A stretch of 64,000 nt of DNA. Source: Marinobacter caseinilyticus (GTDB lineage Bacteria > Pseudomonadota > Gammaproteobacteria > Pseudomonadales > Oleiphilaceae). Below the pieces are notes generated by a model, which had not been told where the DNA came from, did not search any database, and saw nothing but the letters and a program-made list of their open reading frames with translations. Where the stretch lies: the NCBI RefSeq assembly GCF_011074955.1, contig NZ_WUQJ01000023.1, positions 92,953-156,952 of the forward strand. The letters are read 5' to 3'. Below, piece by piece: positions 1-64,000 of this stretch (the stretch's first letter is position 1; every line of letters starts with the position of its first letter). Made by a program: the position numbers and the translations under genes.

Positions 1-11
1 AGACGTCTGAC

Positions 12-686
12 ATGAGTCTTATCATCACCCACCTTGACGTCTCGATCGAAAAGATCAGTATTCTGCGTGATATAAACCTGACTGTCCCCAGCGGGGAGAT
101 GGCCAGCCTGATTGGTCATAACGGGGCCGGCAAGACGACGTTGATCAAGGCCATCATGGGTCTGCTACCGGCGGATGGCGGAAAAATCGAGTTCAAGGGG
201 AAAGACCTTACCCGCTTTGCGTCCTATAACCGCGCCAGCATGGGGATCAGTTATATGCCGGAGGACCGTCGCCTGATTCCGGAACTGACCGTCACCGAAA
301 ATATACTGATGCCGGCCTGGGCAAACAAAATCAAGGACGGTGAAGAACGGCTGAAATGGATTTTCTCCCTGATGCCGGAAATCGCTGATTTTGGAGCGCG
401 CAAGGCCCTTCAACTTTCCGGTGGCCAGCAAAAACTGGTCGCCCTGGCCCGCGCCCTGATACCAGGCCGGGAGCTGATCCTGCTGGATGAACCCTTCGAA
501 GGGGTCGCGCCGGTGCTCGCCAAGCGACTATCTTCTGTAATAGCAGACCTGCGTGGGGAGGGCCTGACGGTATTAATCGCAGAATCGGACGACACCCACT
601 CCGCGGACCTGGTAGACACCACTTGGCGAATCGAACGCGGTTCCGTTTCGGCGGGTCGTGAACACGCGCCTGTGTCAGCGGACTAA
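12..686 (+). CDS. Branched-chain-type ABC transporter ATP-binding protein (LivF-like)
   Basis: Cytoplasmic ATPase of an ABC importer of the branched-chain amino acid/amide/carboxylate class. Walker A GHNGAGKTT is at residues 35-43, the signature LSGGQQK at about 135, and Walker B ELILLDEP at about 154. At 224 residues it is slightly shorter than usual LivF proteins, and the end diverges from the family's usual LVEQN motif (here LIAESDD). A TGA stop of an upstream frame sits at 8-10, one base before this ATG, so the rest of the transporter probably lies left of the window. It is followed by dehydrogenase genes, so the substrate may be an alcohol, aldehyde precursor or carboxylate rather than an amino acid. 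That substrate idea is inference. Confidence 0.9.
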   Translation: MSLIITHLDVSIEKISILRDINLTVPSGEMASLIGHNGAGKTTLIKAIMGLLPADGGKIEFKGKDLTRFASYNRASMGISYMPEDRRLIPELTVTENILMPAWANKIKDGEERLKWIFSLMPEIADFGARKALQLSGGQQKLVALARALIPGRELILLDEPFEGVAPVLAKRLSSVIADLRGEGLTVLIAESDDTHSADLVDTTWRIERGSVSAGREHAPVSAD

Positions 687-719
687 GAGCCGAATGACGA
701 AGACTCAAGGAGAATCTCA

Positions 720-1850
720 ATGAAAATTCGTGCAGCCGTTCTACAAGCCATTGGTGCAGAGCGCCCTTATCAGGACACCAAACCGCTCATCATTGAAGAG
801 CTGGAGCTGGACCCGCCCGGTGATAATGAAGTATTGGTCCAGATCAAAGCCGCCGGTCTGTGCCACTCCGACCTGTCAGTGATCGATGGTAACCGTCCGC
901 GCCCGGTCCCCATGGCGCTGGGCCATGAAGCCGCCGGTATTGTAAAATCGGTCGGCAGCGGGGTCCGCGATCTGAAACAAGGGGATCATGTGGTCGCCGT
1001 CTTCGTACCGAGCTGTGGCCACTGTGCCCCTTGCGCAGAAGGCCGGCCCGCTTTGTGCGAGCCGGCAGCAAAAACCAACAACGCCGGTACCCTGGCCTGT
1101 GGCGAACATCGACTGCACCGGTCCGATGGTACTGCGATCAATCATCACCTGGGGGTTTCAGCATTCGCCGATCATGCCGTGGTGTCACGGGATTCCCTGG
1201 TCAAAGTCGATCCGGCACTGCCCCTGCATCACGCGGCCCTGTTCGGCTGTGCGGTACTGACCGGTGTGGGTGCCGCTATCAACTCAGCCAACATCCGGAT
1301 CGGTCAGACAGTAGCCGTCATCGGCCTCGGCGGTGTCGGCCTGAACAGTGTGCTGGGGTCCCTGGTGGCCGGGGCCGGGGAGGTAATTGCAATCGATCTG
1401 GACAACAGCAAGCTCGCGCTGGCGAAGGAGCTGGGCGCCACCCACGTTTTCAACTCTGGCGAAGATGGGTGCATCGAGAAGATAAAAACCCTGACCAGTG
1501 GCGGTGTGGACTGCGCCATCGAAATGGCCGGATCCGAAAAGGCCCTGGAGTTCGCCTACCAGATCACCCGTCGTGGCGGCACGACTGTCACCGGGGGGCT
1601 AGCCCACCCGGATAAGAAAGTCGCCATCCAGCAGGTCAGTCTGGTTGCTGAAGAACGAACCCTGAAAGGCAGCTATGTCGGCAGCTGCGTCCCCGTGCGT
1701 GATATTGCCCGTTATGTCACCCTTTTTCGTCAGGGCAAGCTGCCGGTGGACAAACTGCTCAGCGGTACGCTAACGCTGGACGAGATTAACGAGGGATTTG
1801 AAAGGCTGGCCTCCGGCAAGGCCGTCCGCCAGGTTATCCTGTTTGATTAG
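720..1850 (+). CDS. Zinc-dependent alcohol dehydrogenase (class III-like MDR family)
   Basis: Oxidises an alcohol to the aldehyde with NAD(P). The 376-residue protein has the catalytic-zinc ligands in GLCHSD, the GHEAAG motif, and a third cysteine in LFGCAVLTG. The structural-zinc motif C-X2-C-X2-C-X7-C (CGHCAPCAEGRPALC) is complete. The Rossmann glycine motif is GLGGVGLNS, followed by an acidic residue in AIDLD that favours NAD. AAGGAG seven bases before the ATG supports the start. The next gene is an aldehyde dehydrogenase, so the pair could convert a primary alcohol to a carboxylic acid. The physiological alcohol cannot be told from sequence. Confidence 0.9.
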   Translation: MKIRAAVLQAIGAERPYQDTKPLIIEELELDPPGDNEVLVQIKAAGLCHSDLSVIDGNRPRPVPMALGHEAAGIVKSVGSGVRDLKQGDHVVAVFVPSCGHCAPCAEGRPALCEPAAKTNNAGTLACGEHRLHRSDGTAINHHLGVSAFADHAVVSRDSLVKVDPALPLHHAALFGCAVLTGVGAAINSANIRIGQTVAVIGLGGVGLNSVLGSLVAGAGEVIAIDLDNSKLALAKELGATHVFNSGEDGCIEKIKTLTSGGVDCAIEMAGSEKALEFAYQITRRGGTTVTGGLAHPDKKVAIQQVSLVAEERTLKGSYVGSCVPVRDIARYVTLFRQGKLPVDKLLSGTLTLDEINEGFERLASGKAVRQVILFD

Positions 1851-1931
1851 AGCCCCATCTGATTGGATGACGCGAGCGGGGCCCGTTTCCCGGACTGATG
1901 TCCGGACCGACACGCTTGATGAGAGAAAACT

Positions 1932-3401
1932 ATGTCCCTGCAACTGAAGAATCCAGCTCTTCTCCGCGAGCGCGCTTATATCAACGGGCAGTGGGTCTCG
2001 GCCCTTTCCGGTCAGAGTCTTACCGTCAGTAACCCGGCTAATGGCGAGCCTCTGGCCAGCGTGCCCGATATGGATGGCGGCGACACGAGACTGGCCATTG
2101 AGGCCGCCGAAACCGCTTGGCCGGCTTGGCGCAGCACTCCTGCCAAGGAGCGCGCCATTATTCTTCGAAAGTGGTTCAACCTATTGCTCGACAACCAGGA
2201 AGACCTGGCACGCCTGATGACAGCTGAGCAGGGTAAGCCGTTGGCCGAATCCCGAGGCGAGGTTGCCTATGGGGCCAGCTTCATCGAATGGTTTGGCGAG
2301 GAGGCCAAGCGTGCTTACGGCGATGTGATTCCAGGGCATGGCAAAGATAAGCGTATCGTGGTGATCAAACAGCCCGTCGGTGTTGTTGCAGCGATTACCC
2401 CCTGGAATTTTCCGATTGCCATGATCACCCGCAAAGTGGCACCGGCCCTGGCGGCCGGCTGCCCGGTCGTGGTCAAACCGGCGGAAGACACGCCGCTCTC
2501 GGCCCTGGCCATCACCGCGCTGGCCGAGCAAGCCGGCATACCGGCCGGGCTGATCAACATCATCACCTGCTCGAAGGCGCATGCCGCTGCCGTCGGCGAT
2601 GAACTGACCGGCAACCCCAGCGTGCGTAAACTGTCTTTTACCGGATCCACCCCCGTCGGCAAACTCCTCATGCGTCAGGCCAGCGAAACGGTTAAGAAAG
2701 TCAGCCTGGAACTGGGTGGGAACGCACCGTTCATTGTATTTGACGACGCCGATCTCGATGCCGCGGTCGCAGGCCTGATGGCGTCCAAATACCGCAACAC
2801 GGGCCAGACCTGCGTTTGCGCTAACCGGGTCTACGTTCAATCCGGTGTGTATGACGCGTTCGTCGAAAAGCTCAAGGTCGCTGTTGGCATGCTGGTGGTT
2901 GGCGCCGGTCTTGAGGGTGACACTCACCAGGGACCGCTCATTAACCCCGCAGCACTGGAAAAAGTGCGACGTCATATTGCCGACGCCACATCGAAGGGTG
3001 CTGACATCGCTCTGGGCGGGAAGCCCCATGCCCTGGGAGGCACCTTCTTCGAGCCCACCATTCTCACCGGTGTGACCCAGGACATGCAGATCGCCAGCGA
3101 GGAAACGTTCGGTCCGGTGGCACCGTTGTTTCGATTCGAAACCGACGACGAGGCGATCGCCCTGGCCAATGATTCCGAATTCGGGCTCGCCGCTTACTTC
3201 TACAGCACCAATATCCACCGTATCTGGCATGTGGCCGAGGCACTGGAGGCCGGTATGATCGGCGTCAACGAAGGCATCATTTCAACGGAAGTGGCACCAT
3301 TCGGGGGGATCAAGGAAAGCGGTCTCGGCCGGGAAGGTTCCCGCTATGGTCTGGACGAGTACATGGAACTCAAGTACCTCTGTCTCGGTGGTATGCGATA
3401 A
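1932..3401 (+). CDS. NAD(P)-dependent aldehyde dehydrogenase, succinate-semialdehyde dehydrogenase type
   Basis: Oxidises an aldehyde to the acid. At 489 residues it has the usual length of the GabD branch. Diagnostic segments are ITPWNFPIAM, FTGSTPVGK (nucleotide binding), the general-base glutamate in LELGGNAPF, and the nucleophilic cysteine in NTGQTCVCANRV. GIKESGLGREGS near the C terminus is typical of succinate-semialdehyde dehydrogenases. It lies 81 bases after the alcohol dehydrogenase on the same strand. The family is clear; succinate semialdehyde as substrate is only the closest-family guess. Confidence 0.9.
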   Translation: MSLQLKNPALLRERAYINGQWVSALSGQSLTVSNPANGEPLASVPDMDGGDTRLAIEAAETAWPAWRSTPAKERAIILRKWFNLLLDNQEDLARLMTAEQGKPLAESRGEVAYGASFIEWFGEEAKRAYGDVIPGHGKDKRIVVIKQPVGVVAAITPWNFPIAMITRKVAPALAAGCPVVVKPAEDTPLSALAITALAEQAGIPAGLINIITCSKAHAAAVGDELTGNPSVRKLSFTGSTPVGKLLMRQASETVKKVSLELGGNAPFIVFDDADLDAAVAGLMASKYRNTGQTCVCANRVYVQSGVYDAFVEKLKVAVGMLVVGAGLEGDTHQGPLINPAALEKVRRHIADATSKGADIALGGKPHALGGTFFEPTILTGVTQDMQIASEETFGPVAPLFRFETDDEAIALANDSEFGLAAYFYSTNIHRIWHVAEALEAGMIGVNEGIISTEVAPFGGIKESGLGREGSRYGLDEYMELKYLCLGGMR

Positions 3402-3491
3402 CGTTAGACGCCCTCGGTTGATCGCCGTCGCGGCTTTGCGCCAGAATCACGACGGGACAACCCAGCCTAAGGAATTGTCAGGAGCCCGACA

Positions 3492-3911
3492 GTGCAACGC
3501 GAAGACTTCACCATTTTTTACCCCGTCACCACGCGATGGATGGACAACGATGTGTATGGGCACATTAATAATGTCACTTACTATTCCTACTTCGACTCCG
3601 CCATAAACCGCTACCTGATCGAGGATGGGGGCCTGGATATTCACAACGCCCCCATCGTGGGATATATCGTCAGCTCCAACTGTCAGTTCCGAAAACCGGT
3701 CGCCTACCCAGAGGCCATCGAATCAGGACTGCGGGTGGTGAAAATCGGCAGAAGTTCGGTGACTTATGAGGTCGGCATTTTCAGAGCAGGCGATCCCGAA
3801 GCGGCCGCATTCGGGCAGGTTGTGCACGTGTTTGTGGACCGCAAGGAGAATGCGTCGGCCCCCATCCCCGGTGAAATTCGGGCAGCACTTGAGCGGATAC
3901 TGGCAAACTGA
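3492..3911 (+). CDS. Acyl-CoA thioesterase, hotdog fold (4HBT / YbgC type)
   Basis: A 139-residue single-hotdog thioesterase. The N-terminal segment TTRWMDNDVYGHINNVTYYSYFD carries the aspartate of the 4-hydroxybenzoyl-CoA thioesterase group (D-x-x-x-H-x-N). It would hydrolyse an acyl-CoA to free acid and CoA in the cytoplasm. The start is a GTG, chosen because CAGGAG lies seven bases upstream and the hotdog fold begins only a few residues in. It is the last gene of the + strand group and converges on a minus-strand operon. Substrate unknown. Confidence 0.82.
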   Translation: MQREDFTIFYPVTTRWMDNDVYGHINNVTYYSYFDSAINRYLIEDGGLDIHNAPIVGYIVSSNCQFRKPVAYPEAIESGLRVVKIGRSSVTYEVGIFRAGDPEAAAFGQVVHVFVDRKENASAPIPGEIRAALERILAN

Positions 3912-4034
3912 ATACCAAGGCAACGGATGTTGCCATGCCGCACAAAGTGGCTGAAGTAAGAGTCCGTCCCAGTTCGCCTGACCATGATGGCCCCGAGCAA
4001 TAACCCAGGCTCTTCGTCGCCATTACACAGCACA

Positions 4035-5444
4035 TTAAGGCGCCGAATGTGCCTCTCCATGCCCCAGCGCCGCCACCCTCTGGCGCACGAGCCCGGCCTG
4101 GTGCCGGGCCCGGCCGGCCAGTTTGCCCGCCAGTCGGACGCTGTCACCCAGGTGAGACTCCGGGGCCAGGGCCGCTATGACCTCTGCCTTTGGCATGACG
4201 GCGTTGATCAATTTGTTGTCAGACAGAATATTGGCCACGGGACGATTGGTGCGGGCAGCGTGAATGGCCGCCTCGTGAACGACATCGTGAGCGACTTGTC
4301 GACCCATGCCATGACTGGCCAGTTTCATCATCACGTTTTCACAATTAATCATGCCACCGGTCAGGCCAAGATTCGCTCGCATTCGCTCCGGCACCAGCCG
4401 AACCCGGGTCAGCAATTCTTCCAGACCCGCCAGCATCTCAATGGCCAGCGGGCAGGCCGTGTCGATGGCTGAGTAGAGAATTTTGCTCGGCACCGCGTCG
4501 CCTTCATGACTGATGTGCCCGGCGTCCAATGCCAGATTCACCTGGGCCCGAAGCTGCGCCGCCACGGCAATAACGTTGACGGACAGTTTCGGGTTAACCT
4601 TCTGCGGCATGGTGCTGCTGCCAACAACGTCGGCGCCCAGGTCTTCATAGACTTCGCCATATTCCTCCGACATCAGCACGTAGAGTTCCTGAGCTATTTT
4701 TGAGCAGGAGGACGCCAGTAAACCGAGCAACAACACGTACTCCACCATGTGGTCATTGACCGATCGACTGGGAACGTCGAAACAGCCGAGCGCCAGTTTG
4801 TCGGCCAGTTTCCGGCTCAACGCTTCGCCCGCGTCGCCGAATGAATGCATGGCGCCGACAGCACCCCCAAAAATCAACGTAAAGACTCTTGGCTCGGCGG
4901 TTCGCAACCGTTCCTCGTGCCGCAGCAATTCATCAATCCAGGCCGCGACTTTGAAGCCGAACGTAATCGGCAACGCATGACGGCGCTGGGTTCGCCCCGC
5001 CATCACCAACTCCGCCCCATTTTCAGCCTGCACTGCCAGTGCGTCCAGGCACCCTGCCAGATGCCCCAGCAATCGTTGGTGGGACTCACGGATCAGCAGC
5101 ACTTCCGCCGCTTGCATGACGTTCTGGGTGGTCGCCCCCCAATGCACATAATCGCCCGCACCCCGCTCGCAGACGCCTGCGAGGAAACGGACCAGAGAAA
5201 CAATAGGCGCTTTGGTGATCTCTATATCCGCCAATAACGCCGTCCGGTCAATCCATTCAAGCTTACCTTTATGCGCAATTTCTTCAGCCGCTTCGATGGG
5301 AATCATGCCAAGCTCGGCCTGGCTTTCGGCCAAGGCCACCTCAATATCCAGCCACGCCTGTATTTTTGACGATATCGAGAACAGCTCACCAACCGGTTTT
5401 CGTCCAGACGAAGGGTCAGACTCATTCTGAGGTGTCGTCTTCAT
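4035..5444 (-). CDS. Fumarase/adenylosuccinate lyase superfamily enzyme, PcaB-like
   Basis: A 469-residue member of the superfamily that performs beta-elimination or cycloisomerisation. The signature loop GSSTMPQKVNP is present (family consensus GSSxMPxKxN), as is HWGATTQN, which holds the substrate-binding Thr/His region. N-terminal WLDIEVALAESQAELGMIP resembles 3-carboxy-cis,cis-muconate cycloisomerase (PcaB) and adenylosuccinate lyase. AAGAAGG precedes the ATG. It is the last gene of the importer/hydrolase operon. The neighbouring hydrolase resembles the next enzyme of the protocatechuate pathway (PcaD), but no other pca gene is nearby, so the reaction could be a different elimination. Confidence 0.8.
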   Translation of the reverse strand: MKTTPQNESDPSSGRKPVGELFSISSKIQAWLDIEVALAESQAELGMIPIEAAEEIAHKGKLEWIDRTALLADIEITKAPIVSLVRFLAGVCERGAGDYVHWGATTQNVMQAAEVLLIRESHQRLLGHLAGCLDALAVQAENGAELVMAGRTQRRHALPITFGFKVAAWIDELLRHEERLRTAEPRVFTLIFGGAVGAMHSFGDAGEALSRKLADKLALGCFDVPSRSVNDHMVEYVLLLGLLASSCSKIAQELYVLMSEEYGEVYEDLGADVVGSSTMPQKVNPKLSVNVIAVAAQLRAQVNLALDAGHISHEGDAVPSKILYSAIDTACPLAIEMLAGLEELLTRVRLVPERMRANLGLTGGMINCENVMMKLASHGMGRQVAHDVVHEAAIHAARTNRPVANILSDNKLINAVMPKAEVIAALAPESHLGDSVRLAGKLAGRARHQAGLVRQRVAALGHGEAHSAP

Positions 5445-5468
5445 AACATACCTTCTTGATTACTCGAT

Positions 5469-6332
5469 TCAGTCGGTTGGCGACTGACCCGACCCAGTTA
5501 CGCCGGCCCTGACGTTGTCCAGCAGGAGGAAATCCGAAATGACGGCGTTGTATTGCGGGGCATCCTCAATGTAAGGGGCATGACCCAGCCCGGCCAGTTG
5601 GACGTGTCGCACGTTTGGAATCATCTGTAACAAAGGCTGAGCCTTTGTCAGCGGGGCCACCTTGTCCTGGTCACAGGTGATCACCAGTGTGGGCGCCCGA
5701 ATCCGCTTCAGGTCGGGGGTCAGGTCCGCGGTCTGAATGGCCCAGGCGGCGGCTGCGACGCCCTCCGCCCTGGACTCGGCGGCGATCTGCGCCACAGTGT
5801 TGAACACCTCCCCGGCCGTGCCGGCTGGCAGCATGCCTTTTGCGCGGCGCTCGCCGTAGACCTCGGGCGGCAGGTCCCTGAGTTCTGCCAGCCGTCGGCG
5901 GTAGCGTTCATCGGCACCGCCGTCCCGGCTTAACCCGTGCCCGGCGTGAGTGCAGGAAAGGACCAGGCGGTTGACCAGGTCGGGGGCCAGCGTGGCAATT
6001 TTCATGGCCACCAAGCCCCCCATGGAGTGGCCGACAATACTCACCGGTACCGGCGAGGCGTGCCTGATAAAGTCAATGGCCACCCAGGCCAGCTCGGCCA
6101 CGGAATCGCCCGCGACATCCGAGTTGCCATAGCCGGGCGCATCCCAGGCCATCATCTTCATCTGCGGCGCCAATGCCTGGAGTTGTCCCTGCCAACTCGA
6201 GGCATTGCCGTTAAGACCGTGAAGGAACAACACCGGTTCACCCCGACCGCCGTCAAGAAAGCTGAGCCAACCGTGATCCAGACGGACGCGGTCTCGTGGC
6301 GTTGGCCTTCCGGAACCAAGAACATCGTTCAT
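5469..6332 (-). CDS. Alpha/beta hydrolase (3-oxoadipate enol-lactonase-like)
   Basis: A 287-residue alpha/beta-hydrolase fold enzyme. HGLNGNASSWQGQ supplies the oxyanion-hole region, GHSMGG holds the nucleophilic serine, TCDQDKVAP contains the likely acid, and LGHAPYIEDA the catalytic histidine. No signal peptide is seen, so it should act in the cytoplasm. It lies 24 bases from the lyase gene and 32 from the lipoprotein hydrolase, in one operon. It may open a lactone or cleave an ester formed from the imported substrate; PcaD-like similarity is suggestive only. Confidence 0.82.
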   Translation of the reverse strand: MNDVLGSGRPTPRDRVRLDHGWLSFLDGGRGEPVLFLHGLNGNASSWQGQLQALAPQMKMMAWDAPGYGNSDVAGDSVAELAWVAIDFIRHASPVPVSIVGHSMGGLVAMKIATLAPDLVNRLVLSCTHAGHGLSRDGGADERYRRRLAELRDLPPEVYGERRAKGMLPAGTAGEVFNTVAQIAAESRAEGVAAAAWAIQTADLTPDLKRIRAPTLVITCDQDKVAPLTKAQPLLQMIPNVRHVQLAGLGHAPYIEDAPQYNAVISDFLLLDNVRAGVTGSGQSPTD

Positions 6333-6364
6333 GTGTGAACTCTCTGTGCCGTGGAATGGAACAC

Positions 6365-7438
6365 TTATTCAGCGACCGAAAAGGGGTCTTCGCCCTCATC
6401 AGAGCCCTGGAGCAACTGGTCAATCTCGCTTGGCCTGCTGTCCTCCTCACTGGACGCCCGGTCGCCGGAAAACAACGGCTCCTCCACCTTACCGGCCAGC
6501 AAGTATTTGGCGCCGGCCTCCGACATTTCTCGGCCACTGTGGCCGATGCCATAAACCGTGCGGATCTCCCAATTAAACTCGGCGTTCAACTCCTCCGCCT
6601 TGGCTTTGCTGACCCAGTAAAAGTTCTTGCCCTTTTCAAGGCGGTGGGCGCCTTGTGCCCGGGCGATCTCCAGTTTGCTCAAGAGGCGGTGGGAGGGATC
6701 GTTGTCGCCGGTGCCCAGCATAACGACCAGGTGATGAGCGTACGCTGGCTTCAGATCCGCTTCTTCAATGCCGGTGTTCTTGAGGCCGTAGCGCAATGGC
6801 AGGCTCCAGTCCGGAAAGGTATAGGTACCGGAGTTGGCGGCGACCGCGGTGCGGATTCTGGCCTGCGGCCACAGCATGACCATGCGGGTGACAAACTGGG
6901 CGCCGCTGCCATGGCCCCAGATGTCGTACTCTGCGGTGGTCAGCCCAAATTTTTTGCGCAGTTGGTCAAAGGCCCTTTCCACCGCCGCAAAGGTGGACTG
7001 TTGCGGTGGGTTCCGCTCGCCTTTGGTGTCGTCGACGGACGACGAATCCGCCGTGACCCAGTTACCGGTCTGATAACCCCACCCTGTTGGAAAGTCTTTT
7101 TCAGAGACTTCCGGCGCCACAATCAGAACCCCGTACTGTTTGGCGTAAGAACCCCAGAAATCCCGGTAGACATCCGCATTACGCCGACCACCATGCATGA
7201 CCAGCACCACGGGCGTATTCGCCGTCACTTCGTCCGGGCGGGAGTACCAGAGCCTCATGTCAACGGGCTTCTCATCCGTGCCCGCGGCCACCACGAATGA
7301 GCCATAGCTTTCAAAGGTGTCCGACTGGAAAACGTCCGTCTCGGCGTCTTCCGAATAAGCGGCCTTGCCCGGTGCCATGGTCTGGCAACCGGCAAGGAAT
7401 GAAAACAGCCCAACTAGCAAAACAGCGATCGTCTTCAT
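6365..7438 (-). CDS. Predicted lipoprotein alpha/beta hydrolase (poly(3-hydroxybutyrate) depolymerase/esterase-like)
   Basis: A 357-residue exported esterase-like protein. The N terminus MKTIAVLLVGLFSFLAGCQT is a lipoprotein signal with the lipobox LAGC, so the enzyme should be anchored in the envelope. The hydrolase core has VLVMHGGRRNADVY (oxyanion hole), WGHGSGAQFVTRM (nucleophile serine in GHGSG), and a late YGIGHSG histidine. I chose the internal ATG rather than longer upstream frames. It overlaps the ATPase stop codon as ATGA, and the signal peptide begins exactly there. In this operon it could release an importable acid or alcohol from an ester in the periplasm. Confidence 0.78.
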   Translation of the reverse strand: MKTIAVLLVGLFSFLAGCQTMAPGKAAYSEDAETDVFQSDTFESYGSFVVAAGTDEKPVDMRLWYSRPDEVTANTPVVLVMHGGRRNADVYRDFWGSYAKQYGVLIVAPEVSEKDFPTGWGYQTGNWVTADSSSVDDTKGERNPPQQSTFAAVERAFDQLRKKFGLTTAEYDIWGHGSGAQFVTRMVMLWPQARIRTAVAANSGTYTFPDWSLPLRYGLKNTGIEEADLKPAYAHHLVVMLGTGDNDPSHRLLSKLEIARAQGAHRLEKGKNFYWVSKAKAEELNAEFNWEIRTVYGIGHSGREMSEAGAKYLLAGKVEEPLFSGDRASSEEDSRPSEIDQLLQGSDEGEDPFSVAE

Positions 7439-9501
7439 GGCGCGGATTCCTCCATATTGTTGTTGGATTCGTTGATTGACGGGTTGCCGGACCGGCCGAC
7501 TGAAACCCCGGCCTTCCAGCATTTAACCAAAGTGGTATCGATCAGTTCGGACGCTGGCGCTTTGTCACGACACTGTTGCTCCGCAATGGGACAACGAGGG
7601 TGAAACGAGCACCCGGACGGCCGGTTTATCGGGTTGGGGAAATCACCCGAGAGCCCAAGATCCGGCACCGTCTCACCCGGCGAAATACTGAGCGCCGAGT
7701 CCATCAGCGCGCGGGTGTAGGGGTGTTTGGGGTCGGACATCACCTGGTCCCGATCACCGCACTCCACGATTTCACCCAAATACATAACGGCGACCCGATC
7801 GGCCATGTGCTCGACCACCGACAGGTTGTGGGTGACAAACAAATAGGTCAGATCCAACTCATCCCTCAGGTCGAGCAGAAGATTCAGAATTTGTGCCTGC
7901 ACCGAGACATCCAGCGCCGATGTGGGCTCATCGCAGATGACAACCTCCGGGTTCATGATCAATGCCCGGCCGATCGCCGCCCGCTGGCGCTGGCCGCCGG
8001 AGAGCTGATCCGGGTAGCTGTTGAACACTCGGGCCGGTAACCCGACGAGCTCCATCATGCGATGGGTGTGCGCACGCTGTTCCGCTTTGGTACCGATCCG
8101 GTGCACCGCCAGCGGCTTGCCGATGATGTCCCCGATGGTCTTGCGCGGATTCAGTGACGAATATGGGTCCTGAAAAATCGGCTGGATCATCCGGGCGCGT
8201 TGCAACGGGGGCAGGTCTTCAATGCGCTGTCCATTCAGGATGACGGAGCCGCCACTGGGTGACTGGAGCCCCATAATGGTCCGAGAGAGGGTCGTCTTAC
8301 CGCAACCGGACTCGCCGACAAGCGCCAGAATCTCGCCTTTTTCAATGCTCAGACTCACCTCGTTCAGCGCCTTGAGCGGCTTACGCTTGCCAAAAAGACC
8401 TCGGCGAACCGAAAAGGTACAACTGACCTGCTCTACGGTCAGAACCGTCGGTTTGGGTAATTGTGATGGCCCGGCGGCGCCTTCATGGGCGGCCGTTTCG
8501 ACCGTCAATGGCTTTGCCGTGTCATGGGTCACCGGGTCATGGCAGACGTAGTAGCGCCCGGGGGAAACCGCTTCTCTGGGCGGCACGTCGGTTCGGCACA
8601 GGTCCACCGCGCGGGGGCATCGGGACGCAAACGCACAGCCCTGAACGGTGCCCGTCATAGCCGGGACAATCCCGGGGATCGCCCCGAGGCGTTGCGCTGC
8701 CCCGTTGCGATAGCCCGGCACACACTCGAGCAACCCTTGCGTGTAGGGGTGTCGAGGGTCTTTGAGCACCTCGGTCGTGTTGCCGGTTTCTACGATGTCG
8801 CCCGCGTACATGACGGCGATTTTGTCCGCCGCACGGGACACCACGCCCAAATCATGGGTGATGAGGATCATCGACATACCGAGCTCTTGCTGAAGGTCGC
8901 GCAGCAAATGGAGAATCTGGGCCTGTATGGTGACGTCCAACGCCGTGGTCGGCTCGTCGGCAATCAGCAATTCCGGCTCGTTCATCAGCGCCATGGCAAT
9001 CATGACCCGCTGCCGTTGCCCGCCCGAAAGTTCGTGGGGGTATTGTTTCAGCCGGCTCGCCGGATCTGGCAGGCCCACCTTTTCAAGCAGATGAACCGCT
9101 CGTGCTTCGGCGGTTGCCGCCGACACGTCCCGGTGCAACGTCATGGTCTCGGTCAGCTGCCGACCAATGGAGTAAACCGGGTTCAGGCTCGTCATCGGCT
9201 CCTGGAAAATCATTCCGATTCGTTGACCGCGCACGTCTCGGGCGAGCTGCCGTTCGCTTGCCTGCGCCAGGTTATTGCCATCGAAGTTTATACACGCCGC
9301 TGCCCGCTTCGCGGACGGCGGCAGCAGATTCATAATCGCCAGAGCCGTCATGGATTTGCCGGAGCCGGATTCGCCCACGATACCCAGCGTCTCTCCGCGC
9401 TTCAGATCGAGACTGATGCCTCTCACCGCTTTGAGCGTGCTCGATTCCGTCGGAATCTCTACTGACAACTCCCGGATATCCAAGATCGATGCCGTGCTCA
9501 T
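7435..9501 (-). CDS. Peptide-type ABC transporter, fused dual ATP-binding protein (DppD-DppF / GsiA type)
   Basis: A 688-residue fusion of two oligopeptide/dipeptide-family ATPases. Half one has Walker A GESGSGKS, signature LSGGQRQRV and Walker B LLIADEPTTALDV. Half two has GESGCGKTT, LSGGQRQRAAI and VICDEPTSALDV. Each half ends in the family-specific cysteine-rich tail (CAFASRCPRAVDLC and CSFHPRCPIAEQQC) that marks Opp/Dpp-type ATPases. The ATG one base after the permease stop was chosen; a longer upstream frame lies wholly inside the permease gene. It powers import through the two permeases encoded just upstream. Confidence 0.95.
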   Translation of the reverse strand: MSTASILDIRELSVEIPTESSTLKAVRGISLDLKRGETLGIVGESGSGKSMTALAIMNLLPPSAKRAAACINFDGNNLAQASERQLARDVRGQRIGMIFQEPMTSLNPVYSIGRQLTETMTLHRDVSAATAEARAVHLLEKVGLPDPASRLKQYPHELSGGQRQRVMIAMALMNEPELLIADEPTTALDVTIQAQILHLLRDLQQELGMSMILITHDLGVVSRAADKIAVMYAGDIVETGNTTEVLKDPRHPYTQGLLECVPGYRNGAAQRLGAIPGIVPAMTGTVQGCAFASRCPRAVDLCRTDVPPREAVSPGRYYVCHDPVTHDTAKPLTVETAAHEGAAGPSQLPKPTVLTVEQVSCTFSVRRGLFGKRKPLKALNEVSLSIEKGEILALVGESGCGKTTLSRTIMGLQSPSGGSVILNGQRIEDLPPLQRARMIQPIFQDPYSSLNPRKTIGDIIGKPLAVHRIGTKAEQRAHTHRMMELVGLPARVFNSYPDQLSGGQRQRAAIGRALIMNPEVVICDEPTSALDVSVQAQILNLLLDLRDELDLTYLFVTHNLSVVEHMADRVAVMYLGEIVECGDRDQVMSDPKHPYTRALMDSALSISPGETVPDLGLSGDFPNPINRPSGCSFHPRCPIAEQQCRDKAPASELIDTTLVKCWKAGVSVGRSGNPSINESNNNMEESAP

Positions 9502-9502
9502 A

Positions 9503-10447
9503 TCAGTTTCTCCGATTGGTAACAGTGACATCACGTACCCCATCGCCCAGCAAGTTGACGGCAATGACGAGAATGAACAGCGATACCCCTGGCAAAATAA
9601 CCAGCCAGGGCTGGAAGAACATGGCGGTCTTGCCCTCGGCAATCATCAGGCCCCAGGACGGTGTCGGGGATGGAATGCCCAGCCCAAGGAAGGACAGCGT
9701 CGCTTCGTTCAGGATCGCAACGGCCACTTCCAGCGTGAAGATCACCATGATTTGATTGACCAGGTTTGGCAGCACTTCCCTGACGGCAATCTGGAACCGA
9801 CTGCAGCCCATGGCGCTGGCGGCCGCGACAAAATCGAGTTCCCTTAAGCGCAAGGTGGCAAATCGGGTGACAACGAGGTAGAACACCCAGTGCGTGGCAC
9901 CGATCACAAATATCACCACCGTGATCGACTGCCCGATGACAAACACCAGGGCCATGATCAGCAGCAGGCTCGGGACCGCCAGTTGGCACGTCACCAGGAA
10001 GTTGACCGCCTGATCCAGCCAACCACCGAAATAACCGGCGAGTAAGCCAAGCGTGACGCCAATGAGGGCACCGATAGAGGCTGCGCCAATTCCGATGGTC
10101 ATCGAGATTCTTGCGCCATAGATGATGCGGCTCAGGTAGTCCCGCCCCAGATGATCCGTCCCCAGCAAATACTCCCACTGTCCACCCTCTACCCAAACTG
10201 GTGGCAACATGCGCAACGACAGGGTTTGCAAATACGGGTCATGGGGTGCAAGCCAGGGCGCAAATACCGCAAAGACCGCCATCACCAAGAGAATACCCAG
10301 CGCAATTTTCAGACCCTGGTGTTTTCGGGCGCGCATCAGGGCAGCCCTGGTTGGACTCATCCCGAGATTGACGGTGCTTTGCTCTGCGTCACTGTGCTCG
10401 ACGGATGCGATACTGGAACCGCTCACTGCTTCTCTTATTGTCATCAT
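9503..10447 (-). CDS. Peptide-type ABC transporter permease (DppC-like)
   Basis: A 314-residue inner-membrane permease. LLGTDHLGRDYLSRIIYGARIS is the typical DppC/OppC entry motif after the first membrane segment, and the coupling region EAASAMGCSRFQIAVREVLPN-like stretch is near residue 210. About six hydrophobic segments are visible. The start abuts the DppB-type stop with no spacer. It forms the transmembrane channel with the partner permease. Confidence 0.93.
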   Translation of the reverse strand: MMTIREAVSGSSIASVEHSDAEQSTVNLGMSPTRAALMRARKHQGLKIALGILLVMAVFAVFAPWLAPHDPYLQTLSLRMLPPVWVEGGQWEYLLGTDHLGRDYLSRIIYGARISMTIGIGAASIGALIGVTLGLLAGYFGGWLDQAVNFLVTCQLAVPSLLLIMALVFVIGQSITVVIFVIGATHWVFYLVVTRFATLRLRELDFVAAASAMGCSRFQIAVREVLPNLVNQIMVIFTLEVAVAILNEATLSFLGLGIPSPTPSWGLMIAEGKTAMFFQPWLVILPGVSLFILVIAVNLLGDGVRDVTVTNRRN

Positions 10448-11365
10448 TCACCCCATCCGGATCCGAGGATCAAGCCAGGCGTTGATCAAGTCAGCCGCCA
10501 GCGTAAGTAGTACAAATGTCAGCACGAAGATCAGAATCAACGACTGCACCGTCGGGATATCGGAATTGAAGATCGATTCCACGGCGAGCCGCCCCAACCC
10601 ATTCATACTGAACACCGATTCGGTCACCACGGACCCGCCCAGTTTGTATCCAAGCTGAACGGCCAGAACACTGACGATGGGCAACAACGCGTTGCGCAGG
10701 GCTTGCTGCAAAATAAGCCTGTAGCCAATGAAACCCTTGGCTCGCGCCGTCCGGATGTAATCCGAGGAGAGCACATCGAGCAGACCGGTTCGGGTCAGGC
10801 GCATGACGGCGGGGACAGAACTGGCCCCCAGCACCAGTGCTGGCAGCACGAAGTGTCGCCATGTTGAGTCACCCGAAACCGGGAAAATCGGAAACGTCAC
10901 CGCAAACACAATGATCAGCATCAGCCCTAGCCAGAAATTGGGGACGGCTTGCGCGGAGACCGCAGTGGACAGGGCAAAGCGGTCAACCCAGGTGTTGGGT
11001 CGCAGCGCGGCGCTGATCCCCAGGGGCAACGCTATCAGGATCGTAACCGACAGCGAGGCAAGCGCCAGCATGACCGTCACGCCCGCGTGTTCCTGAATAA
11101 GCTCCACGACCGGCTGTTTCCAAAAAAAGCTCTCCCCAAAATCCCCACGCAATACACCACCCAGCCAATTGAAGTACTGGGTGGAGACCGGCCGGTCAAA
11201 CCCGTACTGCTCACGGATGTCGTCCACCATTTCTTGCGGGGCGTCTTCGCCGGCAATGGTCTGGGCCGGGTCGGTGGCGAAGTGGAACAGTGCGAAGGTC
11301 CCGAAGGAAACGGTCAGTGCGACCAGCAAGGCCATGAAGCCTCTTCGCAGGACATAGTTCAGCAT
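10448..11365 (-). CDS. Peptide-type ABC transporter permease (DppB-like)
   Basis: A 305-residue inner-membrane permease beginning MLNYVLRRGFMALLVALTVS. It has the DppB-family EQYGFDRPVSTQYFNWL loop and the cytoplasmic YIRTARAKGF coupling motif near residue 220. Two starts are possible: a GTG at 11371 that overlaps the preceding TGA, or the ATG at 11365. GGAGG stands eight bases before the ATG but only two before the GTG, so the ATG is preferred. Confidence 0.93.
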   Translation of the reverse strand: MLNYVLRRGFMALLVALTVSFGTFALFHFATDPAQTIAGEDAPQEMVDDIREQYGFDRPVSTQYFNWLGGVLRGDFGESFFWKQPVVELIQEHAGVTVMLALASLSVTILIALPLGISAALRPNTWVDRFALSTAVSAQAVPNFWLGLMLIIVFAVTFPIFPVSGDSTWRHFVLPALVLGASSVPAVMRLTRTGLLDVLSSDYIRTARAKGFIGYRLILQQALRNALLPIVSVLAVQLGYKLGGSVVTESVFSMNGLGRLAVESIFNSDIPTVQSLILIFVLTFVLLTLAADLINAWLDPRIRMG

Positions 11366-11367
11366 AA

Positions 11368-12900
11368 TCACTGCCTCCAGCTGGCTTGCCAGAACCGGGG
11401 AACGCCGTCTTTGGGAACCGGAAACTCAAGTTCTGGCGACAACAGGTAGTTCTGGCTGTAGGAAAACATGGGGACCCAGTAGGCTTGTTCGGCAATCCGG
11501 TTCAGGGCCTGGCGATAAAGTGCTTGACGCTCACCCGGGTCAATGGTTCGCTCAGCCGCCAGCACGGTGTCTGCCAGCGCCTCGTCGCCGGAGTAGTTGC
11601 GGGCGGAGTTGCGGGCGAAATGCACTCCGGTGGACGCCGAAGCATCCGCCGTCCCGCCACTGCCATAAGAGGCGAAAAAGGCCTCCATGTCTTTGTCATT
11701 GCGGACTTTGGAGAACACATTCAGTTTGACGTAGCGAAGCTGCACATCGAGGCCCACGGCTTTGAGGTCATTCACAATCGCCTCCGCAATGATCTTTTCC
11801 CGGTAAGCCCAAAGGTCAAACGAAAAACCGTTCGGATAGCCGGCCTCGGCCAGCAGCTGCTTCGCCTTGACCGGGTCAAACCGGTAGCGTGGGCCGTTGC
11901 CATCGCACCCGAACTGCCGGGGATGGCAGGCAAAATCAACCACCTCTGCGCTGCCACGAACCAGGTACCGGGTGATTTCTTCGCGGTTGATGGCGTGGTT
12001 GATCGCCTGACGGACCTTCAAGTGTTTGAACGGCGTGTCGGGGTCGGAGTTGGCGGCAGCGTCGAGCGTCACGTACCCAATGCGGATGTCGTTGCCCTCC
12101 AGCCGTTCGACGTTGGGCAAGTGGCTGACGTTATCGGCCACATCCGGGGGCACATCCAGCATCAGATCAATGCCACCGCTCAGCAACTCGGCCTGTTGGG
12201 TTCCCTGGTCAGGTATGACCCGGAATTTCATGTGCTCGATTGCGGGACCGGCCTTGGGGCTACCCTCGTAGTAGTCCTCGAACCGTTGCAGGACAATTTC
12301 CCGGCCGGCACTGAAACTGACGACCTTATACGGCCCGATACCATTTAACGGTGCGTCTGCGGTTTCGTCCTCGTACGTACCCTTTTTTCGCAGTGGTATG
12401 CTGACCGCCATGTCACGGAGGGCCATGGGGTACGGCAGTTTCAGGTTGAACCTCACGCGGCCCGGAGCCAGCGTTTCAACACTGTCCAGCCAGCGCTGAA
12501 TGACAGGGCCACGGCTGGTATCCGAGTCCTCATCCAACACCCACTCGAAGGTATAAACCACGTCCTCCGCTGTGAGACGGCTCCCATCATGGAAAATCAC
12601 ATCGTCGCGCAGCGTAATATCCAGCTGCGTGTCGGTCACCCACTCATAGGACGCCGCTGCCAATGGTTCGAATTCCAATGTCTTGGGATCAACGAAAAAC
12701 AGACCGTCGTCCGTCAGGCGGGAAAGAATCAAGCCTTCACGCTGAATGGAGTAAAGTCGATCGACCGTTGTCAGCGGCTTGGAGAACGCGACCACCAACG
12801 TGTCGGTTTCCTGGTCCGCACAGGCGTACAACGGCAGGACACAGGCAAGGAACAAACCGGTCAGGCGGCGACCTAACCGATCCGGGTACCGAGTCTTCAT
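11368..12900 (-). CDS. ABC transporter substrate-binding protein, family 5 (DppA/OppA type)
   Basis: A 510-residue periplasmic binding protein of solute-binding family 5. An N-terminal signal (arginine-rich start, then LTGLFLACVLPLYACAD) is followed by the mature domain. A cysteine at the predicted cleavage site makes a lipoprotein possible, though the lipobox (LYAC) is imperfect. Family segments include YEWVTDTQLDITLRDDVIFHDG, VRQAINHAINRE and YPNGFSFDLW. AGGAG before this ATG decides the start over a longer frame. It is the first gene of the operon and sets transporter specificity. Family 5 proteins bind peptides, opines, sugars or other compounds, so the ligand is open. Confidence 0.92.
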   Translation of the reverse strand: MKTRYPDRLGRRLTGLFLACVLPLYACADQETDTLVVAFSKPLTTVDRLYSIQREGLILSRLTDDGLFFVDPKTLEFEPLAAASYEWVTDTQLDITLRDDVIFHDGSRLTAEDVVYTFEWVLDEDSDTSRGPVIQRWLDSVETLAPGRVRFNLKLPYPMALRDMAVSIPLRKKGTYEDETADAPLNGIGPYKVVSFSAGREIVLQRFEDYYEGSPKAGPAIEHMKFRVIPDQGTQQAELLSGGIDLMLDVPPDVADNVSHLPNVERLEGNDIRIGYVTLDAAANSDPDTPFKHLKVRQAINHAINREEITRYLVRGSAEVVDFACHPRQFGCDGNGPRYRFDPVKAKQLLAEAGYPNGFSFDLWAYREKIIAEAIVNDLKAVGLDVQLRYVKLNVFSKVRNDKDMEAFFASYGSGGTADASASTGVHFARNSARNYSGDEALADTVLAAERTIDPGERQALYRQALNRIAEQAYWVPMFSYSQNYLLSPELEFPVPKDGVPRFWQASWRQ

Positions 12901-13021
12901 TGCTTCTCCTATTGTAATTATTTGGAGCGCTCGATCTGCGCCATTGCGATGGAAGATCAAGGAATGAAGTGAGTGTAGGCAGGCCTAATTGATTTTAAAA
13001 TTGAATATAAATCATATTTCT

Positions 13022-13036
13022 ATGCAATTTATGCAT
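13022..13036. promoter_or_regulatory. Candidate LysR operator before the importer operon
   Basis: Perfect dyad ATGCA-ATTTA-TGCAT with a T-N11-A core, the general LysR-type box. It lies in an AT-rich stretch between the LysR stop and the binding-protein start. A second dyad of the same form, ATGCA-GAAAA-CGCAT, is in the LysR/porin divergent region. The match between the two suggests one regulator acts at both. Confidence 0.5.
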
Positions 13037-13053
13037 GTATCTTGATGGCCCCT

Positions 13054-13974
13054 TCAATCCTCGGCGGTCATGGTCGCGTGATCCCCCAGTGCAGACATAA
13101 CCTCCGATTGCAGGCAACGAACCAGGCTGGTGGTGGCGGGGGTCTCTTCAAATCCGGGCGGGAACAGAAGTACGAACTGCAACCGGTAGCTCGGGCTCAG
13201 CGGGCGCAGGCAAAACCGGGCCTCGTTCACGGCCAGCGCCGTCAGACGGTCAATAATAGTAACACCCAGCCCCTCAACGACCATTTGGCAGGCCAGAACG
13301 CTGGACGTTGTTTCAATTTTGCAGGACAGCTCAACACCCGCGGCCTGGAAGATCTCCTCCATCTGCAATCGAGGCCGTAAACCGGAGGCCAGGGCAATGA
13401 TATCGTGCTCCGCCAATTGCTCGGCGGTCACTGTTTCGAGCGCTTCCAGTGGATGCCCTCGCGGGATCATGACCATGGCGTCGGTATCGAAAAACGGTCT
13501 CTGTATAACGGAAGGATGATTGCACGGCTTGGTCAACGCGACCGCTATGTCGTAATGACGGCCAGCCACCCATTGTTCGATGTCGCGGTGCCCCCTCACG
13601 TCGACGCTGAAGCGTTGGTCCGGATGTTCTTTTACAAAGCGCGCCAGCGCCGGTGACACCAGGCTGTTGGCGAGGCGGGCCAGTGCCACGATACGCAACG
13701 TGCGCGTACCGCCGCCTTTTATTTCACGCACAATGCGCGGCAGGTCCTCAAGGTTGGCGAGGATCTTTTCGGTCTCCCGATAGAACTCCTTGCCCTCGGG
13801 TGTGAGCACCAGGCGACGCTTCTCTCGTTTAAACAGTTTAAGCTTCAGCTCATCCTCTAATGTGGAAATCAGGCGACTGGTCGCGGGCTGACTCAGGTTC
13901 ATAACCGAGGCGGCGGCCACCAGGGAGCCGTGGATAACCACCGCGCGGAAGCATTTCAACTTCTTGATATTCAA
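13054..13974 (-). CDS. LysR-family transcriptional regulator
   Basis: A 306-residue LysR-type regulator. The N-terminal winged helix-turn-helix runs from about residue 1 to 60 (KKLKCFRAVVIHGSL, then AASVMNLSQPATSRLISTLE). The effector-binding domain covers about 90-300. It is divergent from the porin gene and upstream of, and co-oriented with, the importer operon, so it very likely controls one or both. The inducer is unknown. Confidence 0.93.
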   Translation of the reverse strand: MNIKKLKCFRAVVIHGSLVAAASVMNLSQPATSRLISTLEDELKLKLFKREKRRLVLTPEGKEFYRETEKILANLEDLPRIVREIKGGGTRTLRIVALARLANSLVSPALARFVKEHPDQRFSVDVRGHRDIEQWVAGRHYDIAVALTKPCNHPSVIQRPFFDTDAMVMIPRGHPLEALETVTAEQLAEHDIIALASGLRPRLQMEEIFQAAGVELSCKIETTSSVLACQMVVEGLGVTIIDRLTALAVNEARFCLRPLSPSYRLQFVLLFPPGFEETPATTSLVRCLQSEVMSALGDHATMTAED

Positions 13975-13991
13975 TATTTTCTCCAGCTTTC

Positions 13992-14006
13992 ATGCAGAAA
14001 ACGCAT
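13992..14006. promoter_or_regulatory. Candidate LysR operator in the LysR/porin divergent region
   Basis: ATGCA-GAAAA-CGCAT, with the same half-sites and spacing as the dyad at 13022-13036 and a T-N11-A core. It lies 18-32 bases upstream of the LysR start, as expected for autoregulation plus control of the divergent gene. Directly beside it is a further inverted repeat, ATACCTAT (14007-14014) and ATAGGTAT (14033-14040). Confidence 0.5.
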
Positions 14007-14040
14007 ATACCTATCCAATGTTTTCAATTTACATAGGTAT
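14007..14040. repeat. Inverted repeat in the LysR/porin intergenic region
   Basis: Eight-base arms ATACCTAT and ATAGGTAT separated by 18 bases. It could be a second binding site for the LysR protein or for another factor controlling the porin. No T-tract follows, so it is not a terminator. Confidence 0.45.
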
Positions 14041-14175
14041 CAATAGTAGTCGATAACGATGATCTGGATGGCGTCATGACATCGAACTGATAGCTACCGG
14101 CACAAACAAACGTAGCTTAATTTTTCATCCAAACGCCACTAGCGAAATACCACAAAACAAGAACCCGGAGGGTAC

Positions 14176-15453
14176 ATGAAATTTCCCAAATCGCTGATCG
14201 CGGCCAGTGTTTTCAGCTTGACGGCGCTCCCCGCATCAGCCCTTGAAGTCGAGGTAGGTGGCCAGGTTAACCGCGCCATTATGTACGTTAAGGATGGATA
14301 CAGCGCCGATTTCCTCGGCGTAGGCTCTGATACGGAAATCTATCATGTTGATAACCGAAACAGCCCGACACGTTTTAACGTTGGTGGTACTCAACGACTG
14401 TTTGATGAATGGACAGCCGGGGCATTGATCGAACTGGGCGTCTATTCGAACTCCTCCAATGACGTCGAACCCGACAACAAAACGATCGATGGAGAAGTGG
14501 TTCAACGGATCAGCGACGCATTTATCGATTCGCCCTACGGTAAAATCACCATTGGCCGGGGTGAAGGTGCCGCTTACGGAGCTGGCCGAAGAGACTATTC
14601 CGGCACCGGCGTGATCAGCTTTCGAAACCCCAACCTGATTGGCGGCAACCTGAGCTACGCGCTGAAGGCGTCTTCCTTTAAACGAAAGTTCGATGGCAGT
14701 GGCAACTTCACCGGATTCGAGGCATTTGACCTGCAGGACGGCGATGGCAACCGGTCGTCAATCAGCGGCAGCATCCGGGACTTCAACTTTGAGGGCCGCC
14801 ATGACCGAATCCGCTATGACAGCCCCCGTCTTGGGCCGGTGACCCTCTCGGTAAGCGCCGGCCATGACAGCGGTGGTTCCGACGGCCACGACTCGATTCT
14901 TCAATTTGGTCTGAGATCGGGCTTGCGCGCGCCGGGCGGCCGGCTACTGATTGGCCTGGGCTACTCGGTCGCAACGCAAAACGCCGACAACCCGGATGCA
15001 CCGTTTGACCCGGACCCCAGCGTTGATCCGGACATCACCACCTATGGCGGCTCTGTGTCTTACTTCCACAGCGCCACCGGCCTCAATTTATCGTTGGCGG
15101 CGGTTAATTACGAAGACGAGCTGACCAGTGACGAGAAAACGGGCACCTTTACGGCCACCCGATCAGAGCTGGCCCAGTTTCGGTACGCGAAGCTTGGCTT
15201 CCGCCCCAATCGTCAGCACGCCTTTGATATCCATTGGGGCCAGACGCAGAACAGAAACAAGGATGACGAGGCCGGAACGGTAGTAGGCGCCGGTTATGTC
15301 TGGAGCCCAACCCAGACCTTCGACGCCTATGGCGGTGCCAAGGTACACAGTTTCGAGCGCGGAGAGTGGTGCACCACGTCTGGCCGGACCTGCTACAACC
15401 CCGAATACGAGGACATCGTGATTGTGACCACCGGCGCCAGGGTCAAGTTTTAA
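14176..15453 (+). CDS. Outer-membrane porin (Gram-negative porin family)
   Basis: A 425-residue beta-barrel porin. A Sec signal peptide (MKFPKSLIAASVFSLTALPASA) is followed by LEVEVGGQVNRAIMYV, the usual first strand of general porins. Alternating strands, a YGKITIGRGEGAAYGAG segment and a C-terminal phenylalanine (ARVKF) for outer-membrane assembly are visible. GGAGG lies before the ATG. Two cysteines near the C terminus (EWCTTSGRTCYN) might form a loop disulphide. Being divergent from the LysR gene, it may admit the substrate of the importer operon. That link is inferred from location and the shared dyad. Confidence 0.9.
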   Translation: MKFPKSLIAASVFSLTALPASALEVEVGGQVNRAIMYVKDGYSADFLGVGSDTEIYHVDNRNSPTRFNVGGTQRLFDEWTAGALIELGVYSNSSNDVEPDNKTIDGEVVQRISDAFIDSPYGKITIGRGEGAAYGAGRRDYSGTGVISFRNPNLIGGNLSYALKASSFKRKFDGSGNFTGFEAFDLQDGDGNRSSISGSIRDFNFEGRHDRIRYDSPRLGPVTLSVSAGHDSGGSDGHDSILQFGLRSGLRAPGGRLLIGLGYSVATQNADNPDAPFDPDPSVDPDITTYGGSVSYFHSATGLNLSLAAVNYEDELTSDEKTGTFTATRSELAQFRYAKLGFRPNRQHAFDIHWGQTQNRNKDDEAGTVVGAGYVWSPTQTFDAYGGAKVHSFERGEWCTTSGRTCYNPEYEDIVIVTTGARVKF

Positions 15454-15520
15454 CAAGTACCGTCGCCTTGCGTGACCAGGCGACTGAGTTTTTCAAATTG
15501 TATTTTTGTTGTGTTCCTTT

Positions 15521-15546
15521 GCCCCTCCCATGAGGGGCTTTTTTTT
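15521..15546 (+). terminator. Rho-independent terminator of the porin gene
   Basis: GCCCCTC / GAGGGGC hairpin with a four-base loop, followed at once by eight Ts. It lies about 70 bases after the porin stop. Confidence 0.9.
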
Positions 15547-15707
15547 GTTCTCCTGACAGCGCGGGGCCTGTCGCAGTGATTCTGCGGTCACGACTGCCAG
15601 GCACCTCCCGCTGCTTTCAGGCTTTTTTTGCTTCAGCCCCCCATTTCAACCGACAAACAGATCCCTCAAAATAGCCTGCCAACACAAAAATTTTGCCCCG
15701 AAAATAC

Positions 15708-15736
15708 TTTACGTTTACGTAAACTTTATCTAATCT
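15708..15736 (+). promoter_or_regulatory. LiuR operator and promoter of the liu operon
   Basis: TTTACGTTTACGTAAAC (15708-15724) contains the perfect palindrome TTTACGTAAA and matches the known LiuR-type consensus of gammaproteobacteria. A TAATCT -10-like hexamer follows at 15731-15736. With TTTACG (15708-15713) as -35 the spacer is 17 bases, so the operator fills the spacer. That favours repression by LiuR rather than the long-spacer activation of classical MerR promoters. Confidence 0.75.
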
Positions 15737-15757
15737 AGGTTTAAAAAGGGAATCACT

Positions 15758-16168
15758 ATGTCTGATAAGCAAACCTTCAGTATTAGCGAGCTGGCCAAGG
15801 AGTTTGACGTCACCACCCGAAGTGTCCGCTTCTACGAGGACCAGGGGCTGCTTAGGCCTTCGCGGCGCGGTCAGACTCGGATCTTCAGTTCTAAAGACCG
15901 GGTCCGCCTGAAGCTCATTCTGCGTGGCAAACGCATGGGCTTCTCTCTGGCGGAAACCAAGGAGTTGTTCGATCTGTGGGACGAGACCCTGAGCGGTAAC
16001 GAAAAACAACTGCTCCTGATGCTGGAAACACTGGCACGAAAGCGGGACCAGCTGGAGCAGCAGAAGAACGACATTGCCCAGGCGGAAATGGAGATGGAAA
16101 CCGCCGAAGCCCGGTGCCGGGAGGCGTTGGAAGAGCTACAGAAGAAGAAACAGCAAGCGACGGCCTAA
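15758..16168 (+). CDS. liuR: MerR-family regulator of branched-chain amino acid catabolism (LiuR)
   Basis: A 136-residue MerR-type regulator. The winged helix domain FSISELAKEFDVTTRSVRFYEDQGLL is at residues 4-30 and the effector/dimer coiled coil at about 80-130 is rich in E, K and Q. It heads the liuABCDE operon, the standard place for LiuR, and a LiuR-like palindrome lies in its own promoter. Similar palindromes occur at three other places in this window. In characterised relatives LiuR responds to intermediates of leucine degradation; the ligand here is not shown by sequence. Confidence 0.92.
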   Translation: MSDKQTFSISELAKEFDVTTRSVRFYEDQGLLRPSRRGQTRIFSSKDRVRLKLILRGKRMGFSLAETKELFDLWDETLSGNEKQLLLMLETLARKRDQLEQQKNDIAQAEMEMETAEARCREALEELQKKKQQATA

Positions 16169-16299
16169 CGCCACTCGGACAACCGGTGATACCTCAGTGG
16201 GTATCGAAACCAAGACCTGCAGACCCCGGCCATTATTACAAAAATTGAGAACACCCAACAGCCACAGCACCCGGCAGCTGGAACAACAAGGTAATCGAT

Positions 16300-17466
16300 A
16301 TGAAATCACAATACTCAGAGTTCAACTTCGGCCTCGGTGAGACCGTGGACATGCTGCGCGACCAGATCAACGGATTTGCCGCCAGCGAAATTGCGCCCCG
16401 CGCCGCCGATATAGACAAGGACAACCTGTTCCCCAACGACTTGTGGCGGAAATTTGGCGACATGGGGCTGCTGGGTATTACCGTGGACGAAGCCTATGGC
16501 GGCGCAGGCATGGGCTATCTTGCGCATGTGATTGCGATGGAAGAGATCAGCCGGGCGTCGGCGTCGGTTGGCCTGTCCTACGGCGCCCACTCCAACCTTT
16601 GCGTGAACCAGATTCACCGCAACGGCACCGAAGAACAGAAACAGAAATACCTGCCCAAGCTGATCAGCGGTGAGCACATCGGTGCCCTCGCCATGTCCGA
16701 ACCCAACGCCGGCTCCGACGTCATTTCCATGAAGCTGACGGCCAAAGACGCGGGCGACCACTACGTACTGAACGGCAACAAGATGTGGATCACCAACGGC
16801 CCCGACGCCAACGTCTACGTGATTTACGCCAAAACAGACCCCAGTGCCGGCCCCCGGGGCATCACGGCTTTTATTGTGGAGCGCGGCACCCCGGGATTCA
16901 GCCAGGCACAGAAACTCGACAAACTGGGCATGCGCGGTTCCAACACCTGCGAGCTGGTCTTCGAAGACGCCAAAGTGCCCAAGGAAAATGTCATGGGCGG
17001 TGAGGGCAACGGCGCCAAGGTCCTGATGAGCGGCCTCGACTACGAACGCCTCGTCCTGTCGGGCGGCCCACTGGGCATCATGCAGGCCGCCATGGACATC
17101 ACCATTCCGTACATTCGCGAACGCAAACAGTTCGGCCAGGCCATTGGCGAATTTGAGCTGGTCCAGGGCAAAGTGGCGGACATGTACACCTGGATGAACA
17201 CCGCCAAGTCTTATGTCTATATGGTCGCCATGTCCGCCGACCGCGGCAACACGACCCGCAAGGACGCCGCCGGCGCGATCCTCTACTCGGCCGAAATGGC
17301 CACCAAACTGGCGCTGGATGCCCTCCAGCTGCTCGGCGGCAACGGTTACATCAACGAATACCCCACCGGCCGTTTGTTGCGAGACGCCAAGCTCTATGAA
17401 ATCGGCGCAGGGACGTCCGAAATCCGGCGCATGCTGATCGGTCGCGAGCTGTACCTGAACAAGTAA
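16300..17466 (+). CDS. liuA: Isovaleryl-CoA dehydrogenase
   Basis: Third step of leucine breakdown: a FAD enzyme oxidising isovaleryl-CoA to 3-methylcrotonyl-CoA, passing electrons to ETF. The 388-residue sequence is a full acyl-CoA dehydrogenase. The catalytic glutamate sits in [12 protein letters not shown] (about residue 249), the position peculiar to isovaleryl-CoA dehydrogenases. [10 protein letters not shown] and the C-terminal [13 protein letters not shown] and [15 protein letters not shown] motifs are intact. It is the first enzyme gene after liuR. Confidence 0.96.
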
Positions 17467-17712
17467 GCGCCTTGCGCACCCCAGCACCGTGCACAACCAG
17501 TGGCGGTCGGCGGTTTGGCATCCGGAAAGCATCCCCGGCCACGGAGGGCCGGAGTCACACGCACAAGGGTAAGACAAGCGACGATGAAGCGGCACTGCAT
17601 GGGCAGCCGAACGGCCGCAACCTGAGATTGCTGGCCGGACTCCACAATGGATGCTCGTGGCGTTTCCCGGAACACCCCATCCGCCCGCTCCGAGACAGGG
17701 ACTAGAGACCAC

Positions 17713-19320
<1,608 letters not shown>

Positions 19321-19334
19321 TGGGAGAGAACGCC

Positions 19335-20141
19335 ATGACCGACCAGGAAACAGCGGTTCTGCTCAATCGTCGCGCCAACGGCGTCACCGACGTGGTGCTG
19401 AACCGACCGGACAAACGCAACGCGTTCGATGACGTCATTATCCAGCAACTGATCGCCGCGCTGGAGGAGGTAGACGCCGACAACAACACTCACATTGTGA
19501 TCCTGCGCTCCGAGGGCAAGCACTTCTCCGCCGGAGCGGACCTGGGCTGGATGCGCCGCATGGCGGACAACAGCCGCCAGGAAAACCTGAACGACTCGCG
19601 GGAACTGGCGCGGCTGATGAACGTGCTGAATCACCTCTCCAAGCCGGTCATCGGCCTGGTTCAGGGTGCCGCCTTCGGTGGCGCCGTCGGCCTCGCCGCC
19701 TGCTGCGATATTGTGCTGGCCACCGAGACATCCAGTTTCTGCCTGAGCGAAGTCAAACTCGGCCTGATTCCGGCTGTAATCAGCCCCTACGTGGTGCGCG
19801 CCATCGGTGAACGCCAGGCCCGCCGCTACTTCATTACGGCCGAGGTCTTCACCGCGCGGCAAGCCCAACAGTTCGGTCTGGTGCATGACGTGTGTGACAA
19901 CCTGAGCGCCATGGAACGCCGCTGCGACGAGCTGCTGCTGCAACTTGCCCTCAACGGGCCTGAGGCCATGAAAGCCGCCAAGGACCTGGTGTTCGCCGTC
20001 AGCCAAAAAGTGATCGGCAAAGACGTCATCGACGACACCGCGCAACGCATTGCGGACATCCGGGTGGGTGCCGAAGGTCAGGAAGGGCTCAGCGCCTTCC
20101 TGAACAAACGCAAGGCCAACTGGGTTCCAGAGGAAGAATAA
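19335..20141 (+). CDS. liuC: Methylglutaconyl-CoA hydratase
   Basis: Enoyl-CoA hydratase/isomerase superfamily enzyme, 268 residues, that hydrates 3-methylglutaconyl-CoA to HMG-CoA. The oxyanion-hole loops are HFSAGADLGWM and GAAFGGAVGL; the catalytic glutamate region is LSEVKLGLIPA. An in-frame ATG at 19320 overlaps the liuB stop, but GGGAG eight bases before the ATG at 19335 favours the shorter form. The stop overlaps the liuD start as TAATG. Confidence 0.94.
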   Translation: MTDQETAVLLNRRANGVTDVVLNRPDKRNAFDDVIIQQLIAALEEVDADNNTHIVILRSEGKHFSAGADLGWMRRMADNSRQENLNDSRELARLMNVLNHLSKPVIGLVQGAAFGGAVGLAACCDIVLATETSSFCLSEVKLGLIPAVISPYVVRAIGERQARRYFITAEVFTARQAQQFGLVHDVCDNLSAMERRCDELLLQLALNGPEAMKAAKDLVFAVSQKVIGKDVIDDTAQRIADIRVGAEGQEGLSAFLNKRKANWVPEEE

Positions 20142-22156
20142 TGTTCAGCAAAATACTCATAGCCAATCGCGGCGAAATTGCCTGCCGGATCATACAAACC
20201 GCCCATCGCATGGGCATCCGCTGCGTCGCGGTCTATTCCGACGCCGATGCCAACGCCCGCCATGTCGCCATGGCCGACGAAGCCTTCAACATTGGCCCTG
20301 CGGCCAGTTCCGAAAGCTATCTGCGGGCGGACAAAATCATTGAAATTGCCAAAGAGAGCGGCGCCCAGGCTATCCACCCCGGCTATGGTTTTCTGTCGGA
20401 AAACACCGACTTTGCGCAAGCCTGCGAAGCCAACGATCTGGTGTTCATTGGCCCGCCGTCCACGGCCATCGCCGCCATGGGTTCCAAGTCCGCCGCCAAG
20501 GCGATCATGGAGAAAGCCGGTGTGCCGCTGGTGCCGGGCTATCACGGTGACGACCAGTCCCCGGAGACCCTGCGCAAGGAGGCCGAAAAATGCGGCTTCC
20601 CGCTGCTGCTGAAAGCCGTCGCCGGTGGCGGCGGCAAAGGCATGCGCGTGGTTGAACACATGGCCGACTTCGATGACGCCCTCGCCGGGGCCAGGCGCGA
20701 AGCCAAGAACGCCTTCGGCAACCCCGACATGCTCATCGAACGCTACCTGACCCAACCCCGCCATGTGGAAATCCAGGTGTTCTGCGATCAGCAGGGCCAC
20801 GGCGTGTACCTGGCCGAGCGCGACTGTTCCGTGCAGCGGCGCCACCAGAAAGTATTGGAAGAGGCGCCCGCCCCGGGCCTGAGTGACGACACCCGACAGG
20901 CCATGGGCGAAGCGGCGGTAAAAGCCGCTCAGGCAATCGATTACGTCGGTGCCGGTACGGTGGAGTTTCTCTACGACGTGGACGGCTCCTTCTTCTTTAT
21001 GGAGATGAACACCCGCCTGCAGGTCGAACACCCGGTGACGGAAATGGTGACCGGGCAGGATCTGGTCGAGTGGCAGCTCAAGGTGGCCTGGGGTGACCCG
21101 CTGCCAATGGAGCAGGCCCAGGTAAAAACCCGCGGCCACGCCCTGGAAGCCCGCATCTACGCCGAAGACCCGGACCAGGACTTCCTGCCCGCCACCGGCA
21201 ACCTGCGCTACCTGAGTACACCGGACGAATCCGCCCATGTGCGGGTGGACACCGGCGTCACCGAAGGCGATGACATCAGCATTCACTACGACCCGATGAT
21301 CGCCAAGCTGATCGTGTGGGACGAAACCCGGGACCAGGCCATCAACCGCATGGTCCAGGCCCTGGAGCACTACCGCATTGCCGGTGTAAAAACCAACATC
21401 CGGTTCCTGCACGCCCTGGCGGATGCCCAACCGTTCCGGGAAGCAGAGCTGACCACCGGCTTTATCGACAGCCACCGGGATCTGCTGTTCCCGAAATCGA
21501 AACTGGACACCCACAAGGCCCTGGTCCTGGCGGCCGGCTTCGTGCTGGAGCAGCGCAAGTCGCGGGAATCCATCAGCACCGACCCCTGGTCACCGTTTGG
21601 CCGCCAGAACAGCTGGCGCCTGAATTCAGAGTACGCCCAGCCGCTGCAGTTGCAGGTGGGTGACGACCTCCACGACCTGAAGGTGCTGGAGCGGGACGAC
21701 CGCTACCAGGTCTTTGTCGGTGACAGCGTGTACAACCTCACCGCCCGGCTCGACGACGATTACCTGCAGGCAGTGATCAACGGTCACCGCATCAGCCTCC
21801 ATGGCAACCTTCACATGGACCAGTTGGTGCTCTTCTACGAAGGCGACACGTTCCAGTGCACCTTGTACAAGGAAACCTTTGGCCATGAGGAAATGGCCGG
21901 CGAAGGCAGCCTGGCCGCGCCCATGAATGGCGCCATCGTGGCCGTACAAACCAACGTCGGCGACCACGTGGCGGCCGGGCAAACCCTGGTCATCATGGAG
22001 GCGATGAAGATGGAACACGCCATCAAAGCCCCGACCGACGGCGTGGTCAGTGAGATTTTCTTCGCCGAAGGCGATCAGGTCTCCGAAGGTGCTGAACTGA
22101 TTGCCATCGAGGTGGACAAAACCGATGAAGACACCGTCAACGAGGAGGCTGGCTAA
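20141..22156 (+). CDS. liuD: Methylcrotonyl-CoA carboxylase, biotin-containing (alpha) subunit
   Basis: A 671-residue protein with biotin carboxylase and biotin-carrier domains in one chain. The biotin carboxylase part has [16 protein letters not shown], the ATP-grasp glycine loop GGGGKGMR and [15 protein letters not shown]. The carrier domain has EAMKMEH with the biotinylated lysine at about residue 623. Start and stop both overlap neighbours (TAATG), showing tight translational coupling with liuC and liuE. Confidence 0.97.
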
Positions 22157-23058
22157 TGGCGTTCCCCCAACACGTACGGCTGGTGGAAATGAGCCCCCGG
22201 GACGGCCTGCAGAATGAACCCGGGGCGGTCATTGCCACCGACATCAAAACCGGCCTGATTGACCGGCTGGCCGATTGCGGCCTCACCCACATCGAGTCCG
22301 CCAGCTTCGTGTCGCCCAAGTGGGTACCGCAGATGGGCGATGCCGCCGAAGTCATGGCCGGTATCCGACGCAAGGCCGGGGTGCGTTATTCCGTGCTCAC
22401 CCCCAACCTGAAAGGGTTTGAAAACGCCCTCGCCGCCGGTGCCGACGAAGTCGCGGTGTTCGGCGCGGCGTCGGAGTCCTTCAGCCAGAAGAACATCAAC
22501 TGCTCCGTTGCCGAGAGCCTGGAGCGGTTTGCGCCAGTGATGGCAGCCGCCCAACAGGCCGGCATCCCGGTGCGAGGCTATGTCTCGACCGTGCTGGGCT
22601 GCCCGTACGAGGGCGAGATTGCGCCCGAGAAAGTCGCCACCGTGGCCAAGGCCCTGTTCGACATGGGCTGTTACGAAATCTCCCTGGGCGACACCATCGG
22701 GGTCGGTACCCCCCTGAAGGCCAAACGCATGCTCGAAGCGGTCGCCAGGTACGTTCCGATGGCGTGTCTGGCGGCGCATTTCCACGACACTTACGGTCAG
22801 GCTCTGGCCAACCTGTACGCGGTACTGGAAGAAGGCGTGGCCGTCATTGATGCCTCAGTCGCGGGTCTGGGCGGCTGCCCTTACGCCAAAGGCGCGTCCG
22901 GCAACGTGGCCACCGAGGACGTGCTATACCTTTTACAGGGGCTGGGCATAAATACCGGGGTCAACCTGGACAAGCTGGTGGCCACCGGCGGGTGGATCTC
23001 CGCGCAGTTGCACCGGCACAACGGGTCCAAGGTCGGCCAGGCCCTGGGCGCCCAGTAA
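22156..23058 (+). CDS. liuE: Hydroxymethylglutaryl-CoA lyase
   Basis: Splits HMG-CoA into acetyl-CoA and acetoacetate, the last step of leucine degradation. The 300-residue TIM-barrel protein begins with the [10 protein letters not shown] substrate-binding motif. It also has the catalytic cysteine loop [14 protein letters not shown] (about residue 240) and the metal-binding [16 protein letters not shown] precedes the start, which overlaps the liuD stop. Confidence 0.96.
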
Positions 23059-23077
23059 TTCGTTAACGGGAGCTGTT

Positions 23078-23656
23078 ATGCCGCAAAATCAACACGTTGT
23101 CGCTCTGGATCTGCCCATCCCTGACCTTGAGGCGCTGCCGGAAGAGACCCGGAAGTACTTCCAGATCTGTCAGGACAAGCTCGGGATGATCCCTAACGTA
23201 CTCACCGCCTACAGCCAGAACCTGGCGCAACTGGAAGGCTTTACCCGCCTGTACAACGAGCTGATGCTGGGTGAAAGCGAACTCAGCAAGCTGGAGCGGG
23301 AAATGGTCGCGGTCGTGGTGTCCTCCGAGAACAAGTGCTACTACTGCCTGGTCGCCCATGGCGCCGCGGTGCGTGTTTTGAGCGGCGATCCCACGCTGGG
23401 CGAACACATGGTGATGAACTACCGTACCGCCCGGCTCGACACCCGGCAACGGGCCATGCTGGACTTTGCGTCTGCCCTCACCCTTACCCCGGCGACCACC
23501 ACCGAAAGCCAGATCCAGACCCTGCGGGATGCCGGTCTGAGTGACCGCGCCATCTGGGACCTGAGCAACCTGATCGGTTTTTACAACATGACCAATCGCG
23601 TGGCCATTGCCAGCGACATGCAACCCAATCTGGACTACCACAGTCAGAGCCGCTAG
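23078..23656 (+). CDS. AhpD/carboxymuconolactone decarboxylase-like peroxidase-related protein
   Basis: A 192-residue protein with the AhpD-type active site E-X9-C-X2-C-X3-H ([11 protein letters not shown] at about residue 90), so a thiol peroxidase or alkylhydroperoxidase-type activity is likely. The N terminus ([20 protein letters not shown]) resembles the uncharacterised peroxidase-related family. It is 19 bases after liuE, hence part of the liu operon. It might protect flavin enzymes of the pathway from peroxide; that role is a guess. Confidence 0.82.
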
Positions 23657-23708
23657 CAGGCACCGCTGTCTGCTCGCCCTCAACTACAACAACAATGGAG
23701 GCAGGACA

Positions 23709-25397
23709 ATGCACCAGACTCTTCCCAGCTACACCAGCGGCACATCCGAAACACCGCTGCTGGGCATGACCATTGGCGATATGCTCGACCGCACCGCCGC
23801 GCAGTTCCCCGACACCGAAGCCCTGGTCGCCCTGCACCAGAACATTCGCTGGACCTACCGGGAATTCGTCGACAAGGTCAACGACGCCGCCCGCGCCTTC
23901 ATGGCCCTGGGCGTGCAGCAGAATGACCGGGTCGGCATCTGGTCGCCCAACCGTTACGAGTGGACCGTCACCCAGTTTGCCACCGCCAAGGTCGGGGCCA
24001 TCCTGGTGAACATCAACCCGGCCTACGGCGCCCATGAACTGGATTACGCGCTGAACCTCTCCGGGGTGCGCTTCCTGGTCAGCGCCGACAGTTTCAAGGC
24101 CTCCAATTACCGGGAGTTGATCTACCAGTTGGCACCGGAACTGAAAACCAGCCAGCCTGGCCAACTCAAGGCCCAGCGCCTGCCGCAACTCGAAGGCGTG
24201 ATCAACCTGGACACCGAAAGTCACGATGGCATGTGGACCTGGGCCGAGTTTATCGGCCTCAGTACCCAGGTGTCACAGCAGGATCTTGACCAGCGCCAGA
24301 GCGTGCTGCAGTTCGACGACCCGATCAATATTCAGTTCACCTCCGGCACCACCGGGAACCCCAAGGGGGCCACACTCTCCCACCACAACATCCTGAACAA
24401 CGGCTACTTTGTGGCGGAAAGCCAGAACTTCACCGAGAACGACCGTCTGGTCGTCCCGGTGCCGCTGTATCACTGCTTTGGCATGGTGATGGCTAACCTC
24501 GGTTGCGTTACCCATGGTGCCACCATGATCTACCCGGGAGAGGGCTTTGAGCCGCGCTCCGTGCTGGAAGCCGTGCACAGGGAAAAAGCCACCGCCCTGT
24601 ACGGCGTGCCCACCATGTTCATCGCCGAACTGGCCGACCCCGAATTCGAGCAGTTTGATCTGTCGTCCTTGCGCACCGGCATCATGGCCGGCTCCATCTG
24701 CCCGGCGGAGGTGATGAGGCAGGTCAATAGCAAGATGAACATGAAAGAAGTGCAGATTGCCTATGGCATGACCGAGACCAGCCCGGTGTCCACCCAGACC
24801 AGTTCCCTCGACCCGTTTGAGAAGCAGGTCACCACCGTGGGCCGAACCCAGCCCCACCTCGAAACCAAGATCGTCGACCCCGTCAACGGCCGTGTGGTGC
24901 CCCGGGGTGAGATTGGCGAGCTGTGCACCCGCGGCTACAGCGTGATGCTGAAATACTGGGACAACGACGAAAAAACCCAGGAAGCCATCGACGACGCCGG
25001 TTGGATGCACACCGGCGACCTTGCCCAGATGGATGAGGACGGCTACATCCAGATCGTCGGCCGTATCAAGGACATGGTGATTCGTGGCGGGGAGAACATT
25101 TATCCGAAGGAAATCGAGGAATTCTTCTACACCCATCCGGCCATTGAGGAAGTCCAGGTCACCGGCATTCCTGACGACAAGTACGGTGAGGAACTGATCG
25201 CCTGGGTCAAGTTGCGCCCGGACGCCGACCCGGTCAGTGCGGACGATCTGATTGCCTTCTGTACCGGCCAGATCGCCCACTTCAAAATCCCGAAAAACTA
25301 CAAGTTCGTGGACGAATTCCCCATGACCGTGACCGGCAAAATCCAGAAATTCAAAATGCGGGAGGTCTCTATCAAGGAAATGGGCCTGAAGAAATAA
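23709..25397 (+). CDS. AMP-binding acyl-CoA synthetase of the liu operon
   Basis: A 562-residue ANL-superfamily ligase that would activate a carboxylic acid through an acyl-adenylate. The P-loop is [12 protein letters not shown] (about residue 211), followed by [22 protein letters not shown] and a C-terminal TGKIQK lysine near residue 545. GGAGG precedes the ATG; a longer frame overlapping the previous gene is rejected. In this operon it could activate isovalerate or other branched or medium-chain acids so they enter the pathway, or acetoacetate. A strong terminator follows. Confidence 0.9.
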
Positions 25398-25428
25398 ACC
25401 CGCTGAGCAATTGGTTGGCGTTAAAAGT

Positions 25429-25457
25429 AAAAGGGGCGATTCAGTCGCCCCTTTTTT
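25429..25457 (+). terminator. Rho-independent terminator of the liu operon
   Basis: GGGGCGA / TCGCCCC stem with a five-base loop followed by six Ts. A run of As on the 5' side mirrors the T-tract, so it may also work for transcription arriving from the right. Confidence 0.92.
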
Positions 25458-25480
25458 ATTGCCTCATTGCGAATCGGCCT

Positions 25481-25791
25481 TAAACCCGGACGTTACCGGC
25501 AGCCACCAAAGTCGGCCCCCGCAACCGTAGCCGACGCTTCCGCTTCGGAGGGCTCATCAGGGCCCAGAGTGTCAACCCGGCAGGCCCAAGGCCCGCACCG
25601 AAGCGGAAGCATCGGCTACAAAAGCCCATTCGACGACAGACGCAGGTGCCCCTGCCGGACATCGCCGTGTTGACCAGTAAAATTTGATGAACTTTTATGT
25701 GCCCACGGCTGACACCATCGGTTCATCGAGAACTGACCTCAAAGCCCGAACGTTGCCGGCAGCCACCGAAGTCGGCTACAAAAGCCCATTC
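25481..25791. repeat. Two copies of an intergenic repeat, the first split by an inverted-repeat element
   Basis: Copy one (25481-25515 plus 25612-25632) and copy two (25741-25791) share CCGGACGTTACCGGCAGCC / CCGAACGTTGCCGGCAGCC, then AAGTCGGCTACAAAAGCCC. Copy one is interrupted after AAGTCGG by 96 bases (25516-25611) carrying 22-base inverted arms (25527-25548 and 25598-25619, one mismatch). TCGG stands on both sides of the insert. No coding region is credible in this 482-base gap between the ligase and the peroxidase. A weaker relative of the repeat lies at 30589-30616. Confidence 0.7.
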
Positions 25792-25879
25792 CAAGGCAAG
25801 GTGTCATCACCACCGCAAGACCACCGCACTCCGAGTACTGAGCTGTCAGCGGTGCGGTCCAACCCAGTCCGTCTGTAAC

Positions 25880-26422
25880 CTAAGGACGGGCGGGCAGGAG
25901 TTGTTCAACCTGGCTCAGGATCTGCTGGTCATCCGGGCGCACGCCGCTGTTGAAGGAGGCGACCACGGCGCCATCGGGGGCAATGAGGTATTTGTAAAAG
26001 TTCCAGCCCGGTGGCTTGCTTTGCGCATTGATGGCCTGGAACACCGGATTGGCCCCCGAGCCGGTGACCGCAGTGGGGGCGATCATGGTGAAGGTGACGC
26101 CGAAGTTTTTGTAACACACGTTGGCGGCCTCGGCTTCGGAATCCGCCCCCTGGCGGAAGTCATCGCTGGCAAAGCCTACCACCACCAGGCCCTGGTCCTG
26201 GTACTTGCGGTGCAGCGTTTCCAGCTGTTTGAATTGAGGTGTGAAACCGCAATGGCTGGCGGTGTTGACGACCAGCACCGGCTTGCCGGTCGCAATATCG
26301 CAGAGATTCACAGTGTCGGCGGAGTGCAGTTTACGCAACTCAGCGTCGAGAAACGCCGGACACTCGGCGGCCATCAGGGTCGGCGACAGCGCCAGCAAAC
26401 AGGCGGCAATCAGGGCTCGCAT
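25880..26422 (-). CDS. Glutathione peroxidase family protein, exported
   Basis: A 180-residue GPx-family thiol peroxidase. The N terminus MRALIAACLLALSPTLMAAE is a Sec signal, so it should work in the periplasm, unlike the usual cytoplasmic homologues. The peroxidatic cysteine is in VVNTASHCGFTPQF, and the catalytic tryptophan/asparagine are in GWNFYKYL. The second cysteine (ANVCYKNFGV) may be the resolving residue. GGAGACC precedes the chosen ATG. It is divergent from the FAN1-like gene. Confidence 0.9.
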   Translation of the reverse strand: MRALIAACLLALSPTLMAAECPAFLDAELRKLHSADTVNLCDIATGKPVLVVNTASHCGFTPQFKQLETLHRKYQDQGLVVVGFASDDFRQGADSEAEAANVCYKNFGVTFTMIAPTAVTGSGANPVFQAINAQSKPPGWNFYKYLIAPDGAVVASFNSGVRPDDQQILSQVEQLLPARP

Positions 26423-26529
26423 AACAAGGTCTCCATAGTGCATTATCATTAATTACCCAAGTAGTACGATTCATCCGATGAAAAAGTTTCCGGACGGCTG
26501 CGGTTATTTCCAACGACTCGTATTGACCC

Positions 26530-28230
26530 ATGACATCACGCCCATTGGATGTCCGTTCCTTGCCGGGAACGGCCGATCTCGACAATCCGTTGTACTATCT
26601 CGAAAACTTCGAGACGGTGGTGAGCTGGGTTCACACTCACCACGGCGACTTGCTGTCGGCGGCGGAGCGCGACTGCCTCAAGGCCTTGACCGGGCTCACC
26701 CGGCCAGCCCGCGCCCTATTGGTGCGAATGGTCATGCGCTCCGGGGACTGCTTCCGGCTCGACAAGCTCCGCTACCCCGAACTGGGGGCACCGGAGCCCC
26801 GGGCGGCGGCCGAGCTGGTGCGCCATGGCTGGCTTGAGGCCGACCCGCTGCTGCCGGCCACCGAGTTGTTGCGACTGTTCACGCTCCGCGAATTGCGCCC
26901 GGCCCTGGCGGGTCGGATGGCCACCGCCGGCCTGAAAACGTCCGCCAGCAAAGCCGCACTCCGGACCGCGCTGATGCAGCAGCAACCCAACCCGCTGCCA
27001 CTCCACCACTGGTCCGCACACCTCGACGCCGAGGTGCTCCGTGTGCGGCATGGCGCCCTGTTTGACCGCCTGCGGCTGATGTTTTTTGGCAACCTGCGCC
27101 AGAGCTGGTCCGACTTTGTCCTGGTTGAGCTGGGCCATCACCGCTACGAGCCCGTACCGCTGTCAGCCGAATCCCGGGCCTTTGGTACCCGGGCCGAGGT
27201 CGATTGTTACCTCCTGCTGCACGACTGCCGCGAGCGCCTGGACGCCGGGGAAGCCCCGGCGACCGTCTGGCAGGATGCCCCGGAGCGGCTCGACAACCCC
27301 TGGCTGGAGACCCGGCGGGCCCGGTTACTGTTTGAACTCGGCAAGCTGGCCGAGCGCGGCGGCGATACCGCCCTGGCTCTGACCGCCTTTGAGCAGAGCG
27401 GGCACCGGCAGGCGCGCCTGCGGCAACTGCGATTGCTGGAGCGGCTGAAGGAATACCGGCAGGCCTGGACGCTCGCCCATGAGGCGCTGGGCCTGTACGC
27501 CGGGGAAGAACGCGGCCTGGAGCGCATTCTCAAACGGCTGGCCAAAAAACTTGAGCGGCCAGCGCAGCCGGTGCCCGTCCGGCCAGCCATTGAGACGGTC
27601 ACCCTGACGCTGGCACCGCAACCCGGCCATTCGGTTGAAGGGTCGGCGATGAATCACCTGCACTCCGACGACGCGCCGGTGTTTTACGTGGAAAACACCC
27701 TGTTCAATGGCCTGTTCGGCTTGCTGTGCTGGGAGGCCCTGTTTGCACCGCTGCCCGGCGCGTTTTTTCACCCTTTTCATCCGGGGCCGGTGGACCTGTA
27801 TCGGGAAGACTTCGTCGCCCGCCGTCAGACCCTTTTCGACCGCTGCCTGGCCCGGCTGTCCGATGGCCGTTATCAGCAGCACCTGTGGCAGACCTGGTCC
27901 GCCAAACAGGGCATTACCAACCGCTTTGTGATCTGGCCGGTGCTGTCCGAAGACCTGTTGCAGCTCGCCCTGGACTGCATTCCCGCGTCTCACCTGCGGC
28001 TGATTTTCGAACGCAAACTGCGCAACCTGCGCGAGTATCGCAGCGGTTTTCCCGACCTGATCCGGTTCCGACCCGGCCAGCCCGACCCTGAGCGCCGCTA
28101 CGAGATGATTGAGGTCAAAGGCCCGGGCGACCGCCTGCAAGATCACCAGCAACGCTGGCTCGAGTTCTTCATTGCCAACGGCATCAGCGCGTCCGTGTGC
28201 CATGTGCGCTGGCAGGTGCCTGACGGATGA
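26530..28230 (+). CDS. FAN1-like structure-specific nuclease with VRR-NUC domain
   Basis: A 566-residue homologue of the FAN1 interstrand-crosslink repair nuclease. The N-terminal part (YYLENFETVVSWVHTHHGDLL, then LVRMVMRSGDCFRLDKLRY) matches the FAN1 helical DNA-binding region. The C-terminal VRR-NUC domain has the PD-(D/E)XK residues in GFPDLIRF (about 507) and MIEVKGPGD (about 525), followed by DHQQRWL. The middle contains TPR-like helices rich in L, E and R. No strong ribosome site is seen, so the start is slightly uncertain. The stop overlaps the helicase start by four bases, so the two are co-translated. Confidence 0.9.
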   Translation: MTSRPLDVRSLPGTADLDNPLYYLENFETVVSWVHTHHGDLLSAAERDCLKALTGLTRPARALLVRMVMRSGDCFRLDKLRYPELGAPEPRAAAELVRHGWLEADPLLPATELLRLFTLRELRPALAGRMATAGLKTSASKAALRTALMQQQPNPLPLHHWSAHLDAEVLRVRHGALFDRLRLMFFGNLRQSWSDFVLVELGHHRYEPVPLSAESRAFGTRAEVDCYLLLHDCRERLDAGEAPATVWQDAPERLDNPWLETRRARLLFELGKLAERGGDTALALTAFEQSGHRQARLRQLRLLERLKEYRQAWTLAHEALGLYAGEERGLERILKRLAKKLERPAQPVPVRPAIETVTLTLAPQPGHSVEGSAMNHLHSDDAPVFYVENTLFNGLFGLLCWEALFAPLPGAFFHPFHPGPVDLYREDFVARRQTLFDRCLARLSDGRYQQHLWQTWSAKQGITNRFVIWPVLSEDLLQLALDCIPASHLRLIFERKLRNLREYRSGFPDLIRFRPGQPDPERRYEMIEVKGPGDRLQDHQQRWLEFFIANGISASVCHVRWQVPDG

Positions 28231-30485
28231 GTGGACTGCGCGTTGCCGTGCGTACCCTGTGCGAGTTCGCCGCCCGCAAGGGTGACCTGGATTTGCGCTA
28301 TACCCCGGCGCCCACTGCCGAGGAAGGGATCGCCGGCCATCAAGCCATCCAGGGCCGCCGGGGTTACGGTTACCAATCCGAATTTGCCCTGTCTGGCCAG
28401 TGCGGTGAGCTGACGCTGAGCGGCCGCGCCGACGGCTACGATGCCGGTCGGTACCGACTGGAGGAGATCAAGACCCACCGTGGCGACCTGGCCCGCATCC
28501 GGCCCGCACAACGGGCACTGCACCGGGCCCAGCTCCGCGCCTATGGTGCGCTGCTGTGCCGGCAGGAAAATCTGAAGCAGGTGTCCCTGGCGTTGATTTA
28601 TTACGACGTCGGCAAGGACCGCGAGACGCCGATCATCGAAACCGGCACCGTCGCTGAACTGTGGCAGGAACTCGAGCACCTGTGTGCCGACTTCGTTGGC
28701 TGGGCGAAGCAGGAACAGAGCCATCGTGACAACCGGGACCGATCACTGGCCAACCTGCGCTTTCCGTTCCCCGCGTTTCGCCCACAACAACGGGCGCTGG
28801 CCGAAACCGTGTACAAAAACGCCAGCCAGCAACAGACCCTGCTACTGGAGGCACCCACCGGGCTGGGCAAGACCCTCGGCACACTGTTCCCGGCATTGAT
28901 GGCCATGCCCAAGGCCGGGCAAGACCGTCTGTTCTACCTCACCAACCGCAATACCGCCCGGCATCTGGCGGTGGACGCGGTCGAGCGTCTGACCGCCCGC
29001 CAGTCCGACCCGCTCGCCCTGCGCACCCTGGAGCTGGTGGCCAAAGACCACGCCTGCGAGCACCGTGACAAAGCCTGCCATGGCGACGACTGCCCCTTGG
29101 CCAAGGGTTTTTTTGACCGTCTGCCCGCCGCCCGCGCCGAAGCCGCCAATACCAGGGGCATTCTCACCCAGGCCACCTTGCGCACCATCGCCCTGCGCCA
29201 CCAGATCTGCCCTTACTTTCTGGCCCAGGAAATGGCCCGCTGGTGCGACGTGATCGTTGCCGACGTCAACCGGATGTTTGACCAATCCGCCCTGCTGCAC
29301 GCGTTGATCAAACAGAACCAGTGGAAGACCAGCGTGCTCATTGATGAGGCCCACAACCTGATCGATCGCGCCCGGGGCATGTACTCCGTCGAGCTCAGCC
29401 AGACCCGGCTGCTGGCGGCGCGGCGGCAGGTGCCCAAAAAGCTGAAACCGGCCCTGGACCGGGTCGCCCGAGGCTGGCAAAAGCTCATCACCGAGCAAAC
29501 CTCCGGCACACCCACGGACACCGAATCCCGACTGCTGGACCAGATACCTGGCGCCCTTGCCGGCCAACTGAACCTACTGGTGTCGGCGATTACCGACTAC
29601 CTGACCGACCACCCGCCGGACCTGATGCTGCAGGAGCTGATGTTTGAAAGCCTCGCGTTCACCCGGCTCGCCGATGTGTTCGGGGAACACTCCGTGTGTG
29701 AATTTTCCCGACGCGGGCGGGGCCAGGCCTGCCTGACCATCCAGAACCTGATACCGGCGGACTTTCTCAGTGAGCGTTTCGAGGCGGCCGACAGCACGCT
29801 GTTGTTTTCCGCTACGCTGTCGCCCGGGCTCTACTACCGCGACTTACTCGGCATGCCTTCTGACACCTGCTTCCGCTCGCTGCCCGGGCCCTTCACAGCG
29901 GATCAACTCAGTGTTCACTTCACACCGGACATCAGCACCCGCAAAGCCCACAGGGACGCGTCCCGTGCGCCCATCGCCCAACTGATTGCGCGCCAATACC
30001 GCGACCGGCCCGGCAACTACCTGGCGTTCTTCAGCAGCTTCGCCTACCTGCGCGAGGTGGCGGCGGCGCTGGAATCCCTGGCCCCGGACATTCCGCGACG
30101 CCGGCAAAACCCGGCCATGTCGGCGGAGGAGCGAACGGCCTTTCTGGACGGATTCCGGGATGAAAACAGTGGCGTAGCGTTTGCGGTACTCGGGGGCGTG
30201 TTCAGCGAAGGCATCGACCTGCCCGGCGACCGGCTGATCGGCGCGTTCGTCACCACCCTGGGGCTGCCCCCGTTCGATCACTGGCACGAGGTGCTGCGCC
30301 AGCGACTGGAGCGCCGGTTTGGCGAGGGTTACGCCTACACCTATCTGATTCCCGGCATGCAGAAAGTCACACAGGCGGCCGGCCGGGTGATCCGGACACC
30401 GGACGATCGGGGCGTGATCTGGCTGATCGATGACCGCTTCCTGCAACCGTCGATTCGCCGTTTGCTGCCGCAGTGGTGGTTCTGA
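28227..30485 (+). CDS. Iron-sulfur DinG/XPD-family DNA helicase with N-terminal PD-(D/E)XK nuclease-like domain
   Basis: A 752-residue superfamily 2 helicase. The first 130 residues resemble a PD-(D/E)XK/Cas4-like fold (GRADGYDAGRYRLEEIKTH). The helicase core has Walker A EAPTGLGKT (about 207-215), a four-cysteine iron-sulfur insertion (CEHRDKACHGDDC, then QICPYF), and the box LIDEAHN at about residue 371. The C-terminal core has FSATLSPGLYY and QAAGRVIRTPDD. It would unwind DNA 5'-to-3' like DinG, XPD and FANCJ. Coupling to the FAN1-like gene suggests joint crosslink or fork repair. Confidence 0.92.
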   Translation: MSGLRVAVRTLCEFAARKGDLDLRYTPAPTAEEGIAGHQAIQGRRGYGYQSEFALSGQCGELTLSGRADGYDAGRYRLEEIKTHRGDLARIRPAQRALHRAQLRAYGALLCRQENLKQVSLALIYYDVGKDRETPIIETGTVAELWQELEHLCADFVGWAKQEQSHRDNRDRSLANLRFPFPAFRPQQRALAETVYKNASQQQTLLLEAPTGLGKTLGTLFPALMAMPKAGQDRLFYLTNRNTARHLAVDAVERLTARQSDPLALRTLELVAKDHACEHRDKACHGDDCPLAKGFFDRLPAARAEAANTRGILTQATLRTIALRHQICPYFLAQEMARWCDVIVADVNRMFDQSALLHALIKQNQWKTSVLIDEAHNLIDRARGMYSVELSQTRLLAARRQVPKKLKPALDRVARGWQKLITEQTSGTPTDTESRLLDQIPGALAGQLNLLVSAITDYLTDHPPDLMLQELMFESLAFTRLADVFGEHSVCEFSRRGRGQACLTIQNLIPADFLSERFEAADSTLLFSATLSPGLYYRDLLGMPSDTCFRSLPGPFTADQLSVHFTPDISTRKAHRDASRAPIAQLIARQYRDRPGNYLAFFSSFAYLREVAAALESLAPDIPRRRQNPAMSAEERTAFLDGFRDENSGVAFAVLGGVFSEGIDLPGDRLIGAFVTTLGLPPFDHWHEVLRQRLERRFGEGYAYTYLIPGMQKVTQAAGRVIRTPDDRGVIWLIDDRFLQPSIRRLLPQWWF

Positions 30486-30535
30486 GCTATCAGGGTGTGA
30501 GTCAGGAAATCAAAGAGTCACAAGGCAACCAATGC

Positions 30536-30560
30536 GGAGTGGCGGGGCTGCCGCCACTCC
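30536..30560. repeat. Stem-loop after the helicase gene
   Basis: Perfect 10-base arms GGAGTGGCGG / CCGCCACTCC around a five-base loop, 50 bases after the helicase stop. There is no T-tract, so it may be a Rho-associated end or a mRNA-stabilising hairpin. Confidence 0.55.
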
Positions 30561-30588
30561 ATAGGCTCCTCTCACATAGGCCTTGGCC

Positions 30589-30616
30589 TGGACGTTTGCC
30601 ACCAGCCACCGCGACC
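30589..30616. repeat. Divergent copy of the intergenic repeat
   Basis: TGGACGTTTGCCACCAGCC followed by ACCGCGACC resembles the start of the repeats at 25481 and 25741 (GGACGTTACCGGCAGCCACC). It lies in the space between the convergent helicase and FAD-oxidase genes. Confidence 0.4.
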
Positions 30617-30617
30617 G

Positions 30618-32003
30618 CTAGCGAGGCCGGATGTTCTGATTCACCCGGAACAAATTCTCCGGGTCGTACTTCTGCTTCAACTCCACCAGCCGTTTGTAGG
30701 CCGGGCCATAGGCAAACTCCACCCGTTCCTGCTCGTCCTGGGTCAGAAAGTTGATGTAGGCGCCGGCACTGGCGTAGGGTTTGGCGGCCTCAAAGAACTC
30801 TCGCGCCCACTGGCGACAGTGGTCGTCTTGGTCCGGGGTTTCCCAACGACCGTGCACATTCATCACGTAATTCGCATCCCGACTGGAATAGGCCATGGCA
30901 TCCGACGCAACCCGCCCCGTCTGGCCTCCGATGGAGCCCACAAAGATTTCACAGTGGGGCGACGGCAGCTTGCCCGCGTACTTGATCAGCACCCCAATCA
31001 CATCGTCCGAGAGCGTCACAAAGTTATGGGATTTCCAGTAATTCCGGGCGCCCTCAACCAACAGCGGGTCAAAGGCCTGCTGCCAGGCGGTAAAAGGCTG
31101 CACCCCGACATGCTCACCGTGGGCCTCGCCAAACGAACGCAAAGGCTCAATCAGCTTTTCCCCGACTTCCGGGTCGCCGACGTAACAGATCGCCAGGACG
31201 ACCACCGGCTCGCCATGAACCGACTCCGGCAGGAAGGGCAACGGCGGCGCTCGCCGGGCAACCATCCACACATTGAGCTCATCCGGCATGGTTTCCGTGA
31301 AGCGTGCGAACTGGGTCATCACCGATTTGGCCTGGGCGAATGGAAACACCATCAACCCGCTCAACAACTCAGGCCCGACCGGATGCAGTTGAAATTCAAA
31401 CCGCGTAACAATGCCAAAATTACCGCCGCCACCCCGCAACGCCCAGAACAAATCCGGGTGTTCTTCCTCGCTGGCATGGAGCAACTGGCCGTCAGCGGTC
31501 ACAACCTCCGCCGATAACAGGTTATCAACGGTCATACCGAATTTTCGACTCAGCCATCCGAACCCTCCACCCAGGGTCAAACCCGCAACGCCGGTGGTTG
31601 AATTGATCCCCAGGGGTGTCGCCAACCCATGCTCCTGGGCGGCCGCATCGAAATCCGCCAGCGTACAGCCGGGACCAACCTTTGCCCTTTTCCGCTCGGT
31701 ATCAATACGAATGTCTTTCATCTGCGAGAGATCGATCATCAAGCCGTCGTCGCACACTGCATTGCCGGCGATGTTGTGACCGCCACCCTTGACCGACAAC
31801 AGCATGTGATTTTTGCGGGCAAAGCTTACCGCGGCAATCACATCATCCACAGACTGGCATTGCGCAATGAATGCGGGTTTGCGATCAATCATCGCATTCC
31901 AGATCTGACGCGCCTCGTCATAACCCGCGTCATCAGGTTGCAGCACAGGACAATTTACTTGTGCTTTGAATACTTCCATTGTTTCACTGTTTAAAGGAAC
32001 CAT
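30618..32003 (-). CDS. FAD-linked oxidase with bicovalent flavin (berberine bridge/oligosaccharide oxidase family)
   Basis: A 461-residue flavoprotein oxidase. The FAD-binding domain has VKGGGHNIAGNA, whose histidine is the 8-alpha attachment site, and VGPGCTLADFD, whose cysteine is the usual 6-S attachment site. LTLGGGFGWLSRKFG is also present. The C-terminal berberine-like segment (YVNFLTQDE-type, here INFLTQDEQERVEFAYG) is present. GGAGG before the chosen ATG decides the start over a longer frame. No signal peptide is seen. Substrates in the family range from sugars to alkaloids; here unknown. Confidence 0.9.
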   Translation of the reverse strand: MVPLNSETMEVFKAQVNCPVLQPDDAGYDEARQIWNAMIDRKPAFIAQCQSVDDVIAAVSFARKNHMLLSVKGGGHNIAGNAVCDDGLMIDLSQMKDIRIDTERKRAKVGPGCTLADFDAAAQEHGLATPLGINSTTGVAGLTLGGGFGWLSRKFGMTVDNLLSAEVVTADGQLLHASEEEHPDLFWALRGGGGNFGIVTRFEFQLHPVGPELLSGLMVFPFAQAKSVMTQFARFTETMPDELNVWMVARRAPPLPFLPESVHGEPVVVLAICYVGDPEVGEKLIEPLRSFGEAHGEHVGVQPFTAWQQAFDPLLVEGARNYWKSHNFVTLSDDVIGVLIKYAGKLPSPHCEIFVGSIGGQTGRVASDAMAYSSRDANYVMNVHGRWETPDQDDHCRQWAREFFEAAKPYASAGAYINFLTQDEQERVEFAYGPAYKRLVELKQKYDPENLFRVNQNIRPR

Positions 32004-32346
32004 ACCCACCTCCGTGTACTTGCCTGCCGTCAGGCCCGGCTGACTCCTTCCAGGCCATTGCACCAGACCTGCCTGATTCAAACAGCGTTCTCAGGACATG
32101 GGCCGGATATTAGAAATCTTACTCTCTTTTTTTTCATTGCAACCGCCAAGACTCAATTAATTGTCGTTAAATGGGTCGAGGGGCAGGCTCACAAGGCTTT
32201 ATTGGCGCAGTCCAAGTGGAGTCACTGGTGAAAGGTGCTAGATTGTTGTAGCGGACCACCGCATGCGGGCAGAAGGCAAAACCTGAAGGACGGTGGGTCC
32301 ACACCTTGACCCGCCTGAATCTCATAACAACACAGGGAAAAACAAC
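32004..32346. other. Divergent intergenic region without a gene
   Basis: The 343 bases between the FAD oxidase and NnrU genes hold no credible reading frame. A T-rich stretch (32131-32140) and TAGATTG near 32240 are compatible with promoters for the two divergent genes. Nothing else stands out. Confidence 0.4.
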
Positions 32347-32916
32347 ATGGCATTGCTGGTAGCAGGACTTTTACTGTTTCTGGGTGTTCATTCCATCTCG
32401 ATTATCAACGAGCCGCTGCGGAACCGGCTGGCGGCTGCCATGGGTGATGTTGCCTTCAAGGGTGTCTACTCGCTGATCGCCCTGGCCGGGCTGGTACTGA
32501 TTGTGTCGGGCTACGGCAGTGCGCGCCTGGATCCGACGCTGATTTACCAACCCCCGGGCTGGTTACGCCACCTGGCCCTGCTCCTGCTGCTACCGGTTTT
32601 TCCGTTGTTCTTTGCCACGTATTTTCCCGGCAAAATCAGCGCAACGTTAAAGCACCCCACCCTGGTCGCAGTCAAACTCTGGGCTCTGGCGCATTTGCTG
32701 GCCAATGGCATGCTGCATGACCTGGTGCTGTTCGGTGCCTTCCTGGCCTGGGCGGTAGCCGACCGGATATCAATAAAGCGCCGAGTCCCGCGCAAAATCC
32801 ACGCCTTTCCTGCCCGAGCAACCAACGACGTCATCGCCATCGTCGGCGGTCTCGCGGTGTATGTGCTCACGGTGCTGTGGCTGCATCAGTGGTTGATTGG
32901 CGTATCGCCGGTTTGA
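32347..32916 (+). CDS. nnrU: NnrU-family membrane protein
   Basis: A 189-residue inner-membrane protein beginning MALLVAGLLLFLGVHSISI, with about five hydrophobic segments. The HSISI motif near residue 15 and PTLVAVKLWALAHLLANG with FLAWAVADRIS are typical of NnrU, found near nitrite/nitric oxide reduction genes in denitrifiers but also elsewhere (eukaryotic relative: 15-cis-zeta-carotene isomerase, a haem protein). No denitrification gene is in this window. A strong stem-loop follows. Confidence 0.85.
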   Translation: MALLVAGLLLFLGVHSISIINEPLRNRLAAAMGDVAFKGVYSLIALAGLVLIVSGYGSARLDPTLIYQPPGWLRHLALLLLLPVFPLFFATYFPGKISATLKHPTLVAVKLWALAHLLANGMLHDLVLFGAFLAWAVADRISIKRRVPRKIHAFPARATNDVIAIVGGLAVYVLTVLWLHQWLIGVSPV

Positions 32917-32926
32917 CCGAACAACA

Positions 32927-32964
32927 CCCCACACACGGGCCTGACTGAGGCACCGTGTGTGGGG
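32927..32964. terminator. Stem-loop between convergent nnrU and NADAR genes
   Basis: Perfect 12-base arms CCCCACACACGG / CCGTGTGTGGGG with a 14-base loop, 10 bases after the nnrU stop. There is no clear U-tract, yet its strength and position between convergent genes make a transcription end likely. Confidence 0.6.
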
Positions 32965-33080
32965 CCCGGCACGGTCCAGGTGTATTCCCATTGGCCTTGC
33001 CTCGGGCGGGTCTTCTGCCGTTCTCTGGCGGCGATCCGGTGCCAGAAAATCGCTGGCACTGGACTGCAACTGCGGTGTCA

Positions 33081-33629
33081 CTAGGCCGGATCGGCCGCTC
33101 GCTCTTCGCGCAGCTTGTCGCGGACATTCATCAGCACTTTGCCATAGGTATTCTCGCCCCGGCGATCACGGCCGCAGCCCCAGAAATAATCGTAGTTGCT
33201 GTTTTCCACAATGGGCTGATCCCCGGTGGCCAGCAGGGCATTGGCGAAATCCGGGTGAGTCCGGCATCGGACGTACACCGCCCGGGTCATTACCGTTTCG
33301 CGAACCTGTTTCCAGTCGCGCCGGAAGCTCTTATGGCGCTTACGCCCCAGCTTTCGGGCCTGGCGCGGAGACTCGGCCTGGCGCACCTGCTCCTGTCTCG
33401 GTGAATCTCCAAATTTCATCCCCTGAAAGTAATGCTCGACCGTGGGCCAGGTCTTACCTTCCAGGTCAAATGCGTAAGGTGCAAACGTGCCCAGAGGGCT
33501 GTCTACATCCTCACGGGAGGTAAACAGGGAATGTTCGTCATTGTCGGAGGGAAAGAGTGCCATCGTGTCCATTTGCCGATTCAAAAGGTGCATTGCATCC
33601 AGCCAGACAAACGCGAGGGTGCGGACCAT
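33081..33629 (-). CDS. NADAR-family protein (YbiA-like N-glycosidase)
   Basis: A protein of up to 182 residues. NADAR motifs are visible: SPLGTFAPYAFDLEG, WPTVEHYFQGMKF, and the C-terminal YFWGCGRDRRGENTYGKVLMNVRDKL. Characterised members cleave the N-glycosidic bond of reactive riboflavin-pathway intermediates (YbiA type) or remove ADP-ribose from guanine. The true start is uncertain. The family core begins near residue 24, and ATGs at 33572 or 33563 would give a 160-residue form; none has a strong ribosome site. Confidence 0.85.
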   Translation of the reverse strand: MVRTLAFVWLDAMHLLNRQMDTMALFPSDNDEHSLFTSREDVDSPLGTFAPYAFDLEGKTWPTVEHYFQGMKFGDSPRQEQVRQAESPRQARKLGRKRHKSFRRDWKQVRETVMTRAVYVRCRTHPDFANALLATGDQPIVENSNYDYFWGCGRDRRGENTYGKVLMNVRDKLREERAADPA

Positions 33630-34116
33630 TGCTGCCGCCCCTAGGCGTTTTGTGGCTACCCACTAACAGGCCAGTTTTACATGCCTACCTCGGAGTTTTC
33701 CACATCAACCGCTGAATCACACCCCCAAATTAGCGAACACAGTCACTGGCCGCCACCACCAACGGCCACTGAACGTCACGCAGGGCTGCACTTCCGGTGC
33801 ACAGGCCAATACCCGGCCTCGTATTCTCACTTTGGACGCGAGATGGATGAGCCGCGCAAACTCGCGGTTTGCAGATGATCAACACTGCGTCGGTCCGCAC
33901 TTCGCCCCGACATTGGAACGGCGGAAATGTCGACTTTATTTACATTAAGTGTAAATCACTCAGGAAAAATCAATAAATTTGTTCATATAGACAGCAACCT
34001 ATGACAATGGCCCAGCTATTGCCTTGGGAAATGTTGAACTGCTCAGAGCCTGCAAATTACCGCATGAATTTTGAGACCAGACAGACCAAAGAAAAAAGTA
34101 CACTGGAGTGCCTGAG
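33630..34116. other. Gene-free intergenic region upstream of the PEP-CTERM gene
   Basis: I see no convincing gene in these 487 bases; a 65-codon frame at 33681 has no recognisable features. The right half becomes AT-rich and contains the palindrome described separately. This is probably the promoter region of the PEP-CTERM gene. Confidence 0.4.
33939..33955. promoter_or_regulatory. Palindrome upstream of the PEP-CTERM gene
   Basis: TTTACA-TTAAG-TGTAAA, six-base perfect arms, in AT-rich DNA about 160 bases before the gene. It looks like a dimeric repressor operator. It differs from the LiuR palindromes (ACGT centre), so a different factor would bind. Confidence 0.4.
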
Positions 34117-34674
34117 ATGAAGAAAACATTGCTTTCCCTTTGCGCCCTTGCCTTGATGGGCGCCAGTTCACTGTCCCACGGCTATATTTTGAACGACAAC
34201 ACGGATGTTGGTGACCTCGACGTGGTGCTGTCCATCACCTCTACGCTCGTAAACTCCAGCCCGATAACAGAAACAACCTGGGTGAACTCGGTGCTGGGGG
34301 GAAACTTGCAGTACGCTGTAAAAGACGAGAGTGTGAATCTGCTGGCCACAGATGTCGCCGACGTTTTCGCGTTTTCACTGAGTGAAAAGCCCGAATACTA
34401 CCTGGTCAAGAACGCCAAAGCCTGGGCGCTGATGTCTAACACCGCCAGCCAGGACTGGGGCGTCTTCCTGTTATCCGATCTTGCACCCTTGTTCGACAAA
34501 AACAGCGACAACAGCCTTGATGGCTGGACGATCAGTCACGTGACTCAATTCGATAGCCAGCTCCCGCCACCGCCCGTTGACGTGCCGGAACCCAATTCCA
34601 GCATGATGTTGGCCGGAGGCTTGCTCGGCCTTTACCTTCTGCGCCGCCGCTTACGCAAGCAAACGGCGGCTTGA
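34117..34674 (+). CDS. PEP-CTERM sorting-domain protein
   Basis: A 185-residue exported protein. The N-terminal signal is MKKTLLSLCALALMGASSLSHG. The C terminus has the complete sorting tripartite: VPEPNSS, a hydrophobic segment MMLAGGLLGLYLL, and basic RRRLRKQ. Such proteins are recognised by an exosortase (XrtA type) and usually surface-attached or secreted with exopolysaccharide. GGAG lies eight bases before this ATG, against a GTG nine bases earlier. The central domain is unrecognised. No exosortase gene is present here. Confidence 0.88.
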   Translation: MKKTLLSLCALALMGASSLSHGYILNDNTDVGDLDVVLSITSTLVNSSPITETTWVNSVLGGNLQYAVKDESVNLLATDVADVFAFSLSEKPEYYLVKNAKAWALMSNTASQDWGVFLLSDLAPLFDKNSDNSLDGWTISHVTQFDSQLPPPPVDVPEPNSSMMLAGGLLGLYLLRRRLRKQTAA

Positions 34675-34701
34675 CCATCCGGTTCTGACGCGAGCCCATC
34701 A

Positions 34702-34728
34702 AGCCGGCAGCCTTGCTGCCGGCTTTTT
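34702..34728 (+). terminator. Rho-independent terminator of the PEP-CTERM gene
   Basis: AGCCGGCAG / CTGCCGGCT stem with a short CCTTG-type loop, followed by TTTTT. It starts 28 bases after the stop codon. Confidence 0.9.
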
Positions 34729-34942
34729 AATCCGTATTTCTCTGGCCAGCTAGCTTGCTGACCGTCAACGCCCTCTGTTTTCCGTCATCGCGTCACACGT
34801 TTCCGCTCGAACGGGTACCAACGCGCAACATCACGGCGCTGATGGCGCCAACAGGCACTGTAAAATAATCCGACATCGGTCGGCTCTTACACTAAGGACG
34901 GGCCTAAAGGGTGGAAGCAAATCGTACCGACCGGGCAGTTTG

Positions 34943-35554
34943 TCAGGTGCAGGCCGCGGCATCACGTGTGGCCTTTGCCTCTTTCAAAATCGTCATCCCA
35001 CCGCGAATCACAATGGCCGCAATGATGGCCCCCAGAATCAGATCCGGGAAACGGCTATCAAAGACAGCGACAAGCACACCCGACACAATGATCCCAAGAT
35101 TGGCGATGACATCATTGGTTGAAAAAATCCAGGACGCGCGCATATGCACCTCGCCCTCTTTGTGTTTGGACAGTAGAACCAGACAGGTAATATTCGCCAA
35201 CAGAGCGACCGCCCCCACTAGCACAATGACGGTACTCAGGGGCTCGCTGCCAAACATCAATCGCCGAATCACTTCAAAAAGCACACCCAGCCCCAGGATG
35301 ATCTGAAGGACGCCGCTCACCTGGGCCGCCCTCGCTTTGCGCAAGACGCCTTTGCCGACGGCGTAGAGTGAGAGGCCGTAGACGGTGGCGTCCGCCAGCA
35401 TATCCAGCGAGTCCGCAATCAGGCCCGCAGACTGAGCCAGCCAGCCGAATATCAATTCAGCAACAAACATGCATCCGTTTATGGCGAGAAGAATCATCAG
35501 TGTCTTCTTCTCCAATGTATCGGCCTGCTCCGTGCCGCAACCACACTCTGCCAT
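34943..35554 (-). CDS. Cation diffusion facilitator-type transporter
   Basis: A 203-residue inner-membrane protein of the CDF/ZnT (COG1230-like) group. Membrane segments include LMILLAINGCMFVAELIFGWLA, followed by the metal-site motif ADSLDMLADA. SWIFSTNDVIANLGIIVSG carries the second pair of acidic/Asn ligands. The N terminus MAECGCGTE may bind metal. It lacks the cytoplasmic C-terminal domain of larger CDF proteins. GGAG five bases before the ATG fixes the start. Likely exports Zn, Co or similar ions in exchange for protons. Confidence 0.85.
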   Translation of the reverse strand: MAECGCGTEQADTLEKKTLMILLAINGCMFVAELIFGWLAQSAGLIADSLDMLADATVYGLSLYAVGKGVLRKARAAQVSGVLQIILGLGVLFEVIRRLMFGSEPLSTVIVLVGAVALLANITCLVLLSKHKEGEVHMRASWIFSTNDVIANLGIIVSGVLVAVFDSRFPDLILGAIIAAIVIRGGMTILKEAKATRDAAACT

Positions 35555-35630
35555 TGTCACTCCAACCGTTACCAGGGGCCTGACGTTCAACGCCGTGGCG
35601 CACGCGCGCAGGGTGTCCGGAGCCCGGACA

Positions 35631-36761
35631 TTAATGCGGTGGCACCAACACAAAGTTGCCGAGGTGCGCTTTTTTCAGAAATTCCTCCTGGGCGACGGCG
35701 ATGTCTTGAAGTTTGAACGTTTTCGCGACCAGCGGACGGATTTCTCCGTTTTCAATGTATCGGATCAGATTCGCAAAGACCGGTTCGTCCCACGCCGTGC
35801 AACCAATGAGGGTTAGGTCCTTCAGGTAAAAGTCACGCATATCCATTGTAGTGATCGGCCCCGCAATCGCTCCGGAAGACGCATAACGGCCGCCCGGCGC
35901 CATCACCTTCAACAACTGCCCGAATTGTTCGCCCGCGACATTGTCGATAACAACATCCACGCAGAGTTTCCGGGTATCATCGCTCAGGTCTGCGCCCCTG
36001 GGGATCACCTCATCGGCACCCAGGTGACGAATCGCATCGAGCTTACTGGCACCGGCGACAGCGGTCACATGTGCGCCCCTGCGCTTCGCCAGTTGCACAA
36101 CGGCCGAGCCAACGCCACCAGAGGCGCCGGTCACCAAAACACGGTCGGAGGCACTGACGCCGGCCCGGTGCAACATGTTTTCCGCCGTGCCATAGGCACA
36201 AGGAATGGTCGCAAGTTCGGTGCTGCTCCAGTCGCAATCGACTTCAAATACCTCGCTTGCGGGGACTTTGACGTATTGGGCGAAGGCCCCGTCGAAATCC
36301 GATGCCATCCAGATATTATCCAGTGACGCAAACCCCTTGGGGCGCATACAGGCCCTGACCAGCACCCGTTTGCCCACCTCAGGCTGTGTCACACCATCGC
36401 CCCAGGCGACAACCTCGCCACAGCAATCGGTGCCCTGAATCAGGGGAAACGGCGTGGCGCCGTTCCAGCCACCATCGTCAACATCCGCCGCCTCAGAGGA
36501 GTCGGAACGTTGCTCCGTGCCGCCCTCAACCGACGAGGAATACCAGCCGATCCGTGTGTTGATTTCGGTGTTGTTGACGCCGGCACCCAGCACCTTAAGC
36601 AACACTTCACCGGGCCCTGGCACCGGGACCGGCACGTCGATATAGCGCAGCATGTCATAACCGCCGTTGCCGACCGTCACGACCGCCTTCATGACCGACT
36701 GCTCCGGCGACCCGTCAAACCGGTCCGGCGCAGGTTGTTGTAAATAACTCAAATCAGGCAT
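35631..36761 (-). CDS. Medium-chain dehydrogenase/reductase family oxidoreductase
   Basis: A 376-residue MDR protein with a GroES-like N-terminal domain (GPGEVLLKVLGAGVNNTEINTRIGWYS) and a Rossmann domain with GASGGVGSAVVQLAKRRG. GTDCCGEVVAWGDGV holds the usual glycine turn. The structural-zinc cysteine cluster is absent, which points to a quinone-reductase or enoyl-reductase type rather than a zinc alcohol dehydrogenase. GGAG precedes the ATG. The CDF gene follows on the same strand after 76 bases. Confidence 0.88.
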   Translation of the reverse strand: MPDLSYLQQPAPDRFDGSPEQSVMKAVVTVGNGGYDMLRYIDVPVPVPGPGEVLLKVLGAGVNNTEINTRIGWYSSSVEGGTEQRSDSSEAADVDDGGWNGATPFPLIQGTDCCGEVVAWGDGVTQPEVGKRVLVRACMRPKGFASLDNIWMASDFDGAFAQYVKVPASEVFEVDCDWSSTELATIPCAYGTAENMLHRAGVSASDRVLVTGASGGVGSAVVQLAKRRGAHVTAVAGASKLDAIRHLGADEVIPRGADLSDDTRKLCVDVVIDNVAGEQFGQLLKVMAPGGRYASSGAIAGPITTMDMRDFYLKDLTLIGCTAWDEPVFANLIRYIENGEIRPLVAKTFKLQDIAVAQEEFLKKAHLGNFVLVPPH

Positions 36762-36938
36762 GGTATCTCCAGATTACGGGGCGGTAGACAAACCTTCAGG
36801 CCTTTATGAGATGATATCCCTACTTAAAACCTGGGTATGTTTTCGATGACACTGACTACCGATTTTAAGGATAGGCGCAATCTTTAAGCTGCTTATTGAC
36901 CAAGTCCGTGTCGATAAGCCTTCGACCTATCTCTACGA

Positions 36939-36998
36939 CCTCCACGCCTGAATTAAGCCGAGCCGCTTGGTGGCTTCGACTCGAATGAATTGTTAGGC
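36939..36998 (-). other. Integron attC-like recombination site (60 bp)
   Basis: Read on the minus strand, GCCTAAC, AATTC, ATTCGAG, a stem AGCC/GGCT, then GGCTTAAT-TCAGGC closely follow the 60-bp attC of aadA-type cassettes, including the unpaired extra base in the L'' arm. The far core site reads GTGGAGG instead of GTTRRRY, so it is mutated or marks a join at a secondary site. It begins 10 bases after the stop of the small membrane protein gene, exactly where a cassette's attC is expected. Confidence 0.6.
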
Positions 36999-37008
36999 AG
37001 CGGACCGG

Positions 37009-37293
37009 CTAGGGGCCAACCATCAGGATATAGAAAACCAGTATTGCCAAGATGAGCCAGCAGGACCAGTACAGCCATCTTTCCCAATGAGTTGGCATGC
37101 TCCCCGCGGCCCGCTCCAGACGATGCCGGTAATACATCGCTGTTGCATGCATCGCGAGACCCCCGAACAAGAGAAGAAGCTTGAACGGCTCCAGCCAGGA
37201 TTGGAGGAACAGAGCGATTCCGCCGGTGGCAAGGCAGGCGCCGATGAGCGACAGCAGCTCCGCATTCTTCAGTCGATTGCGAGCATCTTTCAT
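37009..37293 (-). CDS. Small three-segment membrane protein, probable gene cassette product
   Basis: A 94-residue protein with a charged start (MKDARNRLKNAELL) and three hydrophobic segments (about 14-31, 36-52 and 73-92). I do not recognise the family. It ends just before the attC-like site and starts six bases from a TTAGGT core-like sequence, the compact layout of an integron cassette. The ribosome site is weak (GGTGGTGC). Function unknown. Confidence 0.65.
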   Translation of the reverse strand: MKDARNRLKNAELLSLIGACLATGGIALFLQSWLEPFKLLLLFGGLAMHATAMYYRHRLERAAGSMPTHWERWLYWSCWLILAILVFYILMVGP

Positions 37294-37298
37294 GCACC

Positions 37299-37371
37299 AC
37301 CTAATACATTGAATAATATTGCAATTTTTATCGGCAGCGCAAATTTGGTCGGCTTAACTCTCAAGTTAGGC
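37299..37371. other. Second, partial attC-like sequence
   Basis: GTTAGGC (37365-37371) preceded by GGCTTAACTCTCAA resembles the L'-R' half of an attC on the plus strand. The other end carries ACCTAAT (37299-37305). The L'' half is not convincing, so this is at best a degraded site. It lies between the small membrane protein gene and the GFA-family gene, five bases after the latter's stop. Confidence 0.35.
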
Positions 37372-37375
37372 ATCG

Positions 37376-37780
37376 CTATGCCAACCCAGGGGGCCACGCT
37401 TCATGTTGTGGAAGAGTGTCCGTAATCTGGTACCAAGGCGCCTTTGAGCCAACAAAAATGTGCTCCCGTGGTATTGCGCCCGGGTCACCGTCAACAGTTC
37501 CTATAACTACTTCACCAACGACACCGGAGTGCGCGCTAGCCAGTGTGGATCCGCATCTCTCGCAGAACAGGCGCGTATTTCCGGGAGACGTTTCATAATT
37601 CTGAATGAGTGTCTCGCCGGACGTCCAATGGAAGGTTCCAGGATTAAGAATTCCCCACGTCGCGAAGGCAGCCCCATTGGACTTCCTGCACATGGAACAG
37701 TGGCAATTGCCAAGGAACTGGAATGCCGCAGTGATTTCGTATGTGACAGCCCCGCAAAGGCAGCTTCCCTTTATCGTCAT
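37376..37780 (-). CDS. GFA-family zinc protein (glutathione-dependent formaldehyde-activating enzyme-like)
   Basis: A 134-residue protein of the Gfa/CENP-V fold. Zinc ligands are in GSCLCGAVTYE, NCHCSMCRKSNG and LFCERCGSTL. Most members are not true formaldehyde-activating enzymes and their roles are unknown. GGAGG eight bases before the ATG fixes the start. GFA proteins are common integron cassette products, which fits the attC-like sequences on its 3' side. Confidence 0.88.
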   Translation of the reverse strand: MTIKGSCLCGAVTYEITAAFQFLGNCHCSMCRKSNGAAFATWGILNPGTFHWTSGETLIQNYETSPGNTRLFCERCGSTLASAHSGVVGEVVIGTVDGDPGAIPREHIFVGSKAPWYQITDTLPQHEAWPPGLA

Positions 37781-38066
37781 GTAACAAACCTCCGATAAAG
37801 CGATTGAGGGGCCTGACGAATGATAGGGCGTATCCCTGCTTCCACGGCCTTGATGTGCCACATTATGGCGTTGCCTGACCGCAGGGATTGTCCATGTCGC
37901 CAACATTCAGCGGCGGCCTTTGCGCAGCGAAAAAAGGCGTTCGGTGGAGGGCCGCCAGGCCCGGGACGAACTGGGACTCACTATTAAGCATTATCTCCAG
38001 ACCACACGTTAATGCCAATCGGTTTGAATTTGCCGACGGCCAGAGTGTTACGCTCGTGTCGCGCTT

Positions 38067-38093
38067 TAATCCACTGGGGTAATCCACTGGGGT
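38067..38093. repeat. Tandem 13-base repeat
   Basis: TAATCCACTGGGG occurs twice in a row. It is followed by TCAGATTG; a related CAGTGGGGTC occurs about 60 bases later. The layout suggests the edge of a small dispersed element. Confidence 0.5.
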
Positions 38094-38286
38094 CAGATTG
38101 ATTTCAATTTAAACATACTGGTCTGAACTAAATCGATCGAATCCCTACAGTGGGGTCTTACCTTTTACCCCCACCAAAAGCCTGATCGTAAAACGCACAA
38201 CCCCGCATGTCCAAGGATGACCGGCCTACGACGTACCTTGCCCCATTGATACCTGGGTTCCATTCAAAGCGATCCGCCAAAGGCAA

Positions 38287-38318
38287 CGGAGTGATACAAA
38301 CTTGTCGGTATCACTCCG
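38287..38318. terminator. Stem-loop downstream of the acyl-CoA ligase gene
   Basis: Perfect arms CGGAGTGATAC / GTATCACTCCG with a 10-base loop, 27 bases beyond the ligase stop in the minus direction. No U-tract follows, so termination is only suggested by location. Confidence 0.45.
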
Positions 38319-38345
38319 CCAGTTCAACACGGCAGGTACAACGCC

Positions 38346-39971
38346 TTAAAGCTCCTTGGCCTGTCCCCGCAGCACAAATTTCTGGATCTTGCCGGTGGAG
38401 GTTTTGGGCAAGTCGCCAAAGACGATGGTTTTGGGGGCTTTGAACTTGGCCATTCGCGCCCGGCAGAACTGGATGATGTCATCGGCACTGGTGTCGGGCG
38501 CATCCGGTTTCAGGGTGACGAAGGCGCAGGGTGTTTCGCCCCACTTGTCGTCCGGGCGCGCCACCACGGCGGCTTCGAGTACGGCAGGGTGATGGTACAG
38601 CACGCCTTCCACTTCAATGGTGGAGATGTTCTCGCCGCCGGAGATGATGATGTCTTTCAGGCGGTCTTTGATCTCGGCGTAGCCGTCGGGATGCCAGACA
38701 GCCAGGTCACCGGTGTGGAACCAGCCGCCCCGCAGGGCCTCGGCGGTGGCCTTGGGGTTTTTCAGGTAGCCCTTCATCACGGTGTTGCCGCGCAGGAAGA
38801 TTTCGCCGATGGTCTCGCCGTCTTTGGGGACGGGCTCCATGGTCTCGGAGTCGCCCACCATCATGCCGGCCAGGGTGTGGTAGCGCACGCCTTGCCGGGC
38901 CTTGATGGCGGCCCGTTCCTGCACGGGCAGATCGTCCCATTCGGATTTCCAGGCGCACACAGTGACCGGACCGTACACTTCGGTCAGGCCGTACACGTGA
39001 GTCACGTAGATGCCCATTTCCTCAATGGCCTCGATCACTTTGGCCGGGGGCGCAGCACCGGCGGTCATCGCGCGGACCGGGTTGTTGATGCCGGCCTTGG
39101 CGAACTCGGAGGCCCCCAACAGCGTGTTCAGCACGATGGGCGCGCCGCACATGTGGGTAACGTCGTGGTCGTGTATCAGTTCCAGGATTTTCTCCGGCTC
39201 CACTTTGCGCAGGCACACGTGGGTACCGGCAAACGCTGTGATGGTCCAGGGAAAGCACCAGCCATTGCAGTGGAACATGGGCAGGGTCCACAGGTACACC
39301 GGATGCTGGCCCATGGACCAGACCGCCTGGTTGCCCAGGGCATTCTCGTAGGCACCGCGATGATGGTACACCACGCCTTTCGGATTGCCGGTGGTGCCGG
39401 AGGTGTAACACAGGGAGATTGCCTGCCATTCGTCGGTCGGCATCTGCCAGTCAAACGCCGGATCGCCGGCGTTCAGGAACGTCTCGTAGTCCAGTTCGCT
39501 GACTGCGGTGGCACCGCCAAACTCCGGGTCGTCCACGTCGATCACCAGCGGCGGATTGTCCAGCAGGCTAACGGCTTCATGGATTACGCCGGCGAATTCC
39601 CGGTCGGCAATCAGCACTTTGGCTTCGCCGTGTTCCAGCATGAACGCAATGGTTTTGGCGTCCAGCCGTGTATTCAGGGCGTTGAGGACCGCACCGAGCA
39701 TGGGCACGCCGAAGTGACACTCCAGCATTTCGGGAATGTTGGGCAGCATGGCGGCGACGGTATCGCCTTTGCCCACGCCCCGCTCAGCCAGGGCCGAGGC
39801 CAGGCGACAGCAGCGCTGGTAGGTTTCGTCCCAGGTACGACGCACGTCGCCGTGAATGACGGCTGGATATTCCGGGTACACACTGGCGGTGCGGGCAATG
39901 AAGTCTAATGGGGACAGCGGGGCGAAGTTGGCGGCGACGGGCTCAAGCCCTTCGTCAAAGATTGAGGTCAT
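38346..39971 (-). CDS. AMP-binding acyl-CoA synthetase (medium-chain/branched acid type)
   Basis: A 541-residue ANL-superfamily ligase. [21 protein letters not shown] is the P-loop region, VYGLTEVYGPV the adenine motif, HTGDLAVWHPDGYAEIKDR the hinge region, and STGKIQK near the C terminus holds the catalytic lysine. It belongs to the group that includes AlkK-type medium-chain ligases and methylmercaptopropionyl-CoA ligases. It lies after the Liv-type operon but behind a 189-base gap with a stem-loop, so it may have its own promoter. Substrate unknown. Confidence 0.9.
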   Translation of the reverse strand: MTSIFDEGLEPVAANFAPLSPLDFIARTASVYPEYPAVIHGDVRRTWDETYQRCCRLASALAERGVGKGDTVAAMLPNIPEMLECHFGVPMLGAVLNALNTRLDAKTIAFMLEHGEAKVLIADREFAGVIHEAVSLLDNPPLVIDVDDPEFGGATAVSELDYETFLNAGDPAFDWQMPTDEWQAISLCYTSGTTGNPKGVVYHHRGAYENALGNQAVWSMGQHPVYLWTLPMFHCNGWCFPWTITAFAGTHVCLRKVEPEKILELIHDHDVTHMCGAPIVLNTLLGASEFAKAGINNPVRAMTAGAAPPAKVIEAIEEMGIYVTHVYGLTEVYGPVTVCAWKSEWDDLPVQERAAIKARQGVRYHTLAGMMVGDSETMEPVPKDGETIGEIFLRGNTVMKGYLKNPKATAEALRGGWFHTGDLAVWHPDGYAEIKDRLKDIIISGGENISTIEVEGVLYHHPAVLEAAVVARPDDKWGETPCAFVTLKPDAPDTSADDIIQFCRARMAKFKAPKTIVFGDLPKTSTGKIQKFVLRGQAKEL

Positions 39972-40101
39972 GCTGATCTCCTGAAGGCGTTGTTATTAGA
40001 TGCCGTGCGACCTGAGGAAGCGCTGTTTGTTTTCAATACGGCTGTTGATAACACCAGAGTAGCGACAGTTGGATCGTACGCCAAGTAGACAAACGGCCGA
40101 T

Positions 40102-40130
40102 CGCCGCAGTCATGAAAAAGGACTGCGGCG
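40102..40130 (-). terminator. Stem-loop at the end of the Liv-type operon
   Basis: Perfect 10-base arms CGCCGCAGTC / GACTGCGGCG with a nine-base loop, 31 bases beyond the permease stop. The U-tract is poor, so terminator function is likely but unproven. Confidence 0.55.
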
Positions 40131-40160
40131 GTGGCTTGGAGGGTCCAGGAAGTCCGGGGA

Positions 40161-41156
40161 TCAGCTCAGATTTTTGCGCATGAATTTCTGAACCTCTCCG
40201 ATGATGCCGGAGCGGAACGCAATCACGGTGAGCACGAAGATGGCGCCGAGGATGGCATCCACCCAGTCACCCAGAGGGCCCTGGGACAGCTGATATTCCA
40301 GGTTCACCACAAAGGTGGCGCCGACCACCGGGCCCAGCAAAGTGCCGGTGCCGCCGATCAGGGTCATCAGGATAACCTCGCCGGACAGGTGCCAGTGAGC
40401 GTCGTTGAGGGACGCCAGTTGGAACACCACGGTTTTCAGCGAGCCCGCCAGACCTGCAAGACCGGACGACATCACAAAGGCCAGCAGCTTGTACTGATTG
40501 ACGTTGTAACCCAGCGAGATCGCCCGGGGCTCGTTCTGTTTGATGGCCTTGAGCACCTGCCCGAAGGGTGAGCTGACAACCCGCTGCACCAACAGGTACG
40601 AGGCCAGGAACACCGCCAGTACGAAGTAGTACATGTTCATGTTGTCACTCAGGTCAATGAACCCAAACAGATAGCCACGGGGAACGCCGTGCAGGCCGTC
40701 TTCACCTCCGGTGAACTCCGATTGCACAAAGAAGAAGAACATCAGTTGCGCCAGCGCCAGGGTGATCATCGCAAAGTAGATACCCTGACGGCGGATCGCC
40801 ACCACCGCGAAGCCCAGCCCCAGCAAAGTCGCGACGGCGGTGCCGGCGAGAATGCCCATTTCGGTGGTCAGGCCCGAGTAGTTCGACAGCAGATAGCCGG
40901 TGGTGTAGGCACCGCTGGCCAGAAACGCCGCATGGCCGAACGACAACAGGCCGGTATAGCCCAGCAGCAGGTTAAACGCCACCGCAAACAGGGCAAAGCA
41001 CAGAATCTTCATCAGGAACACGGGGTACAGCACCGCTGGCGCCACCAACAACAATGCGAGCAGCACCAGGTTGAGAATCTGTTTTTTCCGGTGCTCGGAT
41101 TTCTGCTGCGCGAGCATGGTTTTCTGGATGTCGGCATGTTGTGCAGACTCGCTCAT
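40161..41156 (-). CDS. livM: Branched-chain-type ABC transporter permease (LivM-like)
   Basis: A 331-residue inner-membrane permease with about eight to ten hydrophobic segments. LLGYTGLLSFGHAAFLASGAY and the cytoplasmic QNEPRAISLGYNVNQYKLLAF coupling region are characteristic of LivM. The start lies two bases after the LivH-like stop. It is the last gene of the transporter operon that begins at 45004. Confidence 0.93.
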   Translation of the reverse strand: MSESAQHADIQKTMLAQQKSEHRKKQILNLVLLALLLVAPAVLYPVFLMKILCFALFAVAFNLLLGYTGLLSFGHAAFLASGAYTTGYLLSNYSGLTTEMGILAGTAVATLLGLGFAVVAIRRQGIYFAMITLALAQLMFFFFVQSEFTGGEDGLHGVPRGYLFGFIDLSDNMNMYYFVLAVFLASYLLVQRVVSSPFGQVLKAIKQNEPRAISLGYNVNQYKLLAFVMSSGLAGLAGSLKTVVFQLASLNDAHWHLSGEVILMTLIGGTGTLLGPVVGATFVVNLEYQLSQGPLGDWVDAILGAIFVLTVIAFRSGIIGEVQKFMRKNLS

Positions 41157-41158
41157 GA

Positions 41159-42046
41159 TTACGCCTCCTTACCAAACAGGCCCGAGGGGCGAATTAACAA
41201 CACGACGACCATGACCAGGAAAATGACCGCAGACGATGCCTGTGGGTAGAAGGTTTTGGTCAGACCTTCGACCACGCCCATCAGGATGCCGGTAATGATG
41301 GCGCCGGCAATGGAGCCCATGCCACCGATCACCACCACCGCGAACACCACAATCAATATGTGGGAACCCATACCGGGCGTGACGGAGTAGATCGGCGCTG
41401 CCAACACTCCGGCAAAGGCCGCCAGCATGACCCCGAACCCGTATGTCAGGCTGACCAGCAGGGGCACGTTAATGCCAAACCCCTGCAGCAATTGGGAATC
41501 TTCCGTACCGGCCCGCAAGTAGGCGCCGAGCTTGGTTTTCTCGATCATGAACCAGGTGCCAAAGCACACCAGCAGCGCCATCACGATGACCCAGGCGCGG
41601 TAGTACGGCAGGAACATAAAGCCCAGGTTCATGCCGCCTTTGAATACATCAGGCATGGAGTATCGCAAACCGGACACCCCATAAATGTTAGTGAGAATGC
41701 CCTGAATCATCAGCGCAACGCCGAAGGTCAGTAGCAGACTGTAGATATGATCCTGGCCGCCAATCCGGCGCAGCAGGAAGTATTCGATCGCCATGCCCAG
41801 GCAGCCCACCAACACCGGGGCCACGAACAACGCCACCCAGTAGTTGACGCCCAACGTATCGAACAGGATGACCGTTGCCATCGCGCCCAGCATGTACATG
41901 GCGCCGTGGGCAAAATTGATAATTTTGAGCAGGCCGAAAATCACCGCCAGCCCAAGGCTCAACAAGGCGTAAAAGGCGCCGTTAATCACCCCGAGCAACA
42001 ACTGGCCAGACAGCACAGCCAAGGGAACACCCAGAATCATGGACAT
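41159..42046 (-). CDS. livH: Branched-chain-type ABC transporter permease (LivH-like)
   Basis: A 295-residue inner-membrane permease. LLGVINGAFYALLSLGLAVIFGLLKIINFAHGAMYMLGA is the hallmark LivH N-terminal region, with ARAGTEDSQLLQGFGIN-like (here YLRAGTEDSQLLQGFGI) as coupling segment. It pairs with the LivM-like protein to form the channel. The 104-base gap before it separates it from the binding protein gene. Confidence 0.94.
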   Translation of the reverse strand: MSMILGVPLAVLSGQLLLGVINGAFYALLSLGLAVIFGLLKIINFAHGAMYMLGAMATVILFDTLGVNYWVALFVAPVLVGCLGMAIEYFLLRRIGGQDHIYSLLLTFGVALMIQGILTNIYGVSGLRYSMPDVFKGGMNLGFMFLPYYRAWVIVMALLVCFGTWFMIEKTKLGAYLRAGTEDSQLLQGFGINVPLLVSLTYGFGVMLAAFAGVLAAPIYSVTPGMGSHILIVVFAVVVIGGMGSIAGAIITGILMGVVEGLTKTFYPQASSAVIFLVMVVVLLIRPSGLFGKEA

Positions 42047-42150
42047 GTTACGAACTCCAAAAGCAGCGCAGACGCGGCAACGGGCGTGTGCGCCTGCGGT
42101 TTCCTATGGCCGCCCCTCCGGGAATTCGGGGCGGCCAGTCGGTCAGGCCA

Positions 42151-43365
42151 TTACTTGCCAGTCACGAGCGGGCATTTGCTCTCGGACAACGGACGATAGG
42201 CCTCGTCAGCCGGGATGGTGCGGAGAATCTTGTACAGGTCCCACTCACCCTTGGACTCTTCCGGTGTCTTCACTTCGGCCAGGTACATGTCATGCACCAT
42301 GCGACCGTCTTCACGGATGCGGCCGTTGGAGGTAAACATGTCATTGATGGGCGTAGCCATCATCTGCTTGCGCACGGTTTGCGCGTCGTCGGACCCGGTC
42401 GCCTTGATCGCATTCAGGTACTGTATGGTGCTGGAATAGACACCCGCATGAATCATGGTTGGGCGTACACCCGTTTTCTCCATGAAACGATCAGACCAGG
42501 CACGGGTTTCGTCGTTCATGTCCCAGTACCAGCCGGTGGTGAGCTGGATACCCTGGGCTGCTTCGACACCCAGTGCGTGAACATCGGCCAGGAACAGCAA
42601 CAGTGCCGCCAGGGTCTGGCCAGACTGGGTCAGGCCGAATTCGCCCGCGGTGTTGATGGCGTTGGTGGTGTCGGCACCGGCGTTGGCCAGCGCGACCACG
42701 TCGGCCCCGGACCCTTGGGCCTGCAGGATGAAGGACGAGAAGTCCGGTGTCGGGAACGGATGACGCAGGGTCTGGATGACCTCACCGCCATTGGCTTCCA
42801 CCACGCGGGTTACGTCGCCTTCCAGGGCGTGGCCGAAGGCGTAGTCCGCGGTCAGGATAAACCAGGTTTTGCCGCCCTCTTTGACCACGGCACTGGCGGT
42901 ACCGTTGGCCAGCGGATAGGTGTCATACACATAGTGGATATGATTGGGTGTGCAGTGCTCGTTGGTAATGCTGGAAGCAGCGGAGCCCGAGACGATGCCC
43001 AGCTTGTCTTTTTCTTCCAGGATGTCGCTCACTGCAATCGAAACCGAGGATGCCACCAGGCCGGCCACCAGATCGACGTCTTCGTTTTCAACCCAGCGGC
43101 GCACGGTGGCAGAAGCCACATCCGGGCTGTTACGGTCGTCGCTGCTGACGATCTCGATTTTCGAGCCCGCCACTGTGCCGCCAAAATCGGCGACGGCCAT
43201 TTCCAGCGCTATCAGGCCATTCGGGCCAGCCAGGTCACGGTAGGTTCCGGACATGTCGGCCAGGTAACCAATTTTGACGGTATCACCTGAGATGTCGGCT
43301 TGGGCGCCGGCTACCATCAGGGTTGATGCAATCGCTGAGGTCAGAAGCTTTTTCATAATTGTCAT
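42151..43365 (-). CDS. Branched-chain-type ABC transporter substrate-binding protein (LivK-like)
   Basis: A 404-residue periplasmic protein of the type 1 (Leu/Ile/Val-binding) family. The signal peptide is KKLLTSAIASTLMVAGAQAD, followed by VKIGYLADMSGTYRDLAGPNG. GGAG eight bases before the ATG fixes the start; a second ATG is nine bases inside. The family also binds amides, aromatic acids and short carboxylates. Placement among acyl-CoA ligase and 2-oxoacid dehydrogenase genes fits a branched-chain amino or keto acid, but the ligand is not proven. Its middle position in the operon is unusual but not rare. Confidence 0.92.
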   Translation of the reverse strand: MTIMKKLLTSAIASTLMVAGAQADISGDTVKIGYLADMSGTYRDLAGPNGLIALEMAVADFGGTVAGSKIEIVSSDDRNSPDVASATVRRWVENEDVDLVAGLVASSVSIAVSDILEEKDKLGIVSGSAASSITNEHCTPNHIHYVYDTYPLANGTASAVVKEGGKTWFILTADYAFGHALEGDVTRVVEANGGEVIQTLRHPFPTPDFSSFILQAQGSGADVVALANAGADTTNAINTAGEFGLTQSGQTLAALLLFLADVHALGVEAAQGIQLTTGWYWDMNDETRAWSDRFMEKTGVRPTMIHAGVYSSTIQYLNAIKATGSDDAQTVRKQMMATPINDMFTSNGRIREDGRMVHDMYLAEVKTPEESKGEWDLYKILRTIPADEAYRPLSESKCPLVTGK

Positions 43366-43487
43366 TGTTGTATCTCCGCTACTGTCAGTGCTTTGGTTGT
43401 TGTCGATTGTTTAAAAGCTGTCTTTTACGGTTCCTGTTGTTGTTGGCAGTGTCGTTTCGTGTTGTCCCTGTTGCTATCTGCGGGACA

Positions 43488-44210
43488 CTAGACGCCCAGA
43501 TAGTTGTTCAGCATGGCTTGCTTGGCTTCAAGCTCCCCGGCGCTGATTTCCTCCGCAATCAGGCCGTGTTCCATCACGTAGTGACGGTCGGCCAAGGGGG
43601 CGGCGAAATGGAAATTCTGTTCCACCAAAATGATGGTCAGGCCTTTCTCTTTCAGCTTGATCAGCACCTCCGCCAGTTTTTCAACAATAACCGGCGCCAG
43701 GCCTTCGGTGATCTCATCCAGCAACAGCATGTTGGCCCCGGTGCGCAGGATGCGGGCCATGGCCAGCATTTGCTGCTCCCCTCCTGACAGCTTAGTGCCC
43801 ATGCTGAGCCGGCGCTCGTAGAGGTTGGGGAACATGTTGTAAATTTCTTCCAGCGCCATGCCGCCGCTGCGCACTACCGGCGGCAAGGTCAGGTTTTCCT
43901 GAACGTTGAGCTCGGAAAATATGCCGCGGTGTTCGGGACAGTACCCGACGCCCAGACGGGCAATGTGGTGAGGCGGGCACGACATGGTTTCCTCACCGTT
44001 GATCATGATGGAGCCGGTACGGCGGCCCACCATGTTCATGATGGCCTTGAGGGTGGTGCTGCGCCCGGCGCCGTTGCGCCCCAGCAGGGTGACCAGCTCG
44101 CCGCGGTTAACCACCAGGTCAATGCCATGAAGGATGTGGGACTCGCCATAAAATGCGTGCAACCCGGATACCCGCAGCTGTTCGTATTCCTTTTGCGGCG
44201 CCTGGCTCAT
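43488..44210 (-). CDS. livF: Branched-chain-type ABC transporter ATP-binding protein (LivF-like)
   Basis: A 240-residue ATPase. Walker A reads GRNGAGRSTT with arginine in place of the usual lysine, a variant common in one LivF subgroup. The signature is KLSGGEQQML, and Walker B LLLDEITEGLAPV has isoleucine where proline is usual. The end LVEQNFHFAAPLADRHYVMEHG is typical. The start overlaps the LivG-like stop by four bases. Confidence 0.94.
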   Translation of the reverse strand: MSQAPQKEYEQLRVSGLHAFYGESHILHGIDLVVNRGELVTLLGRNGAGRSTTLKAIMNMVGRRTGSIMINGEETMSCPPHHIARLGVGYCPEHRGIFSELNVQENLTLPPVVRSGGMALEEIYNMFPNLYERRLSMGTKLSGGEQQMLAMARILRTGANMLLLDEITEGLAPVIVEKLAEVLIKLKEKGLTIILVEQNFHFAAPLADRHYVMEHGLIAEEISAGELEAKQAMLNNYLGV

Positions 44211-45004
44211 TCGGAGGCCTCCTGGTTCTCTGGTGCACTGGCTGATGGGCTGTTTGAAGACTTGCCCATGTAGACTTCCCGCACCTTCGGATCGTTGGAG
44301 ACTTTTTCGTAGTCGCCCTCGGTCAGCACTGAGCCCTGAGACAGCACCGTGATGCGGTCACACAGCTTACTCACCACGCCGAGGTTGTGTTCCACCATCA
44401 ATACCGTGCGGCCCTGGGCTGCCTTGCGCACCAGTTCCACCACCCGGTCGACGTCTTCGGCACCCATGCCCTGGGTAGGCTCGTCAAGCAACAGCAGTTT
44501 GGGCTCCATGGCGAGCGTGGTGGCCAGTTCCAGCGCCCGCTTGCGGCCGTAGGCCAGCTCGACGGTGGTGGTGTTGGCAAATTCGGTCAACCCGACCTGG
44601 TCCAACAGGGCCATGCTGCGCTCATTCAACGCGTTCAGGCTGTTGCCGGATTTCCAGAAGTGAAAGGAGTGCCCCTCAAAACGCTGCAGCGCCACACGGA
44701 TGTTCTCCAGTGCGGTCATGTGCGGGAACACCGCCGAAATCTGAAACGAGCGCACCACCCCTTTGCGGGCGATAGCGGCGGATTTCATGGAGGTGATGTC
44801 GTCACCCATGAACAGGATCTTGCCCCGGGTAGGAATCAGGAATTTGGTGAGCAGATTGAAGACCGTGGTCTTGCCCGCACCATTGGGTCCGATCAGAGCA
44901 TGGATATGACCGCTCTGAACCTTCAGGTTAACGTCGTCGACAGCCACAAAGCCTTTGAACTCTTTGACAAGGCCCCGGGTCTCCAGAACAAACTGGTCAC
45001 TCAT
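44207..45004 (-). CDS. livG: Branched-chain-type ABC transporter ATP-binding protein (LivG-like)
   Basis: A 265-residue ATPase, first gene of the transporter operon. Walker A GPNGAGKTT, Q-loop region VVRSFQISAVFPHMTALENI, and Walker B LLLDEPTQGMGAEDV are present; the signature is degenerate (ELAYGRKRALELA), as usual in LivG. I prefer the ATG at 45004, preceded by AAAGG, over one at 45040. The predicted LiuR-controlled promoter would start transcription only a few bases before 45040. Confidence 0.93.
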   Translation of the reverse strand: MSDQFVLETRGLVKEFKGFVAVDDVNLKVQSGHIHALIGPNGAGKTTVFNLLTKFLIPTRGKILFMGDDITSMKSAAIARKGVVRSFQISAVFPHMTALENIRVALQRFEGHSFHFWKSGNSLNALNERSMALLDQVGLTEFANTTTVELAYGRKRALELATTLAMEPKLLLLDEPTQGMGAEDVDRVVELVRKAAQGRTVLMVEHNLGVVSKLCDRITVLSQGSVLTEGDYEKVSNDPKVREVYMGKSSNSPSASAPENQEASE

Positions 45005-45053
45005 GTGCCATATACCTTTCGTTTTTGTTGTAATACTCATCTAATGCTGCGAC

Positions 45054-45083
45054 AGATTAGATTGACGTATACGTAAGCGTCAA
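45054..45083 (-). promoter_or_regulatory. LiuR-like operator and promoter of the Liv-type operon
   Basis: TTGACGTATACGTAAGCGTCAA (two 20-base-or-shorter dyads, 45062-45083) shares the ACGTAWACGT core with the liuR promoter. On the minus strand it reads TTGACGC-TTACGTATACG and is followed, as at liuR, by the hexamer TAATCT (45054-45059). The spacer between TTGACG and TAATCT is 18 bases. It overlaps the stop codon of the hydrolase gene upstream. Confidence 0.7.
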
Positions 45084-45913
45084 ACAAAACCTTCACCTTT
45101 TCGACCGTTCACTATGAGCAAAAAGTCGTAGATGAGCGCCAACACCCGCTCTGGCTGCTCCAGATGCGGGGCATGACCCGTGCCTTCGATAAAAGCCGCC
45201 CGGGCATTCGGCCCGATACCATCAACGATGTCAGTGACCTGTTCCGGCACCCCGTATTCGTCGTCTTCACCTTGCATAATCAGGGCCGGGCAGTCGATGA
45301 CGTCCATCCAGTGAGAGAAATCAAGCCATTGCTGGAAGCCCTCATCGAGCCAGATGCCGTGCCACGCCCGAAACAGCTCATCGGTGCGCTCGCCATGATG
45401 GCGCTGTAGTTTTTCCCGCAGGCCTTTGTCATAGCGCGCCATCATCGCCCGAATACCGGACTCCGTGAGGTGATCGGCCCAGGTGTGCGCCGCGATGGTC
45501 ACCAGCCCACGGGCCCGGGAGCCGAGGGCGCCGGCGGCCACCAGGGCAATGGAGCCGCCGTCACTGTGACCGATCAGCACCACTTCGTTAATGCCCAGCG
45601 CGTCCAGCAACCGGGGCAGCCAGATTGCGCCCTCGTCTTCCTGGTAACGGTAAGGCCGCGGCAACACCTCGTCGGTGGAGGCACCATAGCCCTGGCGTTC
45701 ATACACCAGCACATCAAGGCCGGTACGTTCCGCAAGCTGGGCCGGGAAACGCTTCCACAAGGCAATGTTGCCCAGTGACTCGTGCAGGAACACCACCGTC
45801 GGGCCACGGCTGGCCGGGTGACAGATCCGCTGCGCCTGAAACACCACGCCATCGCCCAACGGCACGGCAAGATCGAGAACGTTCAAGACCTCACCTTGGC
45901 CTGGGTATGGCAT
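45080..45913 (-). CDS. Alpha/beta hydrolase
   Basis: A protein of about 277 residues with the alpha/beta-hydrolase fold. FLHESLGNIALWKRFP gives the oxyanion region, IGHSDGGSIAL the nucleophilic serine, and GTGHAPHLEQPE the histidine. No signal peptide is seen. The start is uncertain: the ATG overlaps the thioesterase gene by 23 bases without a ribosome site, while a TTG at 45886 has AAGGTGAGG just before it. It is third in an operon with an acyl-CoA ligase and a thioesterase; it may cleave a CoA ester or lactone. Confidence 0.85.
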   Translation of the reverse strand: MPYPGQGEVLNVLDLAVPLGDGVVFQAQRICHPASRGPTVVFLHESLGNIALWKRFPAQLAERTGLDVLVYERQGYGASTDEVLPRPYRYQEDEGAIWLPRLLDALGINEVVLIGHSDGGSIALVAAGALGSRARGLVTIAAHTWADHLTESGIRAMMARYDKGLREKLQRHHGERTDELFRAWHGIWLDEGFQQWLDFSHWMDVIDCPALIMQGEDDEYGVPEQVTDIVDGIGPNARAAFIEGTGHAPHLEQPERVLALIYDFLLIVNGRKGEGFV

Positions 45914-46307
45914 AGGTAATGGTGGCCTGCGCCACGGGATCGGCCATGCCAACCGAATGCACCAGTACTTCGCCAACGCCCATCGTTCTGCCCACCCGCA
46001 ACAACGTCGCCCTGGCCGTGATGTCGGTGTGGGCGACAGGCTTGCGGAGAAAGTTAATATTGAGATTGCTGGTAACCGCCAACGGCACCAGACCGATCCG
46101 GCTGAGCAGCGCGGCATACAGTGCCACGTCGGCAAGCCCCATCATTGCAGGGCCCGATACGGTGCCGCCCGGTCGCAGGTGTTCTTCCGTCACCTCCAAC
46201 ACCATTTCGGCCCAGCCATCACCCAGACTCTGCAGGGTGCCGTAGCGCTCACCCTGGGGGAACTGCTCGGCCAGAAACGCCCGCAACTCGTCTACCGTTA
46301 CCGTCAT
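45891..46307 (-). CDS. PaaI-family thioesterase
   Basis: A 138-residue hotdog-fold thioesterase. GGTVSGPAMMGLADVALYAAL holds the catalytic aspartate and is typical of PaaI/YdiI members; NLNINFLRKP follows. The start overlaps the ligase stop as ATGA, so both are translated together. It may act as a safety valve releasing CoA from acyl-CoA esters made by the ligase. Confidence 0.88.
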   Translation of the reverse strand: MTVTVDELRAFLAEQFPQGERYGTLQSLGDGWAEMVLEVTEEHLRPGGTVSGPAMMGLADVALYAALLSRIGLVPLAVTSNLNINFLRKPVAHTDITARATLLRVGRTMGVGEVLVHSVGMADPVAQATITYAIPRPR

Positions 46308-47953
46308 TGCGCAATTTCGTCTTTGGCCTGCTTGCGTAGAACGAAGCGTTGAATCTTGCCGCTCGGTGTTTTCGGCAGTTGCTCAACAAATTCGATTTCC
46401 CGCGGGTAGGCGTGGGTCGACAGCCGACGGCGAACCAGCGTCTGCAGCTCCTCCTTCAAGGCGTTCTCATCCACCGGCTCCTGACCGGAGCGAATCACTA
46501 CATAGGCCTTGATGATGGAGCCACGCTTCTCGTCGGGTTTGGCGACCACACCGGATTCGGCCACCGCACTGTGTTCCAGCAAGGTACTCTCCACATCCGC
46601 AGGCCCAACCCGGTAGCCGGCCGTGGTGATGATGTCATCGTCGCGACCACTGAAAGAGAAGCTGCCATCGCCATGACAGATGGCCATGTCGCCGGTGAGG
46701 TAATAGCCGTTCACAAACGGGTCTTTCTCCCCCCAGGTGTAGCCGTCAAAATGGAACAGCGGCGACGCTTTTACGTCCACCGCCAACTGGCCCACTTCGC
46801 CCTGACCCACCTCTTCGTTCTGCTCGTTCAACGCAACGACACGGTGGCCGGGTGAGGAGTAACCCATGGCTCCCTGGCGCTTCAGGTGTGACAGGCCGTG
46901 GAAATTGCAGCAGGTCATGCCGGTTTCGGTCTGACCGTAGTGGTCCAGCACCGGGCAATGGTGGCGGCGCTCAACCCAGTTGGTCACCTCCGGGTTCAGC
47001 GGCTCACCGGCACTGCTGGCGACCCGCAAGCCAAGCACTTCGCCTTCCGGCAACACGTCATCGTTGGCTTTCAACAGGCGGTACGCGGTCGGTGCCGCCG
47101 CCAGATTGGTGATCTTGTACTTGCGGATCATGTTGTAAGTGCTCTCCGGGGTGAACGCGCCCGGATTAAAGTGCGTGGCGTGGCCCATCATCAGCGGGCC
47201 AATCACCGCGTAATACAGACCATAAGCCCAACCCGGGTCGGCCACGTTCCAGAACACGTCGTCGTCCCGCAGGTCGATGGCGTACTTCATATACACGTAA
47301 AACGCCAGCAGAGCCTTGGCCGGCACCGCAACGCCTTTGGCCTTGCCCACGGTGCCGGAGGTAAACATCTGCAGGAACGGGTCGGCGCCGGTAATCATCA
47401 CTGGTTCAAACTGATCCGACTGCTGCGCCAGCACGGCCTTGAAATCGGACACATCGCTGCCGGTGTCGGCGGCGTCAACACACAGCGCCGGCGGGCAGCT
47501 GGCTACCTCATCCAGCTTGGGGAAATTGGTGGCGTCGGTGACGACCAGGCGGGTGCTGGCGCGTTCGAGGCGGTATTCGATCGCACCGGAACCAAACGCC
47601 GTGAACAGGGGTTGATAGACCGCACCGGCGCGCAACGTGCCGGCGATCACGATCAGCAATTCCGGGCCCCGGGGCAGCAAACCGGCAACGCGATGGCCTT
47701 TGCCAATACCCTGGGAGGCCAGATAGTTGGCAAAGCGCGCGGCGGCGGCCTGCAGTTCAGCAAAGGTCAGCTTACCGGCGCCGCCATCAGGTTTCTCCCA
47801 GTACAGAGCCACCCGCGCAGGGTCGGCCGCCCATTTGTCACAGATCTCGGTACAGACGTTCAGACCGGTGCTCAGGCGCCCCTCCAGAATGTCGGCTTCC
47901 AGGGCAGCGGGATCGAAGTTGTCGTAGACGGATGTGTATTCCGGGAGGCTCAT
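46304..47953 (-). CDS. AMP-binding acyl-CoA synthetase (acetyl-CoA synthetase-like)
   Basis: A 549-residue ANL-superfamily ligase. FTSGTVGKAKGVAVP is the P-loop region, VADPGWAYGLYY and HYGQTETGMTC are substrate-pocket and adenine motifs, and PSGKIQRFVLR at the end has the catalytic lysine. It resembles medium-chain and acetyl-CoA synthetase-like ligases. A LiuR-like palindrome lies 61-78 bases upstream, and the divergent operon codes for branched-chain 2-oxoacid dehydrogenase. Activation of a branched short-chain acid, such as isobutyrate or 2-methylbutyrate, is plausible but unproven. Confidence 0.9.
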   Translation of the reverse strand: MSLPEYTSVYDNFDPAALEADILEGRLSTGLNVCTEICDKWAADPARVALYWEKPDGGAGKLTFAELQAAAARFANYLASQGIGKGHRVAGLLPRGPELLIVIAGTLRAGAVYQPLFTAFGSGAIEYRLERASTRLVVTDATNFPKLDEVASCPPALCVDAADTGSDVSDFKAVLAQQSDQFEPVMITGADPFLQMFTSGTVGKAKGVAVPAKALLAFYVYMKYAIDLRDDDVFWNVADPGWAYGLYYAVIGPLMMGHATHFNPGAFTPESTYNMIRKYKITNLAAAPTAYRLLKANDDVLPEGEVLGLRVASSAGEPLNPEVTNWVERRHHCPVLDHYGQTETGMTCCNFHGLSHLKRQGAMGYSSPGHRVVALNEQNEEVGQGEVGQLAVDVKASPLFHFDGYTWGEKDPFVNGYYLTGDMAICHGDGSFSFSGRDDDIITTAGYRVGPADVESTLLEHSAVAESGVVAKPDEKRGSIIKAYVVIRSGQEPVDENALKEELQTLVRRRLSTHAYPREIEFVEQLPKTPSGKIQRFVLRKQAKDEIAQ

Positions 47954-48013
47954 GTCCGATTCCTTTTATTGTTGTGATTCAGATTGCATGCTCAATGTGT
48001 ATCACAGGGTCTT

Positions 48014-48031
48014 GTTTACGTAAAGGTAAAC
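48014..48031. promoter_or_regulatory. LiuR-like operator before the acyl-CoA ligase operon
   Basis: GTTTACGTAAAGGTAAAC contains the same perfect palindrome TTTACGTAAA as the liuR promoter. It is 61 bases upstream of the ligase start, on the side of the divergent region nearest to that gene. Confidence 0.7.
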
Positions 48032-48235
48032 TTTAGGGGTAACGCCCGCGCCCAAAACCCTGGCGCAACGCCGTTAAAACCGACCGCAAGACCTGTGTCA
48101 GAAAGGCCCTGCGGAAAACACCGGCCCGGCAGGCGGTCGCCATTGCTGACACGACCGTGTTCGTCTGCCTGTGGCACTGTGGCGGCCCTTCCAGGGAGTT
48201 TAGCACCAATTTTTTTACCCTGTCCCCCAGCCTCA

Positions 48236-48252
48236 TTTTACGTTAACGTAAT
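48236..48252. promoter_or_regulatory. LiuR-like operator before the 2-oxoacid dehydrogenase operon
   Basis: TTTTACGTTAACGTAAT, with a perfect 14-base palindrome TTACGTTAACGTAA. It is 120 bases before the E1-alpha start. A TATACT hexamer (48302-48307) between site and gene could be the -10 box, but the -35 is unclear. Confidence 0.65.
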
Positions 48253-48371
48253 GCCCCAGTTTGGCCCCACCGGGATTCACATCAGGTTCCGGCAGGTTGG
48301 CTATACTGAAACCAACGATACCCCCACAAGGGGTATTTTGTTCCTCAGGCCATTACCCCAGGAAGAGGATT

Positions 48372-49559
48372 ATGTCGACAACAACAAAGTCCGGCGTTAG
48401 CCATACGCCGAAATTTACCGACGGTGCGGAGTTCCGGATTCCCACCTTTAAGATGCTCAAGCAGGACGGCAAGCTCTACAAGGGCGTAAAAGAGCCGGAC
48501 CTTGATCGCGAAAAGGCCTTGCGCATCTACCGGGCAATGATTACCACCCGGGTACTCGATGAACGCATGCTGGCCGCCCAGCGCCAGGGCCGTTTGAGCT
48601 TTTACATGCAATGCACCGGGGAGGAAGCTGCCGTCATCGGCAGTACCGCCGCCCTGGACGACGCCGATATGATCATGGCGCAATACCGTGAGCAGGGCGC
48701 CCTCGCCTATCGCGGCTTTACCATCGACGAGTTCATGAACCAGCTGTTCGGCAACGAACTGGACTACGGCAAGGGTCGCCAGATGCCGATCCACTATGGT
48801 TCCAGCAAGCTCAACTACATGACCATTTCGTCACCGCTCGCCACCCAGATACCCCAGGCCACCGGCTATGCCTATGGCCAGAAACTGGCCGGCGACGGCC
48901 ACTGCACCATTGTCTATTTTGGCGAAGGCGCGGCTTCGGAGGGCGATTTCCACGCCGCCCTGAATATGGCCACCGTGCATCGGGTGCCGGTCATCTTCCT
49001 GTGCCGCAATAACGGCTACGCGATTTCCACCCCCGCGACCGAACAATTCGCCGCCGACGGTGTCGCCCCCCGCGCCTATGGCTACAAAATGGATGTGATC
49101 CGGGTCGACGGCAACGACATTCTGGCCGTCCACGAAGCCACCCGCGCGGCCCGCCGCATGGCGGTGGAAGAAAACCGCCCGGTGCTGATCGAGGCCATGA
49201 GCTACCGGCTGGCGGCGCATTCTTCATCGGACGACCCCTCGGGCTATCGCAGCAAGGACGAAGAAGCGGTCTGGCGCGAAAAAGACCCGATTCTGCGCAT
49301 GCGGCATTGGCTGGAACACCGCCAGTGGTGGAGCGAAGACGAGGAGAAGCACCTGCAGGAAACCTTGCGCCGCGAGGTGCTGGAGACCATGAAGCGCGCC
49401 GAAAAGCGTCCACCGCCGCCACTGGAAAGCCTGGTCACCGATGTTTACGACACCGTGCCGCCGGCGCTGCAGGCGCAGTTCGAAAAACTGAAGGTGCATA
49501 TCCGCAAGTACCCGGAGGCGTACCCCAAGAGCGCCAGCCACGCCAAGGGAGGGTCATGA
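48372..49559 (+). CDS. bkdA1: 2-oxoisovalerate dehydrogenase E1 component, alpha subunit
   Basis: A 395-residue thiamine-diphosphate E1 alpha subunit. [19 protein letters not shown], the thiamine-binding [17 protein letters not shown], and the phosphorylation-loop-like [20 protein letters not shown] are clear. The SHSTSDD-type loop is the same region phosphorylated in mitochondrial BCKDH; here it reads [12 protein letters not shown]. It decarboxylates the 2-oxoacids of Val, Leu and Ile. The internal ATG was chosen for AGAGG and because homology begins there. Confidence 0.94.
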
Positions 49560-49560
49560 C

Positions 49561-50538
49561 ATGGCTAAGATGAATATGCTACAGGCCATCAACGACGCCC
49601 TCGACACGGCCATGGCGGCCAATGACCGGGTGCTCTGCTTCGGTGAGGATGTGGGTGTTTTCGGTGGCGTGTTCCGAGCCACCAGCAACCTGCAACAGAA
49701 GTACGGCAAATCCCGCTGTTTCAACACGCCACTGGTCGAACAGGGCATCATCGGCTTTGCCAATGGCCTCGCGGCCCAGGGTTCAGTGCCGGTCGCGGAG
49801 ATCCAGTTTGCCGATTACATCTTTCCCGCCTTTGACCAGATCGTGAACGAGTCGGCCAAGTTCCGTTACCGCTCCGGCAACCTGTTCGATGTCGGTCGGT
49901 TAACCATTCGCGCGCCCTACGGCGGCGGCATTGCCGGCGGGCTCTACCACTCGCAGTCACCGGAAGCCTATTTTGCCCACACACCGGGGCTGAAGATCGT
50001 GGTGCCACGCAATCCGCACCAGGCCAAAGGCTTGCTGCTGGGCGCCATCCACGACCCGAACCCAACGTTGTTCTTTGAGCCCAAACGACTGTATCGCGCG
50101 TCCGTTGGCGACGTACCGGAAGGCGATTACCAGTTGCCGCTGGGCGAGGCTGAAATCCTCAAGGAAGGCACCGATGTGACCTTGCTGGGCTGGGGTGCGC
50201 AAATGGAAGTGATCGAACAGGCAGTCGAAATGGCTGAAAAAGATGGCATTTCCTGCGAAATAATCGATCTTCGCACCATTCTGCCCTGGGACGCGGACAC
50301 CGTTGCCAGCTCCGTCTTCAAGACCGGCCGGCTGGTGGTCACACACGAAGCGCCGCTGACCGGCGGGTTTGCCGGCGAAATCGCCGCCACCATACAGGAG
50401 CGTTGCTTTCTGTACCTGGAATCCCCCATCGCCCGGGTGACTGGCCTGGATACCCCTTTCCCGCTGGTGCTGGAAAAGGAACATCTACCCAATCATCTGA
50501 AAGTGTATGACGCCATCAAAGCCAGCGTCGATTTCTAG
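49561..50538 (+). CDS. bkdA2: 2-oxoisovalerate dehydrogenase E1 component, beta subunit
   Basis: A 325-residue E1 beta subunit with transketolase pyrimidine-binding and C-terminal domains. [48 protein letters not shown] and [22 protein letters not shown] are characteristic of branched-chain rather than pyruvate E1. GGGAGGG lies before the start, one base after the E1-alpha stop. Confidence 0.95.
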
Positions 50539-50564
50539 GTCGATATCAGGACAGGAGAACAACT

Positions 50565-52172
50565 ATGAGTGATTTTATTCTGCCCGATATCGGCGAAGGT
50601 ATCGTGGAGTGCGAGTTGGTGAAGTGGCTGGTCAGCGAGGGCGACCTGATCGAGGAAGACCAGCCGGTAGCGGAGGTCATGACCGACAAGGCACTGGTGG
50701 AAATTCCGGCGCCCTATAAAGGCCGGGTTACCCGCCTCTACCACCGGGAAGGCGACATCGCCAAGGTGCACGCGCCGCTGTTTGCGCTGGTGGACGAGAG
50801 CGGCAAGGCGCACGACAACAGTGACAAAAACCCTACGGATGCAGCAACGCCCCGGTCGCCCGTGCCCGACACCGGCCCTCAAACCGAGGCGGTCGTGACC
50901 GGCGACAACGTCACCGAGGATTTCATTTTGCCGGATATCGGCGAAGGCATTGTCGAATGTGAGGTGGTGGAGTGGCGTGTCGCGGAGGGCGACGACATTG
51001 AGGAAGACCAGCCGGTGGTCGATGTCATGACCGACAAGGCCGTGGTTGAGATCACCGCGCCCAAGGCCGGCCGGGTCTCCCGCTTGTACTGCAAGAAGCA
51101 GGAGATTGCCCGGGTGCACGCACCGCTGTTTGCGTTTGTGCCCCGTGACCGCGAGACCCCAGCCGACACGGGTTCCCAGGCCGAGGTGGCTTCACAGGCG
51201 CCCTCCGCCCCGGCACCGGACCGGCCACCAGCCCCGGCCAAATCGACCGGCGGCAATCGACAACGCATCCCGGCCAGTCCGGCGGTCAGGCGGCTGGTGC
51301 GGGAACACAACCTGCAGTTGGCCGACATTGCCGGGTCAGGCAAGGATGGCCGGGTGCTGAAAGCCGACATCCTGGCTCACCTGGATCAGCCTGCAAAAGC
51401 CACCACGGCTGAACCCAGGGCCGAGGGGCAGGCTCAGGCCAGACCCCGTCGCGGCACAGCCGACCAGGAGGTGCGGGTCGAGCCGATCAAGGGCATGCAG
51501 GCGGTGATGGCGAAACGCATGGTGGCGTCGGCAACCACCATCCCGCACTTTATTTACAGCGAGGACATCGATGTCACCGCCCTGCAGGCTCTGCGACAGC
51601 AGCTGAAACCCGAAGCCGAGGCACGGGGTTCGCGACTGACGCTGATGCCGTTCATCATGAAAGCGATGGCGCTGGCGGTGAAAGACTTCCCGATCCTGAA
51701 CAGCCAGGTCAACGAGGCGGTCACCGAGATCCGCTACCAGCCCCAATGCAACATCGGCATGGCGGTGGACAGCAAGGCAGGCCTGATCGTGCCCAACGTC
51801 AAAGATGTCGGACAACTGACCCTGCTGGAAATCGCCGATGAAGTTGCACGCCTGACCTCGGCCGCCCGTGAGGGCCGGGTGAATCAGGCCGACCTCAAGG
51901 GTGGCACCATCACCATCTCGAACATTGGCGCGCTCGGTGGCACCTACGCGGCACCGATCATCAATGCCCCCGAGGTGGCCATTGTGGCACTGGGCCGCAC
52001 CCAACGCCTGCCACGCTTCGACGCCAGTGGCCAGGTGGTGGAAAAAGCGATCATGACGGTCAGCTGGGCGGGCGATCATCGCATTATTGATGGCGGCACC
52101 ATTGCGCGCTTCTGCAACTGCTGGAAAGGCTACCTGGAATCACCGCAGTCGATGCTGCTGCATTTGGGTTAA
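50565..52172 (+). CDS. bkdB: Branched-chain 2-oxoacid dehydrogenase E2 with two lipoyl domains
   Basis: A 535-residue dihydrolipoyl acyltransferase. Two lipoyl domains carry MTDKALVEI (lysine about 41) and MTDKAVVEI (lysine about 157), joined by Pro/Ala-rich linkers. A peripheral-subunit-binding domain follows (RIPASPAVRRLVREHN, about 233-270). The catalytic domain ends with HRIIDGG (histidine about 505). Most branched-chain E2 proteins have one lipoyl domain, so the duplication is of note. No E3 (dihydrolipoamide dehydrogenase) gene follows; E3 is presumably shared from elsewhere. Confidence 0.94.
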   Translation: MSDFILPDIGEGIVECELVKWLVSEGDLIEEDQPVAEVMTDKALVEIPAPYKGRVTRLYHREGDIAKVHAPLFALVDESGKAHDNSDKNPTDAATPRSPVPDTGPQTEAVVTGDNVTEDFILPDIGEGIVECEVVEWRVAEGDDIEEDQPVVDVMTDKAVVEITAPKAGRVSRLYCKKQEIARVHAPLFAFVPRDRETPADTGSQAEVASQAPSAPAPDRPPAPAKSTGGNRQRIPASPAVRRLVREHNLQLADIAGSGKDGRVLKADILAHLDQPAKATTAEPRAEGQAQARPRRGTADQEVRVEPIKGMQAVMAKRMVASATTIPHFIYSEDIDVTALQALRQQLKPEAEARGSRLTLMPFIMKAMALAVKDFPILNSQVNEAVTEIRYQPQCNIGMAVDSKAGLIVPNVKDVGQLTLLEIADEVARLTSAAREGRVNQADLKGGTITISNIGALGGTYAAPIINAPEVAIVALGRTQRLPRFDASGQVVEKAIMTVSWAGDHRIIDGGTIARFCNCWKGYLESPQSMLLHLG

Positions 52173-52181
52173 GCTTTCACC

Positions 52182-54032
52182 ATGGCGCAACCAAACCAGT
52201 CCCAGCTACAGCAGTTTTACATCCCGGAAGAGCAGTCGATTTACCTGCTCAGTCACGACGATGCCAAGAAGCTCAAGGACTGGGTGGCGCTGTGCGCCAC
52301 CCAACTCCGGCAGTTGGGTTACCAGGACATCGAGATGATCGGCAAGGGCGCATACGGCTTCGTCTTCGCCGGCCGGCTGGAACTGGAAGGCGTCCGTGAT
52401 CTTGAGCATGTGTTCAAGTTCACTCGCGTCAACCTGCCACAACACCTGCAGGACCGCCTCGAGGATGAGGCCTTCATCTTGCAACAGGTCGAGCACCCCC
52501 GGGTGCCGCGCCTGATTTCCTATCAGCGGGCCCGCAATCAGCCGATTCTGGTGATGGAGCGGGCCGCCGGTATTAACCTGGAAGAAGTCTCACTACAGGA
52601 GGGGCGCTTGCCGCCCAGGCTGGTGGTGCGCATCGCCGACCAGTTGGCGGACATCCTGCGCAACCTGCGACGCGAGGCTGGGCCGGCGGGACGGCCCATC
52701 GTGCACGGCGATATCAAGCCCTCGAACCTGGTGTTTGATGCCGAGCACGAAACCATTGCGCTGATCGACTGGGGCTCGTCGGTGTTTGCACAGCTGGATG
52801 AAAACCAGCAGTTCGTTACCGCAAACGTCATGGAGCTGATGTCGGACAACCTGCAGCAGACCAACGCCCGACTGGGCGACGTCTATTTCATTGGCGACGA
52901 GCAGTTGTACGGCGGCCTGTCGTCGCCACGGTTTGACGAACAGGGCGCGGCCGGCACCCTCTATGCCCTGGCCTCGGGGCAGTCGTGCCGGTTCGGCCAC
53001 CGGGCCATTCCGGCCACGTCACTGGGGCTGCCGATGGAATTTGCCCGGATGCTGGACGCCATGCTTGACCCCGACCCGATCAAACGCCAACGGGCCGGAG
53101 ACTATTATCTGAAAGAAATGCCACGCATCGCCCGCACGGTGATGGTCGACCTGCCCGAACCTGCGGTGGCGCCGCTGGTGCCGGTCTGGGTGCGGCCGTC
53201 ACCGCGCGAGATCGACACCGTGGTGTACAGCTCACGCAAATCGTTCCTGCGCCAGGAAGGCGCGCCGGAAACCCTCAATGACGTCAACGACGTCCAGCTT
53301 GACCGTTACTACAAGAACTTCATGCAGGGCATGGGCGAAACCGAGAAGGCGTTCCTGGCGTCGGTGAGCCGGCTCGGACGCTACCCGGTGGAAGGTGGCC
53401 TGGCGGTGCGCTGGGAGACCGATGGCGTCTACGTGGACACCTCGCTGAACCTCTACGACCCCAGCCTCAAGACCGCCTTTGTGACGGCGGTGAACAACAT
53501 GGTCAACCTGGCGCAGGCGATTTACCGTCAAGGCATTTTCAAAAGCTGCCTGTTTAATGCCCGCGACACCCTCCACATTGACCGCGAAGGCCCGGACCAG
53601 CCGTTCATACTGGCGCCGGAGATGCGCCTGCCTTACCAGGTGAGCGCGGCACCGGAGGTGGAAGACCGCTCACGGGTGCATTCCTATTTTGAAGACGGCC
53701 CGGACCCGGAAGAGTTTCTGGTGCTGCCCAAGGCCATCATCACTGCACTGGAAGCCCTGAACACCATTCACCACACCGGCATGATCATCTTCGAGGCACT
53801 GCCCCGCCACCTCAAGATTCACAGCCACTACCGCCTGCTGGACCCGGACCGGGAAGAGGAGTTCTGCCGTCGCCTCGACGAGATCCTCGCCGCGGTCGGG
53901 CACATCGAGGGCCTCGGGGTTTCCGGTTTCATGAAGATGCCGTACAAGGACACCCGGTTCTTCCCCCACATCGAGCATTTGCCTGAGCGTTATTATCCCC
54001 GCAACCCCAGGCAGGATGACACCACCCGCTGA
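52182..54032 (+). CDS. Hanks-type Ser/Thr protein kinase-like protein linked to the 2-oxoacid dehydrogenase operon
   Basis: A 616-residue protein starting nine bases after the E2 stop. The kinase domain (about 45-320) has the glycine loop IGKGAYGFVFAG (about 52), the ATP lysine in VFKFTRV (about 78), hinge ILVMERAAG, catalytic loop HGDIKPSN (about 174) and metal site LIDWGSS (about 195, DWG for DFG). All catalytic residues seem present. The C-terminal 290 residues (LGRYPVEGGLAVRWETDGVYVD, then GHIEGLGVSGFMKMPYKD) are unrecognised. There is no membrane segment. Position suggests control of the dehydrogenase complex, but this is inference. Ribosome site is weak, so translation may be coupled to E2. 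Confidence 0.85.
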   Translation: MAQPNQSQLQQFYIPEEQSIYLLSHDDAKKLKDWVALCATQLRQLGYQDIEMIGKGAYGFVFAGRLELEGVRDLEHVFKFTRVNLPQHLQDRLEDEAFILQQVEHPRVPRLISYQRARNQPILVMERAAGINLEEVSLQEGRLPPRLVVRIADQLADILRNLRREAGPAGRPIVHGDIKPSNLVFDAEHETIALIDWGSSVFAQLDENQQFVTANVMELMSDNLQQTNARLGDVYFIGDEQLYGGLSSPRFDEQGAAGTLYALASGQSCRFGHRAIPATSLGLPMEFARMLDAMLDPDPIKRQRAGDYYLKEMPRIARTVMVDLPEPAVAPLVPVWVRPSPREIDTVVYSSRKSFLRQEGAPETLNDVNDVQLDRYYKNFMQGMGETEKAFLASVSRLGRYPVEGGLAVRWETDGVYVDTSLNLYDPSLKTAFVTAVNNMVNLAQAIYRQGIFKSCLFNARDTLHIDREGPDQPFILAPEMRLPYQVSAAPEVEDRSRVHSYFEDGPDPEEFLVLPKAIITALEALNTIHHTGMIIFEALPRHLKIHSHYRLLDPDREEEFCRRLDEILAAVGHIEGLGVSGFMKMPYKDTRFFPHIEHLPERYYPRNPRQDDTTR

Positions 54033-54196
54033 CTTCTGGCAGGCCTGCGCCAGACCACTGCGGTGATCGCACTGTCCCTTGCCGAAGCCGGTCGGCCAGC
54101 AACACCTGAACCCGGATTCAAAGCACCTTGCGCGGGTTGCACCCAATCCCGCTTTTAACTCCGATGCGTGGCGCTGTAATGCCTGAAAACGGGCAG

Positions 54197-54226
54197 ATCA
54201 CCGATGAACACCGATGAACACCGATG
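54197..54226. repeat. Three short tandem repeats
   Basis: The 10-base unit CACCGATGAA occurs three times (last copy altered at the end). It precedes the transporter remnant and may mark the deletion or rearrangement point. Confidence 0.5.
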
Positions 54227-54239
54227 CCTATACCGCAAC

Positions 54240-54415
54240 AATAAACTTGTGATTTCCATCTGCATCATCCTGAGCATCTATGGCGGCGGCTTTGCCACTG
54301 TACCGTCGTACCTGGCGGACAACTTCGGCACTGAAATGGTTGGCGCTATCCATGGCCGCCTGTTAGCCGCCTGGTCCGCTGCCGGCCTGGTGGGTCCGGT
54401 GATTATTTCACGGTT
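54240..54415 (+). pseudogene. Remnant of an OFA-family (oxalate/formate) MFS transporter
   Basis: A short frame reads IYGGGFATVPSYLADNFGT followed by VGAIHGRLLAAWSAAGLVGP, which matches the eleventh and twelfth membrane-segment region of OFA-family antiporters. The rest of the about 400-residue protein is missing on both sides. The frame then runs into unrelated sequence antisense to the regulator gene. It is next to the formate dehydrogenase locus, where OFA transporters often occur, so a formate or oxalate carrier was probably lost. Confidence 0.7.
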
Positions 54416-54470
54416 TCGTCAAGTTCAGGTCAAAGGCGCCACTCAAGGGCTCAGCGATAGGGAACAACCT

Positions 54471-55568
54471 TCAGGCGCGCCGGACTGGCGCCCGATGATC
54501 GTCGGCCAACAGCTCCGCAAAGGTGCAGATCTCGCCACACCGGTCCGGCGCATAACCGGGCAGCTTGTCGATGGCATCGATGAACTCGGCCGACCGCATC
54601 AGGTCCAGCAACGGGTGCAGTTTGTCTTGTCTCAGCAGGTCCTGGTGACAGACCAGCAGGTAGTGTTCGGTGGCAAGGTTGATAAAGTCGAGGCCAAATT
54701 GTCGGGCGGCCGCTTCCACACCGAAACCGGTGTCCGCCATACCGGCGGCAACATAGGCGGCGACGGCGGTATGGGTGAACTCCTCGCGTTCGGCGCCGTG
54801 GATCTGGCCTTCTGAGATGCCACGATCCTTGAGCAGCAGGTTAAACAAAATCCGGGTGCCGGAATGACGGTCGCGGTTGATAAAACGAGTCTCCGGCAGG
54901 GTCAGATCTTTCAGACCCGCGACGGTGGATTGGCTGTTGTGACGAATCATCAGGCCCTGTTCGCGGGTGACGAAGCGAATCACCCTGAGATCGTGTGATT
55001 CCAGCTGGCGGCGGTACAGATCCATGACCTGCGCGGCCAACCGGGGGCAGTCAGGCAGATGAAAACTGGCCAGGTCACAGTCACCACGGCCAAGCGCATT
55101 GAGGGCGTCTTCCGGGTTGCAGTACTGCAGATTCAGGTCCACCCGGTCAGAAAAATCGGGCAACAGCGCCACGGCGTAACCGTGGCTGGCATGCAAACGA
55201 AGTATCGGGTGCGACCCGGCAAACAGCTGCTGGAGTTGATTGCTCAGCTCCAAGGCCATGCTGTCGATCTGGGGGCCGAGTCGGGCCTTCACCCGCTGCT
55301 CCGACCAGAGCAGCTTGTCGCCCAGGGGCGACAAGCGGGTCCCGTGGCCTTTGCGCATCAGGACCAGGGGCATGCCAAAAAAATCGGCGCCGCGGTTGAG
55401 CAAATTCCAGGCGTGGCGATAGGAAATGCCCGCCGCATTGGCGGCAGTGGTGAGCTTGCCGGACTCGCTGATGCTTTTGAGCAGCCGGAACAGCACCGGA
55501 TCAAAAAGTTCACCGTCGTCCGACCGGAACACCCAGGCGGGTGAAATGCTGAGCTTCTTCTTATGCAT
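54471..55568 (-). CDS. ModE-like regulator with substrate-binding domain, formate dehydrogenase-linked
   Basis: A 365-residue regulator. Residues about 20-90 (LFRLLKSISESGKLTTAANAAGISYRHAWNLL) form a ModE/LysR-type helix-turn-helix. From about 120 a periplasmic-binding-protein-like domain follows (LRLHASHGYAVALLPDF, then TRFINRDRHSGTRILFNLLL). Proteins of this build commonly sit divergent to fds operons and respond to molybdate-related or formate signals. It is divergent from fdsG with 92 bases between starts, so it is the likely regulator. Confidence 0.87.
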   Translation of the reverse strand: MHKKKLSISPAWVFRSDDGELFDPVLFRLLKSISESGKLTTAANAAGISYRHAWNLLNRGADFFGMPLVLMRKGHGTRLSPLGDKLLWSEQRVKARLGPQIDSMALELSNQLQQLFAGSHPILRLHASHGYAVALLPDFSDRVDLNLQYCNPEDALNALGRGDCDLASFHLPDCPRLAAQVMDLYRRQLESHDLRVIRFVTREQGLMIRHNSQSTVAGLKDLTLPETRFINRDRHSGTRILFNLLLKDRGISEGQIHGAEREEFTHTAVAAYVAAGMADTGFGVEAAARQFGLDFINLATEHYLLVCHQDLLRQDKLHPLLDLMRSAEFIDAIDKLPGYAPDRCGEICTFAELLADDHRAPVRRA

Positions 55569-55618
55569 AATGCTTCATATTTATCGGCAGTAGACGAAGT
55601 GATAGTTTCAATATAGTG

Positions 55619-55640
55619 GGTTTATCCCCACGGTAAAACC
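55619..55640. promoter_or_regulatory. Palindrome in the fds promoter region
   Basis: An imperfect dyad: GGTTTATCC, four bases (CCAC), then GGTAAAACC. It lies 21 bases before fdsG, just after a TATAGT -10-like hexamer (55612-55617). Position over the transcription start suggests an operator for the divergent ModE-like regulator. Confidence 0.45.
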
Positions 55641-55660
55641 AGTAACAATTAAGAACGGTC

Positions 55661-56227
55661 ATGCATATGTCTGAACGGAATAATTCATATGGTCGTGTTC
55701 AAGGTGGCGCTGCAGCGGTGGCGCACCCGAACAACCCACCGCCGTTTGAAGAATGGACTCCGGACCTGATCCGCCAGCAGGTAGAGGCGCTTAAAGGCAT
55801 GCCCGGCGCCATGCTGCCCATACTGCACGCCGTCCAGGATCGCTTCGGCTACATTCCCGAAGCCGCCGTGCCGATTATTGCGGAATCGCTGCGACAGACG
55901 CGAGCCGAAGTGCACGGCATCATCAGTTTTTATCATCACTTCCGCACCCACCCGACGGGCACCCACGTGGTACACGTCTGTCGCGCAGAGGCCTGCCAGG
56001 CCATGGGTGGCCGACAACTGGAAGCGCACATCAAGGCCAGGCTGGGCATCGATTACCACCAGACCAGCCGGGACAACGAATTTACCGTGGAGCCGGTGTA
56101 CTGTCTGGGCAACTGCGCCTGCGCGCCGTCGATCCGCGTCGGTGACGCCATTCATGGCCGCATGACTGCAGACAAGTTCGACCGCCTGGCCGATCAGCTG
56201 ACCACCACCACCCTGGAGCTGAAATGA
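55661..56227 (+). CDS. fdsG: NAD-dependent formate dehydrogenase, gamma subunit (NuoE-like)
   Basis: A 188-residue [2Fe-2S] subunit of cytoplasmic molybdenum formate dehydrogenase. The thioredoxin-like cluster ligands are in VCRAEACQAMGG (about 106) and YCLGNCACAPS (about 147). FGYIPEAAVPIIAESL is the NuoE-type helical region. A second ATG two codons in is an equally good start. The stop overlaps the fdsB start. Confidence 0.94.
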   Translation: MHMSERNNSYGRVQGGAAAVAHPNNPPPFEEWTPDLIRQQVEALKGMPGAMLPILHAVQDRFGYIPEAAVPIIAESLRQTRAEVHGIISFYHHFRTHPTGTHVVHVCRAEACQAMGGRQLEAHIKARLGIDYHQTSRDNEFTVEPVYCLGNCACAPSIRVGDAIHGRMTADKFDRLADQLTTTTLELK

Positions 56228-57762
56228 TGCCAACGACTGTTTACGTGCCCTGTGACACCACCGCGCTGGCCATGGGCGCCGACCAGGTCGCCACCTTGAT
56301 GGCGCGCGAGGCGGCCGACCGCAATCTGGACATCAACATTGTGCGCAATGGCTCGCGCGGTCTGGCGTGGCTGGAACCCATGGTCGAGGTGGACACCCCC
56401 GATGGCCGGGTCGCCTATGGCCCGGTTGAACCCGACACGGTTGCCGGGCTCGCCGATGCCGGCCTGTTTGAAGGCCTGTCATCGCATCCACTGGCACTGG
56501 GCCGGACCGACGACATTCCCTATCTGAAAAAGCAGCAGCGGCTGACTTTTTCCCGGATTGGTATCACGGCGCCGCTGTCACTGGACGACTACCGCGCCCA
56601 CCAAGGATTTTCCGGCCTGGCCAAAGCACTCAAGCGGTCGCCGCAAGCCATCGTGGATGAGGTTAAAAGCTCCGGGCTGCGTGGACGCGGCGGCGCCGCT
56701 TTCCCCACCGGGATCAAGTGGCAAACTGTGCACGACGAGCCAGCAGGCCAGAAGTACGTTGTCTGCAATGCCGACGAGGGCGATTCCGGAACCTTTGCCG
56801 ACCGCCTGGTGATGGAGTGCGACCCGTTTATGCTGATTGAAGGCATGACCATTGCAGGGCTGGCAGTGGGCGCCACTCAGGGCTACGTTTACCTGCGCTC
56901 GGAATACCCGGTCGCCCACCGGATCTTCAAGGCCGCGCTTGAGCGAGCCTACGACGCCGGTTATCTCGGGGACAACATTCTCGGCAGCGGCCAACGGTTT
57001 GACCTGGAAGTGCGGCTGGCGGCCGGTGCCTATATTTGCGGTGAAGAAACCGCTCTGCTCGACAGTCTTGAAGGCAAGCGCGGCATGGTGCGGGCCAAAC
57101 CGCCGCTGCCCGCCATCAAGGGTTTGTTCGGCCAGCCCACCGTCGTCAATAACGTGCTGTCACTGGCGGCCATTCCCTTCATTCTCGATCAGGGTGGCAA
57201 AGCCTATGCGAATTATGGCGTGGGGCGCTCCCGGGGCACCCTGGCCCTGCAACTGGCCGGCAACATAAAACGTGGCGGGCTGGTTGAGCTGGCGTTCGGC
57301 ATTACCCTGCGGGCGCTGATGGAAGACTTTGGCGGCGGCACACACTCGGGCCGACCCTTGAAGGCGGTTCAGGTAGGCGGCCCGCTGGGCGCCTACCTGC
57401 CGGAAAGTCAGTGGGACTCGCCGATGGACTATGAAGCGTTTGCCGCCTTTGGCGGCGTGGTAGGTCATGGCGGTGTGGTGATGTTCGACGACACCGTGGA
57501 CATGGGCGAACAGGCCCGGTTCGCCATGGAGTTCTGCACCGTCGAATCCTGTGGCAAATGCACGCCGTGCCGAATTGGCGCCGTGCGAGGGGTTGAAGTG
57601 ATTGACCGGATTCGCGCCGGTGACAACCGTGAGGCCAATCTCGAACTGCTGACCGAGCTGTGCGAGACCATGGTGGACGGTTCCCTGTGCGCCATGGGCG
57701 GCATGACGCCCTTCCCCGTGCAGAGCGTAATGAAGCATTTTCCCGATGACCTGGGTGCCTGA
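56224..57762 (+). CDS. fdsB: NAD-dependent formate dehydrogenase, beta subunit (NuoF-like)
   Basis: A 512-residue FMN and NAD-binding subunit. After a thioredoxin-like N-terminal part (about 1-110) come the glycine-rich NADH loop GLRGRGGAAFPTGIKW, the FMN loop NADEGDSGTFADR and GAYICGEETALLDSLEGKRG. The [4Fe-4S] motif ESCGKCTPCRIG is at about 440. It passes electrons from the alpha subunit to NAD. Confidence 0.96.
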   Translation: MMPTTVYVPCDTTALAMGADQVATLMAREAADRNLDINIVRNGSRGLAWLEPMVEVDTPDGRVAYGPVEPDTVAGLADAGLFEGLSSHPLALGRTDDIPYLKKQQRLTFSRIGITAPLSLDDYRAHQGFSGLAKALKRSPQAIVDEVKSSGLRGRGGAAFPTGIKWQTVHDEPAGQKYVVCNADEGDSGTFADRLVMECDPFMLIEGMTIAGLAVGATQGYVYLRSEYPVAHRIFKAALERAYDAGYLGDNILGSGQRFDLEVRLAAGAYICGEETALLDSLEGKRGMVRAKPPLPAIKGLFGQPTVVNNVLSLAAIPFILDQGGKAYANYGVGRSRGTLALQLAGNIKRGGLVELAFGITLRALMEDFGGGTHSGRPLKAVQVGGPLGAYLPESQWDSPMDYEAFAAFGGVVGHGGVVMFDDTVDMGEQARFAMEFCTVESCGKCTPCRIGAVRGVEVIDRIRAGDNREANLELLTELCETMVDGSLCAMGGMTPFPVQSVMKHFPDDLGA

Positions 57763-57788
57763 CAGGCCGGATAACGAGGACACGCACC

Positions 57789-60677
57789 ATGTTGAACTAT
57801 TTCGACCCTGCGACCGAAGGCCTTAACCCAAACCGGGACTACGGCACCCCCGCCCAGCTATCCGAAACCCTGGTCGCGCTCAGCATTGACGGCGTCGACA
57901 TCCGTGTGCCGGAAGGCACCTCGGTGCTGCGCGCCGCCGCGTTGGCCGGCATCAATATTCCCAAGCTGTGCGCCTCCGACAATCTGGAAGCCTTTGGTTC
58001 CTGCCGGTTGTGTGCGGTGGAGGTCGAGGGTCGCCGCGGCTACCCGGCGTCGTGCACCACCCCGGTCGCCGAAGGCATGACTGTGACCACCCAGAACAAC
58101 AAACTGGGCAAGTTGCGTCGCAACATCATGGAACTCTATATCTCGGACCACCCCCTGGATTGTCTGACCTGCCCCGCCAACGGCAATTGCGAGCTGCAGG
58201 ACGTGGCGGGGGCAGTTGGCCTGCGGGAGGTGCGCTACGGCTTTGATGGTGAAAATCACCTCGACGCCGAAACCGACGACTCGAATCCCTATTTCAGCTT
58301 CGACCCCAGCAAATGCATTGTCTGTTCACGCTGTGTCCGTGCCTGTGAAGAAGTTCAGGGTACCTTTGCGCTGACCATCGATGGCCGGGGGTTTGACTCC
58401 AAGGTGTCGGCAAGTCAGAACGAAAACTTCATGGACTCCGAATGCGTCTCCTGTGGTGCCTGTGTTCAGGCCTGCCCGACCTCCACACTGATGGAAAAGA
58501 GCGTCATCGAGGTCGGCCAACCCGAGCACAGCGTGGTGACCACCTGCGCCTATTGTGGCGTTGGCTGTTCGTTCAAGGCCGAAATGAAAGGCAATGAGCT
58601 GGTGCGCATGGTGCCCTATAAAGGCGGCGACGCGAACCACGGTCACTCCTGTGTGAAGGGCCGCTTTGCATTCGGTTACGCGACCCACAAAGACCGCATC
58701 AAAGAACCCATGATCCGGCACACCATCGACGAGCCCTGGCGTGCCGTGAGCTGGGACGAAGCCCTTGGCTTTGCCGCCAGCCGCCTGAAAGCGATTCAGG
58801 CGCAGCACGGTCGTGAGAGCATTGGCGGCATCACATCGTCTCGCTGCACCAACGAAGAAACCTACCTGGTGCAGAAGCTGATTCGGGCAGCGTTCGGCAA
58901 CAACAACACCGACACCTGTGCCCGCGTCTGCCATTCGCCGACCGGTTACGGCCTCAAGACCACCATGGGCGAGTCCGCCGGCACCCAGACCTTCGATTCG
59001 GTGATGATGTCCGACACCATTCTGGTCATTGGCGCCAACCCGACGGACGCGCACCCGGTGTTTGCCTCGCAGATGCGCAAGCGTCTGCGACAAGGCGCCA
59101 AACTGATCGTGGCGGACCCCCGCTACATTGACCTGCTAAAAACACCCCACGGTGGCGAAGGCATTCACCTGCCACTGCGCCCCGGCACCAACGTGGCGCT
59201 GATCAATTCCCTGGCCCACGTCGTTGTCACTGAAGGCCTGGAAGACCAGGAGTTTATTGAGAGCCGCTGTGAACCCAAGGCCTACACTGACTGGCGCAAC
59301 TTTATCAGCGAAGACCGCAATTCACCGGAAACTCTGGAAATGATCACCGGGGTGGCGGCGGCCGACGTTCGTCGGGCGGCTCGAGCCTATGCCCGAGCCG
59401 GCAATGGCGCGATCTATTACGGCCTGGGCGTGACCGAACACAGCCAGGGCTCCACCATGGTGATGGGCATTGCCAACCTGGCCATGGCGACCGGCAACAT
59501 CGGTCGCGAAGGGGTGGGTGTCAACCCGCTACGGGGCCAGAACAACGTTCAGGGTTCCTGCGACATGGGGTCCTTCCCCCACGAATTGCCGGGGTACCAG
59601 CACATCGCCGACGATCTCGTCCGCGGCCGTTTTGAAGCGGTCTGGGGCGTGACGCTCGACAACGAGCCCGGCCTGCGCATTCCCAATATGTTCGATGCGG
59701 CCATTGCCGGTACCTTCAAGGCCATGTACGTGCAAGGTGAGGACATCGCCCAGTCGGACCCCAACACCCACCATGTGGAATCGGCGCTGAAGGCACTGGA
59801 CTGTCTGATCGTGCAGGATATTTTCCTGAACGAAACCGCCAAGTTCGCCCACGTGCTGCTGCCGGGCTCCACCTTCCTTGAGAAAAACGGCACGTTCACC
59901 AACGCCGAGAGACGGATCAACCGGGTCCGCAAAGTGATGCCTGCGGTGGCGGGCCTGGAAGACTGGGAAGTCACCTGCGCCCTGTCCAACGCCCTGGGCT
60001 ACCCGATGCATTACAACCACCCGTCTGAGATCATGGACGAGATCGCCCAACTGACCCCAACCTTTACCGGCGTCAGCTACGACAAACTGGAACAACAGGG
60101 CAGCATCCAGTGGCCCTGTAACGGCGACCACCCGGACGGCACGCCGACCATGCACACGCTGGACTTCCCGATCGGCAAAGGCCACTTCGCGATCACCGAG
60201 TACCTGGCGACCGAGGAGCGCACCAATCGCCGTTTCCCGCTGCTACTGACTACCGGGCGCATCCTGAGCCAATACAACGTCGGCGCCCAGACCCGCCGGA
60301 CCGATAACCGCCAATGGCACCAGGAAGACCTGCTTGAGATCCACCCCAGCGACGCCGAATTGCGCGGCGTGCATGACGGAGACTGGGTCGGCATCTCCAG
60401 TCGCGTGGGCCAGACCGTGCTGCGGGCAAAACTCAGCGATCGCATGTTACCGGGAGTTGTGTACACGACCTTCCACCACCCCGGCAGTGGCGCCAACATC
60501 ATCACCACCGAAAATTCCGACTGGGCAACCAACTGTCCGGAGTACAAAGTAACGGCAGTGCAAGCGGAGAAAGTGTCCCAGCCTTCACAGTGGCAGCAGC
60601 AATTCCGCGACTTCGACAAACGCCAGAAGGAATACCTTGAGCAGGCAGACCAAGATGCAACCACCGCGCTCAAGTGA
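57789..60677 (+). CDS. fdsA: NAD-dependent formate dehydrogenase, catalytic alpha subunit
   Basis: A 962-residue molybdopterin enzyme oxidising formate to CO2. The NuoG-like N terminus has a [2Fe-2S] set (LCASDNLEAFGSCRLC), a His-Cys3 cluster (HPLDCLTCPANGNC) and two ferredoxin clusters (CIVCSRCVRAC, CVSCGACVQACP). A further [4Fe-4S] site (CAYCGVGC) opens the bis-MGD domain. The molybdenum ligand is a cysteine in ARVCHSPTGYG (about 381), not selenocysteine. The length matches characterised FdsA proteins. It overlaps fdhD by 41 bases. Confidence 0.97.
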   Translation: MLNYFDPATEGLNPNRDYGTPAQLSETLVALSIDGVDIRVPEGTSVLRAAALAGINIPKLCASDNLEAFGSCRLCAVEVEGRRGYPASCTTPVAEGMTVTTQNNKLGKLRRNIMELYISDHPLDCLTCPANGNCELQDVAGAVGLREVRYGFDGENHLDAETDDSNPYFSFDPSKCIVCSRCVRACEEVQGTFALTIDGRGFDSKVSASQNENFMDSECVSCGACVQACPTSTLMEKSVIEVGQPEHSVVTTCAYCGVGCSFKAEMKGNELVRMVPYKGGDANHGHSCVKGRFAFGYATHKDRIKEPMIRHTIDEPWRAVSWDEALGFAASRLKAIQAQHGRESIGGITSSRCTNEETYLVQKLIRAAFGNNNTDTCARVCHSPTGYGLKTTMGESAGTQTFDSVMMSDTILVIGANPTDAHPVFASQMRKRLRQGAKLIVADPRYIDLLKTPHGGEGIHLPLRPGTNVALINSLAHVVVTEGLEDQEFIESRCEPKAYTDWRNFISEDRNSPETLEMITGVAAADVRRAARAYARAGNGAIYYGLGVTEHSQGSTMVMGIANLAMATGNIGREGVGVNPLRGQNNVQGSCDMGSFPHELPGYQHIADDLVRGRFEAVWGVTLDNEPGLRIPNMFDAAIAGTFKAMYVQGEDIAQSDPNTHHVESALKALDCLIVQDIFLNETAKFAHVLLPGSTFLEKNGTFTNAERRINRVRKVMPAVAGLEDWEVTCALSNALGYPMHYNHPSEIMDEIAQLTPTFTGVSYDKLEQQGSIQWPCNGDHPDGTPTMHTLDFPIGKGHFAITEYLATEERTNRRFPLLLTTGRILSQYNVGAQTRRTDNRQWHQEDLLEIHPSDAELRGVHDGDWVGISSRVGQTVLRAKLSDRMLPGVVYTTFHHPGSGANIITTENSDWATNCPEYKVTAVQAEKVSQPSQWQQQFRDFDKRQKEYLEQADQDATTALK

Positions 60678-61533
60678 CCCGGACGCGGCGAGCGCCGACG
60701 CCCGGGAGCCACCCCCGCCGTTGACCCACACCCGTGTCGATGTACGCGGGCCGGAGCAGGGTGGCGTCAGCGCGGACGTCGTTGCCGAAGAAATTCCGGT
60801 GGCCATGGTCTACAACGGTGTTTCCCATGCGGTGATGATGGCCACTCCAGCAAACCTGGAGGACTTTGCCCTGGGGTTCAGCCTCACCGAAACTATCCTG
60901 CAGCGCCCCGGGGAACTCTTTGACCTGCAGTTGGACGTTGGCCCGGATGGCGTGTCCATTGAGATGCGCATCGCCAACGAGCGGCTGTTCCGCCTCAAAG
61001 CGCAGCGGCGCAACATGGCTGGGCGCACCGGCTGCGGCCTGTGCGGCACCGAATCCCTGGCCCATGCGATCCGCCCAGTCCCCAGGGTTGGCCCGCACCC
61101 GGTCATTCCGGACGTCGCGATTCAGCGTGCGGTGGAAGACCTCAAAGCTTACCAGCCTCTGCAGGCAGAAACCGGCGCAACCCATGCCGCCGCCTGGTGT
61201 GACGTGGATGGCCAGATTGTCGCGGTACGGGAAGACATCGGGCGTCACAATGCGCTCGACAAGCTGATTGGCCACCGGTTGCGGTCGGGTAACGATTTTG
61301 ACTGTGGTTTCGCACTGATTTCCAGCCGGGCCAGCTTTGAGATGGTGCAAAAGGCGGCTGCGGTGGGCATTGGTTGCCTGGTCGCCGTCTCTGCCCCCAC
61401 GGGGCTGGCCATACGCGAAGCCGGGAAAGCAGGCATCACCCTGATCGGCTTCGCCCGTCCGGGTCGCCATGTGATTTACCACGCAGGCCATCAGTCTGAT
61501 GCAACAAACACTGCCCGGGAGGGCCGCCCGTGA
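60637..61533 (+). CDS. fdhD: Formate dehydrogenase sulfurtransferase FdhD (FdsC)
   Basis: A 298-residue accessory protein that delivers sulfur to the molybdenum cofactor before insertion into FdsA. The conserved cysteine pair is in TGCGLCGTES (about 133), and REDIGRHNALDKLIG is the cofactor-binding segment. The long proline-rich N terminus (about 35 residues) overlaps the end of fdsA, so a slightly later start cannot be ruled out. The stop overlaps the fdsD start as GTGA. Confidence 0.94.
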   Translation: MSRQTKMQPPRSSDPDAASADAREPPPPLTHTRVDVRGPEQGGVSADVVAEEIPVAMVYNGVSHAVMMATPANLEDFALGFSLTETILQRPGELFDLQLDVGPDGVSIEMRIANERLFRLKAQRRNMAGRTGCGLCGTESLAHAIRPVPRVGPHPVIPDVAIQRAVEDLKAYQPLQAETGATHAAAWCDVDGQIVAVREDIGRHNALDKLIGHRLRSGNDFDCGFALISSRASFEMVQKAAAVGIGCLVAVSAPTGLAIREAGKAGITLIGFARPGRHVIYHAGHQSDATNTAREGRP

Positions 61534-61757
61534 GTGACCAGCAATTACAGAACCTGATCAACATGATTAACCAGATTGGCGCCAACAACTTACACCATGA
61601 TGACGAACACGATGCGGCGGAAATGGTCGCCGGACACCTGAAGAAATTCTGGGCCCGCAGTATGAAGGCGCAGCTTATCAGCTATGCCGACAGCGACGGC
61701 GCGCAGCTATCCCCCGTCTCCAGACTTGCCGTCGAACGATTGAAGCAGAAGCGCTGA
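61530..61757 (+). CDS. fdsD: NAD-dependent formate dehydrogenase, delta subunit
   Basis: A 75-residue small subunit, easily missed. MINQIGANNLHHDDEHDAAEMVAGHLKKFWARSMK is the characteristic FdsD sequence (helix, acidic linker, then HLxxFWxxxM). It starts with GTG overlapping the fdhD stop. It completes the order fdsG-B-A-C-D. It stabilises the complex in relatives. Confidence 0.93.
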   Translation: MSDQQLQNLINMINQIGANNLHHDDEHDAAEMVAGHLKKFWARSMKAQLISYADSDGAQLSPVSRLAVERLKQKR

Positions 61758-61800
61758 GCCAGGCCCCTGTGCTCGCACATGTGGAGCGGCCACAGGGTAC

Positions 61801-62022
61801 TCAGCCCTGCGGTTTGTCCTGCGCCTGTTGATCCTTTTCCCGTTTGTTGTCCCGGGCGGCAAACCCCCAACCCACCGCTGCCAGCAGCATTAAACCCGTG
61901 ATAATGGGAGACACCTCCCCCAGGGTCACTAACGCTGCAAATACCGAGCTGACAGACCCTACCGTGGCAAGCTTCCATGAAATATTGTTGGTCGCGGCTT
62001 TATTCTCTGATGATGCACTCAT
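61801..62022 (-). CDS. Small two-segment membrane protein
   Basis: A 73-residue protein. After a polar start (MSASSENKAATNN) come two hydrophobic segments (about 21-36 and 39-54) and a charged tail (RDNKREKDQQAQDKPQG). No family recognised. A longer frame upstream reads as antisense-like sequence over the neighbouring gene, so the internal ATG is used. It is 61 bases after the next membrane protein gene on the same strand and may be co-transcribed. Confidence 0.6.
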   Translation of the reverse strand: MSASSENKAATNNISWKLATVGSVSSVFAALVTLGEVSPIITGLMLLAAVGWGFAARDNKREKDQQAQDKPQG

Positions 62023-62083
62023 GGCTCTGTGTTCCTGTCGGATTGATCGAACAATGGATAGATGACGGATAGGCCGAACCAGT

Positions 62084-62764
62084 CTACCCCACCCAGAGCC
62101 GCGCCTGAAACCGGCTTTGCTTCCATAACAGCGCCACCCAGAGAGCGTGGGCGTTGACCAGCACCGCCAGCACCCACTCAAAGCCATCGTCCATGCGCTG
62201 ATAGTGACCGGGGGCGATCACACTCACCAGCACCGACAGCAATCCCACGGTCAGCGTCACCAGACACAGCCCGAGCAATCGGCGGCCCGCCCTGCCCCAA
62301 ACCTGATGATTCAGTAAAGCGCCGGTCAGCAGTAACTGATTGATAAACGTCAGGCTAAAATACATTGTCACACCAGTACGGCGCACCTGTGCGAAGCCCT
62401 CCCCGCCATGCCCCAGGGTCAATACATAGGCGGCCAGGGCCAGCCCGGTCACCAGCCCAAGCCACGGCACCCACGGTATTCCCCGGTTCCGGCAACCAAG
62501 CTGTTCTAACCAACGCGCATTCAGACACCAGAACATCACCCCAAGCAATGCCTCGGGTAGCATGGCGCCCTTAAAGATAAAATAAGCCGTGCCGTGCCGG
62601 CCGGTTCTGCTGATACTGGTACAGCTCTCCCAGTAGGGAATGCAGGCCGCAACATGGCCTTCAAGTATGGACACCAGAAACGTCAGATGAATGGTCAACA
62701 GAGGGATTACTGCAGTGATCAGTGCCAGCCACCAGAGCTGAACACCGCCCAGCTTTACGCTCAT
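62084..62764 (-). CDS. Six-segment membrane protein, possibly Frag1/DRAM/Sfk1-like
   Basis: A 226-residue inner-membrane protein with six likely membrane segments. The first external loop has CIPYWESCTSISRTGRHGTAYFIFKGAMLPEALL, reminiscent of the YxSxxGR loop of the Frag1/DRAM/Sfk1 group; this is tentative. The start before SVKLGGVQLWW was chosen for AAGG upstream. Function unknown. Confidence 0.65.
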   Translation of the reverse strand: MSVKLGGVQLWWLALITAVIPLLTIHLTFLVSILEGHVAACIPYWESCTSISRTGRHGTAYFIFKGAMLPEALLGVMFWCLNARWLEQLGCRNRGIPWVPWLGLVTGLALAAYVLTLGHGGEGFAQVRRTGVTMYFSLTFINQLLLTGALLNHQVWGRAGRRLLGLCLVTLTVGLLSVLVSVIAPGHYQRMDDGFEWVLAVLVNAHALWVALLWKQSRFQARLWVG

Positions 62765-63018
62765 GATGCACCTTCCCCCACCCTCGCGGTTGGACAAACC
62801 TTTTCGTTTGCCTGTCGTGTTTGTGCCCTATTTTGCAATCAATCCAGACGCCGTAAAACCTCCGCCCTTTCCCTAGCCCACAATCGGGCTCAATCCTATC
62901 GCCAGCTCGTCCCATAACCCGTTAAATAGAATCGTAAAAGGAGGCTGGGCTTCTGTCGGAACTCTTGTCAGGACTCTGACGTCAGAAGCCTGAATGATTA
63001 CGTTAAGGAGGCTCAACC

Positions 63019-63489
63019 ATGGCACTTTTTCCCATCAAACGTCCTTCGGCCGGCGATCTTGGCCAATGGGATCCGTTTACAGAACTGTCTCGCCTGAATG
63101 AAAGAATGTCGCAAATGATGGATTTCTGGCGCAACGGTGAAAAAACAGGAACCTTGGCACGCTGGTTTCCAGCATTGGACGTCATCGAGAACGAGAAAAA
63201 CCTGATTCTCAAACTGGATACCCCGGGACTCGAAAGCAAAGACATCAAGGTCGAAGTCAACGAAGGTCAGCTTACAATCAGCGGAGAAAGAAAGCAGGAG
63301 AAAGAGGAAAAGAACGAAGAGTTTACCCACATCGAACGCAGTTACGGTTCCTTTATGCGGGTATTGCCGCTGCCTGATTACGTTAATTTCGACAGCATCG
63401 ATGCGGAGTGCAAGCAGGGCGTATTAACGGTCAAAATGGACAAGATTCCGGGCCGGAAAAAAGAAGTGAAATCGATCCCGGTGCATTAA
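63019..63489 (+). CDS. Small heat shock protein, Hsp20/alpha-crystallin family
   Basis: A 156-residue holdase chaperone. The alpha-crystallin domain (about 50-145) begins WFPALDVIENEKNLILKLDTPG and has the GQLTISGERK strand and IERSYGSFMRVLPLP. GVLTVKM is a conserved C-terminal strand, and the tail KSIPVH is an IxI/V-like anchor. AAGGAGG gives a strong start. It is likely stress-induced, but I see no confident heat-shock promoter. Confidence 0.95.
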   Translation: MALFPIKRPSAGDLGQWDPFTELSRLNERMSQMMDFWRNGEKTGTLARWFPALDVIENEKNLILKLDTPGLESKDIKVEVNEGQLTISGERKQEKEEKNEEFTHIERSYGSFMRVLPLPDYVNFDSIDAECKQGVLTVKMDKIPGRKKEVKSIPVH

Positions 63490-63541
63490 AAACCGATGAA
63501 TTGCCTGCGGGTGTTCGACGTATGAGCACTCGCAGTCATCT

Positions 63542-64000
63542 TCAACGATCATTTTTCCTTGGCGAGTCTGACAGCATTGCCCATTCCACGGCGCGCTGAA
63601 TCAATTTTGCATTGTTACGCAAACCCAACTTGCTTTTTATATGCTCACGGTGAGAGTCAATGGTTTTATAGCTCAGGTAGAGCTTATCGGCGATTTCCCG
63701 GGACGAAAGGCCGTGACCAAGAAAACCAAACACTTCAAGCTCTCGATCCGACAATACGTCCTCCGGACGATCGTCGTGACCATTGGTGCTGAACTGCCGG
63801 TTCAGTATGTAGGCCGACACGGACTTGTCGAGGTAAACATCCCCATTCAACACCTCACTCAGGGCGGTAAGGACTTTGTCAGCAGCTTGCTCTTTGTTGA
63901 TGTACCCGTTGGCGCCCGCGCGCAGGGCACGCTCGGCGAAAACCATGTCATCGTGCATGGAAACCACCAGCAGTTTGGCCCGACAGCCTTCATGGCGCAG
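63542..64000 (-). CDS. NarL/FixJ-type response regulator, C-terminal part (runs off the window)
   Basis: The visible 152 residues contain the end of a receiver domain (LLVVSMHDDMVFAERALRAGANGYINKEQAAD; the lysine switch residue is in the NKE context) and a LuxR-type helix-turn-helix (LSDRELEVFGFLGHGLSSREIADKLYLSYKTIDSHREHIKSKLG). The N terminus, with the phospho-acceptor aspartate, lies beyond base 64000. It converges on the Hsp20 gene. Partner kinase not visible. Confidence 0.93.
   Translation of the reverse strand: MRHEGCRAKLLVVSMHDDMVFAERALRAGANGYINKEQAADKVLTALSEVLNGDVYLDKSVSAYILNRQFSTNGHDDRPEDVLSDRELEVFGFLGHGLSSREIADKLYLSYKTIDSHREHIKSKLGLRNNAKLIQRAVEWAMLSDSPRKNDR

Follow-up and report, generated by a model that had tools for sequence, protein, structure and literature searches.

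The mitochondrial branched-chain 2-oxoacid dehydrogenase complex (BCKDH) is under covalent control by BCKDK, which like PDK is a GHKL kinase of 2-oxoacid dehydrogenases and is accompanied in this system by PPM1K. To our knowledge, such covalent control of BCKDH has been treated as a mitochondrial trait. Another described case is that of AceK, the isocitrate dehydrogenase kinase/phosphatase, whose gene lies in the operon of the pathway under control and whose product also carries out the dephosphorylation. The closest bacterial analogue is PknG of Actinobacteria, which is described as acting via OdhI on 2-oxoglutarate dehydrogenase (PMC9769921), and which is reported to contain TPRs and to work by way of OdhI/GarA as inhibitor (PMC8546545). 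Kinase control of a 2-oxoacid dehydrogenase is in itself already known, and what would be new at the locus described here is an unrelated kinase family dedicated to such an enzyme.

This locus of Marinobacter caseinilyticus lies in a stretch of 64,000 nucleotides, the whole of which is called the window in what follows. We favour, with reasonable confidence, the explanation that its kinase is a cytosolic Ser/Thr kinase of Hanks type that is dedicated to the mitochondrial-type BCKDH in Gammaproteobacteria and whose substrate, site and direction of action we infer. The dedication of the kinase to the dehydrogenase complex is strongly supported by gene adjacency and by a co-occurrence that survives separation of the genes. 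Source annotations of the family give generic kinase or phosphotransferase names only, and a search of the literature with thin coverage of subscription journals and preprints returned no description of it.

The kinase gene and the dehydrogenase operon

Table 1. Position of the dehydrogenase subunits, the kinase and its parts in the window
Feature	Position	Strand	Remarks
E1alpha of 2-oxoacid dehydrogenase, mitochondrial BCKDHA type	48372..49559	+	E1_dh 2.4e-97
Ser284 of E1alpha (counted from ATG 48372)	49221-49223	+	aligned to the first serine of HHSTSDDSSAYR of BCKDHA
E1beta	49561..50538	+	Transket_pyr 4.2e-41, Transketolase_C 1.3e-37
E2 acyltransferase	50565..52172	+	2-oxoacid_dh 3.3e-83, two Biotin_lipoyl, E3_binding 3.3e-14
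Soluble Hanks-type protein kinase, 616 aa	52182..54032	+	no Pfam or NCBIfam model is specific to its family
Kinase domain	52293..53135	+	residues ~38-318; non-RD (HGDIKPSN), DWG, degenerate APE (IGDEQ)
C-terminal region of the kinase	53136..54029	+	residues ~319-616; in the samples searched found only in this kinase
Two related alpha-beta modules in the C-terminal region	residues about 380-470 and 511-600		
Conserved HSYFEDGxDPxE motif	residues 500-511		in the C-terminal region

The dehydrogenase genes encode an E1alpha, an E1beta and an E2 with two lipoyl domains and an E3-binding domain (Table 1). Compared with PDB chains, the window E1alpha scores 401 bits against BCKDHA (1dtw, which we take to be the human protein) and at most 240 bits against the bacterial E1alpha chains in the list, namely 1um9 (240, presumably from Thermus), 1w85 (226, presumably the PDH of Geobacillus) and 1qs0/2bp7 (216-217, the former presumably BkdA1 of Pseudomonas putida), so that by sequence comparison it is of the mitochondrial type. 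Model names do not fix the substrate, because the nearest NCBIfam model is that of pyruvate dehydrogenase alpha and the match stays under its cut-off (369.7 vs 411.35). A separate AceE pyruvate dehydrogenase was found in all seven genomes tested, and an E3 gene in all four. By sequence kinship, the dehydrogenase would act on branched-chain 2-oxoacids. The gene that follows E2 in one genome of the order with the operon (G256) matches the amino-acid dehydrogenase model ScyB at 327 bits, below the cut-off of 600, which would fit amino-acid catabolism. At L085, L097, L102, L106 and L114, which are SAR92-type loci and loci of the sister genus, an acyl-CoA dehydrogenase gene lies just after the kinase, and its product in L085, L097 and L106 shows a partial resemblance, below the cut-off, to glutaryl-CoA dehydrogenase; this gene might hint at a wider range of oxoacid substrates. 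We take SO_2339:SO_2341 of S. oneidensis to be orthologues of the window operon. In a fitness study of that species, SO_2339:SO_2341 appear among those of the TCA cycle and related genes when acetate is compared with lactate (PMC3219624).

Around the operon, genes for LIV/Urt-type ABC transporter ATPases, an alpha/beta hydrolase, a 4HBT thioesterase and an AMP-binding acyl-CoA synthetase occupy positions 43488-47953 of the minus strand and run divergently from the bkd genes. The other loci examined did not show this combination, and some of them have generic ABC ATPases or acyl-CoA synthetases nearby. Positions 54474-60677 encode the gamma, beta and alpha subunits of an NAD-linked formate dehydrogenase, and a LysR/PBP-type regulator lies on the opposite strand. 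A promoter scan found nothing.

The kinase ORF starts after a nine-base gap behind the E2 stop (52172 to 52182), as the sequence-only reading of this DNA had stated, and the ATP lysine, the HGDIKPSN and DWG motifs and the lack of a membrane anchor that it had listed are likewise borne out. The residues concerned are Lys79, the alphaC Glu96, the catalytic Asp177 of HGDIKPSN and Asp196 of DWG; in all 72 aligned kinases, the window's included, G54, G56, K79, E96, D177, K179, N182 and D196 are identical. No membrane span was detected in the protein, the highest 19-residue Kyte-Doolittle mean being 1.26. The catalytic loop reads HGD and not HRD, the place of the Arg being taken by Gly in all 72 kinases, which makes this a non-RD kinase, and the APE Glu is retained as E in 54 of the 72, so that the motif departs from the canonical APE form. 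These departures do not exclude membership of the Hanks-type family, since non-RD members of that family exist.

Over the kinase domain, the Pfam model PF00069 (Pkinase) matches residues 47-210 above its cut-off (2.5e-16), and the structure model has a two-lobed protein-kinase fold with a full C-lobe, for which PknB is the best match. In structure searches with the whole model, the named proteins among the matches listed are kinases or kinase-domain enzymes. The kinase domain is also what the PADLOC models (PD-T4-6 and others) match, and among the matches listed none goes beyond residue 323. The Pfam matches of the kinase at E<=1 include no GHKL or BCDHK_Adom3 domain, and its Pfam matches include no PASTA domain; PF10436, the model of GHKL-type BCKDK, gave no match in any of 11 kinase genomes and likewise none in 14 control genomes. 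The window genome carries one copy of the kinase family and one generic kinase match of 25% identity.

The C-terminal part was described in the earlier reading as an unrecognised domain of about 290 residues, a description that withstood every sequence search made. Residues ~320-616 are matched by neither Pfam (E<=1) nor NCBIfam (E<=0.1) models; none of 28 C-terminal pieces scanned alone (that of the window and 27 from homologues, matches at E<=0.1) reaches a Pfam cut-off, and a profile built from the 28 pieces finds no match at E<=10 among PDB sequences. DUF4417 was rejected as a candidate, with two of the 28 pieces matching it, the best of them (L131) at 20.8 bits for a cut-off of 28.9. In the samples searched the region has been seen so far in no other protein: its matches in the order, class and phylum samples sit in open frames of 603-868 aa, which corresponds to the length of this kinase, with the exception of the fragments G427 and G852, of G199 (417 aa, at a contig end) and of the weak match G1079, which contains five stops.

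In the structure model the C-terminal region is alpha/beta, mostly confident, and repeats a helix-strand-strand-helix-strand order, with strands at 403-424, 451-467, 531-552 and 579-585. A single-sequence structure model of the region alone (mean pLDDT 32.8) was set aside. Comparison by hhalign of residues 380-470 with 511-600, boundaries picked after viewing the structure model, gave a P of 6.5e-4 with 77 columns in register (0.001 and 65 columns in the reverse direction), against 0.24-0.53 for seven control windows from the kinase domain, and on this profile similarity the region is probably a tandem duplication. The HSYFEDGxDPxE motif is invariant at columns H500-G506, D508, P509 and E511 of alignment A2.

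Linkage and co-occurrence of the kinase and dehydrogenase genes

Whether the kinase gene consistently adjoins E1/E2 genes was a check that the sequence-only reading itself had put forward. Outside the genus, 42 of 57 kinases lie downstream of E2 and 15 elsewhere; this set comprises 59 loci minus the fragments L115 and L126, and it also leaves aside G191, which counts as linked by coordinates, with an E1alpha 2.3 kb upstream on the same strand. Thirty-three of the linked genes begin within 400 bp of a same-strand E2 and nine at 0.9-2.3 kb downstream. Among 80 named genomes, which share a few species with the 57-locus set, the kinase is within 400 bp in 73 and further away in five (0.9-7.6 kb), one is at a contig end and one is unlinked. 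With 42 of 57 and 73 of 80 linked, the homologues are found mostly beside dehydrogenase genes and not mostly away from them. In seven loci of family f185 (L125, L131, L132, L133, L139, L141 and L143) a conserved ORF (292 aa in L125), presumably RlmJ-type methyltransferase-like, stands between E2 and the kinase.

Fourteen of the 15 genomes with an unlinked kinase carry a mitochondrial-type E1alpha elsewhere, the fifteenth being G315. Seven of these 14 genomes belong to family f6, which includes Saccharospirillum, five to the Shewanella family and two to others. Moreover, G166 and G356, which come from genera with unlinked genes, are without both the kinase and E1alpha. The retention of the two genes after their separation speaks against hitch-hiking, and we regard it as the best evidence for a putative functional link.

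Co-occurrence was assessed in an order sample of 390 genomes with the C-terminal region and E1alpha as separate queries. The E1alpha matches fall into two classes with a wide gap between them, one at >=61% identity (E<=3e-155), which was counted as mitochondrial-type, and the other at <=42% (E>=4.9e-75). Across the samples, generic kinase matches (E>=2e-12) and G1079 (31% identity, five stops) were excluded from the family, and some incomplete genes were counted as present: the kinase of G036, which is in three pieces, those of G077 and G199, which meet contig ends, and the E1alpha of G054, which is in two pieces. In the order sample both genes occur in 49 genomes, only the kinase in two (G315 and G427), only E1alpha in four (G256, G457, G478 and G489) and neither in 335, so that 49 of the 53 genomes with a mitochondrial-type E1alpha retain the kinase, which accompanies this type and not the more distant E1alpha of other genomes in the order. 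The Fisher P of 6e-55 is naive, as the genomes are related and phylogeny is uncorrected, and for this reason the weight is placed on the pattern itself. Eight families have the pair, and in seven of them genomes lacking both genes were also seen. A relatives sample of 195 genomes, mostly of the genus and searched with the whole kinase and E1alpha, gave 85 genomes with both, none with the kinase only, two with E1alpha only and 108 with neither; in both E1alpha-only relatives the contig ends inside E2.

A detailed view of the exceptions shows that the G315 kinase lacks its first ~35 residues, a stretch with a conserved motif, with no such E1/E2 in the 8 kb ahead, and that G427 has only a 66-residue remnant; in the order sample there is thus no full-length kinase without a mitochondrial-type E1alpha. 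G852, another genome without such an E1alpha, carries a kinase fragment at a contig end. On the other side, the four E1alpha-only genomes of the order gave no C-terminal match genome-wide and no trace of a kinase in the 4.5-7.1 kb downstream of E2. Three of them are fragmented assemblies (80 to 580 contigs) and G489 is not (about 7 contigs). From these four operons it seems that the complex can probably work without the kinase. The distance matrices of kinase and E1alpha correlate with an r of 0.75 (0.94 for unlinked pairs, and 0.80 between E1alpha and E1beta), a correlation that looks compatible with common descent and that descent alone would also give.

The kinase is carried by many marine gammaproteobacteria, with Marinobacter, Halomonas, Shewanella, Rheinheimera and members of the SAR92 clade among its hosts, and the close named homologues of the window kinase are mostly from Marinobacter. 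All hosts found are Gammaproteobacteria except for record P0069, named Streptosporangium jomthongense. The kinase copy in this record of actinobacterial name is 84% identical to the window's, and the genome is probably mislabelled or contaminated. A plasmid search gave no match at 1e-30, and a search of viral contigs gave none.

Candidate target and rival explanations

The serine-rich loop that the earlier reading had noticed in the window E1alpha is present, and its first serine, Ser284, stands in the register that we take to be human phosphorylation site 1 of BCKDHA. This position is Ser in 135 of 135 mitochondrial-type E1alpha, a set drawn from overlapping samples with four kinase-less and two contig-end loci included, and the site-2 position is Ser in 116 of the 135, having been lost in some kinase-bearing genomes. 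Among 20 E1alpha of other types, all from operons without the kinase (a kinase gene or a truncated form of it lies elsewhere in genomes G095 and G315), the Ser284 position is Ser in ten and Thr in nine. Because these other types mostly keep Ser/Thr there, the loop serine is no guide to the target: the loop is, as far as the alignment goes, a general E1alpha feature whose conservation neither supports nor excludes Ser284, and with Ser/Thr in 19 of 20 proteins from operons without the kinase it is weak as an argument for control at E1alpha. Other Ser/Thr positions are specific to the kinase-associated subunits, namely E1alpha 153 (counted without Met), E1beta 42 and E2 325, 419, 460 and 512, and may be taken as phosphosite candidates only; the motif at E1alpha 153 is also present in BCKDHA. 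The proposal of an independent bacterial control of BCKDH, made from the letters of this locus, has therefore fared unevenly, since adjacency and co-occurrence uphold a dedicated kinase whose fold is unlike that of mitochondrial BCKDK and the reasoning from the loop serine is weak.

In the explanation that we favour, the kinase would phosphorylate a subunit of the BCKDH complex, most likely E1alpha, and this phosphorylation would determine the flux of branched-chain amino acids into degradation. The duplicated C-terminal region may serve for docking to the complex, for metabolite sensing or for both, as activation-loop phosphorylation would not be the expected switch in a non-RD kinase. As for the direction, phosphorylation would most likely lower the activity at times when branched-chain amino acids have to be saved, as happens in mitochondria. 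The phosphatase might be a general one, given that none was recognised beside the kinase operon in an unsystematic look. A search for PP2C found the domain in open frames of 568-634 aa in all seven genomes tested. In L279 and L280 a PP2C domain is fused to a Hanks kinase domain in proteins of about 590-630 aa, and these fusions adjoin a nitrate/nitrite-like transporter (by eye), not bkd. A more specific form of the idea, a convergent switch in which the Hanks kinase phosphorylates Ser284, the site used by BCKDK, and the C-terminal region tethers it or senses branched-chain oxoacids, is put forward tentatively, as a possibility that we doubt more than we believe.

A kinase that serves BCKDH could also be an activator or assembly factor, with phosphorylation of E2 or E1 being needed for a working complex or for E3 binding. 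Co-retention fits such a role equally well, and the kinase is kept in 49 of 53 E1alpha genomes of the order, as for an essential helper, but four genomes retain the operon without a detectable kinase, and E2 varies widely in length among loci while the kinase is conserved, which makes this role rather unlikely. The target could otherwise be another protein of branched-chain catabolism, a regulator or a transporter, that is merely co-regulated with E1/E2. Such a target would suit a loop serine that does not single out E1alpha, as well as the recurrence of some neighbour families within one lineage, even beside an unlinked kinase (cluster 25 lies near the kinase in L123, L129, L135, L136 and L138, of which L136 is unlinked). 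We nevertheless hold it to be improbable, as only the clusters of E1alpha, E1beta and E2 recur widely by the kinase (41-42 of 57 loci, the next cluster in at most 16) and unlinked kinases still accompany E1alpha in 14 of 15 genomes.

Phosphorylation of a small molecule, as in the HGD-type aminoglycoside phosphotransferase group, is brought to mind by the HGD motif and by an APH match in Pfam above its cut-off (3e-7). The Pkinase match is better, all 72 aligned kinases have the Lys179 and Asn182 that belong to a protein-kinase catalytic loop, and the structure model includes an entire protein-kinase C-lobe and matches PknB best, all of which leave this reading very improbable. Even less credit is due to operon hitch-hiking, by which a kinase unrelated to the dehydrogenase would have been inherited only as its neighbour. 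Descent alone gives some association among hosts that are Gammaproteobacteria (P0069 aside), but the genes have been separated in at least the Saccharospirillum and Shewanella families with both retained, G166 and G356 from unlinked genera are without either, and the genomes with the kinase alone have a truncated copy or a remnant.

If the kinase is indeed dedicated to BCKDH, the same complex would have been placed under phosphorylation control twice, by kinases of different fold, and a simple system would be at hand for asking why BCKDH needs a covalent brake. In this regard, the reading of a dedicated BCKDH kinase supplies a clear substrate hypothesis for an orphan family of bacterial Ser/Thr kinases.

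Comparison with the mitochondrial and bacterial systems

As in the case of AceK, the kinase gene of the window is placed in the operon of a pathway, whose control by this kinase is our proposal. AceK itself is an unrelated type of kinase and also dephosphorylates. PASTA kinases such as PknB and StkP differ in another way, as the window kinase is without PASTA domains and without a membrane span and has HGD instead of HRD. Closer is the PknG-OdhI/GarA-OdhA system, where a Hanks-type kinase is likewise tied to a bacterial 2-oxoacid dehydrogenase, control being at the stage of a proposal for the window kinase. Here the dehydrogenase is BCKDH instead, no OdhI/GarA-like inhibitor gene was recognised near the operon in an unsystematic look, and the C-terminal region is alpha/beta in the model, unlike the all-helical TPR region of PknG.

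With the mitochondrial system, the window kinase would share the enzyme itself: like BCKDK it is soluble and is proposed as dedicated to the same dehydrogenase, with an E1alpha of BCKDHA type that retains a serine in register with site 1. Unlike the GHKL kinases BCKDK and PDK, it has, as known here from sequence and model, a Hanks/PknB fold and a different accessory region, and, in contrast to the pair of BCKDK and PPM1K, no phosphatase was recognised beside it in the same unsystematic look. That genomes tend to have or lack the kinase and a mitochondrial-type BCKDH jointly suggests that bacteria possess a phosphorylation control of their own for this enzyme, alongside the one described in mitochondria.
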